The notes under the pieces were generated by a model that made no database searches, was not told the DNA's origin, and worked only from the letters and a program-made list of their open reading frames with translations. DNA of 64,000 nt from Billgrantia tianxiuensis (GTDB lineage Bacteria > Pseudomonadota > Gammaproteobacteria > Pseudomonadales > Halomonadaceae): the NCBI RefSeq assembly GCF_009834345.1, contig NZ_CP035042.1, forward strand, positions 1,364,001 through 1,428,000, in the 5' to 3' direction. Of the stretch, positions 1 through 64,000 are shown in pieces. The stretch's first letter is position 1; the number at the start of each line of letters is the position of its first letter. The translations under genes and the position numbers were made by a program.

Positions 1-807
1 CATTATTTCGGCGGCTGTGTCTTGCTCCAAACGGTGCAATCGGGCTAAGCGCCGATCCAATTTTCGGTCACGGGCGTGGAAGCCCAAGTAACTGCGCTTT
101 ACCCGACCGTGCCTGATCAGGTGAGACACCACCCACTTGGCCGTGTTAGCAGGTATGGCGAAGCCGATCCCTTGGGCAGCGGTAATGATGGCTGTGTTGA
201 TGCCGATCACGCGCCCTCTCGAGTCCAGCAGCGGACCACCAGAGTTTCCGGGGTTCAGGGGGGCGGTGTGCTGGATGACGTTTTCGATAAGTCGTCCATT
301 CTGACTCCGGAAGGCGCGTCCGAGGGCGCTTATGACACCGGTGGAAACGGTCGACTCGAAACCCAGCGGATTGCCCATGGCAATAACCAACTGCCCAACA
401 CGAAGTTGGCTGGAGTCTCCCAGCGTGGCGTAGGGGAGAGCGGTGGCCTCGGCCCGTAGAACAGCCAAATCGGTGTCGGGGTCTCGACCCACCACTGCAG
501 CTGTGGTTTTTTGTCCGCTGGTAAAAACCGTCCTCAGTTGTTTGCTTTTGCCGACCACGTGGCTGTTGGTCAGCAGATAGCCATCCGGAGCAAGGATGAA
601 GCCCGAGCCTGCGCCTTGTTGCTCGACACCGCCATGGCTCGGGTTACCACTAGTGAAGAGGCTGACCACAGCGGGACCCACCGCGTCCACTACGGCGATG
701 ACGGCTCGCGAGTAGGCGTCGAGCATCTCGACCTCGGGAGTCGTCTGCGGGCTCACTTCATGACAAGCGTGGCCCTTTTCTTCGCCTAGCTCCTCGTCGG
801 GTAGCAT
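1..807 (-). CDS. Trypsin-like (S1C/HtrA-type) serine protease, 3' end beyond window
   Basis: Reading leftwards from an ATG at 807 gives an uninterrupted frame of 269 codons that runs off the left edge. The chymotrypsin-fold triad is visible: His in LLTNSHVVG, Asp in DPDTDLAVLRA and Ser in PLNPGNSGGPLLD, with the GIGFAIP strand after it. This is the layout of HtrA/DegP-type and other S1C proteases. No clear signal peptide precedes the protease domain (the protein begins MLPDEELGEEKG), so the catalytic part may be cytoplasmic. Whether a PDZ domain follows cannot be seen; the visible tail (HARDRKLDRRLARLHRL) is Arg-rich and leads towards where one would start. Start choice: an in-frame stop lies just upstream (about 834), so the ATG at 807 or a later GTG must be used. 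Family assignment is secure; substrate is unknown. Confidence 0.85.
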   Translation of the reverse strand, partial: MLPDEELGEEKGHACHEVSPQTTPEVEMLDAYSRAVIAVVDAVGPAVVSLFTSGNPSHGGVEQQGAGSGFILAPDGYLLTNSHVVGKSKQLRTVFTSGQKTTAAVVGRDPDTDLAVLRAEATALPYATLGDSSQLRVGQLVIAMGNPLGFESTVSTGVISALGRAFRSQNGRLIENVIQHTAPLNPGNSGGPLLDSRGRVIGINTAIITAAQGIGFAIPANTAKWVVSHLIRHGRVKRSYLGFHARDRKLDRRLARLHRLEQDTAAEIM

Positions 808-1081
808 GATTGACGCTGCCTCACTCCCAGTGCCTGTTCTGGTTCACGTATTTGGCTTGCTTCCTTCTCCTTGCGGACATACATATTGATGTAGCGCTTC
901 TCGTCATCCTCGTCGAGTGCAGGACACGAATCTAAGTCGTCAGGTGAGCTTGGTTGTGCGATTCAGACTTGAATCGCCAGTTCCTGGGAGGCCGGATGGT
1001 CGTGCATCATGGATTCGCAGCAGCCCCGTTTCCGTCTTCCTGCATACGGACTCCGGCCTATCCACGGGATCGACAGGCGCC

Positions 1082-1369
1082 ATGACCAGGCGACTGTTCA
1101 CGAACGGTAGCGCCAGCCTGCGGCGTACCGTTATCGCTTTCCTGAAGCGGCACCTGCGTTCCTGGTATGTCGGGCTGGTGCTGTTGTTGGGCCTGGTGCT
1201 CGTCGTTACCCATCTCGGCGAACTGGAAAGCTTTGCTCGCTTGGCACGCAATGCCGAGCCACGCTGGCTGTTCGTGCCCCTGCAAGGGAGTCTGCTGGCG
1301 TTCATGCTCATGCTGCTCGCCGCTTACCTGGTATGCACCGAGATGACCAAGAGGCGTTTCTTTCGTTGA
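1082..1369 (+). pseudogene. Chimeric membrane relic: UPF0104-like N-terminus joined to a P-type-ATPase-like last helix
   Basis: A 95-codon frame from the ATG at 1082. The first ~60 residues (a basic start, one long hydrophobic helix, then THLGELESFARLARNAEPRW) resemble the beginning of the UPF0104/lysylphosphatidylglycerol-synthase membrane family, which normally has about 300 residues. The remaining ~35 residues (hydrophobic helix ending AAYLVCTEMTKRRFFR) look instead like the final helix and basic tail of a cation P-type ATPase. The simplest reading is a deletion that fused two former neighbours. The frame is open further upstream to 917, but that part has no family resemblance. The ATPase gene that follows lies on the opposite strand and has its own C-terminus, so this tail is a second, separate relic. 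Whether the product is made is unknown. Between 808 and 1081 I see no convincing gene. Confidence 0.45.
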
Positions 1370-1396
1370 AGCAAGCATTGCAGTAGTGCCGCGGCT

Positions 1397-3869
1397 TCAA
1401 GCGCGCGGCTCTCGCCGCCACAGGCCCAGGCGTACCAGCAGGGCGGCGAGCAGCCCGCCGCCCAATACCAGTAGCCAATCTTCCAGGTGCAGCGGTTGCA
1501 GATGCAGCAATGTGCCCAGCCCGGGGGTGTGGACGAGCAGGGCCGACAGGGCAGGGGAATAACCACCATGAGCCATGCCGCGATGTTGTGCAGGCTGCTC
1601 AACGCTGCTGTGATACCGGCCCCGGCGAAGATCAGCGAGAGCAGCGCCACGGTCCTGGCATGGTCGACGGCGTAGTCGGCTCCGAGGCTATTCAAGTACG
1701 TACTCGTGACCACCAGGGTCACTACTGCGCCCACTGCCAGGATGACCCACCACTCGCGCCGATCGAAGAAGCGCGGCTGAGTTCCTTTCGCTGGGGGTGG
1801 CCCCATGGCATGAGCCGACGGCAGGTTCTGAAACACCAGCAGCGCGGTGGGGTGAATGATCAGTTCCAGCCATACGATGTGAATCGGCAGGTAGAGCAGG
1901 GGATAGCCCAGCATCGGGATCAAAGCGGCAGTGATCACCAGCGGAATGTGCACCATCAGCAGGTACTGGAAGCTCAGCTGCAGATTGGTGAACAGGCGGC
2001 GCCCCTCGGCGATGGCCCCGACGATGCTGCCGAAGTCGTCGTCAAGCAGCACGATGGCCGATACTTCCCGGGCGCTGCGGGTACCGCGCTCCCCCATGGC
2101 GATGCCGATGTCGGCGGCCTGCAGGGCGGGTACGTCATTGACCCCGTCGCCGGTCACCGCAACGACTTCGCCGCCGGCCTGTAGGGCGCGCACCAGGGCC
2201 AGCTTCTGTGCCGGCAGGGTTCGCGCGACGATGTCGATCCCGCTGGCGACGGGCTCGCCGCGCGCTATTTGTGCCGCGAGTTCGTCTCCCGTGATCAGCT
2301 GCGGTTGCTCACCGCCAAGCCCCAGCTCACGCGCGATGGCGATAGCCGTACCGGGATGATCTCCGGTGACCATGATGACGCGGATGCCTGCCGCCCGGCA
2401 GGCCGCAATGGCCTCCGGAACCCCCTGGCGCACCGGGTCCTCGAAGGCCAGCAGCCCGGCGAAGTTCAGCCCCCGATCTGGTTCGCCCCCGTCCAGGCCT
2501 CGCTGGTGAGCGTGCGGTAAGCGCAGCCGATCACCTTGTGGCCGTCATTGCTATAGGCTTCCACCGCCGCCAGCCAGTCGCGCCGTTCGGCCTCCGGCAG
2601 CTCGCAGAGACCCAGCACCACTTCCGGCGCACCCTTGACCGCGACCAGCAGGCCATCCTCCTGCTCGCTCACCATGGTCGCCTTGCGCCGGTCCTCGGTG
2701 AACGGGAAACGAGCCAGTATGTGCTGCTCCACTGGCGGCGGGCAGTTCGACAGCACTGCCTCGTCCAGCGGGTCGCCGCTGTCGGCCTGGGAAGCGGCTG
2801 CCGCCAGCGTTTGCAAGCGTTGCTCGCTGATATTCGACATCGGGAGCAGGTGCGTCAGCCTCAGCCGTCCTTCGGTGAGAGTGCCCGTCTTGTCCGAGCA
2901 GACACAGCTCACGCGGCCGATGCTCTCCACCACCAGGCTGCGCCGAACCAGGGCGCGTCGCCGGGCGAGGCGATAGACGCCCACGCCGAGAAAGAAGGTG
3001 AGCACCACGGGAAACTCTTCAGGCAGAGCGGCGATGGCCAGGGTCAGCGCGCTGAGCAGGGCGTCCACGAGGCCGTGCCCCTGGTGATAGCGCAGCCACG
3101 CCAGCGCCAGGCAGAAGACGATGGCCGCAACGATCAGCACCTTGACCAGGTGTGCCACCGAGCGTTGCAACGGGGTCTGGGCGTGGGGGCCCGCAACCGC
3201 CGAGCGTACCACTTCGCCATAGAGGGTTTCGGCGCCCGTCAGGGTGACGCGCAGCCAGGCGTGTCCCGTCAGCTGACGGGTGCCGGCCATACCCCAATAC
3301 ACATCCTCGACCGCCGTCTCACGGATGTGGGAAAACAACCCCTGCTCCACCACCTGCTTGCGTACCGGCCAGGCCTCACCCGTGAGCGTGGATTCATCCA
3401 CTTGCAGCTCTTCACCCGCGACGATCAGGCCATCGGCCGGAAAGAATTCACCGGAACGCACCAGAACCAAGTCGCCTGGCACCAGCGTCTCGGCCGGCAC
3501 GGTCCGCTGCGAACCGTCGCGCAGCACCCTGGCCGTGGTCGCGAGCCGACCGCTGAGCCCTTCCACCGACGCCTGAGTGCGCCGGTGCAGGTAGGCGTCC
3601 ATGCCGAACAGCGGCACGAGAGCCAGCAGCATGATCAGCGCCTCGGTGTAGCTGCCGATGAGCATGAACAGTGCGCCCGTAGCCAGCAGGAACCACAGCA
3701 TCGGGTCACGCAGCGTATCCGCCAGGGTGGTGCGCCAGCCGCTGCGTACTCCTGGGATGATGACATTGAGGCCGTAGCGAGCGCTCCGCGCCTGGGCTTC
3801 GGCCGCGCCCAGCCCTTGCCGTGGATCGACAAGCCCGTCCAGCCGCTGCATGGGTACGCTGCGCCGCAC
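1397..3869 (-). CDS. P-type cation-transporting ATPase (P2-like), two apparent frameshifts
   Basis: A membrane cation pump that would couple ATP hydrolysis to ion transport. In order: N-terminal cation-ATPase domain, first helix pair, actuator domain with the TGE loop (VDESTLTGEAWPV), the M4 motif ALPEEFPVVLT, the phosphorylation site SDKTGTLTEG, the hinge TGDGVNDVPAL, and C-terminal helices ending WLLVLGGGLLAALLVRLGL. PEEFPVVL and the overall order suit a P2 (Ca/Mg-type) pump; the ion cannot be named. The GTG start at 3869 has AGGAGG six bases upstream. The frame breaks near 2500 and near 1565. In each case one extra G/C in a short run restores the conserved sequence, so I treat these as sequence errors and the gene as about 820 codons. 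If the breaks are real it is a pseudogene. Confidence 0.8.
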
Positions 3870-4103
3870 CTGATTCCTCCTGTGCCGGACAGCCCCGCTT
3901 CCGGCGATGCGGGGCTACTCTTACCACTTATACGCCAGGTTCGACGTCCCTACCTCGTGCCGCCCCGCTGCCGGAATTTATCCGGATCAAGAGTGAGTGG
4001 GGGCCGTATTCAAACGTGCCGGAGGTAAGTAAGCACTGACTGGGGGCTTGCCGTGCGAGCTTGGCTCACTCGGTTCGTTTCAATCCGCCCTGGAGCGTCC
4101 GGA

Positions 4104-4652
4104 ATGAAGACTCAGTACTACACCGCCACGAGCCTCGACGGCTTCATCGCCACCGAAGTCGATTCCCTGGATTGGCTCTTCCCGCTGGGGGACATCAACG
4201 ATACGAGCTACTCCGCCTTCTTTGCAGAGGTCGGGGCGCTGGCCATGGGCTCCACCACCTATGAGTGGATGTTGCGCCATTCGCAAAAAGTCGCCGAGGA
4301 AACCGGCTTGGCATGGCCCTATACGCAGCCCACCTGGGTCTTCTCGAGCCGAAAGCTGCCGAGCATCGAGGGTGGGGATATTCGCTTCGTGCAGGGCAGC
4401 GTCGCGCCCGTTCATGCCGAGATGGTGAGAGCGGCAGGTGGGAAGAATCTCTGGATCGTGGGCGGTGGCGATCTGGCCGGCCAATTCCATGACGCCGGCT
4501 TGCTGGACGAAATTCTCGTACAGGTGGGCTCAGTCACCCTGGGCAGCGGCAAGCCGCTGTTTCCACGCCGCATCACTAACCCGCCGCTGGAGCTGGTCTC
4601 CGTCCGCCAGGTGGGCACGGGCTTTGCGGAGCTGTGCTACAGGGTGCCGTAA
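4104..4652 (+). CDS. RibD C-terminal/dihydrofolate-reductase-like protein
   Basis: 182 residues. It starts MKTQYYTATSLDGFIAT, the typical first strand of the RibD C-terminal/DHFR-like fold, continues through the GSTTYEWML region, and has the NAD(P)H-loop motif NLWIVGGGDLAGQF and the late DEILVQVGSVTLGSGKPLF strand. These stand-alone reductases bind NAD(P)H; most have unknown substrates and are unlikely to be the cell's main DHFR. I prefer the ATG at 4104 to an in-frame upstream start at 4053, because the family begins at this Met and GGAG lies nine bases before it. It has no operon partner: the next genes run the other way. Confidence 0.85.
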   Translation: MKTQYYTATSLDGFIATEVDSLDWLFPLGDINDTSYSAFFAEVGALAMGSTTYEWMLRHSQKVAEETGLAWPYTQPTWVFSSRKLPSIEGGDIRFVQGSVAPVHAEMVRAAGGKNLWIVGGGDLAGQFHDAGLLDEILVQVGSVTLGSGKPLFPRRITNPPLELVSVRQVGTGFAELCYRVP

Positions 4653-4671
4653 GCCAGATGAACGCTGCTCT

Positions 4672-4878
4672 TCAGATCATCAACGCCCGGTTGTGCTCCA
4701 GCTGACGCTGGGCTTCGGCCAGCGTGTGGGTTTTGCCACTCCAGGGCAGACGCTCGCCTGCCTGGCGGAGGTGGTACTCGACCTGGCATCGGTCCTCGTC
4801 GTCCAGGATCTCGTAGCGGTGGATCTGGTCGCCGAACTCGTTACACCACCAGTCATCAGGAAATTTGGTCCAGTTCAT
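4672..4878 (-). CDS. Small hypothetical protein (68 aa), second gene of a two-gene unit
   Basis: Unrecognised. A soluble, acidic, Trp-rich small protein (MNWTKFPDDWWCNEFGD at its start). A perfect GGAGGTGA Shine-Dalgarno sits about eight bases before the ATG and includes the TGA stop of the preceding small gene, so translation is probably coupled. The strong ribosome site and tight spacing support a real gene. No TM segment or signal peptide. Its function cannot be inferred from the sequence. Confidence 0.6.
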   Translation of the reverse strand: MNWTKFPDDWWCNEFGDQIHRYEILDDEDRCQVEYHLRQAGERLPWSGKTHTLAEAQRQLEHNRALMI

Positions 4879-4882
4879 GGCG

Positions 4883-5065
4883 TCACCTCCACTGGCGCAT
4901 CAGCGCCAGGATTCTCCAGTTCACTTCAGCGCGCTTGCACTCGGCTTTGATCTCGTGTGCTCGGCGGGCTTCATGGCGCCAAAGCGCCTCTCCATCCACT
5001 AGGCACTGCCGGAGTCGTTGCCGCCCAGATACACTAATCGTGCATTTGGTAACATTTGGTTTCAT
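4883..5065 (-). CDS. Small basic hypothetical protein (60 aa), likely leaderless mRNA
   Basis: Unrecognised 60-residue protein, rich in Arg/Lys (net strongly basic) and mostly helical in appearance (QCLVDGEALWRHEARRAHEI). Its stop codon lies inside the Shine-Dalgarno of the next small gene, four bases upstream of that gene's start, so the two form a unit. No Shine-Dalgarno is seen before its own ATG; instead a TATACT box ends seven bases before it, which points to a leaderless transcript. Basic charge and small size would suit a nucleic-acid-binding protein, but that is only a guess. Confidence 0.5.
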   Translation of the reverse strand: MKPNVTKCTISVSGRQRLRQCLVDGEALWRHEARRAHEIKAECKRAEVNWRILALMRQWR

Positions 5066-5072
5066 TTAGCCT

Positions 5073-5103
5073 AGTATAAAGTTTATCGGCTTGCCCATCC
5101 CAA
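5073..5103 (-). promoter_or_regulatory. Sigma-70-type promoter, probably leaderless
   Basis: On the minus strand TATACT (5078-5073) is a good -10 box, with TTGGGA (5103-5098) as a weak -35 at 19-bp spacing. The -10 ends seven bases before the ATG at 5065, so transcription would begin at or next to the start codon. Confidence 0.5.
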
Positions 5104-5196
5104 TCTTGAGCATTTTTTTGCGAGGCCTTGGAAGGGCACAGCGGCGCTGCGTGGGGCCACGCCGTGGCCTCCGCGCAGAGCGCCAAACCTCCACCC

Positions 5197-5634
5197 TCAG
5201 GTAGGGTGATTCAGAATGGCGTCGATTTCCGCTGTATCGAAATAGAAGGGCGTACCTTCAACCAGTAAGCCGTTCTCAAACCTCAATATTTGTGAAAATG
5301 GCTGTGTGACTGTTCTCCCAGTTGCTCGGGCTGTCAGATGCAAGGTGCACGACACGTACAGCTTGGCTGGAGAGCCGGCATGGCTCAAATCCTCCACTGC
5401 CACCTTGCTGAATGCTTTGTTCATTTGCTGCATCAACCCGGCGATACCTTCCAAGCCTAGCCAGTCGCCTGAGTACGGGAGTGATGTCGGCTCGTGGACG
5501 ACAACATCGGGGTGAAAAGCATCTGCTAATAGGCGAATGTCTTTTGACTCCGATTGCATAAAAGCCATCTCCACCTGGAACATTCTTTCGAGCATCTGCC
5601 TAGTAGAAAGCGATTCTTCTTGGCTGGTTTTCAT
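5197..5634 (-). CDS. NTF2/SnoaL-like protein
   Basis: 145 residues of the nuclear-transport-factor-2 cone fold: an N-terminal helical stretch (LSTRQMLERMFQVEMAFM), then DAFHPDVVVHEPTSLPYSGDW, LEGIAGLMQQM and late strands (SQILRFENGLLVEG). The family includes cyclases, isomerases and ligand-binding proteins, so no reaction can be assigned. The ATG at 5634 has GAGGG seven bases upstream; the frame is open to 5820, but the extension is low-complexity and has no such site. The gene stands alone between the small-ORF unit and a divergent membrane-protein gene. Confidence 0.75.
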   Translation of the reverse strand: MKTSQEESLSTRQMLERMFQVEMAFMQSESKDIRLLADAFHPDVVVHEPTSLPYSGDWLGLEGIAGLMQQMNKAFSKVAVEDLSHAGSPAKLYVSCTLHLTARATGRTVTQPFSQILRFENGLLVEGTPFYFDTAEIDAILNHPT

Positions 5635-5919
5635 AACGCCCTCGGCTGTATATGAATGACAATAAGAAAATACTGGCCCCGCCGATGGGGCGACTATCCG
5701 TTTATTGCCGCCAAACTGAGATCTGAAGCGAGCAGTACGGCTTGGTAATATTGGCTTGCTACTGTTTTGGGCTGCGGTCATGACGCTCAGATCATCCGTC
5801 GTGTTTCGGGCCTGAGCCAAGCGGCGCTACCGCAAGCCACAGCAGGTTAGTAAGCACTGACTGGAGGGGCTGGACTCGCTTCGCTATGCTGAGGCGAAAT
5901 CGATGCCAGGGAATCGGCC

Positions 5920-6438
5920 ATGCTGATCGAGATAATAAGAAATACGCCGCGTTGGGTTTTCCTGCTCTTCATCGTGCTGCTTGTGATGGGCTATCAGCAG
6001 AGCAGGGACCGCACCGCCAGCCGACGCAATATCACCATCCTGCCGGCCGTCTTCCTCGCCCTGGCGTTATACGGCGTCGTCTCCGCATTCGGCGCCGACC
6101 CTGTCGGCTTGGCGCTCTGGGCACTCGGCGTCACCCTCTCCGTGGCGCTTCATATCAAGCTCGCCATCCCCAGGGGAGTATGCTTCTCTCCCGAACACCA
6201 AACCTTCCACCTGCCGGGTAGCTGGCAGCCGCTAGTTATCATGCTGGCCATCTTCTTCTCCAAGTACACGGTGGAAGTGATCCGGGCACGACAGCTTCCG
6301 GTCGCCGATACGGTCATGTTCACCGCCACCGTCAGCCTGCTCTACGGACTATTCAGCGGCGTGTTTCTGGGCCGGGCACTGGTGATGTGGCGGGTTTCGC
6401 AGCTCGGCCGATCCGAGCGCATGAAGGAGCTGCGTTAA
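5920..6438 (+). CDS. Integral membrane protein, DUF6622-like
   Basis: 172 residues with five predicted membrane helices. The start is MLIEIIRNTPRWVFLLFIVL, and RASRRN-like basic loops separate the helices. Helix order and the opening ...NTPxWVFxLFxxLLxxG resemble the DUF6622 family of small bacterial inner-membrane proteins of unknown function. The protein ends with a basic cytoplasmic tail. It is followed after about 100 bp by a run of small plus-strand genes but is not clearly in their operon. Confidence 0.7.
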   Translation: MLIEIIRNTPRWVFLLFIVLLVMGYQQSRDRTASRRNITILPAVFLALALYGVVSAFGADPVGLALWALGVTLSVALHIKLAIPRGVCFSPEHQTFHLPGSWQPLVIMLAIFFSKYTVEVIRARQLPVADTVMFTATVSLLYGLFSGVFLGRALVMWRVSQLGRSERMKELR

Positions 6439-6536
6439 CCACCCTTCGGTCGGGCCTTCTGCGCGATACCTGAAAAATACTGCACGTAACAAAAGCGTGT
6501 TTCACTCACATGGATTCACTTGGCGGAGCCATACCC

Positions 6537-6818
6537 ATGCCAGTCGTAACGACCATCGAGTTCCCCGGGGTAACCGCGTCCTCCTATGAGTCGCTCGGAG
6601 CCAGTCTGGCCTCCAAAGGAGCGCCGGTGGGCATTCTCTTCCATGCTTGTGGTGCTGTTTCCGGTGGCTGGCGCATCGTGGATGTGTGGCGCTCTGCAGA
6701 AGACTTCGACAGCTTCGTCGATGGAACGCTTCTACCAGCGGCGCGCGCCCTGGGGCTTCCCGAGCCGGTCCGTCGCGAGTGTTTCCCCGCGCATCATGCC
6801 GGGCAAGTCGTCTCGTGA
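6537..6818 (+). CDS. Small alpha/beta-barrel (ABM-like) hypothetical protein
   Basis: 93 residues. The pattern, a strand (PVVTTIEFPG), a helix, then FHACGAVSGGWRIVDVWRS followed by EDFDSFVDGTLLPAARALG, is that of stand-alone dimeric alpha/beta-barrel proteins related to antibiotic-biosynthesis monooxygenases. The GGWRIVDVWRSxExFDxF stretch is the most characteristic part. The ATG at 6537 has GGAG eight bases before it and is preferred to one at 6510. It sits 49 bp before a methyltransferase gene on the same strand. No substrate can be named. Confidence 0.65.
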   Translation: MPVVTTIEFPGVTASSYESLGASLASKGAPVGILFHACGAVSGGWRIVDVWRSAEDFDSFVDGTLLPAARALGLPEPVRRECFPAHHAGQVVS

Positions 6819-6867
6819 TGGCCCAATGCTCTCCTTTTACCGGGTTCGCTGACTAAGAGTGGAATCG

Positions 6868-7503
6868 ATGAAAAACGCCAGAGCGTTCTGGAACAGAAGT
6901 GCCGCGCGCTACGCCAAGAGCCCCATTCGCAACGTGAGCGCGTACGAAAAGAAGCTCGCCATCACCCAGGAGTACTTTCACCCGGATTCGACCGTGCTGG
7001 AGTTCGGCTGCGGTACGGGGAGCACGGCGATCATTCATGCGCCCCATGTCAGGGAGATTGTGGCTATCGATATCTCCGACAAGATGCTGGAGATCGCCGA
7101 GCGCAAGGCGCGAGATGCCGGGGTCGAGAACATCACCTTCCGGCAAGGCACTCTGGAAGAGGTAAAGCTGGAAGAGGCGAGCTTCGATGCCGTCCTGGGC
7201 CTCAACATTCTGCACCTGCTTGAAGACCTGGACGCGACACTAGCCAGGGTGCATTGCTTGCTCAAGCCCGGTGGTGTGTTCATTTCCAGTACCGTGTTGA
7301 TCGGCGACATCAACGTTCTGTTTCGTATGGCGATTCCACCCATGCAGCTGCTGGGGCTCGCTCCCTATGTGAATCGCTTCGACAAGCAGACGCTGATCGA
7401 TAAACTGATCGGCGCGGGGTTTTCCATCGAGCGGGAGTGGCAGCCTGGCAAGGCGACGGTATTCATCGTTGCCAGAAAGGGCGCTGACGCAGCCCTCCAA
7501 TAG
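6868..7503 (+). CDS. Class I SAM-dependent methyltransferase
   Basis: 211 residues with a Rossmann methyltransferase core: motif I VLEFGCGTGSTA, the acidic post-I residue in IVAIDISDKMLEIA, motif II around SFDAVLGLNILHLL, and motif III LLKPGGVFISSTV. Members of this family (Methyltransf_11/25 type) methylate small molecules or lipids; the acceptor is unknown. The ATG at 6868 has a GAGTGGA site upstream and is preferred to the Met three codons earlier. The SnoaL-like gene at 7524 follows after 20 bp and is probably co-transcribed. Confidence 0.85.
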   Translation: MKNARAFWNRSAARYAKSPIRNVSAYEKKLAITQEYFHPDSTVLEFGCGTGSTAIIHAPHVREIVAIDISDKMLEIAERKARDAGVENITFRQGTLEEVKLEEASFDAVLGLNILHLLEDLDATLARVHCLLKPGGVFISSTVLIGDINVLFRMAIPPMQLLGLAPYVNRFDKQTLIDKLIGAGFSIEREWQPGKATVFIVARKGADAALQ

Positions 7504-7523
7504 ATCCTGACCAAGAGGCGTAG

Positions 7524-7919
7524 ATGAACAAGTCCGAGCTATCGAACGTCTATCGAGACTATATCGCCTGTCTGAACAGGCAGGACTGGTCAACGTTGGG
7601 GCGCTTCGTGCATGAAAACGTCACGCATAACGGAGAGCATCTCGGGCTATCAGGCTACCGAAGCATGCTAGAGAGAGATTTCTCCGAGATTCCCGATCTG
7701 TCTTTCAACATCGAACTGCTAGTTTCCGACCCGCCCTACATAGCCAGCCGACTTCGCTTCGACTGCACGCCCAAGGAGAGGTTTCTTGGTCTGGATGTTG
7801 ATGGAAGAAGAGTCTCTTTTGCCGAGAATGTCTTCTATGAGTTCCGTGACAGAAAGATCGTGCAGGTATGGTCCGTCATCGACAAGGCGGCCATCGAGGC
7901 GCAGCTATTGCCTCCCTGA
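7524..7919 (+). CDS. SnoaL-like ester cyclase/polyketide-cyclase fold protein
   Basis: 131 residues of the NTF2-like SnoaL type: YRDYIACLNRQDW, FVHENVTHNGEHLGLSGY, RSMLERDFSEIPDL and the C-terminal FYEFRDRKIVQVWSVIDK, which is the family hallmark. No metal-binding or catalytic set is diagnostic, so the reaction is open. The gene begins 20 bp after the methyltransferase and likely shares its transcript. It is followed by about 260 bp without a gene before the NERD protein. Confidence 0.75.
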   Translation: MNKSELSNVYRDYIACLNRQDWSTLGRFVHENVTHNGEHLGLSGYRSMLERDFSEIPDLSFNIELLVSDPPYIASRLRFDCTPKERFLGLDVDGRRVSFAENVFYEFRDRKIVQVWSVIDKAAIEAQLLPP

Positions 7920-8180
7920 TGTCCTGAACTACCCCTTGACCCCGACGAGATGACGCACCTGGCTTCCGTGCCTCGACGGCTTCGTTCTCTGGCAACTGAG
8001 CAAGGGCTGGCTTAGCCGTATTGCGTAAGCCATTTCTTACATGCTGTAAGCGTTCTGCCTCACCGACACGACCAAGGTCAAATTTCAGGCTCGTTACGTA
8101 GATTTACACGCAGGATGGCGTTAGCGTGGGCTAAATAGACTGAAACAGCGGCCCTGCGCCGGAGCAGAGCGAGATGCGCC

Positions 8181-8952
8181 TTGGACTACACCTCGATCTT
8201 TTTTGAAGCCGTGCGCCCGCTGTGGTGGATTCTCCTCGTCGCGCTGGCGCTCGGCATCCTCAAGTCCCGCTGGTTCAAGGGCCTGTTCGGCGAGGCCTTC
8301 GTCAAGCTGATCGCCTGGGTGCGGCTGCCGGCGGATGAGTATCGGGGAATCCACAACGTCACGCTTGCCACGCTCGACGGCACCACACAGATCGACCACG
8401 TACTGGTTTCCCGCTACGGTATCTTCGTCATCGAAACCAAGCACATGACGGGCTGGATCTTCGGCAGCGAGAAACAGGCGCAGTGGACCCAGAAGCTCTA
8501 CCGCAAGACCTTCAAGTTCCAGAACCCGCTGCGCCAGAACTTCAAGCACGTGAAGGCGCTGGAAGCCCTGCTAGACGTGCCGTTGGAAGCCATCCATTCA
8601 GTGGTGGTCTTCTCGGGTAGTGCCGTCTTCAAGACCAAGATGCCAGACAACGTCACCATCGGTGGAGGCTACGTACGCTACATCAAGTCGTTCCGCGAGC
8701 CTGTGTTGAACGATTTTCAGGTTCAGGAAGCCTTGGAAAGAATCGAAACCGGCCGATTGGCACCTAGCCGTGAAACGCACCGCCGGCACGTCAAACAGCT
8801 CAAGGCCCGCTTCGAATCCAGCTCCGACCGAACCTGCCCGAAGTGCGGCAGCCATGGTACTGCGCACCGCGAAACGCGGCACAAACGCCGGCAACCGGTT
8901 CTGGGGATGCTCCGCCTATCCCAAGTGCCGGGAGGTGCAGGATGTGGCGTAG
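8181..8952 (+). CDS. NERD-domain protein with C-terminal topoisomerase-type zinc finger, one frameshift
   Basis: A TTG-started gene. An N-terminal membrane helix (WWILLVALALGIL) precedes a NERD domain (ITLATLDGTTQIDHVLVSRYGIF-like core, IETKHMTGWIFG, QKLYRKTFKFQNPLRQN, VVVFSG); these domains are related to restriction-endonuclease-like nucleases. The C-terminus is a topoisomerase-I-type zinc ribbon: CPKC before the break and FWGCSAYPKCREV after it. The frame breaks at about 8852 in GGCAGCCATGG; one more C gives CPKCGSPMVLRTAKRG, the expected ribbon, so I place the true end at 8952 rather than the longer unnatural reading to 9035. The role is unknown; DNA processing or defence is plausible from the domains. 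Confidence 0.8.
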
Positions 8953-8977
8953 GGCCGGGTAACTGCATCGTGCAGTT

Positions 8978-9150
8978 GTTGCTCAAGATTCGGCTACGCA
9001 AGCCGATGACTCATATAGCAAGCCAAAGTAAATAAATGGCTCAAATCGGATTCCAATGTCATCCGGTGAAGGCATGTAGGCGACCTTGGCTCGCCATGGA
9101 AGGGGGCTGATTAACAGCATCTCCTGGCGGTAGCGTGCCTGAACGTCTGG
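8978..9150. repeat. Diverged direct repeat, copy A (integron-integrase downstream flank)
   Basis: This stretch and 13311-13460 share CTCAAGATTCGG near the left, a GCCGATG block, GGATTC, AGGGGGCTG, and near the right CCTGGCGGTAGCGTGCC followed by GAA. Each copy lies directly beside a broken integron-integrase remnant on the minus strand, in the same orientation, so the two regions appear to be diverged copies of one integrase-plus-flank segment. Confidence 0.6.
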
Positions 9151-9213
9151 CATCCTCTTATCCCAGAGGACTGCGCACGCCGCAAAGACCTTGCCCAGCA
9201 TATACCAGGAGCC

Positions 9214-9366
9214 TCACAAGCTGGCAGGATGACGCACGCCATGCAAGCGAATGAAGTAACGAATCCAGTAGCAGTAGGTTTTCTCGGTACGCGGGCTGTA
9301 GCGCTTCACCCGCATGGTGGCCTTCACCCGGTCCATCAGCTTCGGTGGCTTTGTTGTGCGAATCCA
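9214..9366 (-). pseudogene. Integron integrase (IntI-type) N-terminal remnant, copy A
   Basis: Read on the minus strand: KPPKLMDRVKATMRVKRYS, then PRTEKTYCYWIRYFIRLHG and VRHPASL, then a stop at 9214. This is the conserved N-terminal (arm/core-binding) part of integron tyrosine recombinases. Just beyond the stop, in another frame, the reading GLCGVRSPLG (around 9165-9195) resembles the last residues of IntI (...GVRSPLD). The whole catalytic domain with the Arg/His/Tyr residues is therefore missing and the gene is dead. Orientation matters: in integrons intI is transcribed away from the cassettes, and here the AT-rich genes on the plus strand begin on the upstream side of this remnant, as expected. 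Confidence 0.75.
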
Positions 9367-9499
9367 TACGAAGCGTGGGATTTGAAGCTTTTCTTCGGCC
9401 CGGGCAAGGTTGGAAATGCGGCAGAAACGACCTGCCGAAGGCTGGCGAACGCGGTAGTAATAAATGGCATGTACCGGGAGCTGCGCCAACACCTAAATC

Positions 9500-9888
9500 T
9501 AAATGAATACACATCCATAGCTCTTATAGCCTATATCCATGTCTCACTAGTTGATTAAATAAACATTTTTTGATAAGGGGATTAGTTTGCGCCAAAAATT
9601 TTAGGTAAAAATGGTCCTGGCTTAATGGTAAGGTTGAGATTTATCCTGACAAAGCTGCCTTGGCTCTACAACTATCTATCAAATGAGGCTATAAAAAGCT
9701 TGGCAATGGAGGCTGATGAAGCGGAATAAAAATTGATAAATGTGTTTGAGCTTAAAACGTATAACAATTCTTGTAGGCATGTAATATCATGCTTCCGAGA
9801 CTACTCAAAAAGGCGAAAAGGTAGGGCAGCGCGTCCTCTTCGCTGTAGAAATAATATTAAATAACTCAATGATTTGATAGGGGGATCC
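9500..9888. other. AT-rich interval with no intact gene (former attI side)
   Basis: About 390 bp of AT-rich sequence in the place where an attI site and cassette promoter would lie. There are short broken reading frames only (for example GKVEIYPDKAALALQLSIK then a stop, near 9630-9690). TATAACAATTC at about 9760 recalls the start of an attC site, but no matching GTTRRRY partner was found. Nothing functional can be supported. Confidence 0.4.
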
Positions 9889-10806
9889 TTGCGCTTCATT
9901 AATTTATTTCCGCATATTTTGACAATATGCGCAATTTTTGCACCTGTGTTCGCCACTTATAGTCTTTGGATGAAAGGGCCTGTGCCAGAGAAAAGTTTAG
10001 AATATTCCAATTTTGGCACATCGGATGTACTTTCAAGGCTTAATAAGTTAGAAAGCGGGTTTGCATTTTCTTTGAATTATGGGGAGGAGGAGCTAAGGAA
10101 TCTCTATTCTGTTAGTAGTCTTTTAATAAATTCTGGAAAGAGCCCGATACTGCCTTCAGACTTTTATAAAGGGATAAGTGTTAGTGTCGATGAAAGATGG
10201 AAGTTTTTGTCTGTTGAAACCACAAGTGTTGGAATAGGAAATGTTGAACTAGATTGGGCGCGAGTATCAGATACGGTTTATAAGACTGAACCTACTTTAA
10301 TAAATCCCAAAGACGCTATTATCGTTACAGCTTATTTGACATATGCAGACGATGAGTTAAATGCTGGCATAGAGTCTAGTCCAGAAATTGAACTCAATTT
10401 TAGTGCCCGTATTGCTAATCTTCGTGAGATAAAGAAGCGTGAGTTAGAAGGAGGAAGTTTTGATGTGTCGGGCCCGCCAATTCTTGTAAGTATTGCTGGA
10501 TGGGGAATAGTTCTTTTTCTATCGTTATTCTCTGTGTTCTTTTTGTTGCAAATATGGCTTGTTGGTCGTGCAGGTTTTTTTTCGATGAATAAAGTCAAGT
10601 CTACAGCAATAGTGTTCTCTTGCTCAATTTTGTCAATTGCAACAGCCGAGGTTGTTACCTATTATATGGTGCCGGGCCCATTTAGTTTTTTTACGTTAGA
10701 GAGCTTTGCTATAACAGCCCTTAATTTTTCGATACTTATTGCCCAGTCCTTATTGATGGGAGGCCTTTTTTGGAAAGGGCGAAAAAGTAAATTGTTGAAT
10801 TCTTAA
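9889..10806 (+). CDS. Orphan membrane protein, AT-rich, cassette-like
   Basis: Unrecognised protein of about 305 residues. It has one N-terminal membrane helix (LFPHILTICAIFAPVFATYSL), a long extramembrane domain of about 170 residues with strand-like character, and three C-terminal helices, ending in a basic tail KGRKSKLLNS. The frame opens at 9874, but a TTG at 9889 has GGGGGA about eight bases upstream and is the better start. Base composition is far more AT-rich than the surrounding genome, a sign of recent transfer. It lies first after the integrase remnant, on the strand expected for a gene cassette. No family, catalytic motif or partner is evident. Confidence 0.65.
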   Translation: MRFINLFPHILTICAIFAPVFATYSLWMKGPVPEKSLEYSNFGTSDVLSRLNKLESGFAFSLNYGEEELRNLYSVSSLLINSGKSPILPSDFYKGISVSVDERWKFLSVETTSVGIGNVELDWARVSDTVYKTEPTLINPKDAIIVTAYLTYADDELNAGIESSPEIELNFSARIANLREIKKRELEGGSFDVSGPPILVSIAGWGIVLFLSLFSVFFLLQIWLVGRAGFFSMNKVKSTAIVFSCSILSIATAEVVTYYMVPGPFSFFTLESFAITALNFSILIAQSLLMGGLFWKGRKSKLLNS

Positions 10807-11113
10807 TTAGCACATGGAATTGATGTTTCACTTTCTTTCTTGGGTACTGATCGAGCTTGGCGTCAGATCGTTCGGAATCGTTAAAGCTTTTAAGGATTAA
10901 TATTTTTAGCTTTGCAATAATTTTAGAATTCACGGAGGTGTGTCGATGAGGCTACTTTCCAATCTGGAAAACGGGATGAGCTAGCTGGCCATACTTTCAT
11001 AGCAAGTCGTAGTTGCTAAAAATTTCCCTTAATGCGCGGCTCCAAAGGCGGCAAAAACTTTGCATTAGGACACAACCTACGTTAAATATAAGTCTTTAGC
11101 TATAGGACAAACT
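10807..11113. other. AT-rich spacer without a gene
   Basis: About 307 bp between two orphan genes. No reading frame of interest. A GTTAAAT heptamer at about 11078 fits the GTTRRRY core-site consensus, but no convincing inverse core lies upstream, so a cassette boundary here is not established. Confidence 0.4.
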
Positions 11114-11893
11114 ATGTCATTGTTCACGGTCACCACTGCTTTAGAAGACACACAGGCTACAACCTTCACGCAAGTACCTTCAGTTAGTGCGCCTGCGGCC
11201 GACTTTGCAGCACTACTATCTCCGTTTACGCCAGACTCATTAGCAAACGGATTTTCTACCCTTATTGGTGCTCTTGTCGGCGCCATGCTTGCATATTTAC
11301 TTCAGCGTAGGTTTCAGCAATTGAAGGAACACAACGCGGCACTCATGGCTGCGCACCGTTTAATGTTTTCACTGCTTCAGCAGATTAATACTATCGTGCT
11401 GATACAGAGAGATAACGTCTTCGATGAGATTAATAACCCTGGGCGATTCATATCTATTCCTGCAACTCCACCCTACGATACAAGAAAAAATATTCTTGAG
11501 TTGCTTGAACTCGAGTTCCTCCTCCAAGAGGCAGAGGGGCGAAATCTTCTATACGACTTTTACATTGCACAGGAGAACTACATCGAGGCACTAAACCAGT
11601 GGAATTTGAGGTCATCGTTTCACCTTGAGTATCTTCAGCCAGCCTTAGCGGCATCTGGCATACAGAACGGGAGTTTGGCTACGAGTGAGACAATGCGAAA
11701 TGCTCTGGGAGACCAGACCTACTTCCATGCGATTAACGCCACGGACAATTGCATATTAACTCTGCAGCGTGCGTTTGAGAAGCTAGCGCCGTTGAAGGCT
11801 TCTATTCGCTCTTACCTAGTAAAAAGATTTAAGACGAACGATTTCATAGACTTCAATTTTCCGGATACGTGGGGTCTAATGGAAAATCCGTAG
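11114..11893 (+). CDS. Orphan single-helix membrane-anchored protein, cassette-like
   Basis: Unrecognised, 259 residues. A low-complexity N-terminus of about 45 residues leads to one membrane helix (FSTLIGALVGAMLAYLLQRR) and then a cytoplasmic, mostly helical domain (QQLKEHNAALMAAHRLMFSL, ILELLELEFLLQEAEG). The arrangement, helix then basic residues then a coiled-coil-like stretch, suggests a membrane-tethered scaffold or regulator; no enzyme motif is seen. Moderately AT-rich. A candidate attC site overlaps its 3' end and ends in GTTAGGC at 11943-11949, which supports its being an integron gene cassette. Confidence 0.65.
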   Translation: MSLFTVTTALEDTQATTFTQVPSVSAPAADFAALLSPFTPDSLANGFSTLIGALVGAMLAYLLQRRFQQLKEHNAALMAAHRLMFSLLQQINTIVLIQRDNVFDEINNPGRFISIPATPPYDTRKNILELLELEFLLQEAEGRNLLYDFYIAQENYIEALNQWNLRSSFHLEYLQPALAASGIQNGSLATSETMRNALGDQTYFHAINATDNCILTLQRAFEKLAPLKASIRSYLVKRFKTNDFIDFNFPDTWGLMENP

Positions 11894-11949
11894 ACTGTAA
11901 ATGCCCTCGTAGAAGCCACTTTCGGGTCCGTTGAATTCCAATGTTAGGC
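11874..11949 (+). repeat. Candidate attC recombination site
   Basis: GTCTAAT (11874-11880) resembles an R'' inverse core (RYYYAAC), and GTTAGGC (11943-11949) is a perfect R' core (GTTRRRY). Inside them TGGAA (11880-11884) pairs with TTCCA (11936-11940), giving nested inverted arms about 76 bp apart, within the size range of attC sites. It overlaps the end of the preceding gene, the normal position. The R'' core has one mismatch (final T for C), so this is a candidate only. Confidence 0.45.
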
Positions 11950-12224
11950 TTCAAATAAATCAAGGCTATAAAAAAGTTTTTATTTTGCCCGCATTATAGT
12001 GCTCATGTCCTTAACGGTTAATCCATACGCAACGATAGGAGAAATCATGGGCAGCATCAAGTGACGACGAAGATCTGAATCTTTGGTCGATGTTTGTATA
12101 GCTTCGCTCCTTTTCTGTACGTTCCGAAGCAGAGTTTGTCGGCTGTAAAAAACTGATCCTCAGCCTCGAGCTTCAAAAATGGTCAGCGACTTTTTTGAAT
12201 GCAGTCCGGTTTTTTGGGAGCTGC

Positions 12225-12465
12225 AAGGGAAGGAAATTGGCGGTTCTTAGCTAGCTTTTTACTTGTTTCAATGGCGATCCTCAAAAGACCTATATCGCGA
12301 ACGAGAATGGTGGTGTGTTGGTGATTTTAAGTTAAGGTTGATAAAGCTGATGTTGAAGTAGTGATCGCGCCTAAAGAGACTTTCCCGATAAATTCGAAAA
12401 AACCAGAGGGGCTCGGCATCACAGAAGCAAACGTTGCCGCATGGGAGTTTATCAATGAAGTTTAG
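12225..12465 (+). pseudogene. Degenerate coding remnant in the cassette block
   Basis: Between 11950 and 12610 there is no intact gene. From about 12260 one frame reads FNGDPQKTYIANENGGVLVI before a stop; a second frame from about 12335 reads KVDKADVEVVIAPKETFPIN and ends EANVAAWEFINEV then a stop at about 12465. Both look like ordinary protein and could be two halves of one broken gene. It is followed by a second perfect core heptamer GTTAGGC at 12521-12527, which would mark the end of this cassette. No product can be named. Confidence 0.3.
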
Positions 12466-12520
12466 CAGGTTAACAAGTTTCATCACCCAGACACACTAAA
12501 GTGCGCCGGTGCGCTCTGGC

Positions 12521-12527
12521 GTTAGGC
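12521..12527 (+). repeat. Second GTTAGGC core heptamer
   Basis: Perfect GTTRRRY core. Upstream, GGTTAAC at about 12470 is only a poor inverse core, and GTGCGCCGGTGCGC just before it forms a small hairpin. If this is the R' end of a decayed attC, it separates the broken remnant from the VOC gene that begins 84 bp later. Confidence 0.35.
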
Positions 12528-12610
12528 ATCTTTATCGCTGTCGATTTCGGTCAGCTCCGTTCGACATTAGATTGCCACTCACAGCAATCACCCACAGAAA
12601 GGAGCCGATC

Positions 12611-13096
12611 ATGAAGCACATGGCGAAGAACACGATCTGCCTTTGGTACGATGACGCCGCTGAGGAAGCCGCGAAATTTTATGCCGAGACCTTCCCCGAT
12701 TCCTCGCTCGATGCGGTGCACCACGCGCCTGGGGATTACCCATCGGGCAAGGAGGGGAGCGTGTTGACGGTCGAGTTCACCGTGCTGGGCGTGGCGTGCC
12801 TGGGGCTGAACGGCGGGCCAATGTTCAAGCACAGCGAGGCGTTCTCGTTTCAGGTGGCGACCGAAGATCAGGAGGAGACGGATCGCTACTGGAACGCCAT
12901 CGTCGGCAATGGCGGCGAGGAGAGCCAATGCGGGTGGTGCAAGGACAAGTGGGGCATCTCTTGGCAGATTACCCCGGTTGCGCTGACGAAGGCATTTACC
13001 AGCCCCGACCGCGCCGCCGCCAAGCGGGCGTTCGATGCCATGATGACGATGAGGAAAATCGACATCGCTGAGATCGAGGCAGCCTTTCGCGGTTGA
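12611..13096 (+). CDS. PhnB/VOC-family protein
   Basis: 161 residues of the PhnB-like vicinal-oxygen-chelate family: ITICLWYDDAAEEAAKFY-like opening, SVLTVEFTVLGVACLGLNGG, FKHSEAFSFQVATEDQEETDRYW and CGWCKDKWGISWQITP at the end, the usual signature of these 3-demethylubiquinone-methyltransferase-like proteins. Substrate unknown. The ATG at 12611 has AAAGGAG seven bases upstream. GC content is much higher than in the neighbouring orphan genes, so it may be ancestral chromosome rather than a cassette. The terminator-plus-nirD fragment just downstream suggests it once converged directly on nirD. Confidence 0.85.
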   Translation: MKHMAKNTICLWYDDAAEEAAKFYAETFPDSSLDAVHHAPGDYPSGKEGSVLTVEFTVLGVACLGLNGGPMFKHSEAFSFQVATEDQEETDRYWNAIVGNGGEESQCGWCKDKWGISWQITPVALTKAFTSPDRAAAKRAFDAMMTMRKIDIAEIEAAFRG

Positions 13097-13106
13097 GATT
13101 ACCCAA

Positions 13107-13290
13107 AGCCGTCGACGCTTCCCTAGCGTCGGCGGCTTTTTCTTTTCTAAGGCCGCAACCTCACGCCTCGATCCACACCTCGTCGCCCTTGAAGCTCACC
13201 TTCCAGGTGCGAAGCGCTACGCTTTCATGACGTTGGCGTTGGAGGAGGAGCCGTGGTGGTCCGTGCGTAGAGTTACTGTTCGTGGCCAAG
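13107..13290 (-). pseudogene. Broken duplicate of the nirD 3' end with its terminator
   Basis: Compared with 14385-14665 this stretch repeats the GC-rich hairpin (GCGTCGGCGGCTTTTTCTTTT) and then the last part of nirD (CCTCACGCCTCGATCCACAC and CGCCCTTGAAGCTCACCTTC), followed after an internal deletion by GATGACGTTGGCGTTGGA-like and GTGGTGGT...CGTAGAGTT sequence. It has accumulated substitutions and cannot encode a protein. It shows that the segment between about 13290 and 14385 (integrase remnant B and the lipoprotein gene) was inserted or duplicated beside nirD. Confidence 0.75.
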
Positions 13291-13310
13291 GTCCCAATGT
13301 TCGATGACTT

Positions 13311-13460
13311 TTTTCTCAAGATTCGGTCGTCTATGCCGATGGTTCCTTTTGCAATGATGAGTTTCAGACCGGATTCTCGCTGAAGACAATCGGCGGCTTC
13401 TGACCGCTAGTGAGGGGGCTGGTGAGCGGCATTCCCTGGCGGTAGCGTGCCCGAATGACT
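13311..13460. repeat. Diverged direct repeat, copy B
   Basis: Second copy of the repeat described at 8978-9150; the best conserved parts are CTCAAGATTCGG (about 13316) and CCTGGCGGTAGCGTGCC (about 13436). It directly adjoins integrase remnant B. Confidence 0.6.
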
Positions 13461-13469
13461 CAATACCCC

Positions 13470-13593
13470 TTAACCCAGCTTCAGCGCCTGGTTCTGCGTG
13501 GCGGCTGCCACATGGCGTTCTACCGCTAGGGGCTCTAGGAAGGCACGTACCTCGGAGCTTGCAATGATGGCGGGATGGCGCACGAGCATTATG
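13470..13593 (-). pseudogene. Integron integrase remnant, copy B
   Basis: Minus-strand reading LVRHPAIIASSEVRAFLEPL, then AVERHVAAATQNQALKLG and a stop at 13470. This matches the segment of IntI just after the RHP motif (RHPATLGSSEVEAFLSxLA in class 1 integrase). It overlaps copy A only at VRHPA, so the two remnants retain different parts of the protein. Everything else of the integrase is absent. Confidence 0.75.
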
Positions 13594-13662
13594 CAACTTG
13601 TCTTATGCGAAGATAAGAAATTATATATCATCTAAAAAATTGACTCTGCTAAGTAGGTAAAG

Positions 13663-14202
13663 ATGAGAAGCATTATACTGTTAACGGTTTTAATTTTTAT
13701 TGCAGGTTGTGCCACATTAAAGTACGAAGAACCAACTGAAGGGCCGCTTGCTCGTGCACGCTTTGTTGCTAATACAGATGACGTAACTGTATTGCGAGCA
13801 TACAGTGATTCTAATTGCAGTGATGGTGAAACGGAATGGATGCGATTGAGAGCTGGCCCGCTTCTGAATAGCTCGCCCCATAAGCTTGGACTGCCTTTGT
13901 GGGATTATCATGTAAATTCTGCGAAGGAAGTGCATGTAAAAGCCAACGAGCCTGTGAATGGAATGTTCTATGGTAGTGCCACTACTTATAGATGTGCAGT
14001 ACCGTTCTCTTTCGCCTTCGATGAGGGGGAGGACTATGAGGTTGTCTTTGACGTACAAAACCGCTTCTGTAGTGTAGAAATTTCGCAATTCAAACGTGAG
14101 GGTGACGATTGGTTTCGCGATTCCATGGCCACTTTTACCAATAGGGTGGATGACTCAAATAGTGGCTGTTTAGCGGACTTCAGGAAGTCACGACTCTATT
14201 AG
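13663..14202 (+). CDS. Orphan lipoprotein, AT-rich, cassette-like
   Basis: 179 residues. A short basic start, a hydrophobic core and the lipobox IAGC (Cys at about residue 15: MRSIILLTVLIFIAGCATLK) mark it as an SPII-processed lipoprotein. The mature part has several Cys residues (SNCSDGE, YRCAVP, RFCSVE, SGCLAD) that could form disulfides in the periplasm. No family recognised. It is AT-rich and starts immediately on the upstream side of integrase remnant B, the place of a first cassette gene. Confidence 0.65.
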   Translation: MRSIILLTVLIFIAGCATLKYEEPTEGPLARARFVANTDDVTVLRAYSDSNCSDGETEWMRLRAGPLLNSSPHKLGLPLWDYHVNSAKEVHVKANEPVNGMFYGSATTYRCAVPFSFAFDEGEDYEVVFDVQNRFCSVEISQFKREGDDWFRDSMATFTNRVDDSNSGCLADFRKSRLY

Positions 14203-14258
14203 CGGGCGGCTAGCCAGAACTAACCATGGGCAGAATGGAGAATAAAATTAAGGCTCTG

Positions 14259-14319
14259 CTGGAGTCGCCATAGGCAGCTAGCCAATGCTGGTGACTCCAC
14301 CGGGGTCTATGGCCTCCAG
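14259..14319 (+). other. Imperfect hairpin with asymmetric bulges
   Basis: CTGGAG-TCG-CCATAG (14259-14273) pairs with CTATGG-C-CTCCAG (14307-14319): twelve base pairs interrupted by a 3-versus-1 base bulge around a 33-nt loop. There is no U-tract, so it is not a terminator. Extrahelical bases recall folded attC strands, but the GTTRRRY core is missing. Confidence 0.35.
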
Positions 14320-14385
14320 TCGCCAATGCGTCGGACCGGAGCTGAAGCTGCTTCCTGCAGCGTATTTTTCTTATGTACTTCTAAG

Positions 14386-14417
14386 CCGCCGACGCTTTTC
14401 CCCAGCGTCGGCGGCTT
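14386..14417 (+). terminator. Rho-independent terminator facing nirD
   Basis: GCCGCCGACGCT, a seven-base loop and AGCGTCGGCGGC, followed by TTTTTCTTTT on the plus strand. It lies just past the nirD stop, so it may also help end the nirD transcript, although the U-tract on that side is short. Confidence 0.75.
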
Positions 14418-14440
14418 TTTCTTTTCCAATGGCGGAAACC

Positions 14441-14812
14441 TCACGCCTCGATCCACACCTCGTCGCCCTTGAAGCTCACCTTCCAGGTTCGCAGTGTGAT
14501 GCTCTCGTCTTCCAGGCATTGGCCGTCTTCCAGGCGGAAGTGCTGCTTGTAGATCGGCGAGGCGACGACGGGCTGGCCCTTGAGGTCGCCGACGATGCCG
14601 CGGGCGATGACGTTGGCGTTGGAGAAGGGGTCGTGGTGGTCGATGGCGTAGAGTTCCTGCGCGTGGCCGGGAAGATAAAAGAGGGCCACCTGGGCGGGGC
14701 CTTCCGGCGTTTCCACCCAGGCGGCGACGCCGGAGTAGGGCACCAGGTCGGCGCGGGTGCAGAGGATTTGCCAGGTTTGGGTCATGGTCTTCGCCGCAAT
14801 TGCTGAACTCAT
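14441..14812 (-). CDS. nirD: Nitrite reductase [NAD(P)H] small subunit
   Basis: 123 residues, a Rieske-like small subunit that works with NirB in cytoplasmic reduction of nitrite to ammonium. Typical segments are WQILCTRADLVPYSGVAAWV, QVALFYLPG, ELYAIDHHDPFSNANVIARG and ASPIYKQHFRLEDGQCLED. As in NirD, the Rieske cluster ligands are not conserved, so it probably does not bind iron-sulphur. The ATG at 14812 has GAGAAG about nine bases upstream; an internal Met at 14785 is possible. It is the last gene of nasC-nirB-nirD, 78 bp after nirB. A broken copy of its 3' end lies at 13107-13290. Confidence 0.92.
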   Translation of the reverse strand: MSSAIAAKTMTQTWQILCTRADLVPYSGVAAWVETPEGPAQVALFYLPGHAQELYAIDHHDPFSNANVIARGIVGDLKGQPVVASPIYKQHFRLEDGQCLEDESITLRTWKVSFKGDEVWIEA

Positions 14813-14890
14813 TCAGGTCTTCTCCACTTTTTATCTGGTCACTGCCGAGCGAGATGAAGCGGGCGGCGCGCTTGGGCGCCACCATTTCCA

Positions 14891-17404
14891 TCACGCAGGC
14901 CTTAATTGCCCGCGCTCGGTGGTATAGATGATGTCCGGATCCGGGCGCGCGTCGTTGACGAAGCTGCGGAAGCGCTTGAGCTTCTCCGGGTCGCTGATGG
15001 CATTGGCCCATTCGCACTCGTAGGTGTCGACCACGGCCTGCATCTGCCGCTCCAGCTCCTCGCCGATGCCGAGGCTGTCTTCGAGGATCACTTCCTTGAG
15101 GTAGTCCAGGCCGCCTTCCAGGTTCTCGCGCCACACCGAGGTGCGCTGCAGGCGGTCGGCGGTGCGGATGTAGAACATCAGGAAGCGGTCGATGTAGCGG
15201 AACAGCTCCTCGTCGCTGAGGTCGGTGGCGAACAGTTCGGCGTGGCGTGGGCGCATGCCGCCGTTGCCGCATACATACAGGTTCCAGCCGTTCTCGGTGG
15301 CGATCACGCCGACGTCCTTGCTCTGGGCCTCGGCGCATTCGCGGGTGCAGCCGGAAACGGCGAACTTGAGCTTGTGCGGGGCGCGCAGGCCTTTGTAGCG
15401 GTTCTCGATCTGGATCGCCATGCCTACGCTGTCCTGCACGCCGTAGCGGCACCAGGTGCTGCCCACGCAGGACTTCACCGTGCGGGTCGATTTGCCGTAG
15501 GCGTGGCCGGTCTCGAAGCCAGCTTCGATCAGCTCACCCCAGATCGCCGGCAGGTCCTCCAGGCGGGCGCCGAACAGGTCGATGCGCTGGCCGCCGGTAA
15601 TCTTGGTGTAGAGTTCGTACTTCTGCGCCACCTGGCCCAGCACCACCAGCTTGTCGGGGGTGATCTCCCCGCCGGCGATGCGCGGCACCACCGAGTAGGT
15701 GCCGTTCTTCTGCATGTTGGCCATGAAGGTGTCGTTGGTGTCCTGCAGCGGGATGTGGGCCGCGTCGGTGATCGGCTCGTTGAAGCAGGAGGCCAGGATC
15801 GAGGCCACCGCCGGCTTGCAGATGTCGCAGCCGAGTTTGTGGGTCTTGGGGTTGCCGTGCTTCTCCATCAGCTCGCTGAAAGTCTTGATGCCCTCCACCC
15901 GTACGATGTCGTAGAGCTCCTGGCGGGTATGGGCGAAGTGCTCGCAGATCGACTTGTCGACCTCCACGCCGCGGCTCTCGAGTTCGTGATCGACCAGGGT
16001 CTTGAGCAGGGCGGCACAGCCGCCGCAGCCGGTGCTGGCCTTGGTGGCGCCTTTCACCGCGCCCAGGTCCACCGCGCCGCCGTCGATGGCGCTGCACACG
16101 TCGGCCTTGGTGACGTTGTGGCACGAGCAGATGGTGGCGGTGGCCGGCAGGGCGTCCGGCCCCAGCGCGGGGGCGGCTTCGCTGCCGGCCGGCAGGATCA
16201 GGGAGGCCGGGTCCTCGGGCAGCTCGATGCGGTTGGCATAGTACTGCAGCAGAGTGTCGTAGTAGCTGTTGTCGCCCACCAGCATGGCGCCGACCAGGCG
16301 CTTGCCGTCGCTGGAGACCACCAGCTTGCGGTACTGCTGCTTGAGCGGGTCGAGGAAACGGAACTGGCGTGCTCCGGGTGTACGGTCGCCGTGGGCATCG
16401 CCGATGGAGCCCACGTCGACCCCCATCAGCTTGAGCTTGGTGCTCATGTCGGCGCCCTTGAAGGCTTCATTTCCCTCGAGCAGGGTGGCGGCGGCGACCT
16501 TGGCCATCTGGTAGCCGGGGGCGACCAGGCCGAAGATGCTGTTGTTCCACAGCGCCACTTCGCCGATGGCGAGGATGGCCGGGTCGCTGGTCAGGCAATT
16601 GTCGTCGATCACCACGCCGCCGCGCTCGCCGATCTCCAGGCCACTGTCGCGGGCCAGTTCGTCGCGGGGGCGAATGCCGGCGGAGAAGACGATGAGGTCG
16701 GTCTCCAGCACTTTCTCGTCCTGGAACACCATGCGGTGGCGACTGGCCTCGCCGTCGACGATCTCCTGCGTCGCGCGGCCGGTAAGCACCTGTACGCCCA
16801 GCGCTTCGATCTTCTCGCGCAGCAGCTCGCCGCCTTCGGCATCGACCTGCATTGGCATCAGCCGCGGGGCGAATTCCACCACGGCGGTGTCGAGGTTGAG
16901 CCCACGCAGGGCGTTGGCGGCTTCCAGGCCGAGCAGGCCGCCGCCCACCACCACGCCGGTGGTGGCGGTTTCGGCAGCGGCACGAATGGCGTCGAGGTCC
17001 TCCAGGGTGCGGTAGACCAGGCAGCCCTCGCGGTCGTTGCCGGGAATCGGCGGCACGAAGGGGTAGGAGCCGGTGGCCAGCACCAGGCGGTCGTAGGGGT
17101 AGCGGCCCTGGGGCGTGACCACTTCGCTCTTGTCGCGGTCGATCTCGGTGACCGCTTCATGCAGGCGCAGTTCGATGCCGTGCTCGGCATAGTAGTCGGC
17201 GGTGGAGAGCGCCAGCGAGGCGGCGTCACGGCCGCTGAAGTACTCGGAGAGGTGCACGCGGTCGTAGGCCAGGTGACGCTCCTCGCCAAACACGGTGACG
17301 GCGTAACGCTCGGTGGCGCCCTGTTCGACCAGCTGCTCGACCAGGTGGTGGCCGACCATGCCGTTGCCGATGACGATCAGTTGCGGTTTGACGGGCGTGT
17401 TCAT
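14891..17404 (-). CDS. nirB: Nitrite reductase [NAD(P)H] large subunit
   Basis: 837 residues, full length for NirB. It has an N-terminal FAD/NAD(P)H oxidoreductase (VIGNGMVGHHLVEQL, VVVGGGLLGLEAANAL), a BFD-like [2Fe-2S] region (CSCHNVTKADVC and GCGGC), then the nitrite/sulfite-reductase half-domains. The siroheme/[4Fe-4S] ligands are CVGSTWC (CX5C) and CTREC (CX3C), followed by NLYVCGNGGMRPRHAELF. It carries six-electron reduction of nitrite to ammonium. Its ATG overlaps the nasC stop by four bases (ATGA), so translation is coupled. Expression is expected to depend on the sigma-54 promoter and ANTAR-type leader before nasC. Confidence 0.95.
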   Translation of the reverse strand: MNTPVKPQLIVIGNGMVGHHLVEQLVEQGATERYAVTVFGEERHLAYDRVHLSEYFSGRDAASLALSTADYYAEHGIELRLHEAVTEIDRDKSEVVTPQGRYPYDRLVLATGSYPFVPPIPGNDREGCLVYRTLEDLDAIRAAAETATTGVVVGGGLLGLEAANALRGLNLDTAVVEFAPRLMPMQVDAEGGELLREKIEALGVQVLTGRATQEIVDGEASRHRMVFQDEKVLETDLIVFSAGIRPRDELARDSGLEIGERGGVVIDDNCLTSDPAILAIGEVALWNNSIFGLVAPGYQMAKVAAATLLEGNEAFKGADMSTKLKLMGVDVGSIGDAHGDRTPGARQFRFLDPLKQQYRKLVVSSDGKRLVGAMLVGDNSYYDTLLQYYANRIELPEDPASLILPAGSEAAPALGPDALPATATICSCHNVTKADVCSAIDGGAVDLGAVKGATKASTGCGGCAALLKTLVDHELESRGVEVDKSICEHFAHTRQELYDIVRVEGIKTFSELMEKHGNPKTHKLGCDICKPAVASILASCFNEPITDAAHIPLQDTNDTFMANMQKNGTYSVVPRIAGGEITPDKLVVLGQVAQKYELYTKITGGQRIDLFGARLEDLPAIWGELIEAGFETGHAYGKSTRTVKSCVGSTWCRYGVQDSVGMAIQIENRYKGLRAPHKLKFAVSGCTRECAEAQSKDVGVIATENGWNLYVCGNGGMRPRHAELFATDLSDEELFRYIDRFLMFYIRTADRLQRTSVWRENLEGGLDYLKEVILEDSLGIGEELERQMQAVVDTYECEWANAISDPEKLKRFRSFVNDARPDPDIIYTTERGQLRPA

Positions 17405-18717
17405 GCGGCCTCCTTGGCGGGGCTGTGCGGTGATTCGTTCGATGCGTCGTCGAGCAGGGCCTGGGCGTCGGCGGCGCCGAGCAGCAGCGCGGCGCGGCAG
17501 GCGGTGAGGTCGCGACCGGCCAGGGCCTGCTCGAAGTACCAGGGGCCGGAGGCGGTGTCGCCGTAGAGCACGGCGCCCTCCAGGCGGCCGCCTCTCAGCA
17601 GCAGGCGGCGGTAGTCGCCCTGCTGGGGATCGCGGTAGCTGAGTACCTCGTGATCGGGTTCGGCTTCGGTGGGGCCGAAGGCGTAGAGCGAGATGCCGCT
17701 GACCTTGAGCTTGGTGGCGGTCGGTTTCTCGACGTAGCCCTGTGCGTCTTCGTCATCGGCGTGGTCATGGTCGAGACAGAGCCGCTCGGCCAGCACCTCG
17801 ACCTGGCGCCAGATCGGCTCGACCAGGCCGTAGAGGTTGCCGCGGTGCTCGCAGCACTCGCCCAGAGCGTGGATCGCCGGGTCGCTGGTGGTCAGCCACT
17901 CGTCGACGATCACGCCGCGATTGACCTCCAGTCCGGCCACGCGCCCTAGTTCGGCATTGGGCACGATGCCGATGGCCACCACCACGCAGTCGGCGGCGAG
18001 CCGCGTGCCGTCGGCGAGCAGGGCGGCGCACACCTGGCCCTCGGCGTCGGCTTCCAGCCGTTCGAGCTGGGCGTCGGTATGGATGTCGAGCCCGCGACCG
18101 CGTAGCTCATTCTCCAGCAGGCGGGCGGCGGTAAGGTCGAGCTGGCGATTCATCAGGCGGTCGTCGCGCTGCAGCAGGCTCACCTGCATGCCGCGCTTGC
18201 GCAGCCCTTCCGCGGCTTCCAGGCCGAGCAGGCCGCCGCCGATCACCACGGCGTTGCGGCCGCTTTCGGCGGCGCGTGCCAGGGCGTCGGCGTCGTGCAG
18301 GTCGCGGAACACGTGTACGCCGGGAAGCTCGAGTCCCGGCACCGGCGGGCGGGCTGGGTTCGAACCGGTAGCCAGCACCAGGCGGTCGTAGTCGAGCCGG
18401 CGATCAGCATCGGTGCTGAGTGTGCGTGCGTCGCAGTCGATCTTCTCCACCCGCTCGCCGAGGATGAGTTCGATGCCCTGCTCGGCATACCATTCGGCGC
18501 TGCGCAGGGTGAGGGCCTCGCGCTGCATTTCGCCGGCCAGCAGCGGCGAGAGCAGGATGCGGTTGTAGGCCGGCGCCTGCTCGGCCCCGATGACCGTGAT
18601 CCTGGCGGGGCGCTCGGTCCGGGCGAGGAGTGCCTCGACCAGCCGGTGGCCGGCCATGCCGTTGCCGACGATGACCAAATGCTCGACGGTGGATGTCTCG
18701 GGATGTCGCCGTGGCAT
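17401..18717 (-). CDS. nasC: FAD-dependent NADH oxidoreductase for assimilatory nitrate reductase
   Basis: 438 residues of the pyridine-nucleotide-disulfide oxidoreductase family, closely matching NirB's first third: LVIVGNGMAGHRLVEALLA (FAD), AYNRILLSPLLAG, LATGSNPARPPVPG and AVVIGGGLLGLEAAEGL (NAD). In Klebsiella-type nas systems this protein passes electrons from NADH to NasA; that role is inferred from context (first gene before nirBD, nasA nearby). A short tail (YFEQALAGRDLTACRAALLLG) lacks the Cys cluster of a BFD domain, and NasA here carries one at its own C-terminus. The ATG at 18717 has GAGGAGG nine bases upstream; an upstream in-frame Met at 18837 would lie inside the leader hairpins and is unlikely. 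Confidence 0.85.
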   Translation of the reverse strand: MPRRHPETSTVEHLVIVGNGMAGHRLVEALLARTERPARITVIGAEQAPAYNRILLSPLLAGEMQREALTLRSAEWYAEQGIELILGERVEKIDCDARTLSTDADRRLDYDRLVLATGSNPARPPVPGLELPGVHVFRDLHDADALARAAESGRNAVVIGGGLLGLEAAEGLRKRGMQVSLLQRDDRLMNRQLDLTAARLLENELRGRGLDIHTDAQLERLEADAEGQVCAALLADGTRLAADCVVVAIGIVPNAELGRVAGLEVNRGVIVDEWLTTSDPAIHALGECCEHRGNLYGLVEPIWRQVEVLAERLCLDHDHADDEDAQGYVEKPTATKLKVSGISLYAFGPTEAEPDHEVLSYRDPQQGDYRRLLLRGGRLEGAVLYGDTASGPWYFEQALAGRDLTACRAALLLGAADAQALLDDASNESPHSPAKEAA

Positions 18718-18765
18718 GCGAACACCTCCTCTCGCTGCGCTTGTCAGAATGACGGGCCTATAACG

Positions 18766-18864
18766 CAACGACGCCTCGGCGCTTCCCCTGTCGATTCGAG
18801 GATCGAACCGGGGAGCACAGAGACGTCGTTGTCGCATTCATGTGGGCGATCGCCTTTGATCGCC
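18766..18864 (-). promoter_or_regulatory. ANTAR-type two-hairpin antitermination leader of nasC-nirB-nirD
   Basis: In transcript sense, P1 is GGCGATC-AAAGGC-GATCGCC (18864-18845), a 7-bp stem with hexaloop AAAGGC. P2 is GAC-AACGAC-GTC (18833-18822), with hexaloop AACGAC. Both loops have A1 and G4, the marks of ANTAR RNA targets. P2's loop and 3' arm form the 5' arm of a larger hairpin (CAACGACG at 18831-18824 with CGTCGTTG at 18773-18766), so P2 and the terminator-like hairpin exclude each other. The U-tract after it is weak. P1 begins about six bases after the predicted sigma-54 start. Confidence 0.8.
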
Positions 18865-18880
18865 GCTTTGTCCTGCAGGT

Positions 18881-18896
18881 ATCAAGATTCTGGCCA
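18881..18896 (-). promoter_or_regulatory. Probable sigma-54 promoter of nasC-nirB-nirD
   Basis: TGGCCAGAATCTTGAT against the consensus TGGCACGNNNNTTGCW: the -24 TGGC matches and the -12 is TTGAT, at exact spacing. Predicted start about 18870. It is the weakest of the four sigma-54 matches in this window. Confidence 0.55.
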
Positions 18897-18996
18897 AGGT
18901 ACCTGGTGCGTGAAGTTTTTCCTTGTGTGCCAGTGTGTTGGAAAGTGACTTGGGGGCGTGATGCTGGCCGGAGGAAACTCAGCTTTCACCGGCCAT

Positions 18997-19011
18997 GCAC
19001 ATCAATGGTGC
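18997..19011. promoter_or_regulatory. NtrC-like binding site
   Basis: GCACATCAATGGTGC fits the dyad GCACC-N5-GGTGC with one mismatch. It lies about 110 bp upstream of the sigma-54 element and overlaps the nasS stop codon, a usual distance for an NtrC enhancer. Confidence 0.55.
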
Positions 19012-20042
19012 GTTGCGGCATCGAAATGCACAGGGCTGTAGCATGCCGCCAGTAGCGCGGGATCGAAGCGGCCGCCCTGCGCTTCGAGCTGGCTCACGAT
19101 GGGGGCGGCGAAGTGCAGTGCGGCCTGTGGCGTCGGGCGCAGCATGTCCGCCCCGCAGAGATGCTGATGAATGGGGGCTGCGTCGTTGTCGAGCGTTTCG
19201 AGATGGCGAATCGAGCGGTCGAGGTAGGGCGGCAGGGCTAGCCACTCCCGTGCCTGGCGACGGTGATCCGGCGAGGCGGCCAGCCACTCGCTGGCTGTTG
19301 CCAGGGCCCGCAGCAGGGCGGCCAGGGTAGCGGGGTAGCGCTGCGCCCAGGAGCGGGTCACGCCGAGCACTTTCTCGGGGTGGTCCTGCCACAGTTGGGC
19401 GCCAGTGGCGACCAGTTGGCCCGCGCCGCAGTGGCGGGCCAGGGTGCCCCAGGGCTCGCCGGCGCAGAAGCCATCGATCTGGCCGTTGCGCAGGGCTTCC
19501 ACCATGCGCGGCGGTGGCAGGGCGACCAGTTCCACGTCGCGGTCGGGGGCGATGTCGCCCAGGGTCAGCCATTCGCGCAGCTGGTAGTGCTGGCAGGAGT
19601 AGGGGTAGACCATGGCCAAGCGTGGGCGTTTGCCGCTGCCCGGCCCGCGCAGCCAGTCGCCCAGTGCCAGGGCGCTGGTGCCTGGGTCTGTTGCTAGCGC
19701 GGCGCCGCTGGCCTGACACAGCGACGTGGAGAGCGTGATGGTATTGCCGTTGCGCGAGAGCAGCGTCGGCGCAAGCGTTTCGCAGGGGGCGCGGCCCAGC
19801 CCCAGGCTCATGGCCAGCGGCATGGGGGCGAGCATTTGGGCGCCGTCGAGCAAGCCGGCAGCGACCTTGTCGCGCAGGGTGCTCCAGGCGTTCTCCCGCG
19901 AAAGACTGACCTCGAGGCCTTGGGCGGCAAAGCAGCCCTGCTCGCGGGCGACGATCAACAGAGCGGCGTCGAGCAGCGGCACGAAGCCGAGGGTGAGACG
20001 CTCGAGTTCGGGGCTGGCGGCATGGTGTTGCGGGTGGCTCAT
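19002..20042 (-). CDS. nasS: NasS, cytoplasmic nitrate/nitrite sensor
   Basis: 346 residues of the NrtA/NasS periplasmic-binding-protein-like family (LTLGFVPLLDAALLIVAREQ, GLEVSLSREN, DGAQMLAPMPLAMSLGLG, GFCAGEPWGT, WAQRYPATLAALLRAL). It has no signal peptide and starts directly with the domain, as expected for the soluble sensor that binds nitrate or nitrite and holds NasT inactive, rather than for an ABC transporter receptor. Its start overlaps the nasT stop by four bases (ATGA), so the pair is coupled. Compare the exported, Tat-signal homologue at 40643, which belongs to the transporter. Confidence 0.92.
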   Translation of the reverse strand: MSHPQHHAASPELERLTLGFVPLLDAALLIVAREQGCFAAQGLEVSLSRENAWSTLRDKVAAGLLDGAQMLAPMPLAMSLGLGRAPCETLAPTLLSRNGNTITLSTSLCQASGAALATDPGTSALALGDWLRGPGSGKRPRLAMVYPYSCQHYQLREWLTLGDIAPDRDVELVALPPPRMVEALRNGQIDGFCAGEPWGTLARHCGAGQLVATGAQLWQDHPEKVLGVTRSWAQRYPATLAALLRALATASEWLAASPDHRRQAREWLALPPYLDRSIRHLETLDNDAAPIHQHLCGADMLRPTPQAALHFAAPIVSQLEAQGGRFDPALLAACYSPVHFDAATHH

Positions 20043-20680
20043 GAGCGGGATCCCCGTTGGTCGGGTCGCCCCTGGGGCGATGCCAGGGTCGGATTCAGGC
20101 GGTCGAGTATGTCAATGACGCTGTCGGCGACCTCGGCGATACGCTGGCCGCGATCCATGGCGAGCTTGCGCAGCATGCGGTAGGCCTGCTCCTCATCGCA
20201 GCTCTGGTGCTTCATCAACAGGCCCTTGGCGCGTTCGATGCGCTTGCGCTCGGCGAGCTGGTTGCGCGCCTTGTCGAGTTCCTGGCGCATGCTGTGGAAG
20301 GCGTCGAAGCGGGCGATGGCGACCTCGACGATGGCCTCCACACGCTCCGGCACCAGGCCGTCGACCACATAGGCGCTGACGCCGGCCTTGAGCGCGGCCT
20401 GCAGCGTGTCGGAGTCGTGTTGGTCGGCGAAGAACACCACCGGACGAGGGTTTTCGCGGTTGAGCAGGGCCATGCTTTCCAGCGTGTCGCGGTCGGGGCT
20501 CTCCATGTCGATGATCACCACGTCGGGCTGGTGGCGCTCGACCATCTCGTTGAGGCTGGCCGGGCTCGTCAGCCGGCAGATGACCCGGTGACCCTCGGCC
20601 ATCAGCGCTTCCTCGACCATGGCGGCACGCACTACCTCATCGTCGACCAACAGAATGTTCAGAGGTGATGGTGATGGCAT
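20039..20680 (-). CDS. nasT: NasT, ANTAR-domain transcription antiterminator
   Basis: 213 residues. An N-terminal receiver-like domain (NILLVDDEVVRAAMVEEAL, DVVIIDMESPDRDTLES) is joined by a coiled coil to a C-terminal ANTAR domain (ERAKGLLMKHQSCDEEQAYR, LRKLAMDRGQRIAEVADSVI). ANTAR proteins bind paired hexaloop RNA hairpins and prevent terminator formation; NasT is released from NasS when nitrate or nitrite is present. Obvious targets are the leaders upstream of nasC (18766-18864), nasA (21003-21084) and nrtA (41977-42086). Of two possible starts I prefer the ATG at 20680, since the family begins a few residues before VDDE; the ribosome site is weak for either. Confidence 0.92.
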   Translation of the reverse strand: MPSPSPLNILLVDDEVVRAAMVEEALMAEGHRVICRLTSPASLNEMVERHQPDVVIIDMESPDRDTLESMALLNRENPRPVVFFADQHDSDTLQAALKAGVSAYVVDGLVPERVEAIVEVAIARFDAFHSMRQELDKARNQLAERKRIERAKGLLMKHQSCDEEQAYRMLRKLAMDRGQRIAEVADSVIDILDRLNPTLASPQGRPDQRGSRS

Positions 20681-20850
20681 AGGGTCTCGCTCTGTGTCGC
20701 GCCTTTGCATTGGCGCAAGAGCCTAGCGGCTCCTGTGGTACTTCTTGCGAAACACGATGCAAGAAACGTTCCAACTGATACTCCGTCGCGGACAGTGGGG
20801 CATTTGGCGTGCTACTGGCTGGTGGCGAGCGAGCCTGATTCGCTCACTGG

Positions 20851-20865
20851 CACCAGTCTGGTGCA
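20851..20865 (+). promoter_or_regulatory. NtrC-binding dyad upstream of nasA
   Basis: GCACCAGTCTGGTGC is an exact GCACC-N5-GGTGC dyad, the NtrC consensus, about 110 bp upstream of the sigma-54 promoter. A GGTGCA half-site at 20891-20896 may add a second weak site. Confidence 0.75.
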
Positions 20866-20962
20866 AGGGCGGAACCGGCCGTGGGGAAATGGTGCAAAGC
20901 AGCATGGAGGGGCGTCAGGAACGAAGGAGCATCTGCCTGATACCCGCTCGTTCTTCGGTGGA

Positions 20963-20978
20963 TGGCACGCTTCCTGCT
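20963..20978 (+). promoter_or_regulatory. Sigma-54 promoter of nasA
   Basis: TGGCACGCTTCCTGCT against TGGCACGNNNNTTGCW: one mismatch (C for T in the -12 box), exact GG-to-GC spacing of ten. Predicted start about 20989. Confidence 0.75.
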
Positions 20979-21002
20979 TGCTACGGGTCAATACTCTCTA
21001 GA

Positions 21003-21084
21003 GGGCGCCATGCGGTGCCCCAAGCGGCAACGACGCCCGCCAACGCCACCCTTCGGGGGCGGCCGTTGGCGGGCGTCGTCGTTT
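21003..21084 (+). promoter_or_regulatory. ANTAR-type attenuator leader of nasA
   Basis: A first hairpin GGGCGC-CATGCG-GTGCCC (21003-21020) is followed by GGC-AACGAC-GCC (21026-21037), whose hexaloop AACGAC has A1 and G4. That loop merges into the 5' arm of a perfect 16-bp hairpin (21030-21045 with 21064-21079) ending CGTTT, 26 nt before the nasA ATG. Sequestering the arm in the small hairpin would prevent the large one. The first loop has C at position 1, so the first element is less certain. Confidence 0.7.
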
Positions 21085-21109
21085 CGCCAAGACCAGACAG
21101 GAGATCGAC

Positions 21110-23878
21110 ATGCGCGAGGCCCGAACCACCTGCCCCTACTGCGGCGTCGGCTGTGGCGTGCTGGCCAGCGTCGAGAACGAGCGGATCGTCGAGGTGCAGG
21201 GCGACCCGGAGCATCCGGCCAACTTCGGCCGGTTATGCGTGAAGGGTTCGGCGCTGCACGAGACGTTGGGCCATCATGGCCGCCTGACCCGGCCGCGGGT
21301 TGACGGCGTCGAGACCGATTGGAATACGGCGCTGGAGGCCGTCGCCGAGCGGCTGGCGGCGGTACGGGCGGCCCACGGGCCGCAGGCGCTGGCCGCCTAC
21401 CTCTCCGGGCAGCTGCTCACCGAGGACTATTACGTCGCCAATAAGCTATTCAAGGGCTTTCTCGGTACGCCGCACCTGGATACCAACTCGCGGCTGTGCA
21501 TGGCCTCGGCGGTGGCGGCCCACAAGCGTGCCTTCGGCGCCGACGCTGTGCCATGCAGCTATGAGGATCTCGAAGAGGCCGAGCTGGTGGTGCTGGTGGG
21601 CTCCAACCTGGCCTGGAACCATCCGGTGCTCTATCAGCGGCTGAAGGTGGCCAAGCAGCGCAACCCGCTGCTGCGGGTGGTGGTGATCGACCCACGGGTC
21701 ACCGATACCTGCGAGATCGCCGACCTTTACCTGGGGCTCAAGCCGGGCAGCGATGCGCGCCTGTTCACCGGGCTGCTGGCGTGGATGGCGAAGCGCAACA
21801 AGCTCGACCGGGTCTACCTGGAGGCGCATACCCAGGGCTTCGAAGAGGCGCTTGCCGCGGCGCGGGAGCAGGATGCCGCTGTGGAGGCCATCGCCGCCGA
21901 CTGCGATGTCGATGCCGAGCGCCTGGAGACCTTCTTCTACTGGTTCGCCAGCCACCTGCATGTGGTCACGCTGTTCTCCCAGGGGGTGAACCAGTCGAGC
22001 AGCGGCACCGACAAGGGCAACGCCATCATCAACTGCCACCTGGCCGGCGGCAAGATCGGCCTGCCGGGGGCGGGACCTTTCTCGATCACCGGCCAGCCCA
22101 ACGCCATGGGCGGGCGCGAGGTGGGCGGGCTGGCCAACCAGTTGGCCGCTCATATGGACTACGACACACCCGGCGCGCGAGACCGGGTCACGCGCTTCTG
22201 GGCCACTGAGCGGCTGGTGCCGTGCCTGCCCGAGGCGCCCGGCCATAAGGCGGTGGCACTGTTCGAGGCGATCGAGCGCGGCGAGGTGCAGGCGCTGTGG
22301 ATCATGGCCACCAACCCGGCGGTGAGCCTGCCGCGGGCCGACCGGGTGCGTGCGGCGCTGGAGAAATGCCCGCTGGTGATCGTCTCCGAGTGCATGGCCA
22401 ACGCCGACCTGCTGCCCTATGCCGATATCGTGCTGCCGGCCTCGAGCTGGTCGGAGAAGAACGGCACCGTGACCAATTCCGAGCGGCGCATCTCGCGCCA
22501 GCGCGGCATCCTGCCTCCGCCTGGGGAGGCCCGGCACGACTGGTGGATCGTCTGCGAGGTGGCCAAGCGGCTGGGCTTCGGCGAGGCGTTCGCCTATACC
22601 CATCCGTGCGAGATCTTCGACGAGCACGCCCGGCTCTCGGGCTTCGAGAACGGTGAGGGCCCGGGTGAGAGCCGCCGGCTGTTCGATATCTCTGGCCTGG
22701 CCGGGCTCGACCGCGACGCCTACGATGCCCTGGCGCCGATCCAGTGGCCGGTCAACGCCGGGGCCCCCCACGGCACCGCGCGGCTGTTTACCGATGGCCG
22801 CTTCGCCACGCCGGGCGGCCGCGCGCGGCTGCTGCCGGTACGTCCGCGCCCGCCGGCCCAGGCATTGGACGCGGCCCGTCCGCTGCGGCTCAATACCGGG
22901 CGCGTGCGCGATCAGTGGCACACCATGACACGCACCGGCCGTGCGCCGCGGCTGATGAATCACCGCGCCGAGCCGTTCATCGAACTCACCCCGGAAGATG
23001 CCGCCGAATGGGGCGTGGCGGAGCATGGCCTGGCGCGCCTGGAGGGAGCGGGTGGCGACTATGTCGGCCGGGTGCGGCTGTCGCGCGGACAACGTCGCGG
23101 CGAGGTGTTCGTACCGATGCACTGGAGCGGCTATTTCAGCGGCACGGCGCGCATGGGGACGCTGCTCGAAGCGCATCTCGATCCGGTCTCCGGCCAGCCG
23201 GAATCGAAGCACGGCGCGGTGGCGCTGGCCCCGCTGGCGGTGGAGTGGGAGGCCACCCTGCTGGTGGCCGACGACCTGGGCGTGGCGGAATCGAGCTGGT
23301 GCGACGAGAGCCGCTACTGGGCGCGCATTCCGCTGCACGGCTGCCAGCGCTGGCAGTTGGCCGGTGGCGAGAGCGCCTGCGGCGGGGTTGCGAAAAAAGC
23401 GGCGCAGCGCGACTGGCTGACCTGGCTCGAGGCGACGCTGCCGGTGGCGCCGACGCTGTGGTGCACCGATCCGGCTACCGGAAGGCTACGTGCCGCCGGA
23501 GTGGATGCCGCGGGACGCCTGCGCTGGTGGCTGATGGCGGGACCGCCGGTAGAGCTGCCCAACCTGGCCTGGCTCGACGCTCGCTTCGAGGAGGCCAGAG
23601 CCGGTGTGGGGCTCTCGGCGCAGCATCGCCGTCGGCTGCTGGCTGGCTGCGACGACGGCGCCGCCAATCAGGGGCCGGTGGTGTGCAGCTGCCATCAGGT
23701 GGGCCAACGCGCTATCCTAGAGGCTATCCGTGAAGGCGATGACAGCGTCGAGGCGTTGGGCGCCAGGCTGGCCTGCGGCACCCAGTGCGGAAGTTGCGTT
23801 CCCGAGCTGAAATCGTTGATCGAAGAGGAGAAGGCCCATGCGAGCGCTGAGCCAATTGAAATCACTGCTGTCGCCTGA
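21110..23878 (+). CDS. nasA: Assimilatory nitrate reductase catalytic subunit
   Basis: 922 residues, a molybdopterin (Mo-bisMGD) enzyme reducing nitrate to nitrite in the cytoplasm. The N-terminal [4Fe-4S] motif is TTCPYCGVGCGVL with a further Cys in GRLCVKG; then come DTNSRLCMASAVAAHKRAFG, GVNQSSSGTDKGNAI, PGAGPFSITGQPNAMGGREVG and the C-terminal molydopterin-binding barrel (MTRTGRAPRLMNHRAEPFI). At the very C-terminus is a BFD-like [2Fe-2S] domain (VVCSCHQVGQRAI, CGTQCGSCVPELK), the electron entry point from NasC. The ATG at 21110 has AGGAG seven bases before it. cobA overlaps its end by 41 bp. Confidence 0.95.
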   Translation: MREARTTCPYCGVGCGVLASVENERIVEVQGDPEHPANFGRLCVKGSALHETLGHHGRLTRPRVDGVETDWNTALEAVAERLAAVRAAHGPQALAAYLSGQLLTEDYYVANKLFKGFLGTPHLDTNSRLCMASAVAAHKRAFGADAVPCSYEDLEEAELVVLVGSNLAWNHPVLYQRLKVAKQRNPLLRVVVIDPRVTDTCEIADLYLGLKPGSDARLFTGLLAWMAKRNKLDRVYLEAHTQGFEEALAAAREQDAAVEAIAADCDVDAERLETFFYWFASHLHVVTLFSQGVNQSSSGTDKGNAIINCHLAGGKIGLPGAGPFSITGQPNAMGGREVGGLANQLAAHMDYDTPGARDRVTRFWATERLVPCLPEAPGHKAVALFEAIERGEVQALWIMATNPAVSLPRADRVRAALEKCPLVIVSECMANADLLPYADIVLPASSWSEKNGTVTNSERRISRQRGILPPPGEARHDWWIVCEVAKRLGFGEAFAYTHPCEIFDEHARLSGFENGEGPGESRRLFDISGLAGLDRDAYDALAPIQWPVNAGAPHGTARLFTDGRFATPGGRARLLPVRPRPPAQALDAARPLRLNTGRVRDQWHTMTRTGRAPRLMNHRAEPFIELTPEDAAEWGVAEHGLARLEGAGGDYVGRVRLSRGQRRGEVFVPMHWSGYFSGTARMGTLLEAHLDPVSGQPESKHGAVALAPLAVEWEATLLVADDLGVAESSWCDESRYWARIPLHGCQRWQLAGGESACGGVAKKAAQRDWLTWLEATLPVAPTLWCTDPATGRLRAAGVDAAGRLRWWLMAGPPVELPNLAWLDARFEEARAGVGLSAQHRRRLLAGCDDGAANQGPVVCSCHQVGQRAILEAIREGDDSVEALGARLACGTQCGSCVPELKSLIEEEKAHASAEPIEITAVA

Positions 23879-24797
23879 GCTGTGGCGTTGGGCGCAGCGG
23901 CCCCGGGCGTTGGGGCAGGCGGCGTTCTCGCGGCTGCACGGCCTGGGTCATATCGTGCGTTCGCCGTTCGGCCGTTCCACGCGCGTCGAGGCGCCCACCC
24001 TGACCCTGGACGGCGAGTGTCGCGCCGGCCGGGTCTATCTGGTGGGGGCGGGCAGCGGCGATGTCGAGCTGCTCACGCTCAAGGCCGCGCGCCTGCTGCA
24101 GCAGGCCGAGGCGGTGGTCTATGACCGCCTGGTGGGCGACGATGTGCTGGCGCTGATTCCCGCCGGCCACGAGCGCTACTACGTGGGCAAGGAGCGTGGC
24201 CACCACAGCGTGCCCCAGGCCGAGATCGGCGCTTTGCTGGTGAAGCTGGCGCGGGAGGGCAAGTCGGTGGTGCGGCTCAAGGGCGGCGACCCCGGCGTGT
24301 TCGGGCGCATGGGCGAGGAACTCGCCGCGTTGGCCGAAGCCGGGATAGAGGCCGAGATCGTGCCCGGTATCACCGCCGCTTCGGCCGCCGCCGCCGGCAT
24401 GGGTATCCCGCTGACCGACCGCGCCCATTCCCAGCAGTTGCGTTTCATTACCGCCCAACTGTGCCGCAAGGACGGCGAGCCCGACTGGGCCACCTTGGCG
24501 CGCCAGGACGAGACGCTGATCTTCTACATGGGCCTGACCAAGGTCGAGGCCATCTGTGCCGGGCTGCGCCGCAATGGGCTGCCCGACGACTGGCCGATCA
24601 TGCTGGTGGCCAACGCCAGCCTGCCCGAGCAGGCCTCGCTGGTGGGCACCCTGGCCGACATGCCGGAGAAGCTGGCCGCCTCGCCACTGCCTTCGCCCTG
24701 CCTGATCGTGGTGGGCAGCGTGGTACGCATGGTGGCGACCAGCCCGGCGCGAACCGCGATCGCGCAAGGCAATACCACGGCTAATCCCACGAACTAG
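23838..24797 (+). CDS. cobA: Uroporphyrinogen-III C-methyltransferase (siroheme branch)
   Basis: 319 residues. After a 65-residue basic N-terminal extension comes a SUMT domain: GRVYLVGAGSGDVELLTLKA (SAM-binding start), AEAVVYDRLVGDDVLALIP, RLKGGDPGVFGRMGEELAAL, VPGITAASAAAAGMGIPLTD and FYMGLTKVEAICAGL. It methylates uroporphyrinogen III twice to precorrin-2, on the way to the siroheme needed by NirB. It is the SUMT part only; the dehydrogenase/ferrochelatase half of CysG is absent. Overlap with nasA shows it is co-expressed with the nitrate reductase. The N-terminal extension is longer than in most SUMTs. Confidence 0.92.
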   Translation: MRALSQLKSLLSPELWRWAQRPRALGQAAFSRLHGLGHIVRSPFGRSTRVEAPTLTLDGECRAGRVYLVGAGSGDVELLTLKAARLLQQAEAVVYDRLVGDDVLALIPAGHERYYVGKERGHHSVPQAEIGALLVKLAREGKSVVRLKGGDPGVFGRMGEELAALAEAGIEAEIVPGITAASAAAAGMGIPLTDRAHSQQLRFITAQLCRKDGEPDWATLARQDETLIFYMGLTKVEAICAGLRRNGLPDDWPIMLVANASLPEQASLVGTLADMPEKLAASPLPSPCLIVVGSVVRMVATSPARTAIAQGNTTANPTN

Positions 24798-24806
24798 TCC
24801 TATGAA

Positions 24807-25637
24807 CTAGGCCCGCGAGCCCGAGCCGGGGCGCTGGCGGCGAGCGGCGAGGGCATGCACGAGCTGTGTCTTGTTCATGCTCGAGCGGCCGCCGATACTA
24901 CGCTCGCTGGCCAGCCGGTATAGCTCGTCCTTGCTTTTCGCTTCGAGCTCCGTTGCATCGCCGTCCGGCTGTCGCTTGTCGAACTCGGCGCTGTCGTTAG
25001 CGCTGTCTCTGTCTCTGCCGTTGTCGCTACGGCTATTTCCCTGCTGCGCGATCCGCTCCTTCACGGCTTCCAGCAACTCTTCCCGCTTCATCTTGGAAGT
25101 ACCGGAGAGTCCGTACTCCTTCGCCATGTCGAGCAGCTCGGCCTTGGTGCGCAGGTTGAGCCCATACACGTGTTCGTGCTCGCCCACGCTGAAGGGGAGC
25201 GGCTCGGCGGCGTCGGCTGCCTTGAGTTCCTCGATCATCTGCTCGAGATACTCGATCACCTTCTTGCGCTGGGTTCGCTCACTGACGTTCCAGGCCGCGC
25301 TGCTGGCACGCTTGTGGGCCACCTTGAATTTCTTGCCCTCCATGCAGGTCGTGTAGCTGTTGGCGTCGAGCTTGTCGACGCGCTGGTGGGATACGATCAG
25401 CCAGTTGTACTCCGTACCGATGGGGGCGCCTGACTCCTCGGGAGCGCGAGCCGCCCGCCGCTTGGTGGTCTGGTAGGAGATTTCCCATTCGTCGGGGGTG
25501 ATCTTGCGCTCGCGCCACTCGCCCTGGTCGTAATACCACTTGTGCGAGCGACCGACTTTCATTCCCGAATAGCCTTTGCCCTGGTGCTGCTTGAGGCGAT
25601 CGTAGCCCTGTGGCTTGCGCTTGCTGTCGGCAGTCAT
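24807..25637 (-). CDS. Rho N-terminal (SAP-like) domain protein of unknown function
   Basis: 276 residues, highly charged. The N-terminal half contains an uncharacterised domain (GYSGMKVGRSHKWYYDQGEW, WLIVSHQRVDKLDANSYTTC, KKFKVAHKRASSAAWN). The C-terminal half has two Rho_N-like helix-extended-loop-helix repeats (TKAELLDMAKEYGLSGTSKM and SKDELYRLASERSIGGRSSM), joined by an acidic Ser/Asp/Arg linker. Such repeats bind nucleic acid or act as small scaffolds. The ATG at 25637 has GGGAGG nine bases upstream; the frame is open to 25745 but without a site. It converges on cobA with a nine-base gap. Function unknown. Confidence 0.75.
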   Translation of the reverse strand: MTADSKRKPQGYDRLKQHQGKGYSGMKVGRSHKWYYDQGEWRERKITPDEWEISYQTTKRRAARAPEESGAPIGTEYNWLIVSHQRVDKLDANSYTTCMEGKKFKVAHKRASSAAWNVSERTQRKKVIEYLEQMIEELKAADAAEPLPFSVGEHEHVYGLNLRTKAELLDMAKEYGLSGTSKMKREELLEAVKERIAQQGNSRSDNGRDRDSANDSAEFDKRQPDGDATELEAKSKDELYRLASERSIGGRSSMNKTQLVHALAARRQRPGSGSRA

Positions 25638-25814
25638 CGCTGAACCTCCCTGGTTGCGTTCGATGTGCGCGTCTGGTCCTGGGGTTGCTCCATAGAGGCA
25701 GCATAGCTGACGAAGTTCCTGGCAACCGGGCCATGCCTGAAGCATCTGCTAGGCTAGGCCACAGGCGCCCGGAATGGCGCGGGCGGATCCCGCCGCAAGC
25801 GACAAGGAGCAGAC

Positions 25815-26888
25815 ATGGCCAACAAGGAGAGTGGCGTCGAAACGGTTTCCCGGTTCTCCCGGCGCGTTCTGATCGTGGTCGGAATCGCCAGCTTGGTGGC
25901 GATTCTGCTCTACTTCGCCGCTCAACTGCTCGACGTGCTGTTGCTGGTGTTCGCCGGTGTGCTCTTTGCCGTGGCGATCGATGGTGTGGTGCGTCTGTGC
26001 CAGCGTTACCTGCCGCTCACGCGACCGTGGGCCCTTGCGCTGGCGCTGCTGACGATCTGCCTGCTGCTGGTTGGGTTGGGGGCATTGATCGGCCCGCGCC
26101 TCGGGGAGCAGTTGCCGCAGTTGATCACGGAACTCCCCCAGGCCTTCCAGCAGCTAGTGACCAACCTGCGCGAGCTGCCCGGCATCGAGGCGGTAATGGC
26201 CGAGGTGGAGGAGCCGGCTCAGCTCCTCGGCCAGCCGGTCATCGATCACTTCACCGGTTTCTTCTCCACCACTTTCGGCGCCATTGCCAGTTTCTTCCTG
26301 ATCCTTCTGATCGGCTTCTACCTGGTGCTCAGCCCCACCAAGTACGTCGGCAATGTGGTGGTACTTTGTCCTCCCGCTCATCGCGAGCGTCTGCAGCAGG
26401 TGTTGTGCATGCAGGGCCGGGCGTTGCGCCTATGGCTGCTGAGCCGGCTGGTATCGATGGTCTTCGTGGGAGTGTCGGTGGCGATAGGGCTGGCCTTCCT
26501 GGGGGTGCCGATGGCCGGTGCGCTGGGCCTGGTCGCCGGATTGTTCACCTTCATTCCCTACTTGGGTCCGATCATCGGTGCCATCCCCACCATACTGATT
26601 GCCCTGCTTGAGTCGCCGCAGCTGGCGCTGTATGCCGTGGTGCTCTATTTCGTGGTGGAGACGCTGGAGTCCAACCTGGTGATGCCTCTTGCCGCCAAGG
26701 GCATGGTGCGTCTGCCCCCCGCCTATACCGTCATCGTGCAGCTGGCCGGTGCCGCGGTAGCCGGAGTGGCGGGGGTGATTCTCTCCGCGCCGCTGGCGGT
26801 GGTGGCGGTGGTGGCCGTGCAGATGCTCTACGTGGAGGATGTGCTGGGCGATGAGGTAAAGGTGCTGGGACAAGGACAGGGCAAGTGA
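25815..26888 (+). CDS. AI-2E family transporter (PerM/YdiK type)
   Basis: 357 residues with about eight membrane helices: an N-terminal pair (VVGIASLVAILLYFAAQLLD, LLLVFAGVLFAVAIDGVV), a central hydrophilic stretch (LITELPQAFQQLVTNLRELP), and the conserved C-terminal core (LVAGLFTFIPYLGPIIGAIP, VVETLESNLVMPLAAKGMVR, LPPAYTVIVQLAG). The PYLGPIIGAIP and VVxxxESNLVxP motifs define the family. Members export varied small solutes or ions; the AI-2 link holds only for some. GGAGC lies about nine bases before the ATG. No operon partner. Confidence 0.88.
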   Translation: MANKESGVETVSRFSRRVLIVVGIASLVAILLYFAAQLLDVLLLVFAGVLFAVAIDGVVRLCQRYLPLTRPWALALALLTICLLLVGLGALIGPRLGEQLPQLITELPQAFQQLVTNLRELPGIEAVMAEVEEPAQLLGQPVIDHFTGFFSTTFGAIASFFLILLIGFYLVLSPTKYVGNVVVLCPPAHRERLQQVLCMQGRALRLWLLSRLVSMVFVGVSVAIGLAFLGVPMAGALGLVAGLFTFIPYLGPIIGAIPTILIALLESPQLALYAVVLYFVVETLESNLVMPLAAKGMVRLPPAYTVIVQLAGAAVAGVAGVILSAPLAVVAVVAVQMLYVEDVLGDEVKVLGQGQGK

Positions 26889-26891
26889 CGG

Positions 26892-29407
26892 TCAGGCCTC
26901 GTCGTCGTCATCGTTGCGTGCCTGCCGTCGGCTCCTGGCGCCTTGAAGTGCGGCCTCACGGACGGCCTGCTGCACGATGAGCCGCAGCTCCTCGTCGTCC
27001 CAGGGCTTGGTGAGGAACTTGTAGATCCCGCCTTCGTTGACTGCCTCGGTAACGGTCTTGAGGTCGGTATAGCCCGACAGGATGATCTGAAGGGTTTGCG
27101 GATAGAGCACTTTCACGCGTTTGAGGAATTCCGTGCCATTCATCTCCGGCATGCGCTGGTCGCTGATGACCAGTGTGACCTCCTGGGTGGCCAGCAATTC
27201 GAACGCTTGGCTCGCACCATCGGCCGTCAGGATGCGATAGCCGTCGCGGCGCAGGGTCCGGGTCAGGGCGTGCAGGATATTGGCCTCGTCGTCGACCAGC
27301 AGGATCGCTGGCGAGGTGACGCCGTGTCCATCCGGGCGAAGATCGCGGGCTGCTTCATGGTGATCCTTGAGGAAGGGCAGCAGTTCCTCGAAAGGCATGG
27401 GGCGCGCGAAATAGAAGCCCTGGAACAGGTCGCACATGTGCTTGCTGAGATAGGCATAGTGCGCCTGGGTCTCGACGCCTTCGGCGATGACCTTGAGCTG
27501 CAGGTGGCTGGCCATGGTGATGATGCCCTGGACGATGGCAGCATCGCGATGATCGCTGATCACGTCGCTGATGAAGGAGCGGTCGATCTTGATCTTGTCG
27601 ATGGGCAAGTGCTTCAGGTAGCTCAAGCTGGAGTAGCCGGTGCCGAAATCGTCGATCACCACGCCGATACCGTGGCGGCGCAGCGTATGCAGGGTCTCGA
27701 TGGCCTTGTCGGTGCTCTCGAGCATGATGTTCTCGGTCAGTTCCAGTTCCAGCAGGGCTGGGGCAGCCCGGCATCTTCCAGCATTTCCAGGATGCCTTCG
27801 ACGAATCCGCTGCGGTGGAACTGCATCGGCGAGATGTTGACCGCCATGGGATACTCGCCCAGCCCCAGGTCGTTGAGCCGGCGGTTGTCGCGACAGGCGG
27901 TGCGTACTACCCAGTCGTTGATGGCGACGATCTGTCCGGTGTCCTCGGCGAGACCGATGAACTCGGAGGGGGGAATGAAGCCGCGCTCTGGATGGTGCCA
28001 GCGCAGCAGCGCCTCGCACCCGACGATGCGGCCACTGGTACCGTGGACCTGGGGCTGGTAGTGCAATTCGAACTGCTGCTCGTCGATAGCGCGTTGTAGT
28101 GCGTTGCGCAGCGCCACACGCTGACTGACCCGGGTGTTGAGATCACGCGAGAACCAGTGATAGGTATTGTGTCCCCGGCGCTTTGCCTGGTACATGGCGA
28201 GGTCGGCCTGCTGGATCAGCTGAGCAGGCGGGCCGTTGCCGTCGTAGGTGGCGATGCCGATGCTGGCGGTGAGGTGCAGTTCCCGGCCCTCGAAGCAGTA
28301 GGGGCTGGCGATGACCGCCAGCAGGCGTTCGACGATGCTCGTCACGTCGTCCGGTTCGGGCAGCAGCACGACGAAGGCATCGCCGCCGAAGCGGGCCACG
28401 GTATCGCTGCGGCGCACCTGCTGAACCAGCCTGGCGGCCACTTCGACGAGAACATGGTCGCCCAGGTCGTGGCCGAGACTGTCGTTGATCGATTGGAAAT
28501 CGTCCAGGTCGATGTAAAGCAGGGCGGTACGCCGGGGAGGACCCTGCGGTGGGATGCAGCTCTGGTGCAGCCGTCGCTCCAGCATCGAGCGGTTGACCAG
28601 GCCGGTCAGGGCATCGTGATCGGCATGGTAGGCCAGCCGCGATTCGTATTCACGCTGGGCCGAGATGTCGTTGAGAATGCCGATGAAATGGCTGATTTCC
28701 TGCTGCTCGTCGAATACCGGCGAGATATGCAGGTCGTTCCAGAATGGCGTGCCGTTCCTGCGGTAATTGCATAGGGTGACATGGATGTCCCGTTGAGCTT
28801 CCAGCTCGCTGCGAATGCGTTGCCGTATGGCCGGCTCGGGGTGCTCCCCCTGCAGGAAGCGGCAGTTGCGCCCCATCACCTCGTCACGGGAATACCCGGT
28901 AATACGCTCGAAGGCAGCGTTGACATAGACGATGGGGCAGTCCTGCGCGCGAGCGTCGGTAATGACGACCCCATTGACGCTGGACTCGATGCTGCGCTCG
29001 AGGATGCGCAGCCGCTCCTCGGTTCGCTTGCGCCGGCCGATGTCCTGGAAATAGATCGCCAGCCCCTCCTCGGAGGGGTAGGCGTGCACCTCCAGCCACA
29101 GGTCGAGGGCGACGTAATGCGCCTCGAAGGCCACCGACACCATGTCGTCGATGGCGCGGCGAAACTCGGTTTCGAAGAGTGAGCCCTTGGAGTGGGGGAA
29201 GATCTTCCACAGTGCTTGGTCGAGCAGCTCCTCGCAGGGTCGCCCGATGATCCGCTGGGCCGCCTGGTTGATGTAGTTGCAGTGCCAATGGCGGTCTACC
29301 GTGATGAAGCCGTCGGTAATACTGTCGAGCAATCCGGTCAGGCGGGCTTCGAGATGTGCCACTCTGCGCCGATACTGATCCAACTGCTCCTGCAGGGAGT
29401 CATTCAT
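26892..29407 (-). CDS. LOV-PAS/GGDEF/EAL/REC c-di-GMP phosphodiesterase, one frameshift
   Basis: About 838 codons once a single missing C near 27760 is restored (LEDAGLPPALLELELTEN). Order: a PAS domain (about 25-125); a second PAS of LOV type (about 135-250) with GRNCRFLQG, the flavin-adduct Cys at residue 182, and NYRRNGTPFWN; a GGDEF domain whose signature is altered to GGDAF (341-345), so cyclase activity is doubtful; an EAL domain with EALLRW, DFGTGYSSLSYL, IDKIKIDRSFI and VIAEGVET intact, so likely hydrolysing c-di-GMP; and a C-terminal receiver (ILLVDDEANIL, SDQRMPEMNG). A receiver after EAL is unusual. Its start overlaps the HD-GYP gene by eight bases, so the two are coupled. Confidence 0.85.
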
Positions 29408-30734
29408 CGGCCTCCTCCTCGCGATAGACCAGCAGCGTATAGCGCCTGTCCTCCACCTCCTCGAGTCGCATCAGCTTGTCGATCAGGTGCGCGTCGAACT
29501 GCTTGCCCTCGTGGAGCAGCAGTATGCCGCTGATGGAGTGAATGTCCTGGGCCAGGATCATGCCGGGCTTGAGCTGGCTTGTCTCCAATGCCAGCACCGG
29601 CCGGCCATGGTTCTCGAGATCTGGTGCCTTGTCGAGACATAGCGTAATGAAGGCGCGGCACAGGACCGGGTCGTAGATACGGCCGGAGAACTTGCGTAGC
29701 AGCTCCAGCGCCTGGGGGCGAGGCACCTGGCGTGGCAGGATCATGCCGCGCTGCAGCTCGATGAAATCGACGGCGAGTCCCAGCAGGCGGGCACCGTAGG
29801 GAATGGCCTCGCCTTGCAGGTGGTCGGGGAAGCCGCTGCCGTTCCAGTGCTCGCGGTGGTGGCGAATCAGCTTGGCCGCTCCCTCCATATGCTCCAGAGC
29901 CATCAGCAGGCTTTCGCCGGTGGCCGGGTAGCGGCGGTAACTCTCTCGCTGCTGGACCGATAGCTGCTCGGCCGGCGTGACGATCAGGCGGTCATTCCAT
30001 GCAAGCTTGCCCAGGTTATAGAGAGCGGCGGCCAGCTGCAGGTCGTGCTGTTGCGCTTCGTCGAGACCGAGTTCCTCGGCGAAGGCCTGCACCAGAATAC
30101 CGACCTTGGCGTTGGTCTGGAAACGTGTCGGCAGGCGTTGGCTAATCAGTGACGAGAAGACCCGTGTCGCTGTCACGTAGCTCTCGCGCAGTTCGCGGTA
30201 GGCGACCTCCAGCATGTCGGCGGTCTGCTGGAGCTCCTGGGTGCGCGCCTCGACGCGTTGTTCCAGTGTGGCGTTGAGTTCGGCGAGTTCCCGGTTCTGG
30301 TCCTGCGTCAGGGCTTCGAGACGTTTCTGCTCACGTTCGGCCTGCTGATGCTGGAGCGCCTGGCGCAGGGTAAGACACAACCTTTCGTCGTCCCAGGGCT
30401 TGGCCAGGTAGCCGTAGATACGGCCTTCGTTGATGGCGCGTATGGTGGCGGACAGGTCGCACTGACCTGTCAGCAGCAGGCGCAGGCACTCTGGCCACTG
30501 CTGCTGCACGCGGGAAAGCAGTTCGACCCCGTCCATGCCCGGCATCAAGGCGTCGCTAAGGACCAGGTCGATGGGCTCGCGTTCGAGAATCGCCAGGGCT
30601 GCCTGGCCATCCCCGGCAGTGTGGAGTTCGTACCCTTCGTGACGAAGCATCCGTGACAAGGCGGAGAGCACGTTAGGCTCGTCGTCGACCAGCAGCAACC
30701 TGGCGGGTACGACTTTCTGCGAGACGTCTTCCAT
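29400..30734 (-). CDS. Response regulator with degenerate HD-GYP domain
   Basis: 444 residues. Receiver domain 1-125 (RLLLVDDEPNVLSALSRML, phospho-acceptor Asp 61 in DLVLSDALMPGMDG, AKPWDD), a coiled coil (about 125-180), then an HD-GYP-like domain. The metal-binding HD pair is YN (residues 239-240, LYNLGKLAW for the usual LHDIGK), and the early His is also missing, while HHREHWNGSGFP (292-303) keeps the HH and has GFP for GYP. It is therefore probably not an active c-di-GMP phosphodiesterase and may act as a signalling adaptor for the co-encoded LOV-EAL protein. The ATG at 30734 has GGGAGG ten bases upstream. Confidence 0.85.
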   Translation of the reverse strand: MEDVSQKVVPARLLLVDDEPNVLSALSRMLRHEGYELHTAGDGQAALAILEREPIDLVLSDALMPGMDGVELLSRVQQQWPECLRLLLTGQCDLSATIRAINEGRIYGYLAKPWDDERLCLTLRQALQHQQAEREQKRLEALTQDQNRELAELNATLEQRVEARTQELQQTADMLEVAYRELRESYVTATRVFSSLISQRLPTRFQTNAKVGILVQAFAEELGLDEAQQHDLQLAAALYNLGKLAWNDRLIVTPAEQLSVQQRESYRRYPATGESLLMALEHMEGAAKLIRHHREHWNGSGFPDHLQGEAIPYGARLLGLAVDFIELQRGMILPRQVPRPQALELLRKFSGRIYDPVLCRAFITLCLDKAPDLENHGRPVLALETSQLKPGMILAQDIHSISGILLLHEGKQFDAHLIDKLMRLEEVEDRRYTLLVYREEEADE

Positions 30735-30835
30735 GCAGCTCCCTCCCTTCCCGGTGAAGCACTGTGCCGAAAGCGGCCTCAATTATGGTATCGGCGGGAA
30801 GGAAGGAAGCTTGAGAGAAAGTCTCTGGGAAAGTT

Positions 30836-31321
30836 TCAGCCCTGTAGATGAGCCAGTATGGTATCCACGCTGCTCTTATCGACCACGCCTCGCTCGGTGT
30901 CGATGCCCACGTAGGTCACCACGCCATCCTCGGCGATCAGCGCGAAGCGCAGGCTGCGCACGCCCATGCAGGCGCCACTGGCGTCCTTTTCCATGCCCAG
31001 GGCATGGGTGAATTCGGCGTTGCCGTCGGCCAGCATCAGGATCGCCTCGGCGTTCTGGTCCTTCTGCCAGGCGCGCATCACGAAGGCGTCATTGACCGCC
31101 ATGCAGGCCAGGGTGTCGACCTTTTCCAGCACCTTGTCGGCCTTGATGACGAAGCCGGGCATATGGGTGTTGGAACAGCCTGGAGTGAAGGCGCCGGGTA
31201 CGCCGAACAGCACGACGCGCTTGCCAGCGAAGAGTTCGCCGGTGGAAATGTTCTCGGGCCCGTCGGGGCCGTTGGTCTTGATGGTGACGTTGGGGATCTT
31301 GTCGCCTACGGAAATGGGCAT
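30836..31321 (-). CDS. Peroxiredoxin, Prx5 (AhpE/hybrid-Prx) type
   Basis: 161 residues. It reduces hydrogen peroxide and organic peroxides. The peroxidatic Cys is in PGAFTPGCSNTHMPGF (about residue 50), the hallmark of the Prx5 group, with VVLFGVPGAF before it and NDAFVMRAWQ after. The opening MPISVGDKIPNVTI and end VVTYVGIDTERGVVDKSS are typical. Additional Cys residues (TLACMAVN and SGACMGVR) might serve as resolving residues. No glutaredoxin domain is fused. AGGAG stands about seven bases before the ATG at 31321. Monocistronic by appearance. Confidence 0.92.
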   Translation of the reverse strand: MPISVGDKIPNVTIKTNGPDGPENISTGELFAGKRVVLFGVPGAFTPGCSNTHMPGFVIKADKVLEKVDTLACMAVNDAFVMRAWQKDQNAEAILMLADGNAEFTHALGMEKDASGACMGVRSLRFALIAEDGVVTYVGIDTERGVVDKSSVDTILAHLQG

Positions 31322-31401
31322 GGGCAGCTCCTGTTCATCTCTTCGGTGGGAACACTGTAGTGCAATTCGGCAGCCGGGTGCGTTGCCGAGTGTAGCGACG
31401 A

Positions 31402-31824
31402 TCAACTGCCCTGGTAGGCATCGAAGACTTCCTGGCCGGTCATGTTGTGGGTCTCGTTGGCAAAGCGGTAGTACTCGGGTTTCTGATCGATGAAGATCTG
31501 GCTGTCGAAGTTCCATGCTTCGCCGCCATCGACCAGGCCCACGGGAATGGCGTAATGGTCGCCGGCCTTGAGGCGGTAGAAGAGATGGGTGCCGCAACGC
31601 CGGCAGAAGCCGCGCTCGGCCCAATCCGATGAAGCATAGACCGTGACGTTCTCCTCGCCTTCGATCTCGACATCGCTGACCGACTCCAGCGCCAGCAGCG
31701 GTCCGCCGCCCCAGGTGCGGCACATGTCGCAATGGCAGGCGCCGACGTTCTGCTTGTTCACTGCCACGGCGACTTTTACCGCACCGCAAAGGCAGCTGCC
31801 GCGTGCACTCATCCCGTCTTTCAT
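31402..31824 (-). CDS. GFA/CENP-V family zinc protein
   Basis: 140 residues of the glutathione-dependent formaldehyde-activating (GFA)/CENP-V fold. The zinc ligands are visible: GSCLCGAVKV, ACHCDMCRTWGG and FCRRCGTHLFYR. Most bacterial members have no proven activity, and the glutathione-formaldehyde role should not be assumed. The ATG at 31824 has GGAGGGG about seven bases upstream; the frame is open far upstream, but that part is shadow of the next gene. It is 78 bp from the peroxiredoxin on the same strand and could be co-transcribed. Confidence 0.88.
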   Translation of the reverse strand: MKDGMSARGSCLCGAVKVAVAVNKQNVGACHCDMCRTWGGGPLLALESVSDVEIEGEENVTVYASSDWAERGFCRRCGTHLFYRLKAGDHYAIPVGLVDGGEAWNFDSQIFIDQKPEYYRFANETHNMTGQEVFDAYQGS

Positions 31825-31934
31825 GAATTCCCCTCCGTCGCGCATTGAAATGGTCTTCATGGCGAAGGATAGCCTTCGCAGGGAAGGTTCGCAGCCGCAT
31901 GGTGCCCGAATACGAACGTCGCCGTGTGCGCCCA

Positions 31935-33050
31935 TCAAGTTGGCGAGTCGGGATCCTCCGAGATGAAGGCCTGGCGGTGGAAGGCGGCCGCTGCCTTGGC
32001 TTCGGCAACGCCGATGAGCCCAGGCGAGGGGGCTGCTTCGCCAGCCAATACGGCCAGTACCGTTCTCACGCCGCGAGACAGTGAGAGCAAGTGATATCCG
32101 CCTTCCAGTACGAAGACCAGCCGTCCACCGCAATGCTGGTGGGCCAGCGTCTGTAGCATGCTAGTCATGACGGCAAAGCCCTCATAGGAAACGTTGAGCG
32201 CAAGGTCGAACGGATGGGGGTCGAAGCCGGCTGAGACCAGAATCAGGTCCGGCTGGAACCAGTTCGCCGCGGGAACCAGGATATCCTCGAAGGCCTTGAG
32301 GTAGGCCTGGTCGCCGGCGCCTGCCGGCATGGGCACATTGACAGTGGTGCCTTCACCGAGGCCCACGCCGACATCCTCGAGGTTACCGGTGCCAGGATAG
32401 AAGGGCGAGGCACGGTGGATATCGAAGAGCATCACGTTGGGGTCGGCCCAGAAGATATCCTGGGTGCCGTTGGCGTGATGGGCGTCCCAGTCGACGATCA
32501 GTACGCGTTCGCAGCCCAGCTCGGCCCTGGCATGGGCCGCGGCCACCGCCACGTTGTTGAACAGGCAGAAGCCACGGGCACGGACGGGCTCGGCGTGATG
32601 GCCGGGTGGTCGCACCAGGGCGAAGGCACTTTTGCTTCGCCCCTGCATGACGGCTTCTACCGCTGCGATGGTCGTGCCGGCGGCGACCTCCGCCGCGTCG
32701 ACGCTGCCGGCGGATACCGCCGTCGTGTCCACGTCTAGCCAGGCGTTCTTGCCGCGTAGATCGAAGATATGGCTGAGATAGGAACTGGTGTGGACGCGTC
32801 CTAACTGCTCCCTGGTCGCCGGCTTGCCGCTCTCGAAGCATAGGCCGGGGACCGGTTCGAGTTCGAGGAGGTTGAGAATGGCACCCAGCCGTCCGGCGTG
32901 TTCCGGATATTTCCAGGGGACATTGAGCGACGCAAGGAGCTGGCGGATGCGCCGCTCCATGCGGTTGGGCAGGAAAGGTGCGTCGGTATCCGGCTGGTGG
33001 GACAGGACGCGCTCGTCATAAAAGGCGATGACGCTGTTGGGCTCGGCCAC
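31935..33050 (-). CDS. Histone-deacetylase-family amidohydrolase
   Basis: 371 residues from a GTG at 33050 with CAGGAG seven bases upstream. Class II HDAC/acetylpolyamine-amidohydrolase motifs are present: LVRPPGHHAEP (catalytic His pair), GFCLFNNVAVAAAHA, VLIVDWDAHHANGTQDIF (zinc Asp and His), SAGFDPHPFDLA (zinc Asp) and LEGGYHLLSLSRG (Tyr). It would deacetylate small molecules or proteins in the cytoplasm; polyamines are a common substrate in bacteria but nothing here fixes it. About 110 bp separate it from the GFA-type gene. Confidence 0.9.
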   Translation of the reverse strand: MAEPNSVIAFYDERVLSHQPDTDAPFLPNRMERRIRQLLASLNVPWKYPEHAGRLGAILNLLELEPVPGLCFESGKPATREQLGRVHTSSYLSHIFDLRGKNAWLDVDTTAVSAGSVDAAEVAAGTTIAAVEAVMQGRSKSAFALVRPPGHHAEPVRARGFCLFNNVAVAAAHARAELGCERVLIVDWDAHHANGTQDIFWADPNVMLFDIHRASPFYPGTGNLEDVGVGLGEGTTVNVPMPAGAGDQAYLKAFEDILVPAANWFQPDLILVSAGFDPHPFDLALNVSYEGFAVMTSMLQTLAHQHCGGRLVFVLEGGYHLLSLSRGVRTVLAVLAGEAAPSPGLIGVAEAKAAAAFHRQAFISEDPDSPT

Positions 33051-33106
33051 GTGCAGCTCCTGCGGGACAGGTGTCGTTTTCCCACAGGATAGCTGCTTGC
33101 AAAACG

Positions 33107-34006
33107 CTAGCCGCCTGGATCCAGGGTCGACTCCTGAATCATCGCGCGCAGCGCCGAGGCCGAGGCCGAGAGTGGGTGACGGTGGCGTATGACGATACCC
33201 AGCGGTCTTTCCACGTCGGGTGCCGTCAACGGCCGATATGCGATGCCGTCGGTGGCGATCTGGCGAAAGCTCAGCTGTGGCAGCACGCTGATGCCGAGCC
33301 CGGCGGCGACCATGCGGCCTACGGTGGCGATCTGGCTGGCATCGCACAGGATCGAAAGCGGTGCGCCCACCTCGGCCATGATGCGGTCGATATCCTGGCG
33401 CGAACTGGAGAGGCGGCTGATGCCGATGAAAGGGTGTCCGGCCAGCTGCTTCCAGGCCACGCTCTCTTGTTCGAGCAACGGGTGGCCGCTGGGGCAGACC
33501 GCCACGTAGCGGTCCACTAGCACCGGCTCGAAGGCCAGCTCCTCGGTGTCATGAGGGGCCACCGACAGGCCCAGGTCGGCGCGCCCCTCGCGCACCAGCT
33601 GGCTGACCTGCTCGGCCAGCACGTCGTGCAGGCTCAGGTTGATGCGTGGGTAACGGGCGTGAAAGGTGGCGATGATGCCCGGCAGCAGCCCCGCCGCCAG
33701 GGTGGGAAGGGCGGCCACGGTGACCTTGCCGCGCTGTTTGGAAAAGCGCTCGCCGAGATCCTCGAAGGCCTCGGACCAGTCATGGAGCAGGCGTACCGCC
33801 ACCGGCAGGAAGGCCTCGCCCTCGGGGGTCAGGCTGAGCTGGCGCGTGGCGCGCGAGAACAGGGCGCCCCCCACCGTCTCCTCGAGCTTGCGCAGGGCGA
33901 TGGAGATCGCCGGCTGGGAGAGATGGATCCGCTCGCTGGCTTCGGCGAGGCTGCTCGACTGGGCCACGGCGACGAAGGCACGCAGCTGCTTGATGCTTGG
34001 ATTCAT
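33107..34006 (-). CDS. LysR-family regulator of the TAXI-TRAP/AtuA operon
   Basis: 299 residues. An N-terminal winged helix (MNPSIKQLRAFVAVAQSSSL, LSQPAISIALRKLEETVGGA) is followed by a co-inducer domain (KVTVAALPTLAAGLLPGIIA, MVAAGLGISVLPQLSFRQIA). It is transcribed divergently from the TAXI-TRAP operon, with 134 bp between the two starts, which is the usual arrangement for a LysR protein controlling its neighbour. The shared gap is AT-rich. The effector is presumably the transported or degraded compound, which is unknown. Confidence 0.88.
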   Translation of the reverse strand: MNPSIKQLRAFVAVAQSSSLAEASERIHLSQPAISIALRKLEETVGGALFSRATRQLSLTPEGEAFLPVAVRLLHDWSEAFEDLGERFSKQRGKVTVAALPTLAAGLLPGIIATFHARYPRINLSLHDVLAEQVSQLVREGRADLGLSVAPHDTEELAFEPVLVDRYVAVCPSGHPLLEQESVAWKQLAGHPFIGISRLSSSRQDIDRIMAEVGAPLSILCDASQIATVGRMVAAGLGISVLPQLSFRQIATDGIAYRPLTAPDVERPLGIVIRHRHPLSASASALRAMIQESTLDPGG

Positions 34007-34140
34007 TTAGAAAGTAAAACACAAGTTAAAAACAATTCAATAGTCAAAACATAGTGCTCTCTTCATGCTGCTATTTGGGGCAACCCCATGCGCAGCACGA
34101 CAACAACAAGCCCGCAAAGCCGGGCCCAAAGGAGCCACTC

Positions 34141-35126
34141 ATGAAGCCAATGCTAAAGATGAAGACCCTGCTGACTGTCATGGCAGCCAGCGCCACGCTC
34201 GTTACCGCTGCCGCCACCGTTCAGGCTGATGAGCGCCTGCTGATCGGTTCGACTTCCAGTTCGTCGAGCCACTACGGTTACTTCGTCGCCGTCAACCAGA
34301 TCATCAACAGCCAGGTCGAGGGTGTGAGCGCCTCGGTGGCGGAAACCGGCGCCACCGTCGACAACCTGCGCCGACTGAGCCGCAACCAGATCGACATGGG
34401 CCTGGTCACCACCAACACCGGCTATCACGCTTACGCCGGCCAGGAGGACTTCGATGGCCGCCCGGTCGACAGCCGCCTGCTGTGGGTCTATACCGTGGCG
34501 CCGCAGAACGTGGTGATGCGCCAGGATGCCGGTGTCTCGACCCTCGCGGATCTGGAGGGCGTGCGCTTCAACCCGGGCATCACCGGTTCGGCCACCGAGA
34601 GCACCACCGAGGCTGTGCTCGAGACGCTCGGCATTGCCCCGGACTATGTGCGCGGCTCGACTACCGATGTGGTCGATTCCATCAAGGATGGCCGCATCAT
34701 GGGCTATGCCAAGTCGGGAGTGGGCAACAAGCTCGATGGTTCGACCATGGACATTGCCACCTTCACGCCGATCAACGTGCTGTCGCTCTCCGACGAGCAG
34801 GCCGACACCCTGCGCAGCGAGATGCCCGACCTGGCCGTGGTCGACATTCCCGAGGGCGCGGGGGAGGGCGTTCCGGCCTACACCACCTGGGCCTTCGGCG
34901 TGGCCGTGCACGCCCACCCGGACCTCGACGAGGAGACCGCCTACCGGATCGTCAAGGCGGTAATGGAGAACCCGAGCCACAGGCCAACGCCTTCTCCGCG
35001 GTACGCGACGCCGACCTGGCGCAGATGACCCTCGAGGTGGGCACCGTGCCGCTGCATGCCGGCGCGGCACGTTACTTTGAGGAGCAGGGCCTGGAGATCC
35101 CCGACGCCCTGCGGCCTGTCGAATAA
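34141..35126 (+). CDS. TAXI-type TRAP solute-binding protein, one frameshift
   Basis: About 328 residues after restoring one C in the run at 34971-34973 (the reading then continues MENPEPQANAFSAVRDADLA). A signal peptide (MKTLLTVMAASATLVTAAAT, cleaved near VQA) leads to a TAXI-family periplasmic receptor: LLIGSTSSSSSHYGYFVAVN, ASVAETGATVDNLRRLSRNQ, DMGLVTTNTGYHAY, FNPGITGSATESTTEAVLE, TWAFGVAVHAHPDL. Such receptors feed a fused TRAP permease, encoded next. The ligand is unknown. AAAGGAG stands about seven bases before the ATG at 34141. Confidence 0.88.
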
Positions 35127-35147
35127 CGGCCCAGGGAGACGATTGCC

Positions 35148-37061
35148 ATGCGTGAGAACCTAACCAAGCTGCTGGCCCTCATGCTGGGCGGGCTGATTCT
35201 TTACACCTCGGCGACCGGCCCCTTCGAGAGCCTGATCCAGCGAGGCATCTTTCTTGCGCTGGTGATCCTGCTGGGACTGACGCTCTACCCGTTGGGCGCG
35301 GGCAAGCGTTGGCGCCCCCTGGGGCTGGCCTGTGACCTTATACTGGCCACCGGCACGGTGTTGGCCTGCGGCTACGTGGTGATGAACTACGAGCGGATCC
35401 TCGTCGAGCTGCCCTGGGCCACGCCACGGGACATGCTGTTCACCGGCGTACTGCTGGTGGCGGTGCTGGAGCTGTCGCGGCGCGCCATCGGCGTGATCTT
35501 CCCGCTGCTGGTGCTGGCGGGGCTGGCCTATGCCTGGCTCGGGGCGGCGATACCCGGGCCGCTGGGGCATCGCGGCTTCGACCTCTACTACATCACCGAG
35601 ACGCTCTATCTCGGCGATCTCGGCGTGTGGGGCATGCTGGTCGGCGTGGCCGCCACCACTATCGCCGCCTTCGTGCTGTTCGGCTGCCTGCTGCTGCACA
35701 CCGGCGGCGGTCAGACCTTCATGGATCTGGCGCTGCGCATCAGCGGGCGTTCGCCGGGCGGCGCCGCCAAGGTGGCCACCGTGGCCTCGGGGCTGTTCGG
35801 CATGGTCAGCGGCAGCGCCGTGGCCAACGTGGCCACCACCGGTAACTTCACCATCCCCATGATGAAGCGGCTCAAGTACCCGGCGCCCTTCGCCTCGGGG
35901 GTAGAGGCGGTGGCTTCCACCGGCGGCCAGATCGCCCCGCCGATTCTGGGGGCGGCGGCCTTCATCATGGCCGAGATCCTCGGCGAGAGTTACCTGCGCA
36001 TCGCGCTGGCCGCGCTGCTGCCCGCCATTCTGTTCTACCTCGGCGTATTCCTGACCATTCACCTGGTCGCGCGGCGGCGCAACCTGCAGGTGGTGCCCGA
36101 CGAGGAGCTGCCGAGCTGGCCGGAGGTGCTGCGCCCGGAGCGGATCATTCCAATCCTGGCGGCGCTGGGCGGGCTTTTCTACGGCGTGCTGTCGGGGCGC
36201 TCGATTCAGATGGCGGCCTTCTACGGCATCCTGATGACGGTGCTGACCTTTGTGCCGTTCGCTTTGCTGGCGCGACGGCCGCTGCGCGAGATCGCCGGCA
36301 AGCTACTCTCGGGGCTGATCGATGCCGGCAAGGGCATGGTGATCATCGGCGTGCTGCTGGCTGGCGCGCAGATGCTGGTAGCCATGATCGGCATGACCGG
36401 CATTGGCGTGACCCTGGCCAGCCTGATCGTCAACGTCGGCGGCCAGTCGCTGTTCCTGGTGGCCTTCATCGTCGGCGGCGTGTGCCTGATCCTGGGCATG
36501 GGTATTCCCACCACGGCGGCCTACGTGTTGGTGGCCTCGGTGCTGGCACCGGCACTCACCACCATTGGTGTCGAGCCGCTGATCGCCCACCTGTTCGTGT
36601 TCTACTTCGCCACCCTCTCGGTGATCACGCCGCCGGTGTGCGTGGCGGTATTCGTCGCGGCGGGCATCGCCGGTACCAACTGGTTGCCGGCAGCGGGCGA
36701 GGCGGTGCGCCTGGCGGCGGCGATCTACGTGATTCCCTTCCTGCTGCTGATCTACCCGGCCCTGGCCGGCTTCGGCGGCGCTTTCGACATCCTGCTGGCC
36801 AGCTCCCAGGGCGTGGTGTTCGTGGTTGCCTTCGCTGCGCTGATGTCGCGGGTGGCGATGAGCGGCCACCGGCTGATGGACGTGGCCGGGCTCGCGCTGG
36901 TGGTGGGGCTGGCGCTGATACCCGGCTGGCTGACCACGGCCGGTGCGCTGCTGCTGCTGGTAGTGCTTTTCGCTCGTCGTCGCCAGCGCCTGGCAGTGGA
37001 TGCCACTCACGAGCAGACACTGGATAGCCACGGCATTCCGGCCAAGGAGACCCATTCATGA
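35148..37061 (+). CDS. TRAP transporter fused 4TM/12TM permease (TAXI type)
   Basis: 637 residues, strongly hydrophobic. The N-terminal ~170 residues correspond to the small DctQ-like part, the rest to the DctM-like permease: GRSPGGAAKVATVASGLFGM, VSGSAVANVATTGNFTIPMM, ASTGGQIAPPILGAAAFIMA, CLILGMGIPTTAAYVLVASV, FYFATLSVITPPVCVAVFVA. This is the typical 4TM/12TM fusion partner of TAXI receptors and imports an organic solute with sodium or protons. It follows the receptor by 21 bp and overlaps the AtuA gene by four (ATGA). Confidence 0.92.
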   Translation: MRENLTKLLALMLGGLILYTSATGPFESLIQRGIFLALVILLGLTLYPLGAGKRWRPLGLACDLILATGTVLACGYVVMNYERILVELPWATPRDMLFTGVLLVAVLELSRRAIGVIFPLLVLAGLAYAWLGAAIPGPLGHRGFDLYYITETLYLGDLGVWGMLVGVAATTIAAFVLFGCLLLHTGGGQTFMDLALRISGRSPGGAAKVATVASGLFGMVSGSAVANVATTGNFTIPMMKRLKYPAPFASGVEAVASTGGQIAPPILGAAAFIMAEILGESYLRIALAALLPAILFYLGVFLTIHLVARRRNLQVVPDEELPSWPEVLRPERIIPILAALGGLFYGVLSGRSIQMAAFYGILMTVLTFVPFALLARRPLREIAGKLLSGLIDAGKGMVIIGVLLAGAQMLVAMIGMTGIGVTLASLIVNVGGQSLFLVAFIVGGVCLILGMGIPTTAAYVLVASVLAPALTTIGVEPLIAHLFVFYFATLSVITPPVCVAVFVAAGIAGTNWLPAAGEAVRLAAAIYVIPFLLLIYPALAGFGGAFDILLASSQGVVFVVAFAALMSRVAMSGHRLMDVAGLALVVGLALIPGWLTTAGALLLLVVLFARRRQRLAVDATHEQTLDSHGIPAKETHS

Positions 37062-38476
37062 CCTTCCTGCTGGGCAGCGGAGCCGGTTTCTCCGGCGACC
37101 GCACCGATGCCGCCATTCCCGTGGTGAGAGAGCTGATTCGCCGTGGCCAGCCCGCCGCGCTGATTTTCGAGACCCTGGGCGAGCGCACCCTGGCGGCGGC
37201 CCACCGTGCCATGCGTGACGACCCGGCGGCGGGCTACGAGCCATTGTTGGAAGAGCTGCTCACACCTGTGCTGGATGACTGCCTGAGGCATGGCATTGCC
37301 ATTCTCGGCAACTTCGGCGCGGCCAACCCGGACGGCGCCTGCCGCGTGGTGGCCGAGCTGGCCGCCCGCAGCGAGCGGGGCGAGGCGAGGATCGGGCGGG
37401 TGCATGGCGATGACATCCGCGCCCGCCTCGGCGAACTGGACCTGCAGCGCTGGGAGGCGGAGAGCCGTGAGCTGCCCGGTGAGGAGGCGCTGATCTCGGC
37501 CAACGTCTATCTCGGTGCTGGGCCCCTGGTCGAGGCACTGGAGTTCGGCGCCGAGGTAGTGGTCAGCGGCCGGGTGGCCGACCCGGCGCTGTTCCTGGCC
37601 CCGCTGGTGCATCACTTCGGCTGGGCCTGGAACGACTGGGACCGCCTGGCCGCCGGCATGATGGCCGGTCACCTGGGCGAGTGCGGTGCCCAGGTCACCG
37701 GTGGGTACTTCGCCGATCCAGGCGTCAAGGACGTTCCCGGTCTGGCCACGGTGGGCTATCCCATCATCGAGGTGGAAGAGGATGGCACCCTGGTGGTGAC
37801 CAAGCCCGCCGGCACCGGCGGCATGGTCACTGCGCGCACGGTCAAGGAGCAGCTGCTCTACGAGGTGCACGATCCCGCCAACTACCTGACCCCTGATGTG
37901 GTGGTGGATCTTTCTGCCGTGCGGGTGGAGGAACTCGGTCCCGATCGGGTGGCGGTCACCGGCATTCGCGGCAAGCCGGCACCGCAGCGCCTCAAGACCA
38001 CCGTCTGCTACGAGGGCGGCTGGCAGGGCGAGGCGGAGATCTCCTACGCCGGACCCAACGCCCTGGCCCGGGCGCAGCTTGCTGCCGAGGTGCTGCGCGA
38101 GCGGCTGACCTTTCGCGCGCCGCCGGAGCTGCGCTCGCGGCTGGACATCGTCGGCCATGCCAGCGTATTCGACAGCGATGCCGGCGACCTGCAACGCAGA
38201 TTGCCGACCGCGGCCAGCGGCGACTACCGCCTGCGGCTGGCCGCCGAGCACGCCGAGCGGCGCTGGGTGGAGCGTGCCACCCAGGAGCTGCTGGCGCTCT
38301 ACTGTGCCGGTCCGGCCGGCGGTGGCGGGGTACGCCGACAGTTCCAGCGGCGGGTATGCACGGCGTCCTACCTGGTCAAGCGCAGCGATGTGGAAGCCTT
38401 CGCCACCCTGTTCGATGCCACTCTTGTCGAGACGAAGATGGCCAGCGAGAGGAGAGTCGCCCATGCCGCACGCTGA
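37058..38476 (+). CDS. AtuA-family (DUF1446) protein, large part
   Basis: 472 residues of the acyclic-terpene-utilisation AtuA/DUF1446 family: LLGSGAGFSGDRTDAAIPVV, ALIFETLGERTLAAAHRAMR, GIAILGNFGAANPDGACRVV, EVVVSGRVADPALFLAPLVH, VTKPAGTGGMVTARTVKEQL. In Pseudomonas, atuA lies in the citronellol/geraniol cluster, but its reaction is unresolved and no other atu genes are here. The tight coupling to a TAXI-TRAP importer implies work on the imported compound. Its end overlaps the start of the small partner by 14 bp. Confidence 0.85.
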   Translation: MTFLLGSGAGFSGDRTDAAIPVVRELIRRGQPAALIFETLGERTLAAAHRAMRDDPAAGYEPLLEELLTPVLDDCLRHGIAILGNFGAANPDGACRVVAELAARSERGEARIGRVHGDDIRARLGELDLQRWEAESRELPGEEALISANVYLGAGPLVEALEFGAEVVVSGRVADPALFLAPLVHHFGWAWNDWDRLAAGMMAGHLGECGAQVTGGYFADPGVKDVPGLATVGYPIIEVEEDGTLVVTKPAGTGGMVTARTVKEQLLYEVHDPANYLTPDVVVDLSAVRVEELGPDRVAVTGIRGKPAPQRLKTTVCYEGGWQGEAEISYAGPNALARAQLAAEVLRERLTFRAPPELRSRLDIVGHASVFDSDAGDLQRRLPTAASGDYRLRLAAEHAERRWVERATQELLALYCAGPAGGGGVRRQFQRRVCTASYLVKRSDVEAFATLFDATLVETKMASERRVAHAAR

Positions 38477-38834
38477 AGTGAACGTGCCCGCAAGCCCAGC
38501 CAAGGGTCACAGCGTACCGCTGCATCGCCTGGCCCATGCCCGTGCCGGCGACAAGGGCGACCGGCTCAACCTGGCGCTGTTCGCCTTCGAGCCGCGCCAC
38601 TATGAGACGCTGGTGGAGCAGGTCACCGAGGAGCGTGTGCTGGCGCTGTTCGCCCATCGCGGGGCGAGCCGGGTACGCCGCTACCTGATGCCGGGCCTTG
38701 CCGGCATGAACCTGGTGATCGATGACGTGCTGCAGGGCGGGGTCAACGGTGCCCTCAATCTGGACGGGCACGGCAAGACGCTCTCCTTCCTGCTGCTGGG
38801 CATGAGTGTGGTGGTCGAGAACGACAATGCGTAA
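38463..38834 (+). CDS. AtuA-like C-terminal partner protein
   Basis: 123 residues matching the separate C-terminal module often found after, or fused to, AtuA: PLHRLAHARAGDKGDRLNLA, LFAFEPRHYETLVEQVTEER and MNLVIDDVLQGGVNGALNLD. HARxGDKGxxxN is the diagnostic motif. It overlaps the AtuA gene and is probably a subunit of the same enzyme. An efficient hairpin terminator follows at 38849. Confidence 0.85.
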   Translation: MPHAEVNVPASPAKGHSVPLHRLAHARAGDKGDRLNLALFAFEPRHYETLVEQVTEERVLALFAHRGASRVRRYLMPGLAGMNLVIDDVLQGGVNGALNLDGHGKTLSFLLLGMSVVVENDNA

Positions 38835-38848
38835 GACACCCCCGGCAC

Positions 38849-38882
38849 GCAAAACGGGCCACCCTTGGGTGGCCCGTTTTGC
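38849..38882. terminator. Bidirectional terminator between the AtuA and nitrate-transport operons
   Basis: GCAAAACGGGCCACCC pairs with GGTGGCCCGTTTTGC around a two-base loop; A and T runs within the outer stem give a U-tract in both directions. It separates two convergent operons. Confidence 0.85.
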
Positions 38883-38900
38883 GCTAGGGGAGTGCGAGGC

Positions 38901-39761
38901 TCACGCCTTGGCCATGCGTTTCTCCTTGGCTTTCTCCTGCTCGCCGCCGGCGCCGCGCCGTTGGGCCAGGCTCTCCACCTTGCGTTGCTTCTCGTAGAGG
39001 AAGCGCAGTACCTCCTGGCGGTAGTGGTTGTAGCGCGGGTCATCGGCCAAGGCGATACGGTCGCGGGGGCGAGGCAGGTCGATGTCGAGTACCTCGCCGA
39101 TGCGCGCCGAGGGGCCGTTGGTCATCATCACGATGCGATCCGAGAGCAGCACCGCCTCGTCGACGTCGTGGGTGATCATGATCATGGTGTTGCCCAGCTC
39201 GTCCTGGATGCGCATCACCTCCTCCTGCAGGTGGGCGCGGGTCAGGGCATCGAGCGCGCCGAAGGGTTCGTCGAGCAGCAGCACCTTGGGCTCCATGGCG
39301 AGTGCCCGGGCAATGCCCACGCGCTGCTTCATGCCGCCGGAGATCTCCGCCGGGCGCTTGTCCAGCGCATGCCCCATGCCGACCATCTCCAGGTTCTTGA
39401 TGATCCACTCGTGACGCTCGGCCTTGCTCTTGGTGCGTGCGCAGGTCTTGTTCACCGCCAGCGCCACGTTCTCGTAGACGGTGAGCCAGGGCAGCAGTGA
39501 GTGGTTCTGGAATACCACGCTGCGTTCCGGCCCCGGTGAGTTGACCTCCTTGCCGTCGAGGATCACCGCGCCGGAAGTGGACTCGATGAGTCCGGCGACG
39601 ATGTTGAGCAGGGTCGACTTGCCGCAGCCGGAGTGGCCGATGATGGAGATGTACTCGCCGCGTTCCACGGCGAGGTCGATGCCCTTGAGAACCTGACTCT
39701 CCACGCCCTTGGCGGTGAACGTCATGTCGACGTTCTCGATGCTTAGATAGTGGTTGCTCAT
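38901..39761 (-). CDS. Nitrate ABC transporter ATP-binding protein
   Basis: 286 residues, a NrtD/SsuB-type ATPase: Walker A GHSGCGKSTLLNIVAGL, Q-loop VFQNHSLLPWLTV, signature SGGMKQRVGIARALAM, Walker B LLLDEPFGALDALTRA, H-loop MITHDVDEAVLLSDRI. It powers uptake through the permease encoded 11 bp upstream. It lacks the NrtA-like C-terminal regulatory domain of NrtC. The ATG at 39761 has AGGA upstream. A Lys/Glu-rich tail ends the protein. Confidence 0.92.
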   Translation of the reverse strand: MSNHYLSIENVDMTFTAKGVESQVLKGIDLAVERGEYISIIGHSGCGKSTLLNIVAGLIESTSGAVILDGKEVNSPGPERSVVFQNHSLLPWLTVYENVALAVNKTCARTKSKAERHEWIIKNLEMVGMGHALDKRPAEISGGMKQRVGIARALAMEPKVLLLDEPFGALDALTRAHLQEEVMRIQDELGNTMIMITHDVDEAVLLSDRIVMMTNGPSARIGEVLDIDLPRPRDRIALADDPRYNHYRQEVLRFLYEKQRKVESLAQRRGAGGEQEKAKEKRMAKA

Positions 39762-39772
39762 GTTCCTGTTCC

Positions 39773-40626
39773 TCAGCCTTGGGCGGTGCCGCGGGTGACG
39801 CGGTTGCCGATGAAGGCGACCAGGCGGTCGAGGGCGAAGCCGACGATGCCGACGTAGATCAGCGCCAGCACGATGTCGCTGATCATCGAGGCGTTCCAGG
39901 CGTCCCAGATGAAGAAACCGATGCCCACGCCGCCGATCAGCATCTCGGCGGCGACGATGGCCAGCCAGGAGAGGCCGACACCGATGCGCAGCCCGAGAAG
40001 ATGTAGGGAGCGGCGGCAGGCAGCATGATGCGGGTGAAATACTCCATGCCGTTGAGACGCAGCACCCGGGCCACGTTGCGGTAGTCCTCGGGAATGTTGC
40101 GGATGCCCACCGAGGTGTTGATGATGATTGGCCAGATCGCGGTGATGAAGATGACGAAGATCGCCGAGGGATTGCTGTCCTGGAAGCCGGCCAGCGAGAT
40201 CGGCAACCAGGCCAGCGGCGGCACGGTGCGCAGCACCTGGAATACCGGATCGAGGCCGCGCATGGCCCAGGTAGACTGGCCCACCAGTACGCCGAGGCCA
40301 ATGCCGGCCGCCACGGCCAGGGAGTAGCCGTAGGCCACCCGCTCGAGGCTGGCGAGTATCTGCCAGGCCATGCCTACGTCGTTGCCGCCGTAGTCGTAGA
40401 AGGGATTGGCGATCAAGTCCCAGGTGTCGCGCAGCATCTGCGATGGAGCCGGCAGGCTGGCTCCCGGGGTTGAGCAGAGGATCTCCCACAGGGCCAGCAG
40501 CAGGCCGATGATCACCACCGGCGGCAGGACTCGCTGGCTGAACAGCTGGCCCGCCCGCTGGACGTGGCCGGACCAGGCGGTACTCGCGACCCGTGGCTCG
40601 CGCTCGTGACTCTGCATGCTTTTCAT
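39773..40626 (-). CDS. nrtB: Nitrate ABC transporter permease, one frameshift
   Basis: About 284 residues once one missing C/G near 39992 is restored (YIFSGLRIGVGLSWLAIVAA). Binding-protein-dependent permease of the NrtB/SsuC type with about six helices: VLPPVVIIGLLLALWEILCS, WQILASLERVAYGYSLAVAA, RTVPPLAWLPISLAGFQDSN, FVIFITAIWPIIINTSVGIR, and the EAA-type loop YRNVARVLRLNGMEYFTRIM. 16 bp downstream of the receptor gene and 11 bp before the ATPase gene. Confidence 0.88.
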
Positions 40627-40642
40627 GCTCGTTCTCCTTGCC

Positions 40643-41944
40643 TCAGGCGAGGCGCTTGATCGCCAGGCTGTCGAGATAGGCCTGGGGATTCTCGGGGTCG
40701 AAGGTCGTCCCGTCGAAGAAGGTCTCGATACCGCGTGAGGAGGCGTCGGGGATGTCGGCGCCGTCCACGCCGAGGGCCGCGGCGGCCTCGCGCCATAGCT
40801 CCTCGCGGTTGACCTGGCGGATCAGCGTCTGGCTGTCGAAGTCGGCCGGCAGGTAGCCCCAGCGCTGGTTCTCGGTCAGGAACCACAAATCGTGACTCTG
40901 GAAGGGATAGGAGGCGAAGTCGCTCCAGTAGCGCATCTGGTGCGGGCTGTCTTCGACGATGCGGCCGGTGCCGTAGTCGAAGTTGCCCTTCATGCGCTCG
41001 ACGATGTCCTCGTAGGGGGCGTTGATCCAGCGCCGCCGAGAGCAAATACGCGCCACTTCCTCCTTGTTCTGCGGTTCCTCGCAGAACATCTGCGCCTCCA
41101 TGATGGCCATCAGCAGCGCCCGGGTGGCGTTGGGATTGGCCTCGACGTAGTCGGCGCGCATTGCAAAGGCTTTCTCCGGATGGTTGTGCCACAGCTCGCT
41201 GGTGGTCAGGGCGGTATAGCCGATGCCCTGGTGGATGAGCTGCTCGTTCCAAGGCTCGCATACGCAGAAGGTGTCCATGCTGCCCACGCGCATGTTGGCC
41301 ACCATCTGGGCAGGGGGCACCACGATGGTGGAGATGTCGCCGTTGGGATCGATGCCCGCCGCCGCCATCCAGTAGCGGATCCACAGGTCGTGGGTGCCGC
41401 CGGGGAAGGTCATGGCGGCGCGCACCTCGTTACCGGCAGCGCGCTTGTCGGCAAGCGCCTGACGGAACTCGCCGGCATCGACACCGACCTCGAGGTCGAG
41501 ATACTCCTGGGCCACGGAGATGCACTGTCCTCCGAGATTGAGGCGCGCCAGGATATGCATCGGCACCGGCACGTTGTTGGGCGTCATGGCACCGCTGGCG
41601 ATCAGGTAGGGCATGGGCGTGAGGATGTGGCCGCCGTCGATGCCGTTGCGCTGCGAACCCAGTACCAGGTTGTCGCGGGTGGTGCCCCAGGAGGATTGCT
41701 TGAGCACCTCCACGTCGGTCATGCCGTGAGCGGCGAAGAAGCCCTTCTCCAGTGCGACGAACAGCGGGGCGGCATCGGTCAGGGCGATGAAGCCTAGCTT
41801 GGCCGAGGTGGTTTCCGGCCGTCCGCTGGCCAGGGCCCAGCTGGCGGGCAGGCTGCCGAGCACGGCCGAGCCCCCGAGGACGGTTGCACTTTGCTTGAGA
41901 AAACGGCGCCGATCGAGCGAGTGTCCCTTGTTGGTCTTGTTCAT
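40643..41944 (-). CDS. nrtA: Nitrate-binding protein of the ABC importer (Tat-exported)
   Basis: 433 residues. The twin-arginine signal DRRRFLKQSATVLGGSAVLG directs folded export. The mature NrtA/CmpA-like fold includes KLGFIALTDAAPLFVALEKG, VLKQSSWGTTRDNLVLGSQR, DGGHILTPMPYLIASGAMTP, TFCVCEPWNEQLIHQGIGY and HNHPEKAFAMRADYVEANPN. Homologous to NasS but exported. Distinguishing nitrate from bicarbonate or cyanate receptors from sequence is imperfect; the ANTAR-type leader and the adjoining nasR and narK support nitrate. The ATG at 41944 has GGAG nine bases upstream, 33 nt after the leader terminator. Confidence 0.9.
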   Translation of the reverse strand: MNKTNKGHSLDRRRFLKQSATVLGGSAVLGSLPASWALASGRPETTSAKLGFIALTDAAPLFVALEKGFFAAHGMTDVEVLKQSSWGTTRDNLVLGSQRNGIDGGHILTPMPYLIASGAMTPNNVPVPMHILARLNLGGQCISVAQEYLDLEVGVDAGEFRQALADKRAAGNEVRAAMTFPGGTHDLWIRYWMAAAGIDPNGDISTIVVPPAQMVANMRVGSMDTFCVCEPWNEQLIHQGIGYTALTTSELWHNHPEKAFAMRADYVEANPNATRALLMAIMEAQMFCEEPQNKEEVARICSRRRWINAPYEDIVERMKGNFDYGTGRIVEDSPHQMRYWSDFASYPFQSHDLWFLTENQRWGYLPADFDSQTLIRQVNREELWREAAAALGVDGADIPDASSRGIETFFDGTTFDPENPQAYLDSLAIKRLA

Positions 41945-41976
41945 TGTATGGCTCCCAGGAGGAAGGATCCGGCGAC

Positions 41977-42086
41977 AAAAAACGGCGCCTGCCCCGATTC
42001 GCATGACATCGTCACGGGAACCTGGGCAGACGCCGTTGTCTGGTCCGAGGGCTGCTTGAAAGCGCTGAACCGTCATTGACTCAGCG
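41977..42086 (-). promoter_or_regulatory. ANTAR-type two-hairpin attenuator of the nrtA operon
   Basis: In transcript sense P1 is CGCTGAGTC-AATGAC-GGTTCAGCG (42086-42063), a 9-bp stem (two G-U pairs) with hexaloop AATGAC. P2 is CAGAC-AACGGC-GTCTG (42042-42027), with hexaloop AACGGC. Both loops have A1 and G4. P2's loop and 3' arm (AACGGCGTCTGCCC) are the 5' arm of an intrinsic terminator whose 3' arm GGGGCAGGCGCCGTT runs into six U (41982-41977). P1 starts about four bases after the predicted sigma-54 start. This is the clearest attenuator in the window. Confidence 0.88.
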
Positions 42087-42099
42087 GACGATCAGGCTT

Positions 42100-42115
42100 T
42101 GCAGCTTGGATGCCA
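42100..42115 (-). promoter_or_regulatory. Sigma-54 promoter of the nrtA operon
   Basis: TGGCATCCAAGCTGCA against TGGCACGNNNNTTGCW, exact spacing; predicted start about 42089. Upstream, GGTGC/GCACC half-sites cluster at 42214-42240 (GGTGCGC, GGTGCACC) as possible NtrC sites, although none is a perfect dyad. The interval between is AT-rich. Confidence 0.7.
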
Positions 42116-42253
42116 TGGCGTTAAATTCGTATTGTTATTTCAATTAAAACAAATAGTTACTGTATATTGAATGATGTCGATCAAATCGTTTCGGTGATCG
42201 CCGGGCGCCGAGAAGGTGCGCAGCGCTTGTGCGGTGCACCATAAAGCGCCCAC

Positions 42254-43618
42254 TCAGTTGGTTGTGCGATCCGCATGCCGTTCCTCTGCGGGAAGCTCCT
42301 CTGTGGAAAGTTTCTCTATGGAAAGTTTCTCTATGGAAGGCTCCTCTGCGGAAGGCTTCAGAATGTCGGCCAGCCCCAGTACGGTCTGGGCGATCTCGGC
42401 CATGCTCTTGCTCTGGTCCATGGCCATCTTGCGCAGGAAAGCGTAGGCCTGCTCTTCGCTCATCTGCTGGTGGGCCATGATCAATCCCTTGGCGCGCTCG
42501 ATCAGCTTGCGCTCACGCAGCGCTCGGCGGGTGCTCTCCAGTTCATCGCTCAGAGCCTGCAGGCGGCTCGCCTGGGCGCACATCAGTTCCACCAGTGAAC
42601 GGTTCAGCGAGGAACCCACGACCCGGGCGGTCACTTCGCCCAGCTCATGGCTGCCGCTGCCGTCGAACAGTTCTACCAGCTGCTGGCAGACGGCCGGCGT
42701 GGCATTGTTCAACTCACGGCTCAGTTCGTCGTGACGTGTCAGGCTGCGGCGCGCGTCGAGGGTCTTGGTCAGACACAGATTCGACAGCTCGCCGATCAGG
42801 AAGGCTTCCACTCGCTGAATGGCGTCGATGCGGCGTGTGGTCAGCTCATACCAGGTCTCGCCCAGGGTGCTGGCGCTCTGTTGCAGGGGCGTATCGCCAC
42901 AGGCCAGTTCGCGCAACTGCTGGATGCCGGCCAGGGTGCGGCCGGGCATTTCGAGCTGCCAGCACTCGCGTCCCGCCGCCGTGGTGAACTCGAGGCAGGT
43001 ATCGAAGCAGCGCTGCTGGGCATCGATCAGATGCAGCAGCAGTTGCCGGTGAGCGTCGTCGAAGTTGCCCGAAGTGAAACCGGAGGCGCCGCAGGCGCGC
43101 TCCTGGCCGGCCAGCTCCTTGCCCTGCATGAGGTGAAAGATGGCCACCAGTGCCAGGGTGATCTCAGGATCGCCGGCGGTATCGGCGACTTCGAATACCA
43201 CCGAGAGCAGGGCGCTGATCAGCTGATTGTAGGCCTGTGTCGCGCCGTCGGGGCTGGTCTCAAGGGCTCCGATGGCGTCGCGCAAACCCGCCTGACCGTC
43301 GAGGGCATGCCAGACATGGGCGATGCGCCTGAGCAGACGGGCCGTGGTGGCAGGGCGCCCGGCACTGTCGCCCAGGGCATCGAGGCGCACGCGCAGGGCC
43401 TGTTCGGTCGCCTGGCTCTCTGCGATGCGCTCGCGGCGCCGCTCGGCGAAGCGCTGTCCCTGCGACGCCAGGTAGACGTTCGAGGCACCACGTTCCTTCT
43501 GCAGGGCATGGACGAAGCGGCTCACGTCACCGACGATATCGCAGGCCGCAGTGAGGTGTTCGAGATCGTCGATCTCGCAGCGTTTGGCGGTCAGAAGCAG
43601 GCGCTCGGCAGGCGTCAT
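42254..43618 (-). CDS. nasR: NasR, nitrate/nitrite-responsive NIT-ANTAR antiterminator
   Basis: 454 residues. N-terminal NIT (nitrate- and nitrite-sensing) domain, about residues 30-290 (FVHALQKERGASNVYLASQG, ALVAIFHLMQGKELAGQERA, GNFDDAHRQLLLHLIDAQQR), then a C-terminal ANTAR domain, about 360-430 (ERKLIERAKGLIMAHQQMSE, LRKMAMDQSKSMAEIAQTVL). In Klebsiella NasR binds nitrate and antiterminates nasF; here it sits beside the nrtA leader, which has the required RNA fold. It ends in a tail made of five 5-residue repeats. The ATG at 43618 has GAGAGGA upstream. It lies 93 bp after narK on the same strand. Confidence 0.92.
   Translation of the reverse strand: MTPAERLLLTAKRCEIDDLEHLTAACDIVGDVSRFVHALQKERGASNVYLASQGQRFAERRRERIAESQATEQALRVRLDALGDSAGRPATTARLLRRIAHVWHALDGQAGLRDAIGALETSPDGATQAYNQLISALLSVVFEVADTAGDPEITLALVAIFHLMQGKELAGQERACGASGFTSGNFDDAHRQLLLHLIDAQQRCFDTCLEFTTAAGRECWQLEMPGRTLAGIQQLRELACGDTPLQQSASTLGETWYELTTRRIDAIQRVEAFLIGELSNLCLTKTLDARRSLTRHDELSRELNNATPAVCQQLVELFDGSGSHELGEVTARVVGSSLNRSLVELMCAQASRLQALSDELESTRRALRERKLIERAKGLIMAHQQMSEEQAYAFLRKMAMDQSKSMAEIAQTVLGLADILKPSAEEPSIEKLSIEKLSTEELPAEERHADRTTN
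42281..42355 (-). repeat. Five tandem 15-bp repeats in the nasR 3' end
   Basis: Units of 15 bp (for example TTTCTCTATGGAAAG) repeat five times, two of them nearly identical, and encode SAEEP-SIEKL-SIEKL-STEEL-PAEER. The in-frame unit length means copy number can vary without a frameshift. Confidence 0.8.
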
Positions 43619-43678
43619 GGTCAATCCTCTCATACACGAGGAACGCCGCCTGCGAGGGCGGCATCAGAACGGGACAGG

Positions 43679-43701
43679 GCCCGGCAGCCAGGCTGCCGGG
43701 C
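43679..43701 (-). other. Strong hairpin between narK and nasR
   Basis: CCCGGCAGC-CTG-GCTGCCGGG directly after the narK stop, followed by a second hairpin GCCGCC-CTCGCA-GGCGGC (43662-43645) whose six-base loop has G at position 4 but C at position 1. There is no U-tract, so it may be an RNA-stability or attenuating element rather than a terminator. Confidence 0.45.
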
Positions 43702-43710
43702 GGCATGCGT

Positions 43711-45062
43711 TCAGCGCAGAGAGAGTGCGCCGGCGCCGGTATCCTCTCCCACGGCATCGCGATAAGCCTGTGCCTCGACGGCCTCCACCTCGTCGCTGAA
43801 GCGCACCAGCAGCGCACAGGAGGCCAGCACCAGCACGACCAGGCCGAGGTAGAACAGCCCCTGCTGGTAGGTGATCGCTTCGCTGCGGAACAGGAAGGCG
43901 GCGGCCACCGCACCCACGTTGCCGCCGGCGCCGACGATACCGGCCACCGCACCCAGGGCCTTCTTGTTGATGAACGGCACCACGCCGTAGGTGGCTCCCT
44001 CGGCCATCTGCACGAACAGGCTGAACACCAGCATGATGCCGATGGCATACGAGAGCACGTGCATCTGCGAGAAGGCGACCAGGGCGATACCCTCGCAGAT
44101 CAGCGCAATGAACAACCAGCGCACGCGGCCCTTGAGTCCACCGTTGCGGGCGAAGAGGTCGGAGAACACGCCGCCCAGGGTGCGGGCGAAGACGTTCATC
44201 AGCCCGAACAGGCCGGCAATCATGCCGGCGGTCGCCAGCGTCAGGTCGAAGTTGTCGAAGAAGTAGATGGCGGCAATGTTGTTGATGGTCAGCTCGACGC
44301 CGAAGCAGATCGCATAGACCACGAACAGCGCCCATACGCGGATGTCCTTGGCTGCGGCGAGGAAGCTCTTGGCCGCCCCGTTGTCGCCGCTGGCTTCGGG
44401 CAATTCGCCCTTGGCGCGCAGTTCGCTGAAGTTGCCGTTCGGCGCGTCCTGGGTGAATAGCCAGTAACCGATACCGGTGACGAACATCACCACGCCCGGC
44501 ACCACCATGGCCAGCCGCCAGCCCAGCGTCTCGCTGACGCCGAGCATCAGCAGGCCGGAGAAGATCAGCGGCATCACGATCTGGGTGGTGCCGCCGCCCA
44601 GGTTGCCCCAGCCGGCACTGGTGGCGTTGGCCGTGCCCACCACGTTGGGGGCGAACATCATGGTGGTGTGGTACTGGGTGATGACAAAGGAGGCGCCGAT
44701 GGCACCGATCGCCAGGCGCGCCAGCAGGAAGGTCTCGAAGCTGTTGGCGAAACCGATGCTCATCACCGGGATCGAGCCGAGCAGCAGCAGCCCGGTATAG
44801 GTCTTGCGCGGCCCGAGTCGGTCGCACAGTACGCCGATCAGCAGCCGCACGATTACGGTGATGGCCACCGAGGCGATGATGGTATTGCCGATCTGGGTCT
44901 GGGTCAGGGCCAGGTCCTCGCGGACCACCGCCATCAGCGGGCAATGCCGAACCAGCCGAAGAAACAGATGTGGAAGGCGAACCAGGAGAAGTGGAAGGCA
45001 CGCATCTGCGGTGTGCGCAGGCTCAAGAGACGAATGCGGTTCGCCTTGTTGAGAATTTCCAT
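43711..45062 (-). CDS. narK: NarK/NasA-type nitrate/nitrite MFS transporter, one frameshift
   Basis: About 451 residues when one C is added to the run at 44939-44941 (FFGWFGIAPLMAVVREDLAL). Twelve helices of the nitrate/nitrite porter family: MRAFHFSWFAFHICFFGWFG, LLIGVLCDRLGPRKTYTGLL (MFS motif A), the nitrate signatures SAGWGNLGGGTTQIVMPLIF and VGAGGNVGAVAAAFLF, and INNIAAIYFFDNF. It imports nitrate and/or exports nitrite. The ATG at 45062 begins MEILNKANRIRLLSLRTPQM. Its upstream region carries sigma-54 and FNR-type sites. It precedes nasR. Confidence 0.9.
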
Positions 45063-45100
45063 GGAATGACCTCGTACGGATTGTCGATACAGGTGTTCGC

Positions 45101-45116
45101 CCTTCTCCGTTGAAGG
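45101..45116 (-). promoter_or_regulatory. Single ANTAR-like hexaloop hairpin in the narK leader
   Basis: CCTTC-AACGGA-GAAGG, a 5-bp stem with an A1/G4 hexaloop sharing AACG with the P2 loops of the nasC, nasA and nrtA leaders. No clear P1 and no terminator follow, so a role in antitermination is doubtful. Confidence 0.4.
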
Positions 45117-45172
45117 TCAGGTCTGACGCACTCGTACTTCCTCAGGAAGCCTGGTCCACGCCTACCCAGCAG

Positions 45173-45186
45173 TTGATCCATATCAA
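45173..45186. promoter_or_regulatory. Perfect FNR/Anr box upstream of narK
   Basis: TTGATCCATATCAA is an exact TTGAT-N4-ATCAA palindrome, 111 bp upstream of the narK ATG. It spans about -11 to +3 relative to the predicted sigma-54 start, a position that suits repression. Confidence 0.75.
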
Positions 45187-45201
45187 GCAATCTGTTTGCC
45201 A
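45186..45201 (-). promoter_or_regulatory. Sigma-54 promoter of narK
   Basis: TGGCAAACAGATTGCT against TGGCACGNNNNTTGCW: exact -12 TTGCT, -24 TGGCA, correct spacing. Predicted start about 45175. Confidence 0.75.
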
Positions 45202-45306
45202 CGTCTTTTGCTTCTTCTTTTAAAACATTGTGTTGTGGCTAAATTGAGGGGGCGTGACCGTGTCGGGTGAGTTCGAGGGTATGGCAAGAATGGTGCAGTG
45301 CCGCAG

Positions 45307-45339
45307 AAAAATGCCCCCTGCTGGTGCTGCAGGGGGCAT
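45307..45339 (-). terminator. Rho-independent terminator of the YkuD-like transpeptidase gene
   Basis: ATGCCCCCTGC pairs with GCAGGGGGCAT; on the minus strand it is followed by a run of U. It ends transcription coming from 45379 and insulates the narK promoter region. Confidence 0.85.
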
Positions 45340-45378
45340 GGAACGAGGTCCAGGAACCGGGAGCGAACCGAAGTGAAC

Positions 45379-46118
45379 TCAGTTCATGGCCCACTGGGCT
45401 GGCTCGCGATCGCAGCTGAGAAAGGCGGAGGTCTCCAGCCACTCGGGATCGGGGTAATAGACGAACAGGTAGTGATCTTCCTTGATGCTGTCGATCAGTG
45501 GATAGGTCACTTCCTGGCGTACCGCGGGGCAGCCGTGGCTGCGGCCCAGCCGGCCGGTCTGGCGGATGAAGGCTTCGCTGACGTAGTCGGCGCCATGGAT
45601 GACGATGGCACGCTGGTAGGCCAGGTCGTTGACACCCGCTTCCAGCCCTTCCAGGCGCAGCGAGTATCCGTTGCGCCCGTAATAGCTGTTCATGGTGCGG
45701 AACAATCCCAGGCTCGACTGGTAGCTCTCGGGGGTGTTGGAGAAGATCGTGGCCTCGGCATCGCCCGAGCCACGGCCGTGGGAAACCAGTTCCTCGAACA
45801 GCAGCCGCTCCTGTGCCAGGTCAAAGACCCACAGGCGTGGCTCGGTGGAGGGGAGTGAATAGTCGATGACGGCCAGCCGCTCGGCTCCGGGCTCGGCACA
45901 GGCCAGCGCGTTGGCGGCCAACTGCAGGACCTGCGGGTCGGCACCGGGGCGAGGCGCGTCAGGGTCTGGCTCAGCGGGTGGGTAGCTGCGGGAAAGAGCT
46001 TGGCCTGGGCCAGGAAATCGCCGGCCTGAGCGGTGGCGGGAAGGGTGGTGGGCAGGGTAGCCAGCAGTGAAGCGGCCAGGCTCGGTAGCGAAAGTCGCAG
46101 GAACGGTAGAAAGCGCAT
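45379..46118 (-). CDS. Murein L,D-transpeptidase catalytic-domain protein (YkuD_2-like), one frameshift
   Basis: About 246 residues after one G/C is added at 45946-45949 (TRLAPGADPQVLQLAANALA). A signal peptide (MRFLPFLRLSLPSLAASLLA) is followed by the catalytic domain: LAVIDYSLPSTEPRLWVFDL, SHGRGSGDAEATIFSN, AIVIHGADYVSEAF and GRSHGCPAVRQEV, with the active-site Cys in SHGCPAV. It is secreted to the periplasm and probably acts on peptidoglycan cross-links. It is divergently oriented from the larger L,D-transpeptidase gene at 46283; the 164-bp gap would hold both promoters. Confidence 0.82.
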
Positions 46119-46282
46119 GACATGCCTATGACGTAAGTACCGCAGGCGGCGGGCGCCGCGCGCGGCAGGTAAGCGTAAACGAGATGAACGGACCCGGCTG
46201 GCTTGCAGCCATGTGCCAGGCACTATTATGAAGAGAGAGGCCAGGAAGGCCAGACCGGCTATCAACGGAGCAGGAGCGAAAG

Positions 46283-47911
46283 ATGCGCTGTATTGCACGG
46301 ATGGGAATGCTGATAATGCTGCTCGGCCTGGCGCCCATGGCCTGGTCGGAGCAGCAGGGCGAGGCAAGGCCCGAGGGGGAGTCTGGTGTGGCACAGGCAT
46401 TGGCGCGTCAGGTGGCCTCGGAGGCGCCACGCCTGCAGGACTTCTATGCCCAGCGCGACTACCGTCCGGCATGGCAGGAGGCCGACACCGTGGCGGCATT
46501 CACCTCGGCATTGCATGGCCTCGAAAGCGATGGCCTCCATCCACAGGACTATCGCCCGGATGAGCTGAGATCCCGGTACCGTGCGATCCAGGAGGATGGC
46601 GCCAATGCGGCGGCGCAGGCGCAATACGATCTATTCGCCACTCGGATGCTGCTCACGGCGCTGACCCACCTGCAGCGGGGCAAGGTGGATCCCGAGGCGC
46701 TCGAAACCGATTGGGAGGTGCCTGTAGCGGAACCCGACTTCTCGCTCGGCACGGTGTCCCGCGCAGTGGATCGACAGCGATTCGAAGCGCTGTTCGATGA
46801 GGTGAGGCCGGACTTCGTTCCTTACGAGCGGCTGCGTTCGGGGCTGGCACGCTATCGCCATATCGAGCGGCTCGGCGGCTGGCCGCGCTTGCCGGCGCGT
46901 GAGCAGTCGCTGCGTCCGGGCGATGTCGACGACGATGTTGCACTGCTGCGCGAGCGCTTGTCCGTGATGGGTGAGCTCGAGCTGATGGCCGTCAATACCA
47001 ATGCCTTTCCTGACGCCGAAATCGAGGCACCCGATGCGCGTCGCTACGATGCCGGACTCGAGGCTGCGGTAAAGCGCTTTCAGCGCCGGCACTTGCTGGA
47101 GCCGGATGGTATTGTCGGGCGTCAGACCCGGGAGGCACTCAACGTCCCGGTTGAGCGGCGCATCGATCAGATCCGCCTCAACATGGAGCGCGCCCGCTGG
47201 CTGTTGCACGGGCTGCCGGATGCCTTCGTGCTGGTCGACATCGCCGGCTACCGGCTCAGCTATTTCCGGCCCGATGGCGAAGTCTGGCGCTCACGTATCG
47301 TGGTAGGTCGACCCTATCGGCGTACACCCTCGTTGCGCTCCGAAATCACCCACATGACCGTCAATCCCACCTGGACGATTCCGCCCACCATTCTGCGCCA
47401 GGACGTGCTACCCGCGGTGCGCCGCGACCTTGGCTACCTGTGGCGGGAGCGAATTCAGGTACTGAGCCCTTCCGGACAGCCCCTCGACCCCTGGCGGGTC
47501 GATTGGGACAATCCCGGCAACATCGTACTGCGGCAGGCTCCCGGACCGCAGAATGCCTTGGGACAGCTCGCCATCCGTTTTCCCAACGACCACATGGTCT
47601 ATCTCCACGACACTCCGGCCCAGGGACTTTTCTCCCGTGAACAGCGGGCTTTCAGCTCCGGTTGCATCCGTGTCGAGAACATTCGTGAATTGGCTCGCTT
47701 GCTGTTCGAGGACACCAACAGCGAGCATGACATCGAGGCGCGCATCGCTAGCGGTGAAACGCGCAACGTCTCGCTCGCCAACAGGATGCCGGTCATCATC
47801 CACTACTGGACGGTAAACCCGGATGATGACGGCGAGTTCTCGTTCCGCCCCGACATTTACGAGCGTGACGATGCCCTGCTGAGGGAATTGGATCGCCCGC
47901 TGGTGCTGTGA
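46283..47911 (+). CDS. ldtD: L,D-transpeptidase (YcbB/LdtD family)
   Basis: 542 residues. Signal peptide (MGMLIMLLGLAPMAWSEQQ), a scaffold domain (DFYAQRDYRPAWQEADTVAA), a peptidoglycan-binding domain (FQRRHLLEPDGIVGRQTREAL) and a C-terminal YkuD domain (HMTVNPTWTIPPTILRQDVL) with the catalytic HDTPAQGLF and SSGCIRVEN motifs. The enzyme forms 3-3 cross-links between meso-DAP residues in the periplasm and provides beta-lactam-insensitive cross-linking. Length agrees with the family (about 540-620). Predicted active. Confidence 0.9.
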   Translation: MRCIARMGMLIMLLGLAPMAWSEQQGEARPEGESGVAQALARQVASEAPRLQDFYAQRDYRPAWQEADTVAAFTSALHGLESDGLHPQDYRPDELRSRYRAIQEDGANAAAQAQYDLFATRMLLTALTHLQRGKVDPEALETDWEVPVAEPDFSLGTVSRAVDRQRFEALFDEVRPDFVPYERLRSGLARYRHIERLGGWPRLPAREQSLRPGDVDDDVALLRERLSVMGELELMAVNTNAFPDAEIEAPDARRYDAGLEAAVKRFQRRHLLEPDGIVGRQTREALNVPVERRIDQIRLNMERARWLLHGLPDAFVLVDIAGYRLSYFRPDGEVWRSRIVVGRPYRRTPSLRSEITHMTVNPTWTIPPTILRQDVLPAVRRDLGYLWRERIQVLSPSGQPLDPWRVDWDNPGNIVLRQAPGPQNALGQLAIRFPNDHMVYLHDTPAQGLFSREQRAFSSGCIRVENIRELARLLFEDTNSEHDIEARIASGETRNVSLANRMPVIIHYWTVNPDDDGEFSFRPDIYERDDALLRELDRPLVL

Positions 47912-47960
47912 GCCAACGGGCGGGGAAGGCCCCGGCCACTTCCTGTGACCGGGGCCGTGG

Positions 47961-48224
47961 CTAAGCCAGGCGCGCCCCGCAGCGCGGACAGACTTCGCCG
48001 AGACTTTCGCTCACACCGGGGGCGGTGCTGGAAGGCGCCACGGTTTCATTCTTGGGGGCGAAGCGTTCCGGGTTGATCGGCACCAGCTTGCCGCGTTCCC
48101 AGCGCAGGCCGATGTCCTTGAGCATGCGTGGATCGCAGTCGCGCAGCAGGGTATCGCGCTGGCGATTGGCGTAGAAGTTACGTACGGCGCTAAGCAGGCG
48201 ACGGGTAGTGTGTAGTGCTGCCAT
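47961..48224 (-). CDS. DUF1127 (YjiS-like) small protein with C-terminal zinc-ribbon-like pair
   Basis: 87 residues. The DUF1127 core is RLLSAVRNFYANRQRDTLLR and CDPRMLKDIGLRWERGKLVP, found in many short proteobacterial proteins, some linked to RNA turnover or phosphate and stress responses. The end CPRCGARLA is a half zinc knuckle not usual in the family. It converges on ldtD; a GGCCCCGG/CCGGGGCC hairpin at about 47927-47955 lies between the two stops. Function unknown. Confidence 0.8.
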   Translation of the reverse strand: MAALHTTRRLLSAVRNFYANRQRDTLLRDCDPRMLKDIGLRWERGKLVPINPERFAPKNETVAPSSTAPGVSESLGEVCPRCGARLA

Positions 48225-48578
48225 GATCTCGGTCTCCTTGAGTGGAGGCCGGGAACTTGTGCGCGACGGGTGGGAAAAGTGCTATCCAGGCTTGGCCGCG
48301 ACAAGTGCCGCGGCCAGCGTCCTTCAAGTGTCGTCGTTTCGACGGCCGGCCCACGGCAGCAGCAAACAGGTACGCATCGCGTTAATGCATACGCGATGTT
48401 GCCAATTTGCCTTGTTGCCTGGAAGTAGCCGCATGAGGAACGCGTCTCGATTGAGGGATTGGTTGGGATTGTGCCGCATCGACGATACGACTCTTTTCTT
48501 ATAGACAATCGCTCAACAAGCGTCAACGGATGAATGGCGCCTGCGCGAAAAAACTGCTCACGAGGTCGTTTTCAGGAC
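48225..48578. other. Intergenic region, no gene seen
   Basis: About 354 bp upstream of the DUF1127 gene and downstream of the ABC-exporter gene. It should carry the DUF1127 promoter (minus strand). No reading frame or strong hairpin is evident. Confidence 0.4.
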
Positions 48579-50438
48579 CTAGCGATAGCCCTCGGCCTGC
48601 AGCCGAAACAATCTCGCATAGCGGCCGTTCTGGGCCATCAGGCTGTCGTGGTCGCCGCGCTCGATGACCTCGCCGCCGTCGATCACGAGGATCTGGTCGG
48701 CGGCGCGCACCGTGGAGAAGCGGTGCGAGATGAGGATGGTCATCTTGTCGCGGCGGTGCTCGCGGAAGTCGGCATAAACGGCCGCTTCGGCGGCGGCGTC
48801 CATGGCCGCGGTGGGTTCGTCCAGCACCAGGATGTCGGCGCTCTCGCGCATGTAGGCCCGGGCCAGGGCGATCTTCTGCCACTGGCCGCCGGAGAGCTCC
48901 TGGCCGCCCTTGAACCAGCGACCCAACTGGGTGTGGTAGCCGCCGGGCATGGCGCGGATGAACTCGTCGGCCAGGCCGCGCTCGGCCGCTTCGTGCCAGC
49001 GTGCCTCGTCGCCGAAGGCCTCGACGTCGCCGGCACCGAGGTTTTCCCCTACCTTGAGCTGGTAGCGCACGAAGTCCTGGAAGATCACGCCGATGCGCCG
49101 GCGCAGGGTGGCCAGGTCCCATTCGCGCAGGTCGCTGCCGTCGAGCAGGATGCGGCCATTGCTGGGTTCGTAGAGACGGGTGAGCAGTTTGATCAGCGTG
49201 GTCTTGCCGGAGCCATTGGCGCCTACCAGTGCCAGGCTCTGCCCTGGCGCCACATGCAGGGAAATGTCGCAAAGGGCAGGCTGCTCGGCGCCGGGGTAGG
49301 TGAAGCCGACGTTCTCGAAGCGAATGCCGTCTCCCGGCCTGGCACCTATGGTCAAGGTGCCGCTCTGCGGTGCTACCGGCTGCTCCAGATACTCGTAGAG
49401 GTTCGACAGGTAGAGGTTGTCCTCGTACATGCCGCTGATCGAGGTGAGGCTGGCCGACAGCGCTGACTGGCCCTGCTTGAACACCATCAGGTACATGGTC
49501 ATCTCGCCCAGGGTCAGGCTGCCCGATACGGTTTCCACTACCACCCAGGCGTAGGCGCCATAAAACGCCAGCGTGCCCAGCAGACCGAGCAGGAAGCCCC
49601 AAGTCTCCCGGCGGATGGTCAGGCGACGATCCTCGCCGTAGAGGGTGTCGAAGATTCTGCGGTAGCGCTCGAGCAGCAGCGGCTCCAGGCCGAACAGCTT
49701 GACCTCCTTGATGCTGTCTTCCCGGGCCAGCACGGTTTCCAGGTACATCTGCATGCGGGTCTGGGGTGAGCGCCAGCGGAACAGGCGGAAGGCATCGCCG
49801 GAGAACTTGGCCTCGGAGACGAACACCGGCAGGGCGCCGATCACCAGGATCAGGATCGCCCAGGGTGAGAACTGCACCAACAGCACGCCGAAGCTGACCA
49901 GCGAGATGGCGTTCTGCAGCAGCGAGAAGGTCTTGTTGACCAGGCCCAATGGGCGTATCGACGCCTCGCGCCGGGCGCGGGTGAGCTTGTCGTAGAATTC
50001 GGAGTCCTCGAACTGGGCAAGCGTGAGGGTGCCGGCCTTCTCGAGGATCATGACGTTGACCTTCTGCCCCAACAGCGCGCGCAGCAGCGACTGCTGGGCC
50101 GAGAGGCCCCTCTGGGCCAGGGCGATGGCGGCAATCACGCCGGCTTCCGCCAGTACGTAGCGCAGCACCTGCCAGGCGGATTCAAGCGTTAGCGCGGCCC
50201 CGGTGTCGCGGTGATGGGCCATGGCCGCGACCACCGCGTCGACGATCAACTGGCCGATCCAGGCGGCCACCGCCGGCAGCACGCCGGCGACCAAGGTGCA
50301 CAGCGCAAGCCCCAAGGTGAGGGCGCGCGAGGTTTGCCACACCAGCAGGAGTGCCCGGCGGCTGTAGCGAAAGACACCGAAGAAGGCGGCCAGGCGATTG
50401 CCGTTAGCTGGCGGAGGGGCTGGGGTGAAACGACGCAT
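48579..50438 (-). CDS. ABC exporter, fused membrane and ATPase domains
   Basis: 619 residues. About six helices (residues 25-330: LTLGLALCTLVAGVLPAVAA, VLLVQFSPWAILILVIGALP, FLLGLLGTLAFYGAYAWVVV) are followed by an ATPase domain: Walker A LVGANGSGKTTLIKLL, Q-loop VIFQDFVRYQ, signature ELSGGQWQKIALARAY, Walker B ILVLDEPTAAMDAAAE, H-loop ILISHRFSTVRAAD. It is of the MsbA/multidrug-exporter class and probably works as a homodimer; the substrate is unknown. The start at 50438 is the first Met before the conserved part; upstream codons overlap a terminator. Confidence 0.88.
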   Translation of the reverse strand: MRRFTPAPPPANGNRLAAFFGVFRYSRRALLLVWQTSRALTLGLALCTLVAGVLPAVAAWIGQLIVDAVVAAMAHHRDTGAALTLESAWQVLRYVLAEAGVIAAIALAQRGLSAQQSLLRALLGQKVNVMILEKAGTLTLAQFEDSEFYDKLTRARREASIRPLGLVNKTFSLLQNAISLVSFGVLLVQFSPWAILILVIGALPVFVSEAKFSGDAFRLFRWRSPQTRMQMYLETVLAREDSIKEVKLFGLEPLLLERYRRIFDTLYGEDRRLTIRRETWGFLLGLLGTLAFYGAYAWVVVETVSGSLTLGEMTMYLMVFKQGQSALSASLTSISGMYEDNLYLSNLYEYLEQPVAPQSGTLTIGARPGDGIRFENVGFTYPGAEQPALCDISLHVAPGQSLALVGANGSGKTTLIKLLTRLYEPSNGRILLDGSDLREWDLATLRRRIGVIFQDFVRYQLKVGENLGAGDVEAFGDEARWHEAAERGLADEFIRAMPGGYHTQLGRWFKGGQELSGGQWQKIALARAYMRESADILVLDEPTAAMDAAAEAAVYADFREHRRDKMTILISHRFSTVRAADQILVIDGGEVIERGDHDSLMAQNGRYARLFRLQAEGYR

Positions 50439-50467
50439 GGGCTGAGTGGGTAGGCTCCGTTCAAGAA

Positions 50468-50497
50468 ACGACGCCCTGCTCGAGAGCAGGGCGTCGT
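50468..50497 (-). terminator. Rho-independent terminator of the M23 peptidase gene
   Basis: ACGACGCCCTGCTC pairs perfectly with GAGCAGGGCGTCGT; on the minus strand TTTCTTG follows. It lies 30 bp after the M23 stop and just before the ABC-exporter gene. Confidence 0.8.
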
Positions 50498-50526
50498 ATG
50501 CGTGCAGCGGTAAGGTCCGAGCTGGC

Positions 50527-52257
50527 TCAGTCGTCGTCGCTTTCGGCGTCGGCTGAGGTCTGGGCCACCACCGGGCCGGTCTGGCCGGAGCGCAGTGCGG
50601 CAAGCAGCGGCTCCGCTTCGCGCTGGAAGGCGACCAGCCGCTCGCCCTCGAGGCTCTGGCTCTCCGGCAACTCTACCTTCATGGCATCGACGGCGTTGTT
50701 GTTGACGATCACCTCGTAGTGGAGGTGAGGGCCGGTGCTGCGGCCGGTGTTGCCCGACAGCGCGATACGCTCGCCCATCGAGACGCGATCGCCGCGATTG
50801 ACCATTGCACGTGAAAGGTGCAGGTAGCGTGTGCGGTAGCCGTTGTCATGGCGTACCACGATATAGCGCCCCGCCACCGGGTGGTTGCCGACTTTCTCGA
50901 CGCGACCGTCGGCCGGGGCGACGACCGGCGTACCAATGGGCATGGCCCAGTCGGTGCCGCGGTGCGGGCTGACGCGGCCGGTCACCGGATGCGTACGGCG
51001 CGGATTGAAGCCGGAGCTCATGCGATAGCTGCCCTCGAACGGATAGCGGCTGAAGGCGGGATCGAGGCTCTGGCCGTCCGGCGTGTAGAAGTTGTTGTCG
51101 GCACTGTTGCGTACCAGGGTGAGGTCCATGCGGGCGCCCTGGTACTGGATGGCCAACACGCGGGAGTCGAAGCTCGCCCCGTCGATGATGTCGGACTCGA
51201 TCAGCACCTGAAACTCATCGCCGCGACGGGTGTCGCGGCGGAAATCGAGCTTTTTCTCCAGCAGGCGCGAGACCTGGGCAACCTCGGTGCTGGAGAGGCC
51301 GGTCGCCTGGGCGGAGCGAGCGAAGCTGCCGCTTACGCTACCGGCGAACAGCCGCTGGGTGGCTTCGCCGGCACGCTCGATGGTGGCGACGTCGAAACTG
51401 TCCTCGTCGCGCTCGAGCATGAAGCCCTCGCGGGCATTCTTCATGATGCGCAGGGCCAGCAGACGTTCCTGCTCGTCGAGCTGATACTCGAAGGTATTGC
51501 CGACCCGCCAATGGGTCAGTAGACGCTTGTCGGGCATGCTGTCGAGCAGGCGCATGGCCTCGCTGTAGCCCAGGCCGAGTTCGTTCTGGGCCAGCACGGC
51601 GAAGGTATCGCCCTGCTGCACGGTATAGGTGCGCCATTCCGGTACGTAGGGCTCGGCGGCGGCAATCTCGTGATCGAAGTGGATCGGGCCGTCTTCGAAC
51701 AGCGCCAGCTCTTCGTCCGGGAAATCCTCGTAGGACGTCGCGTCGGCGGCCAGCGCTTCGTCGTCGGTATAAGTCTCTTCGAGCATGCCGCTGGCCAGGG
51801 TGCCGATCACCAGAGCCATGTGCAGTGCCCCGGAATCCAGTTCCGTTGCCAGTTCGATGCCGCTGTCGTCCATCCCGGTAGCGGCATCGAGCTCGGCAGC
51901 GGTAGCGGCCGGAGGCTCGGTCGTTCGCTCGGCCTGGGCCACGCTCACGCCGGAGAGGTCGACGATTTCGCTGGGCTTGAGCTGAGAGAGAGGGATGTAG
52001 TCGCGGGTGGAGTCGATGGCCTGGGTGGCGATCTCGATGGCATCGGCGACGGAGTAGCGTTCGCTGTTGAGAGCGGGGAGGCCGGGTTGGGCCTCGGGCG
52101 ACAGGGGGAAGAGTACGGTTTGGGGAACTTGCCCCTGACGCTGGGTATTCTCGACGAGGGTAACGATCTTTTGCGCGCCCAGCACGGTCACCATCGTGGC
52201 GACGGGTAGCAGTAGCAACTTATGCGTGCGAGGCAGCGAATGAAGGATTCGCAACAT
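50527..52257 (-). CDS. M23-family peptidoglycan endopeptidase (MepM-like) with LysM-type region
   Basis: 576 residues. A signal anchor (LLLLPVATMVTVLGAQKIVT) leads to a long acidic linker, then a LysM-like/OapA segment (RTYTVQQGDTFAVLAQNELG), a helical arm, and a C-terminal M23 domain: SSGFNPRRTHPVTGRVSPHR, GTDWAMPIGTPVVAPADG, TRYLHLSRAMVNRGDRV and STGPHLHYEVIVN, with zinc ligands His and Asp of HRGTD and the His pair HLH. It cleaves peptidoglycan cross-links in the periplasm, as MepM does during wall growth. The unusually acidic linker fits a halophile-type envelope protein. Confidence 0.9.
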   Translation of the reverse strand: MLRILHSLPRTHKLLLLPVATMVTVLGAQKIVTLVENTQRQGQVPQTVLFPLSPEAQPGLPALNSERYSVADAIEIATQAIDSTRDYIPLSQLKPSEIVDLSGVSVAQAERTTEPPAATAAELDAATGMDDSGIELATELDSGALHMALVIGTLASGMLEETYTDDEALAADATSYEDFPDEELALFEDGPIHFDHEIAAAEPYVPEWRTYTVQQGDTFAVLAQNELGLGYSEAMRLLDSMPDKRLLTHWRVGNTFEYQLDEQERLLALRIMKNAREGFMLERDEDSFDVATIERAGEATQRLFAGSVSGSFARSAQATGLSSTEVAQVSRLLEKKLDFRRDTRRGDEFQVLIESDIIDGASFDSRVLAIQYQGARMDLTLVRNSADNNFYTPDGQSLDPAFSRYPFEGSYRMSSGFNPRRTHPVTGRVSPHRGTDWAMPIGTPVVAPADGRVEKVGNHPVAGRYIVVRHDNGYRTRYLHLSRAMVNRGDRVSMGERIALSGNTGRSTGPHLHYEVIVNNNAVDAMKVELPESQSLEGERLVAFQREAEPLLAALRSGQTGPVVAQTSADAESDDD

Positions 52258-52356
52258 TTGTATCGGCCATAAAAAAAGATGACAAGAACATAAAAAGGCA
52301 CGGGAACCTTAACCCATGATATATGGCCTGCCTAGACTGTACGTGCATACAGCAAG

Positions 52357-52393
52357 ACGGGCCCAGAACTTCTCTACCTAGGTTCTGGGCCGT
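52357..52393. other. Stable hairpin upstream of the M23 gene
   Basis: ACGGGCCCAGAAC pairs with GTTCTGGGCCGT (one bulged G) around an 11-12-nt loop, 100 bp upstream of the M23 start. There is no U-tract on either strand. It could be part of the 5' leader; no known riboswitch is recognised. Confidence 0.4.
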
Positions 52394-52438
52394 CGCTATA
52401 TTGTCGAACACTGTTCAACAATGATGCATTGAACGTGA

Positions 52439-52465
52439 AAAAAGGGAATTAGACAACCCCTTTTT
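52439..52465. terminator. Terminator downstream of the pirin gene
   Basis: AAAAAGGG and CCCTTTTT flank an 11-nt loop; with U-runs on both sides it can act in either direction. It lies about 40 bp after the pirin stop. Confidence 0.65.
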
Positions 52466-52504
52466 GGTAACGATCTGTGGTGGGAGCGATCAGCCGGTAA
52501 GTGA

Positions 52505-53353
52505 TCAACCAGTAAAGGTGCCGTTGCGATAATCGCGCAGCGCTTGTTCGATCTCGCCCATGTGATTCATCACGAAGGGGCCGTAGTGGGCTATCGGCTC
52601 GCGATGGGGCGTGCCCGCGAGCAGCAGACACTGAGCACCTTTGCGGCTGGCGAGGCGCAGCGTGTCTCCCGAACCCAGCCGGGCCAGTTGACCGGCCGTG
52701 ATGTCGGCATCGTCGACCTGCAACGTACCCTCGAAGACATAGACAGCCAGCGTCTCGCTACCGGCCGCGAGGGTCAGCTCGCCGCCGGCCTCGATTTGCG
52801 CATGGGCCACGGCGCCATCTCCCGCCAGGCTCTCCAGCGGGCCCGAAATGCTGTCGCCCGCCACGGACGACCAAATTCCACCGAGGGCGATCAATTCCGC
52901 TTTCTCCGCCTTCAGACGCGGCATTTCGCCGCTGCGCACGTCGCGATAGCGTGGCTCGCTCATCTTTTCCCGTGCCGGCAGGTTGAGCCATAGCTGAAAG
53001 CCGTGCAGGCCCTGGCTGTCGGTCAGCGGCATTTCGGAATGCACGATGCCACGGCCGGTATGCATCCACTGGGCGTCGCCGGCCTGAATGGTGCTGCTGT
53101 GACCCAAGTGGTCCTCATGGGTGATGCCGCCATGGATGATGTAGGTCAGCGTCTGGATGCCACGGTGCGGATGCGGCGGAAAGCCACCGATATAGTCGTC
53201 GGGTCGGTCGGAGCCGAGCTCGTCGAGCATGAGAAAAGGGTCGATCTCGCCATCGAAGCGATGGATTCGCTGGATGTGCACGCCGTCGCCATCCTGGCTG
53301 GGTTGGCTTTGGATCAGGCGTTCGATGCGGCGGAAGCTGGGACTGGCGACCAT
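52505..53353 (-). CDS. Pirin-family protein
   Basis: 282 residues of the bicupin pirin family. The N-terminal cupin carries the metal site (FPPHPHRGIQTLTYIIHG, HEDHLGHSSTI, MHTGRGIVHSEMP), followed by GFQLWLNLPAREKMSEPRYR and a C-terminal cupin (LLLAGTPHREPIAHYGPFVM). Some bacterial pirins are quercetin dioxygenases, others are regulators; neither can be chosen here. The start at 53353 was preferred because the family begins ...RRIERLIQ. It is divergent from a LysR gene, 110 bp apart, which probably controls it. Confidence 0.9.
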   Translation of the reverse strand: MVASPSFRRIERLIQSQPSQDGDGVHIQRIHRFDGEIDPFLMLDELGSDRPDDYIGGFPPHPHRGIQTLTYIIHGGITHEDHLGHSSTIQAGDAQWMHTGRGIVHSEMPLTDSQGLHGFQLWLNLPAREKMSEPRYRDVRSGEMPRLKAEKAELIALGGIWSSVAGDSISGPLESLAGDGAVAHAQIEAGGELTLAAGSETLAVYVFEGTLQVDDADITAGQLARLGSGDTLRLASRKGAQCLLLAGTPHREPIAHYGPFVMNHMGEIEQALRDYRNGTFTG

Positions 53354-53463
53354 GGTCTGCGGTCTCCGGTAGTTCTGAAATGGTGGATATATCTGGCATT
53401 TTAGTCCGCTTTTTTCGAAAATTAAGCGCAACGTTTTGCATCTTTCATTCGAGGAAGTCGAAC

Positions 53464-54363
53464 ATGTCTCGTGTCACCCTGGCTCAGTGGCAGATGCTCG
53501 CGGCGGTCGTCGACCATGGTGGCTTCGCCCGCGCCGCCGAGGCGATCCACAAGAGTCCTTCCACGCTCAATCACGCCGTGCACAAGCTGGAGGAACAGCT
53601 TGGCGTGCGGGTGCTGGCACCGGTAGGGCGCCAGGTGCGGCTGACCGAGGCCGGCGAGATGCTGCTGCGCCGGGCACGCCAACTGATCGAGAGCGCCGAG
53701 GCACTGGAGGACGTTGCCGGCCGCCTGGCCGAGGGGCTCGAGGCCGAAGTGGTGTTGTCGATCGATCAGATCTTTCCCACCGATGCCTTGGCGGTGGCGC
53801 TGAGCCGCTTCTCCGCCGCTTACCCCTACGTGCGTGTGCAGCTCCACGAGACGGTGCTCAACGGTGGCATCGAGATGCTCTATGACGGCCGCGCCGACCT
53901 GGCCATCTCGGGACTGGCGGCGCAGGGCTTTCTCGGCGAGCCGCTGGTAACGATCCGCTTCATTGCGGTGGCCCATCGCGACCATGAACTGCACGCGCTG
54001 GAGCGTGAACTCGACCTGCGCGACCTGCAGCGTCACCGCCAAATGGTGGTGCGCGACTCGGCGCTGCGTCAGTCGATGGATGCCGGCTGGCTCAAGGCGG
54101 AGCAACGCTGGACGGTCAGCCATCTCGAGACCTCCATCGACATGGTGCGGCGTTGCCTGGGGTTCGCCTGGCTGCCCGAGACGCGCATCCATGCCGACTT
54201 GGAAAGCGGCGTGCTGCGCCCGCTGCCGCTGGCGGCCGGTGGGATCCGCGAGGTGCCGATGCAGCTGATCTTCCGCGATCGCGACCGGGCGGGACCCGCG
54301 ACCCATGCCATGGCCCGGGCGCTCAAGGAAGCCGTGGCGAGCGAATGCCCGAGCGAGGCGTGA
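53464..54363 (+). CDS. LysR-family regulator, probable controller of the pirin gene
   Basis: 299 residues: winged helix (LAQWQMLAAVVDHGGFARAA, SPSTLNHAVHKLEEQLGVRV) and effector domain (VVLSIDQIFPTDALAVALSR, YDGRADLAISGLAAQGFLGE, SIDMVRRCLGFAWLPETRIH). GAGGAAG stands nine bases before the ATG at 53464. Divergent from pirin, an arrangement that recurs with these two families, so regulation of pirin is likely; the ligand is unknown. A 245-bp stretch without a gene separates it from the next gene. Confidence 0.9.
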   Translation: MSRVTLAQWQMLAAVVDHGGFARAAEAIHKSPSTLNHAVHKLEEQLGVRVLAPVGRQVRLTEAGEMLLRRARQLIESAEALEDVAGRLAEGLEAEVVLSIDQIFPTDALAVALSRFSAAYPYVRVQLHETVLNGGIEMLYDGRADLAISGLAAQGFLGEPLVTIRFIAVAHRDHELHALERELDLRDLQRHRQMVVRDSALRQSMDAGWLKAEQRWTVSHLETSIDMVRRCLGFAWLPETRIHADLESGVLRPLPLAAGGIREVPMQLIFRDRDRAGPATHAMARALKEAVASECPSEA

Positions 54364-54610
54364 CCTTTCGTTTTTTTCGATGTGAGGGGCGGAAAAACTG
54401 CGCTTGAGCATCAAGCAAATCGGTTTAACCTGCTACGGAAACACTGCACAAATGCCTGCGCGAGCGAATCGCTGCGTTGCGCGGTGCTCGGAATCCTCAC
54501 ATATACCCCATATGCTCCGGTTCCTGTGCTCCGTGCGCCTTGCGCTTCATCTCGCTCGTCGATTTGTTCAGAGCTTCCTTAGTCAGATATTTCCGAACCC
54601 GGAGGACATG

Positions 54611-55615
54611 ATGGGTCTGCTGATCGAAGGCAAGTGGCACGACCAGTGGTACGACACCAAGAAGCATGGTGGCGAGTTCGTGCGCGAGTCTGCCAAGCTG
54701 CGCGACTGGGTCACCCGCGACGGCAGCCCGGGCCCCCAGGGCCAGCGGGCCGTAGCGGCTGAGGCGGGGCGCTTCCATCTCTACGTGTCGCTGGCCTGTC
54801 CCTGGGCGCATCGCACTCTGATCATGCGCAAGCTCAAGGGGTTGGACGATCTGATCGGCGTCTCCCACGTAAGCCCGCTGATGCTCGACCAGGGCTGGAC
54901 CTACCACGAAGGCGAGGGCTCGAGCGGCGATCCGGTCAACGGCGTCGAGTACCATCGTGAACTCTACACCCTGACCGACCCGCACTACACCGGCCGGGTG
55001 ACGGTACCGGTACTGTGGGACAAGCAGGAAGGGCGTATCGTCAACAACGAGTCCGCCGAGTTGGTGCGCATCTTCAACGATGCCTTCGATGAGCTCGCCG
55101 GCAACCGGCTCGACTTCTACCCCGCGGATCTGCGCGAGACCATCGACGCGATCAACGAGGACGTCTACGAACACATCAACAACGGTGTCTACAAGTCGGG
55201 CTTCGCCACCGAGCAGGGCGTCTACGAGAAGCACGTGACGGCCTTGTTCGAGGCGCTCGACCGCATCGAGGCGCGCCTGGCCGAGCACCGCTACTTGGCC
55301 GGGGAGTGGCTCACCGAGGCCGACATCCGCCTGTTCACCACCCTGGTGCGCTTCGACGCCGTCTATTACGGCCACTTCAAGTGCAACTTCCGGCGCATCG
55401 AGGACTATCCCAACCTCTCCAACTACCTGCGTGAGCTGTACCAGTGGCCGGGTGTGGCCGGGACGGTGAGCCTGGACCACATCAAGCGCCACTACTATTA
55501 CAGCCACGACACCATCAACCCGACGCGCATCGTGCCCAAGGGACCGCTGCTCGATTTCGAACGCCCGCACGACCGCGAGCGATTGCCGGGGCAGGGGATT
55601 CGCCAGAAGGGCTGA
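54611..55615 (+). CDS. Glutathionyl-hydroquinone reductase (Xi-class GST, YqjG/PcpF type)
   Basis: 334 residues. Xi-class glutathione transferase: GRFHLYVSLACPWAHRTLIM with the catalytic Cys in ACPWAHR, VTVPVLWDKQEGRIVNNESA (cis-Pro glutathione site), then the helical domain (EHRYLAGEWLTEADIRLFTT, HFKCNFRRIEDYPNLSNYL) and the family end IKRHYYYSHDTINPTRIVPK. It removes glutathione from glutathionyl-hydroquinones. Two adjacent ATGs occur; 54611 gives a five-base gap from GGAGG and is preferred. Confidence 0.92.
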   Translation: MGLLIEGKWHDQWYDTKKHGGEFVRESAKLRDWVTRDGSPGPQGQRAVAAEAGRFHLYVSLACPWAHRTLIMRKLKGLDDLIGVSHVSPLMLDQGWTYHEGEGSSGDPVNGVEYHRELYTLTDPHYTGRVTVPVLWDKQEGRIVNNESAELVRIFNDAFDELAGNRLDFYPADLRETIDAINEDVYEHINNGVYKSGFATEQGVYEKHVTALFEALDRIEARLAEHRYLAGEWLTEADIRLFTTLVRFDAVYYGHFKCNFRRIEDYPNLSNYLRELYQWPGVAGTVSLDHIKRHYYYSHDTINPTRIVPKGPLLDFERPHDRERLPGQGIRQKG

Positions 55616-55637
55616 AGCGGGAAGACGCGGCTACGCC

Positions 55638-55724
55638 GCTCGAAGAAGGAAGATCGGCGCTTCGCGCCTGGAAGGAAAGAAGCACAGCTATCCTGTCTTA
55701 CCTCTTACTTCTTCCCTCTTTCTT
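55638..55724. repeat. Purine/pyrimidine inverted repeat between convergent genes
   Basis: GAAGAAGGAAGA on the left is mirrored by TCTTCCCTCTTTCTTC on the right, with GGCGCTTCGCGCC hairpin sequence between. It overlaps the yaiI stop. It may act as a bidirectional terminator or be a dispersed intergenic element. Confidence 0.45.
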
Positions 55725-56168
55725 CTGATGCGCCAGCCACCTGTCCAACGCGTTGGCGAACTCGCGCCGGTCACCGTCGCTGTAGCCCTTGGGCCCGCCG
55801 GTGTGCTCGCCGCTGGAGCGCAACGTCTCCATGAAATCCCTCATCTGCACCCGCGCGCGAATGTTGTTCTTGTCGAGGATCTCGCCGCGGGTGGTCATCA
55901 CCGCTGCGCCCTTGTCGATGGCCTCCAGCGCCAGCGGCAGGTCGGAGCTGATCAGCAGATCGCCTTTCTCGAGGCGTGCCACGATCTCGTTGTCGGCGGC
56001 GTCGAAGCCATGGCTCACCGACAGCGACTTGACCCATTTCGAGGGTGGCAGGGGGATCGTGTGGTTGGCGACGAACCAGGCCGGGGTGGTGGTGCGCTCG
56101 GCGGCGCGGACGATGATGTCTCGCGCGACCTTGGGGCAGGCGTCGGCATCGACCCAGAGCGTGGGCAT
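55698..56168 (-). CDS. yaiI: UPF0178 (YaiI/YqxD) family protein
   Basis: 156 residues with the complete DUF188 pattern: LWVDADACPKVARDIIVRAA, PAWFVANHTIPLPPSKWVKS, VSHGFDAADNEIVARLEKGD, LLISSDLPLALEAIDKGAAV, TTRGEILDKNNIRARVQMRD and KGYSDGDRREFANALDRWL. The conserved acidic residues suggest a PIN-like metal-dependent nuclease fold, but function is not established. Length is standard. It converges on the hydroquinone reductase gene. Confidence 0.92.
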   Translation of the reverse strand: MPTLWVDADACPKVARDIIVRAAERTTTPAWFVANHTIPLPPSKWVKSLSVSHGFDAADNEIVARLEKGDLLISSDLPLALEAIDKGAAVMTTRGEILDKNNIRARVQMRDFMETLRSSGEHTGGPKGYSDGDRREFANALDRWLAHQKKEGRSKR

Positions 56169-56608
56169 TCGGCAAGGCTCCTCGAAGGTGATGGCAGGTT
56201 TGTGTGATCGTAGCGTTGAAAGTACTGGTCATGGAACCAGTGTCGATGTTAGCATGCGCGCTCCTCGCATGTGCTGACCCCGCCATCATGACGATTCGCT
56301 CCGTATGCCACGCGTACGAGAGGCAATCACCGAGACCGACAGCGATCTGCTGCAACGTCCGAGATGTGAAGATGGAGCGCTACAGGATGTCGCCAACCGG
56401 GCGACATCGGCGCAAAAAGGTCGCCACAGCGGTTCGTGTCCAAGGAGACGAGCCGGATGCCAGGTGCGACCGGCGTCCCACGTAAAACGTGATCGCTCTG
56501 TTCGGGCCAAATCGGTCGGATGACAGGGCCACCGACCATGCCGCATGGCTGTGTCGGGGATGCCTCAATGTGATTGCCGGCGAGTGCCGGCCTACCAAGG
56601 TGTGATTG
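56169..56608. other. Long upstream region of the DEAD-box helicase gene
   Basis: 440 bp with no supported gene. It must hold the yaiI promoter (minus) and the helicase promoter (plus). Cold-shock DEAD-box genes such as E. coli deaD have long 5' untranslated leaders, so part of it may be transcribed leader; no specific cold-shock box was recognised. Confidence 0.4.
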
Positions 56609-58320
56609 ATGACCTCGACTTCTGTCGCCTCGCCGAGCTTCGGCGATCTTGCTCTGCTGCCTGCCGTTCTTGCCGCTGTAGAAACACTGGGTTACGAAAC
56701 TCCTTCACCGATTCAGGCACAGACCATTCCGGCGCTGCTGGAAGGGCGTGACATGCTGGGCCAGGCCCAGACCGGTACAGGCAAGACCGCGGCCTTTGCC
56801 CTGCCGTTGCTGTCGCGTCTCGAGATGACCCGGCGTGAGCCCCAGGTGCTGGTGCTGGCGCCGACCCGCGAGCTGGCCCAGCAGGTGGCCGTCTCCTTTA
56901 CCAAGTACGGCCAGAATCTGCAGGGCCTGGAAGTGGCCACCCTGTGCGGTGGCCAGGAATATCGTGAACAGCTGGGTGCGCTCAAGCGTGGCGCCCAGGT
57001 GGTGGTGGGCACGCCGGGTCGGGTGATCGATCACCTCGACCGTGGAAGCCTCAAGCTCGACGGCCTCTCCGCCCTGGTGCTGGACGAAGCCGACGAGATG
57101 CTGCGCATGGGCTTTATCGATGACGTCAAGCGCGTGGTCGCCGATACCCGCAGGACGCCCAGCGCGTGTTCTTCTCCGCCACCCTGCCGGCCGAGATCGA
57201 GCGCATCGTCAACCGCTACCTGGTCGATCCGGTCAAGGTCGCCATCGAGTCGCGCACCACCACTGCCGAGAGCATCGAGCAGCGCCTGGTGCGGGTCGAC
57301 GGCGGCGCCAAGCTGGAAGCGCTGGCGCGCATTCTCGAGGTCGAGCCGGTGGACGCCGCGATCGTCTTCGTGCGTACTCGTGCTGCCTGTACCACGTTGA
57401 TGGAGCAGCTCTCCGCTCGCGGCGTGAACGTGGCCAGCCTCTCCGGCGACCTGGACCAGAGCCTGCGCGAGCGCACCATCCAGCGCCTCAAGCGCGGCAA
57501 GATCGACGTGCTGATCGCCACCGATGTGGCCGCTCGCGGCCTCGACGTGCCGCGTATCACTCACGTGATCAACTACGACCTGCCCCAGGACAGCGAGGCC
57601 TATACCCACCGTATCGGGCGTACCGGCCGTGCCGGTCGCGAAGGCGTGGCGATCACCTTCGCCGGCTTCCGCGAAGGCCGCAAGATCGGCTGGCTGGAGC
57701 AGGCCACTGGTCAGCGCATGACCGAGATGGCGCTGCCCGACGAGGCCGCCATCCGCGCTCACCGCGACGAGGTGTTCCACCAGCGCGTCATCGCCGCGCT
57801 GACCGCCGGCGCCGACGAGCAGCGTGCACTGGTCGAGCGCCTGGTAGGCGAGGGCTACGACCCGATCGAGCTGGCCTGTGCCTTTGCCGCCCTGGCGCGT
57901 GCCGATGAGGCGCCCATCGGTCGCCTGCAGGCGCCGCGCAAGGAGCGTGCCGACCGTGGCGACCGCGCCCCGCGCGACGGCAAGCCGCCGCGCCGCGACC
58001 GTGGCCCGAGCGAGGGCATGACCCGCTATCGTGTCGCCGTCGGTCACAAGGATGGCGTCAAGCCGGGCCAGCTGGTCGGCGCCCTGGCGAACGAGGGTGG
58101 CATCGAAGGTTCGCGGATCGGTCGCATCGACATCCGCAACGCCTTCTCGGTGGTGGAGCTGCCAAGCTCGCTGCCGCCCAGCATCCTGGCCAAGATGGCC
58201 CGCGCCCGCGTCGCCGGCCGTGCGCTGGAGATCAGCGAAGACAGCGGTGCTCCCGAGCGTGCCCCGCGCCGTCGTCGCGAAGACGGCGATGCGCCGGTGC
58301 GTCGCCGCACCAGCGCCTAA
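56609..58320 (+). CDS. deaD: ATP-dependent DEAD-box RNA helicase (DeaD/CsdA type), one frameshift
   Basis: About 571 residues when one C is added to the run at 57147-57149 ([18 protein letters not shown]). Helicase motifs in order: Q-motif [31 protein letters not shown], Ia APTRELAQQ, Ib [68 protein letters not shown]. The C-terminal RNA-binding DbpA-type domain follows ([37 protein letters not shown]), then a basic Arg-rich tail. It unwinds RNA in ribosome assembly and cold adaptation. The ATG at 56609 is preferred to an adjacent TTG. Confidence 0.92.
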
Positions 58321-58360
58321 GCGCAGCGTTCGCCACTAGCGGCGAACGTGACGAACAAAA

Positions 58361-58391
58361 CCCAGGCCGGGCATCCGGCCTGGGTTTTTTT
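58361..58391 (+). terminator. Rho-independent terminator after deaD
   Basis: CCCAGGCCGG-GCAT-CCGGCCTGGG followed by seven T. A smaller hairpin, GCGTTCGCC-ACTA-GCGGCGAACG, lies just before it at 58325-58347. Confidence 0.92.
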
Positions 58392-58416
58392 ATCTCTGCT
58401 TGCCAATTGCCATACT

Positions 58417-58432
58417 ACCATACTAGTCTGGT
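58417..58432. promoter_or_regulatory. Candidate GntR-family operator
   Basis: ACCATACTAGTCTGGT is an imperfect palindrome 40 bp before the GntR start, near a repeated CATACTACCATACT that may hold -10 boxes. GntR/FCD proteins usually bind short palindromes of this kind (TNGTNNNACNA-like); assignment is tentative. Confidence 0.4.
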
Positions 58433-58471
58433 CAGAGTCGGCGAGATCAACAAGAAACGGAGACGGTGCCC

Positions 58472-59203
58472 ATGACAACCCCCCTCCAGGCCATGTGGCA
58501 GGAAACTGGTGACGAAGGTTCGGTACGCGAGCGGCTCTACCGGGTGCTGCGCCAGTCGATCATCCGAATGGTGCTGGCGCCTGGCCAGGCGCTCTCAGAG
58601 AAGGAGCTGGCCGACGCCTTCTCGGTGAGCAGGCAGCCGGTCCGCGAGGCCTTCATCCGGCTCTCGGAGGCGGGGCTGGTCGAGGTGCGCCCGCAGCGTG
58701 GCACCTACGTGGTGAGGATCTCGCAGCAGGCCGTGCTCGAGGCTCGCTTCGTGCGCGAGGCAATCGAAGTGGCGGTGGCCAAGGAGGCAGCTTCCCTTGG
58801 CATTGCCGCCCAGACCCTGGATGAGCTGTATGAACTGCTCGAGCGCCAGCGGCGCTGTATCGAGCCCAACGACTACGACCGTTTCTTCCAGCTCGATGAA
58901 GCCTTCCACCGGGCGCTGTCGCTGGGGGTGGGGCACACCGCGGCCTGGCGCGTGACCGAGGAAGTCAAGGCGCAGCTCGACCGGGTGCGCTACCTGAGCG
59001 TCCCCGACAGCACACCGATCGGCAAGCTGATCGACCAGCACTCGATGATCGTCGAGGCCATTGCCCGTCGCGATCCCGAGGCGGCTGCCAAGGCCATGAG
59101 CATCCACCAGCGCGAGATTCTGCACTCGCTGCCGGAACTCATGCGTCGCTTCCCAGAGATGTTCGACGGGGCTCCCCAAGGAGCCGTCACCGTAAATCCA
59201 TAG
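58472..59203 (+). CDS. GntR/FCD-family regulator of the hexuronate operon
   Basis: 243 residues. N-terminal winged helix (VRERLYRVLRQSIIRMVLAP, LSEKELADAFSVSRQPVREA, LVEVRPQRGTYVVRISQQAV) and C-terminal FCD domain with the metal/ligand site (EARFVREAIEVAVAKEAASL, DEAFHRALSLGVGHTAAW, DQHSMIVEAIARRDPEAAAK). It resembles UxuR/ExuR-type repressors and lies directly upstream of a TRAP transporter and hexuronate catabolic genes, so it probably responds to a hexuronate or its product. The ATG at 58472 has GGAG nine bases upstream; the in-frame GTG at 58466 is too close. Confidence 0.88.
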   Translation: MTTPLQAMWQETGDEGSVRERLYRVLRQSIIRMVLAPGQALSEKELADAFSVSRQPVREAFIRLSEAGLVEVRPQRGTYVVRISQQAVLEARFVREAIEVAVAKEAASLGIAAQTLDELYELLERQRRCIEPNDYDRFFQLDEAFHRALSLGVGHTAAWRVTEEVKAQLDRVRYLSVPDSTPIGKLIDQHSMIVEAIARRDPEAAAKAMSIHQREILHSLPELMRRFPEMFDGAPQGAVTVNP

Positions 59204-59271
59204 CCAGCAAGTACTGAGCAAGACGCCAAACCACTCGACGCAACAACCACAACACACGTCAGGAGGCTCAC

Positions 59272-60231
59272 ATGAAAACCACCGTCATCGCCGCGGCTGT
59301 CGCTCTGACCGCCAGCGCCAACCTGGCCCATGCGGCCTATCAGTTGAATCTTTCCTCGGCGCTCAGCTCCCAGGACCCCATCGTCCAGGCCATGGAGGAA
59401 GCCAGCCAGACCATCGCGGAGCGCTCCGATGGCGAGCTTACCGTGCGTGTCTTCCCCAACAGCCAACTGGGCTCCGACGAGGACGTGGTCGAACAGATTC
59501 GCAGCGGCGCCAATGTCGCGGTGCTGATCGATGCCGGGCGGCTCTCGGAGTACCAGCCGGAGCTGGGCATTCTCAGCGCGCCCTACCTGGTCGAGGACCA
59601 CGCCGACTATGAGCGCATCACCTCGTCCGAGCTCTACCGGGATTGGGTCGAGAGCCTGGCCGACAGCAGCGGCCTGCGCTTGCTCAACTACAACTGGTTC
59701 CAGGGCTCGCGCCACATGCTGACCCAGAAACTGGTCGAGACACCCGACGACCTGCGTGGGGTGCGAGTGCGTACCATCAATTCGCCGGTTTGGCTGCGCA
59801 CCATCGAATCGATGGGCGCCACACCCACGCCACTGCCCTGGTCGGAGGTCTACTCCGCGCTGCAACTGGGGGCGATCGACGGCGCCGAGGCGCAGCTCAC
59901 CGCCGCCGAGGGTCAGAACCTGCATGAGGTGATCACCCACATCGCCCTCACCGGCCATATCCATCTGATGACCGGTCTTGCCACGTCCGAGCAGTGGTAC
60001 CAGTCGCTGCCGGAAGAGCTGCGCACCATCCTCGACGAGGAGCTACACAAGGCGGGGGAGGCCGCCAGCCGGGCCACCGTCGATGCCCAGGATGCCGTGC
60101 GCGAGCGTATGGAGGCGGAGGGCGTGACCTTCACCGAGGTGGATGTCGAGCTGTTCCGCGAACGCGTCGGCGGCGTCTACGAGGAGCTTGGCTACGACCA
60201 GTACCGTGACCAATTGACCGCGGGAGAGTGA
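59272..60231 (+). CDS. TRAP transporter DctP-type solute receptor
   Basis: 319 residues. A signal peptide (TVIAAAVALTASANLAHAAY) precedes a DctP-family fold: LSSQDPIVQAMEEASQTIAE, RVFPNSQLGSDEDVVEQIRS, the ligand Arg region LRGVRVRTINSPVWLRTIES, and PLPWSEVYSALQLGAIDGAE. The organisation with UxaC and ManD downstream suggests it binds glucuronate or galacturonate, as several TRAP receptors do. AGGAGG lies seven bases before the ATG. DctQ follows 98 bp later. Confidence 0.9.
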   Translation: MKTTVIAAAVALTASANLAHAAYQLNLSSALSSQDPIVQAMEEASQTIAERSDGELTVRVFPNSQLGSDEDVVEQIRSGANVAVLIDAGRLSEYQPELGILSAPYLVEDHADYERITSSELYRDWVESLADSSGLRLLNYNWFQGSRHMLTQKLVETPDDLRGVRVRTINSPVWLRTIESMGATPTPLPWSEVYSALQLGAIDGAEAQLTAAEGQNLHEVITHIALTGHIHLMTGLATSEQWYQSLPEELRTILDEELHKAGEAASRATVDAQDAVRERMEAEGVTFTEVDVELFRERVGGVYEELGYDQYRDQLTAGE

Positions 60232-60329
60232 GCCTGACGGCCCTTGTCGCTGCGGCGGCAAGGGCCGGTCGACTCGCACGTTGTTCCATGGAATCGGCCG
60301 GCCGTGTTCCGGCTCCGAGGATCTTCGAC

Positions 60330-60821
60330 ATGTGGTACTGGTACGACCGACTCGAAGCCTGGCTCGCCGTCGCGCTGCTGGGCGCGACGTCCCTGACCCT
60401 GCTGGTAAGCTCGACGGCGCGCGCCATCGGCCAGCCCTTCGCCGGGGGTGCCGAACTGGCCCAGTTGCTGTTCATCTGGACCGCCGTGCTGGGTGCCGAC
60501 ATCACCCTGCGCTGCGGCGGGCAGGTGCGCATCGACGCCCTGGCGGTACGCCTGCCGCTGCCCTTGCAGCGCCTGGTCACGGGGCTGTGCCTGGTGCTGA
60601 TGCTGGGCTTTCTGGCCCTGCTCGTGCGTTATGGCTTTCCCCTGGCGCTCTCCAACTGGCAGCGTCCGATGGGTGTGGCCGGGTTGAGCTACGGCTATAT
60701 CACCCTGGCGCTGCCGGTGGGGGCCAGCCTGATGATCGTCTCCCTGCTGCGTCGCGTGGCGGCCAAGGGGATCGTGCTGAGCCTGGTGCCGGATGACGAG
60801 ATGGTGGAGGAGACGCTATGA
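60330..60821 (+). CDS. TRAP transporter small permease (DctQ)
   Basis: 163 residues with four membrane helices: LEAWLAVALLGATSLTLLVS, LAQLLFIWTAVLGADITLRC, LVTGLCLVLMLGFLALLVRY, YGYITLALPVGASLMIVSLL. This is the DctQ pattern with W and the conserved FIWxxxLGA. The frame is open to 60228, but the ATG at 60330 has GAGG nine bases upstream and starts the family (MWYWYDRLEAWLAV). It overlaps dctM by four bases. Confidence 0.88.
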   Translation: MWYWYDRLEAWLAVALLGATSLTLLVSSTARAIGQPFAGGAELAQLLFIWTAVLGADITLRCGGQVRIDALAVRLPLPLQRLVTGLCLVLMLGFLALLVRYGFPLALSNWQRPMGVAGLSYGYITLALPVGASLMIVSLLRRVAAKGIVLSLVPDDEMVEETL

Positions 60822-62106
60822 CGGCCGCACTCCTGCTGGGCCTGGGGCTGGTGCTGATGGCCATCGGCATGCCCGTGGCCTTCGCCATCGGTATCGCCGG
60901 CTTCACCTATTTCTTCCTGCCCGAGACCTTCCTGCCGACCAATATCGGAGCGCAGCGCATCGTCTCTGCTACCCAATCGTTCCCGCTGCTGGCGGTGCCG
61001 CTGTTCATCTTCATCGGCCACCTGATGAACGCCAGCGGCATCACCCCGCGCTTGATTCGGCTCTCCACGCTGCTGGCCGGCTGGATGAGCGGCGGGTTGG
61101 CCCAGGCCAGTATCGTGCTCAGCACACTGATGGGAGGCGTGTCGGGCTCGGCGGTGGCCGATGCCGCCATGCAGTCGCGGGTGCTGGGGAAGGGCATGAT
61201 CCAGCAGGGCTATACCCCCGGCTTCTCCGGCGCGGTACTGGCCATCGGCGGGCTGATCACCGCCACCATTCCGCCGAGCATCGGCCTGATCCTCTACGGC
61301 TATCTCGGCGAGGTCTCCATCGGGCGGCTGTTCATCGCCGGCGTGGTGCCGGGCTTTCTGCTGATGGTAGCGCTGATGGTGACGACCTTCTTCGTGGCCA
61401 AGCGCCGCGGCTACGCGCCGGTACGCGAGGGGCTGCCGTCGGGTCGCGAGGTGCTCAGGGCCGCACGCAGCAGTATCTGGGCACTGTTGTTCCCGGTGTG
61501 GCTGCTGGTGGGCATCCGTTACGGCCTGTTCACCCCCACCGAGGCGGGGGCCTTTGCCGTGGCCTATGCGCTGCTGGTGGGCTGCGTGATCCATCGTGAG
61601 ATGGGGCTGCGCGAGATCCTCACGGCGATGCATGCCAGCGTGCGCGACATCGGCATGATCATGCTGATCATCATGTTCTCGGGAATCATCGGCTACGTGG
61701 TCTCGTTCGAGCGGGTGCCGCAGACCATCGCCGAGCTGACCCTGGGTGTATTCTCCAGCCAGGCCACGCTGCTGCTGACACTCGCCATCCTGCTGGTGCT
61801 GCTCGGCATGCTGCTCGAGGCCACCGTGGTGGTGATGCTGCTCACACCGATCCTGGTGCCGGTAATCAAGGCGGCCGGCGTCGATCCGGTGCACTTCGGC
61901 CTGCTGATGATGACCCTGGTGACCTTCGGCGGCATGACCCGCCGGTGGGCATCTCGATGTACACCGTGTGCGGCATCCTGCGCTGCTCCTTCTTCGATTA
62001 CAGCCGCGAGCTGCTGCCCTTCGCCCTGGCCGTATTCGTGGTGGTGCTGGGCATCATCTTCTTCCCCGATATCGTGCTGTTCCTGCCCAACCTGCTGATG
62101 GGCTGA
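60818..62106 (+). CDS. TRAP transporter large permease (DctM), one frameshift
   Basis: About 430 residues once a C is restored at 61938-61940 (GGMTPPVGISMYTVCGI). DctM family with about twelve helices: MPVAFAIGIAGFTYFFLPET, SFPLLAVPLFIFIGHLMNAS, TLMGGVSGSAVADAAMQSRV, AVLAIGGLITATIPPSIGLI, LFTPTEAGAFAVAYALLVGC, and the C-terminal LPFALAVFVVVLGIIFFPDI. The final helices are recovered only with the frame correction. Together with DctP and DctQ it makes a sodium-coupled importer, probably for hexuronates. Confidence 0.88.
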
Positions 62107-62132
62107 GTGAACCGACAAAAATGGAGGGTTCA

Positions 62133-63554
62133 ATGGCCTTCTCCGACAAGATCACCTTCATGGGGCCTGACTTCCTGCTCGAGAACGAGCCGGCGCGCCG
62201 GCTCTACCACGAGCATGCCGCGGCCATGCCGATCTGCGACTACCACTCGCACCTGAGCCCGCAGGAAATCGCCGGCAACGTCCAGTTCGACAACCTCACC
62301 GAGCTGTGGCTGAAGGGCGATCACTACAAGTGGCGGGCGATGCGCATCGCCGGCATCGACGAGCGCCGCATCACTGGCGATGCGAGCGACCGCGAGCGCT
62401 TCCAGGCCTGGGCCGAAACGGTGCCGCACTGCCTTGGCAACCCGCTCTACCACTGGACCCACCTGGAGCTGCGCCATCCGCTGGGCATCGAGAACACGCT
62501 GCTCTCGCCGGCCACCGCCGAAGAGATCTGGATCACCGCACGCGAGCGGCTGGCCACGCCGCAGCTGAGCGCACAGGGCATTCTCAAGCGCTTCACCGTG
62601 CGCACCGTGTGCACCACCGACGACCCGGTCGATTCGCTGGAGCTGCATCGCCGCCACGCCCAGAGCGGGGCGGCGCCCGCCATGCTGCCGACCTTCCGTG
62701 CCGATGCCGTGCTCAAGATCGGTGAACCCGGCTTCGTCGACTATCTCGGCGAACTGGAGCGTGCTAGCGGGGTGGCCATCCGCGGCTACGACGATCTGCT
62801 GGCGGCCCTGTACCAGCGTCTCGAGCACTTCGCCGTCCATGGCTGCTGCCTCTCCGACCACAGCCTGGAGAAGCCGGTGTTCGTCGCGCCGCCGAGCACG
62901 GCCGAACTCGACCGGCTGATCGAGCGTCGCCGCCAGGGCAGAGCGCTCGGCAGCGACGAGAGCGCTTCCTTCACCACCGCGGTGCTGCTGTGGCTGGGGC
63001 GCGAGTACGCCCGCCGCGGCTGGGTGATGCAGCTGCACCTGGGCGCGCTGCGCAGCCTGAGCCAGCGTGGCCTGGCCGAGATCGGTGCCAACAGCGGTTT
63101 CGATGCGATAGGCGACGTGACCTACGCCGACCCGCTGGCGGCGATTCTCGATGCGCTGGACCGCGAGCGGGCGCTGCCTCGCACCGTGGTCTACAACCTC
63201 AACCCCCGCGACAACGAGATGCTGGCGAGCCTGGTCGGCTCGTTCGCCAGCGACGGCATCCCCGGAAAGCTGCAGTTCGGCGCCGCCTGGTGGTTCAACG
63301 ACCAGCGCGACGGCATCGAACGCCAGCTCGTCACGCAGATGAACTTCGGCCTGCTGCGCCACTTCGTCGGCATGCTCACCGATTCGCGCAGCCTGCTGTC
63401 GTTCTCCCGTCACGATTACTTCCGCCGCATCTTCTGCCAGATGCTCGGCGCGCAGATCCAGCGCGGCGAGCTGCCGGACGATCTCGACCGTATCGGCGAG
63501 CTGGTGCGGGCGGTGTGCTACGACAACGTGCAGCGCTATCTCTTCGAGCGATAG
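62133..63554 (+). CDS. uxaC: Glucuronate (uronate) isomerase
   Basis: 473 residues, standard length for UxaC. It isomerises D-glucuronate to D-fructuronate and D-galacturonate to D-tagaturonate. Markers: [20 protein letters not shown] (HxH metal ligands), [93 protein letters not shown] and [20 protein letters not shown] (Arg and His of the active site). GGAGG is seven bases before the ATG. Confidence 0.95.
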
Positions 63555-63588
63555 GAACTCTTTTCCATATCACAGCGACGGAACACTC

Positions 63589-64000
63589 ATGAAAATTAGC
63601 GACGCCTATGTGATCGTCACCTCGCCGGGGCGCAACTTCGTCACCCTCAAGATCGTCACCGAGTCGGGCACCTACGGCATCGGCGACGCTACCCTCAACG
63701 GCCGCGAGATGGCGGTGGTGGCCTATCTCGAGGAGCATGTGATTCCTGCCCTGATCGGGCGGGATGCCAGCCGCATCGAGGATATCTGGCACTACCTCTA
63801 TCGCGGGGCCTACTGGCGCCGGGGGCCGGTGACCATGGCGGCGGTGTCGGCGGTAGACCTGGCGCTGTGGGACATCAAGGCCAAGGCGGCGGGCATGCCG
63901 CTCTACCAACTGCTCGGCGGCAAGAGCCGCGAACGGGTGATGACCTACGCCCACTGCACCGGGCGCGACATCGAAGGCTGCCTGGCCGAGGTGGAGAAGC
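63589..64000 (+). CDS. ManD/RspA-type mannonate dehydratase, 3' end beyond window
   Basis: 137 codons visible. The enolase-superfamily N-terminal capping domain of the ManD/RspA group: [60 protein letters not shown] and [20 protein letters not shown], followed by YAHCTGRDI. The barrel with the metal ligands lies off the edge. In this context it would dehydrate D-mannonate to 2-keto-3-deoxygluconate, the step after uronate isomerase and a reductase. ManD members can also be low-activity or regulatory, so the role is probable, not proven. The Shine-Dalgarno is weak. Confidence 0.88.

Follow-up and report, generated by a model that had tools for sequence, protein, structure and literature searches.

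A probable NasR-operated leader before the nrtABC nitrate importer genes of Billgrantia tianxiuensis

Introduction

The leader of the Klebsiella oxytoca nasFEDCBA operon is acted on by a NIT-ANTAR protein that controls nitrate assimilation; as set out in the relevant sections of its descriptions, the loops of its two hairpins, P1 and P2, carry A1 and G4, and P2 overlaps a terminator (PMC3369936, PMC3369931). Nitrate-responsive ANTAR antitermination also precedes the assimilation genes of Paracoccus denitrificans, where the protein is NasT and the leader that of nasA (PMC3795266, PMC5424462, in the parts that deal with this leader). The EutV leaders of Enterococcus faecalis are likewise described, in the corresponding parts of two papers, as pairs of A1/G4 hexaloop hairpins of which the second is exclusive with a terminator (PMC3369931, PMC8934654). 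Some members of the Halomonas desiderata group are reported to carry both NasR and NasST, 'implicating possible dual regulation' (PMC8014003).

The window analyzed here, a stretch of 64,000 nucleotides of the Billgrantia tianxiuensis genome, contains a leader before nrtA that shares these features and belongs to the known NasR/ANTAR kind of leader, not to a new kind. Unlike in Klebsiella, narK lies upstream of nasR, and the nitrate and nitrite reductase genes are found at a distance of about 20 kb, where they have their own leaders and their own NasS-NasT pair. The P. denitrificans system, as far as the passages on it go, differs from the nrtA leader in having a separate protein, NasS, as its sensor, and is a better fit to the two other ANTAR-type leaders found in the window. 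What is new here is the presence of NasS-NasT and two further ANTAR-type leaders beside NasR; the co-occurrence of the proteins has itself been published, as the passage in that study states (PMC8014003). The nrtA leader extends the textbook Klebsiella nitrate switch to the halophilic Halomonadaceae, with strong comparative support.

Results

Architecture of the nrtA leader

Read along the minus strand from 42086 to 41977, the leader consists of P1, a 20-nt linker, P2 and a terminator followed by nrtA, with a sigma-54-type promoter directly 5' of P1. The gene order places narK upstream of nasR, and nrtB and nrtC downstream of nrtA. The features of this region are as follows.

42254 to 43633, minus strand: nasR, NIT-ANTAR antiterminator protein, the next gene upstream of the leader
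42101 to 42115, minus strand: sigma-54-type promoter element TGGCATCCAAGCTGC (GG-N10-GC)
42086 to 42063, minus strand: P1 hairpin, CGCUGAGUC and GGUUCAGCG enclosing the loop AAUGAC; nine pairs, two of them G-U; loop with A1 and G4
42043 to 42062, minus strand: 20-nt linker separating the core stems of P1 and P2
42042 to 42027, minus strand: P2 antiterminator hairpin, CAGAC-AACGGC-GUCUG; five pairs; loop with A1 and G4
41977 to 42037, minus strand: intrinsic terminator, its 5' arm formed by the loop and 3' strand of P2; hairpin from 42037 to 41981
40643 to 41944, minus strand: nrtA, nitrate-binding protein of the ABC importer; best solved relative NrtA (2g29)
39791 to 40707, minus strand: nrtB, permease, with one break in its reading frame near 39990
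38901 to 39761, minus strand: nrtC, nitrate ABC transporter ATPase; TIGR01184 above its cut-off

ANTAR-target RNAs are recognized by two hexaloop hairpins of at least three pairs each, by A1 and G4 in both loops, and by a P2 that overlaps and excludes an intrinsic terminator. The nrtA leader has nine and five pairs in its two hairpins, and both of its loops, AAUGAC and AACGGC, carry the A1/G4 signature that the preliminary description had noticed. The terminator was also placed correctly there, with its 5' arm inside P2 and a tail of six T (U in RNA), which lies at 41982-41977; the distance from the last of these to the A of the nrtA start codon (41944), given earlier as 33 nt, is 32 nt. P2 and the terminator cannot coexist, because the terminator builds its 5' arm out of the P2 loop and 3' strand.

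The sigma-54-type element has the GG-N10-GC pattern, and sigma-54 is encoded in the genome. Element and P1 were accepted as a pair at separations of 18-48 nt; in all 13 gammaproteobacterial nrtA leaders processed, the element begins 29-36 nt 5' of P1, a distance to P1 similar to that seen here. The start position itself is a prediction: if, as we assume, the RNA starts 12 nt after the GC of the element, P1 begins 3 nt further on, which agrees with the earlier proposal that it follows the start by about four. A search for NtrC sites accepted none before nrtA and one palindrome before nasA. A potential pairing of the -12 region with the flank of P2, seen in some relatives, was dropped as a candidate feature; it lies 5' of the predicted start and is absent, by eye, in L009.

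Folding of the leader RNA

Taken alone, the terminator hairpin has a folding energy of -41.7 kcal/mol, compared with -4.9 for P2 and -9.3 for P1. In simulated folds of the growing RNA, P1 and P2 are present at lengths of 60-90 nt and the terminator displaces both at 100 nt or more, an exchange that bears out the mutual exclusion proposed in the preliminary description. These energies and folds suggest that termination is the likely default and that P2 must be held to prevent it. The 110-nt leader folds with a z-score of -5.56; in the minimum-energy structure two of the six terminator U pair with both A of the P2 loop, and at full length this structure breaks up P1, which counts against the mechanism we favor below. 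A composite score for P1, P2 and terminator, from a scorer written with this leader already known, reached 96.5, compared with a maximum of 69.7 in 60 shuffles of the window. A simple terminator scan returned no sites across 41900-42300.

Covariance models and conservation

The preliminary description had proposed a covariance search with the ANTAR RNA model. We built a model, R2, on 12 leaders from seven Halomonadaceae and five betaproteobacteria; its training set includes one from the genus of the window (L137, Billgrantia endophytica) and excludes the window as well as L131, L133 and L134, the relatives nearest to it. R2 matches the nrtA leader with an E-value of 1.6e-12 when the window is searched and of 1.3e-10 in the 5.0-Mb genome, where it is the sole significant match among the 150 of 2073 candidates that were scored, the next having an E-value of 0.11. 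An Rfam scan of positions 36000-50000 gave no ANTAR-type match up to an E-value of 10. The narrower model R1, built on 15 short-linker leaders, placed the nrtA leader second of 14 matches in the window (E-value 0.06), with P1 misplaced, and did not include it among 15 matches up to an E-value of 10 in the genome, where 150 of 5164 candidates were scored. The search thus identified the leader with R2, but Rfam returned no ANTAR match and R1 a weak one; R1, which barely scored the nrtA leader, was set aside as too narrow.

The paired positions of P1 and P2 have been maintained among relatives. In alignment A4, six of 13 pairs show changes on both sides, compared with a mean of 2.9 in shuffled alignments (one of 500 shuffles was as high), a figure to be read with the caveat that the training hairpins were selected by a scanner requiring paired stems. 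The same alignment has 97.4% of its cells paired, compared with at most 41.9% when the strands are slid, and its count of extra pair types does not exceed that of the shuffles. Together with the architecture, these results confirm the nrtA leader as it was first observed.

The leader and its terminator extend beyond close relatives. Among 21 loci processed (L188-L210 minus L190 and L196, the latter omitted because it has no nrtA match), in 20 the complete set of P1, P2 and terminator precedes a distant nrtA-like gene (35-38% identity), and most of these loci come from named betaproteobacteria; the exception, L200, a Larsenimonas, has its leader before narK. The omitted locus L196 gave a weak R2 match (E-value 4.3e-4).

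NasR and its neighborhood

The product of the gene upstream of the leader has an N-terminal NIT domain (PF08376, 157 bits) and a C-terminal ANTAR domain (PF03861, 70.5 bits), the domain pair by which NasR is recognized, and is related to Klebsiella NasR (4akk; E-value 4.3e-51); it has no match in NCBIfam. It retains the counterparts of R176, R193, R236 (identified by eye), R340 and E359, while E191 is replaced by A and W362 by Y. The arginines expected of a NasR, R176, R236 and R340, are therefore all present. We take R176 and R236 to have a role in nitrate sensing; the supposed nitrate-site arginines, R179 and R241 in this protein, are invariant across 12 aligned NasR proteins. In Klebsiella NasR, RNA binding is reported to require R340 (PMC7496416). 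The replacement of E191, part of auto-inhibition in Klebsiella NasR, counts against our preferred explanation.

The closest named relatives of the nrtA locus are Billgrantia species. Compared with an intact relative, the frames of narK (at about 44940) and nrtB (at about 39990) are each broken once; as the listed completeness of the genome is 95.2%, compared with 99-100% in most relatives, sequencing error is the likely cause. A further sigma-54-type element lies 5' of narK (45201-45187) and adjoins a TTGAT-N4-ATCAA box, which is presumably FNR/Anr-like. No ANTAR leader was seen before narK in this window, unlike in Salinicola.

NasR as the likely regulator of the nrtA leader

In order to relate the leader to its possible regulators, we surveyed 151 genomes of the family; the co-occurrence figures are raw counts that ignore kinship. 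NasR is present in 50 genomes by hand count (at least 200 bits; G137, with the gene in two pieces, counted and the 78-residue fragment of G023 excluded). A close nrtA (E-value up to 1e-100, a cut under which distant nrtA-like genes such as those of L048 and L050 fall) occurs in 12, all of them within the 50 with NasR. A close NasT (at least 79% identical, E-value up to 3e-98) was counted by hand in 35, including nine of the 12 with nrtA; in the other three (G054, G069 and G121) the search for NasT finds nothing better than the ANTAR domain of NasR. Since every nrtA genome has NasR and three of them lack NasT, NasR is, on comparative grounds, the likely regulator of the nrtA leader.

R2 matches up to an E-value of 0.01 were found in 30 of the 151 genomes. 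Those below 1e-9 come from 11 genomes, each with nrtA and NasR, although six of the eleven leaders belonged to the training set; the remaining 19 genomes have matches between 3.7e-5 and 0.01, some at narK leaders or adjoining nasT. The sole nrtA genome missed is G054 (L124), in which a sigma-54 element stands 42 nt before P2, and P2 and the terminator are present; no hexaloop hairpin was found 5' of this P2, which counts against the preferred explanation. Among 58 nasR loci of named Halomonadaceae (L131-L187 and L190; L231, L232 and L235 repeat L133, L134 and L137), R2 scored below 1e-9 in eight of eight with nrtA, three of which (L137, L138 and L173) were in its training set, and in none of 50 without; four of these 50, in Salinicola, have weaker matches before narK.

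These observations argue strongly that NasR operates the leader as a transcription attenuator controlling the nrtABC nitrate importer. Transcription would start at a sigma-54 promoter, presumably activated when nitrogen is limiting, and give an RNA that begins with P1. In the absence of nitrate, the very stable terminator would take up the loop and 3' strand of P2, so that transcription would end before nrtA. With nitrate or nitrite present, NasR from the upstream neighbor would bind the hexaloops of P1 and P2 and keep P2 folded; the terminator would then be unable to close, and polymerase would continue into nrtABC. The earlier suggestion that an ANTAR protein switches the importer on is supported and is narrowed by the comparative evidence to NasR; very probably, the mechanism is the one first proposed, with NasR as its likely regulator, and it matches what has been described for EutV and for the nasF leader of Klebsiella.

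Two other readings were weighed. In the first, NasT, freed from NasS by nitrate, opens the nrtA leader alone or together with NasR, and the leaders of the cluster all belong to a single regulon. The presence of nasT and a nasS-like gene about 20 kb off in the same window, the close NasT in nine of 12 nrtA genomes and the P2 loops of the three leaders, which differ by one letter only (AACGGC, AACGAC), are all in its favor. It is nevertheless improbable, as G054, G069 and G121 have nrtA and a P2/terminator leader without NasT, and none of the 11 R2 matches below 1e-9 falls in a genome free of NasR (the family search used stricter filters). Cross-action by NasT on the nrtA leader may still occur. 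That the hairpin is just the ordinary terminator of narK-nasR transcripts, with P1 and the P2 alternative incidental, is very unlikely. In favor of this reading, the hairpin is the sole strong terminator seen between nasR and nrtA, and in G149, which lacks NasR and a close nrtA, a hairpin directly after narK (L125, 6507-6451) shares 51 of 57 bases with the nrtA P2/terminator. Against it, where nrtA occurs the pairing of both P1 and P2 is retained through compensating changes, and the position of P1 after the sigma-54 element is kept. The G149 hairpin is still preceded by CAGAC, has one mismatch in the P2 stem and lacks a hexaloop hairpin over the preceding 115 bases; in this one genome it may be either a remnant or a forerunner. 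The leader hairpin may well serve both the narK-nasR end and the control of nrtA.

A second ANTAR system in the same window

The first dual-hairpin scan required unbroken stems and found only the nrtA leader; a looser scan for P2 and terminator added two leaders, near a NasS-NasT pair.

20039 to 20710, minus strand: nasT, receiver-ANTAR protein
20042 to 19002, minus strand: nasS-like gene, after nasT
18766 to 18864, minus strand: second ANTAR-type leader; P1 at 18864-18845 with loop AAAGGC, P2 loop AACGAC at 18830-18825, terminator to 18766
21003 to 21081, plus strand: third leader, before a nasA-like nitrate reductase reading frame (21110); P2 loop AACGAC at 21029-21034, and terminator

The second leader precedes a NirB-like reductase reading frame, whose start was taken at 18717, and nirB. 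The nasA-like frame after the third has only NCBIfam matches below cut-off, and the first hairpin of that leader has the loop CAUGCG, without A1, a loop that varies among relatives. Genome-wide, the pattern AACGRCGYC-N22-52-GGCGYCGTY matches the three leaders and nothing else; its reversed control matches once. Descriptions of the nirB and nasA leaders were not found in the open-access literature searched.

Sixteen genus members have NasT without NasR by hand count. Four of these (G111, G136, G147 and G149) have both the nirB and nasA leaders and three (G123, G130 and G141) have the nasA leader alone by the exact pattern, which shows neither in the other nine; the pattern undercounts, as a near-match was found in G105. 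Because these leaders occur without NasR, their regulation by NasT would suit the distribution, and NasR may act on them too.

With NasS-NasT and the nirB and nasA leaders in the same window as NasR, a single nitrate cluster may be served by two antitermination systems. We put forward tentatively, as something rather less than an even prospect, that they divide it, NasR acting on the importer leader and NasS-NasT on those of nirB and nasA; with P2 loops almost the same, it would be P1 and the spacing that set the choice, and NasR leaders would tolerate linkers of about 7 to 86 nt, a range outside the tight spacing rule derived from EutV. The window points to genomes with NasR and NasS-NasT beside three related leaders, and a single strain could address both how ANTAR proteins distinguish similar targets and how far apart two hexaloops can be.

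A perfect palindrome, GCACCAGTCTGGTGC, is present at 20850-20864, about 100 bases 5' of the nasA sigma-54 element TGGCACGCTTCCTGC (20963-20977), and is of a kind that we take to be typical of NtrC sites.

Linker length

The passages on spacing in the eut work give linkers of 5-12 nt, with 14 nt strongly reducing induction (PMC3369931), and report that the insertion of 20 nt abolished antitermination (PMC8934654). Unlike these tightly spaced EutV leaders, the nrtA leader has a linker of 20 nt, in excess of the eut range, which counts against the preferred explanation. In growing-RNA folds this linker contains a small hairpin, and the P2 stem is extended into it, a shortcut that leaves 3-4 unpaired nucleotides and one small hairpin up to the extended stem and does not surpass what shuffled linkers give (z = -0.28). 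No general rule of structured linkers is claimed: against letter shuffles the z-scores spread between about +1 and -4.1, and nrtA leaders show no consistent excess.

Longer spans were found in Salinicola and other genera of the family, where the leader is located before narK. In 14 such narK leaders from related genera, automated selection placed P1 47-86 nt from P2 in ten and 7 nt from it in three, and chose no P1 in one. The long span is uncertain in three of the ten (L182, L035 and L040), since they have a further A1/G4 hairpin 6-8 nt 5' of P2; the remaining long spans sit badly with the EutV spacing limits as given in those passages (PMC3369931, PMC8934654). In the narK leaders of L034, L035 and L040, P2 is accompanied by two more A1/G4 hexaloop hairpins, 68-70 nt and 6-8 nt away from it, which makes three in each leader.
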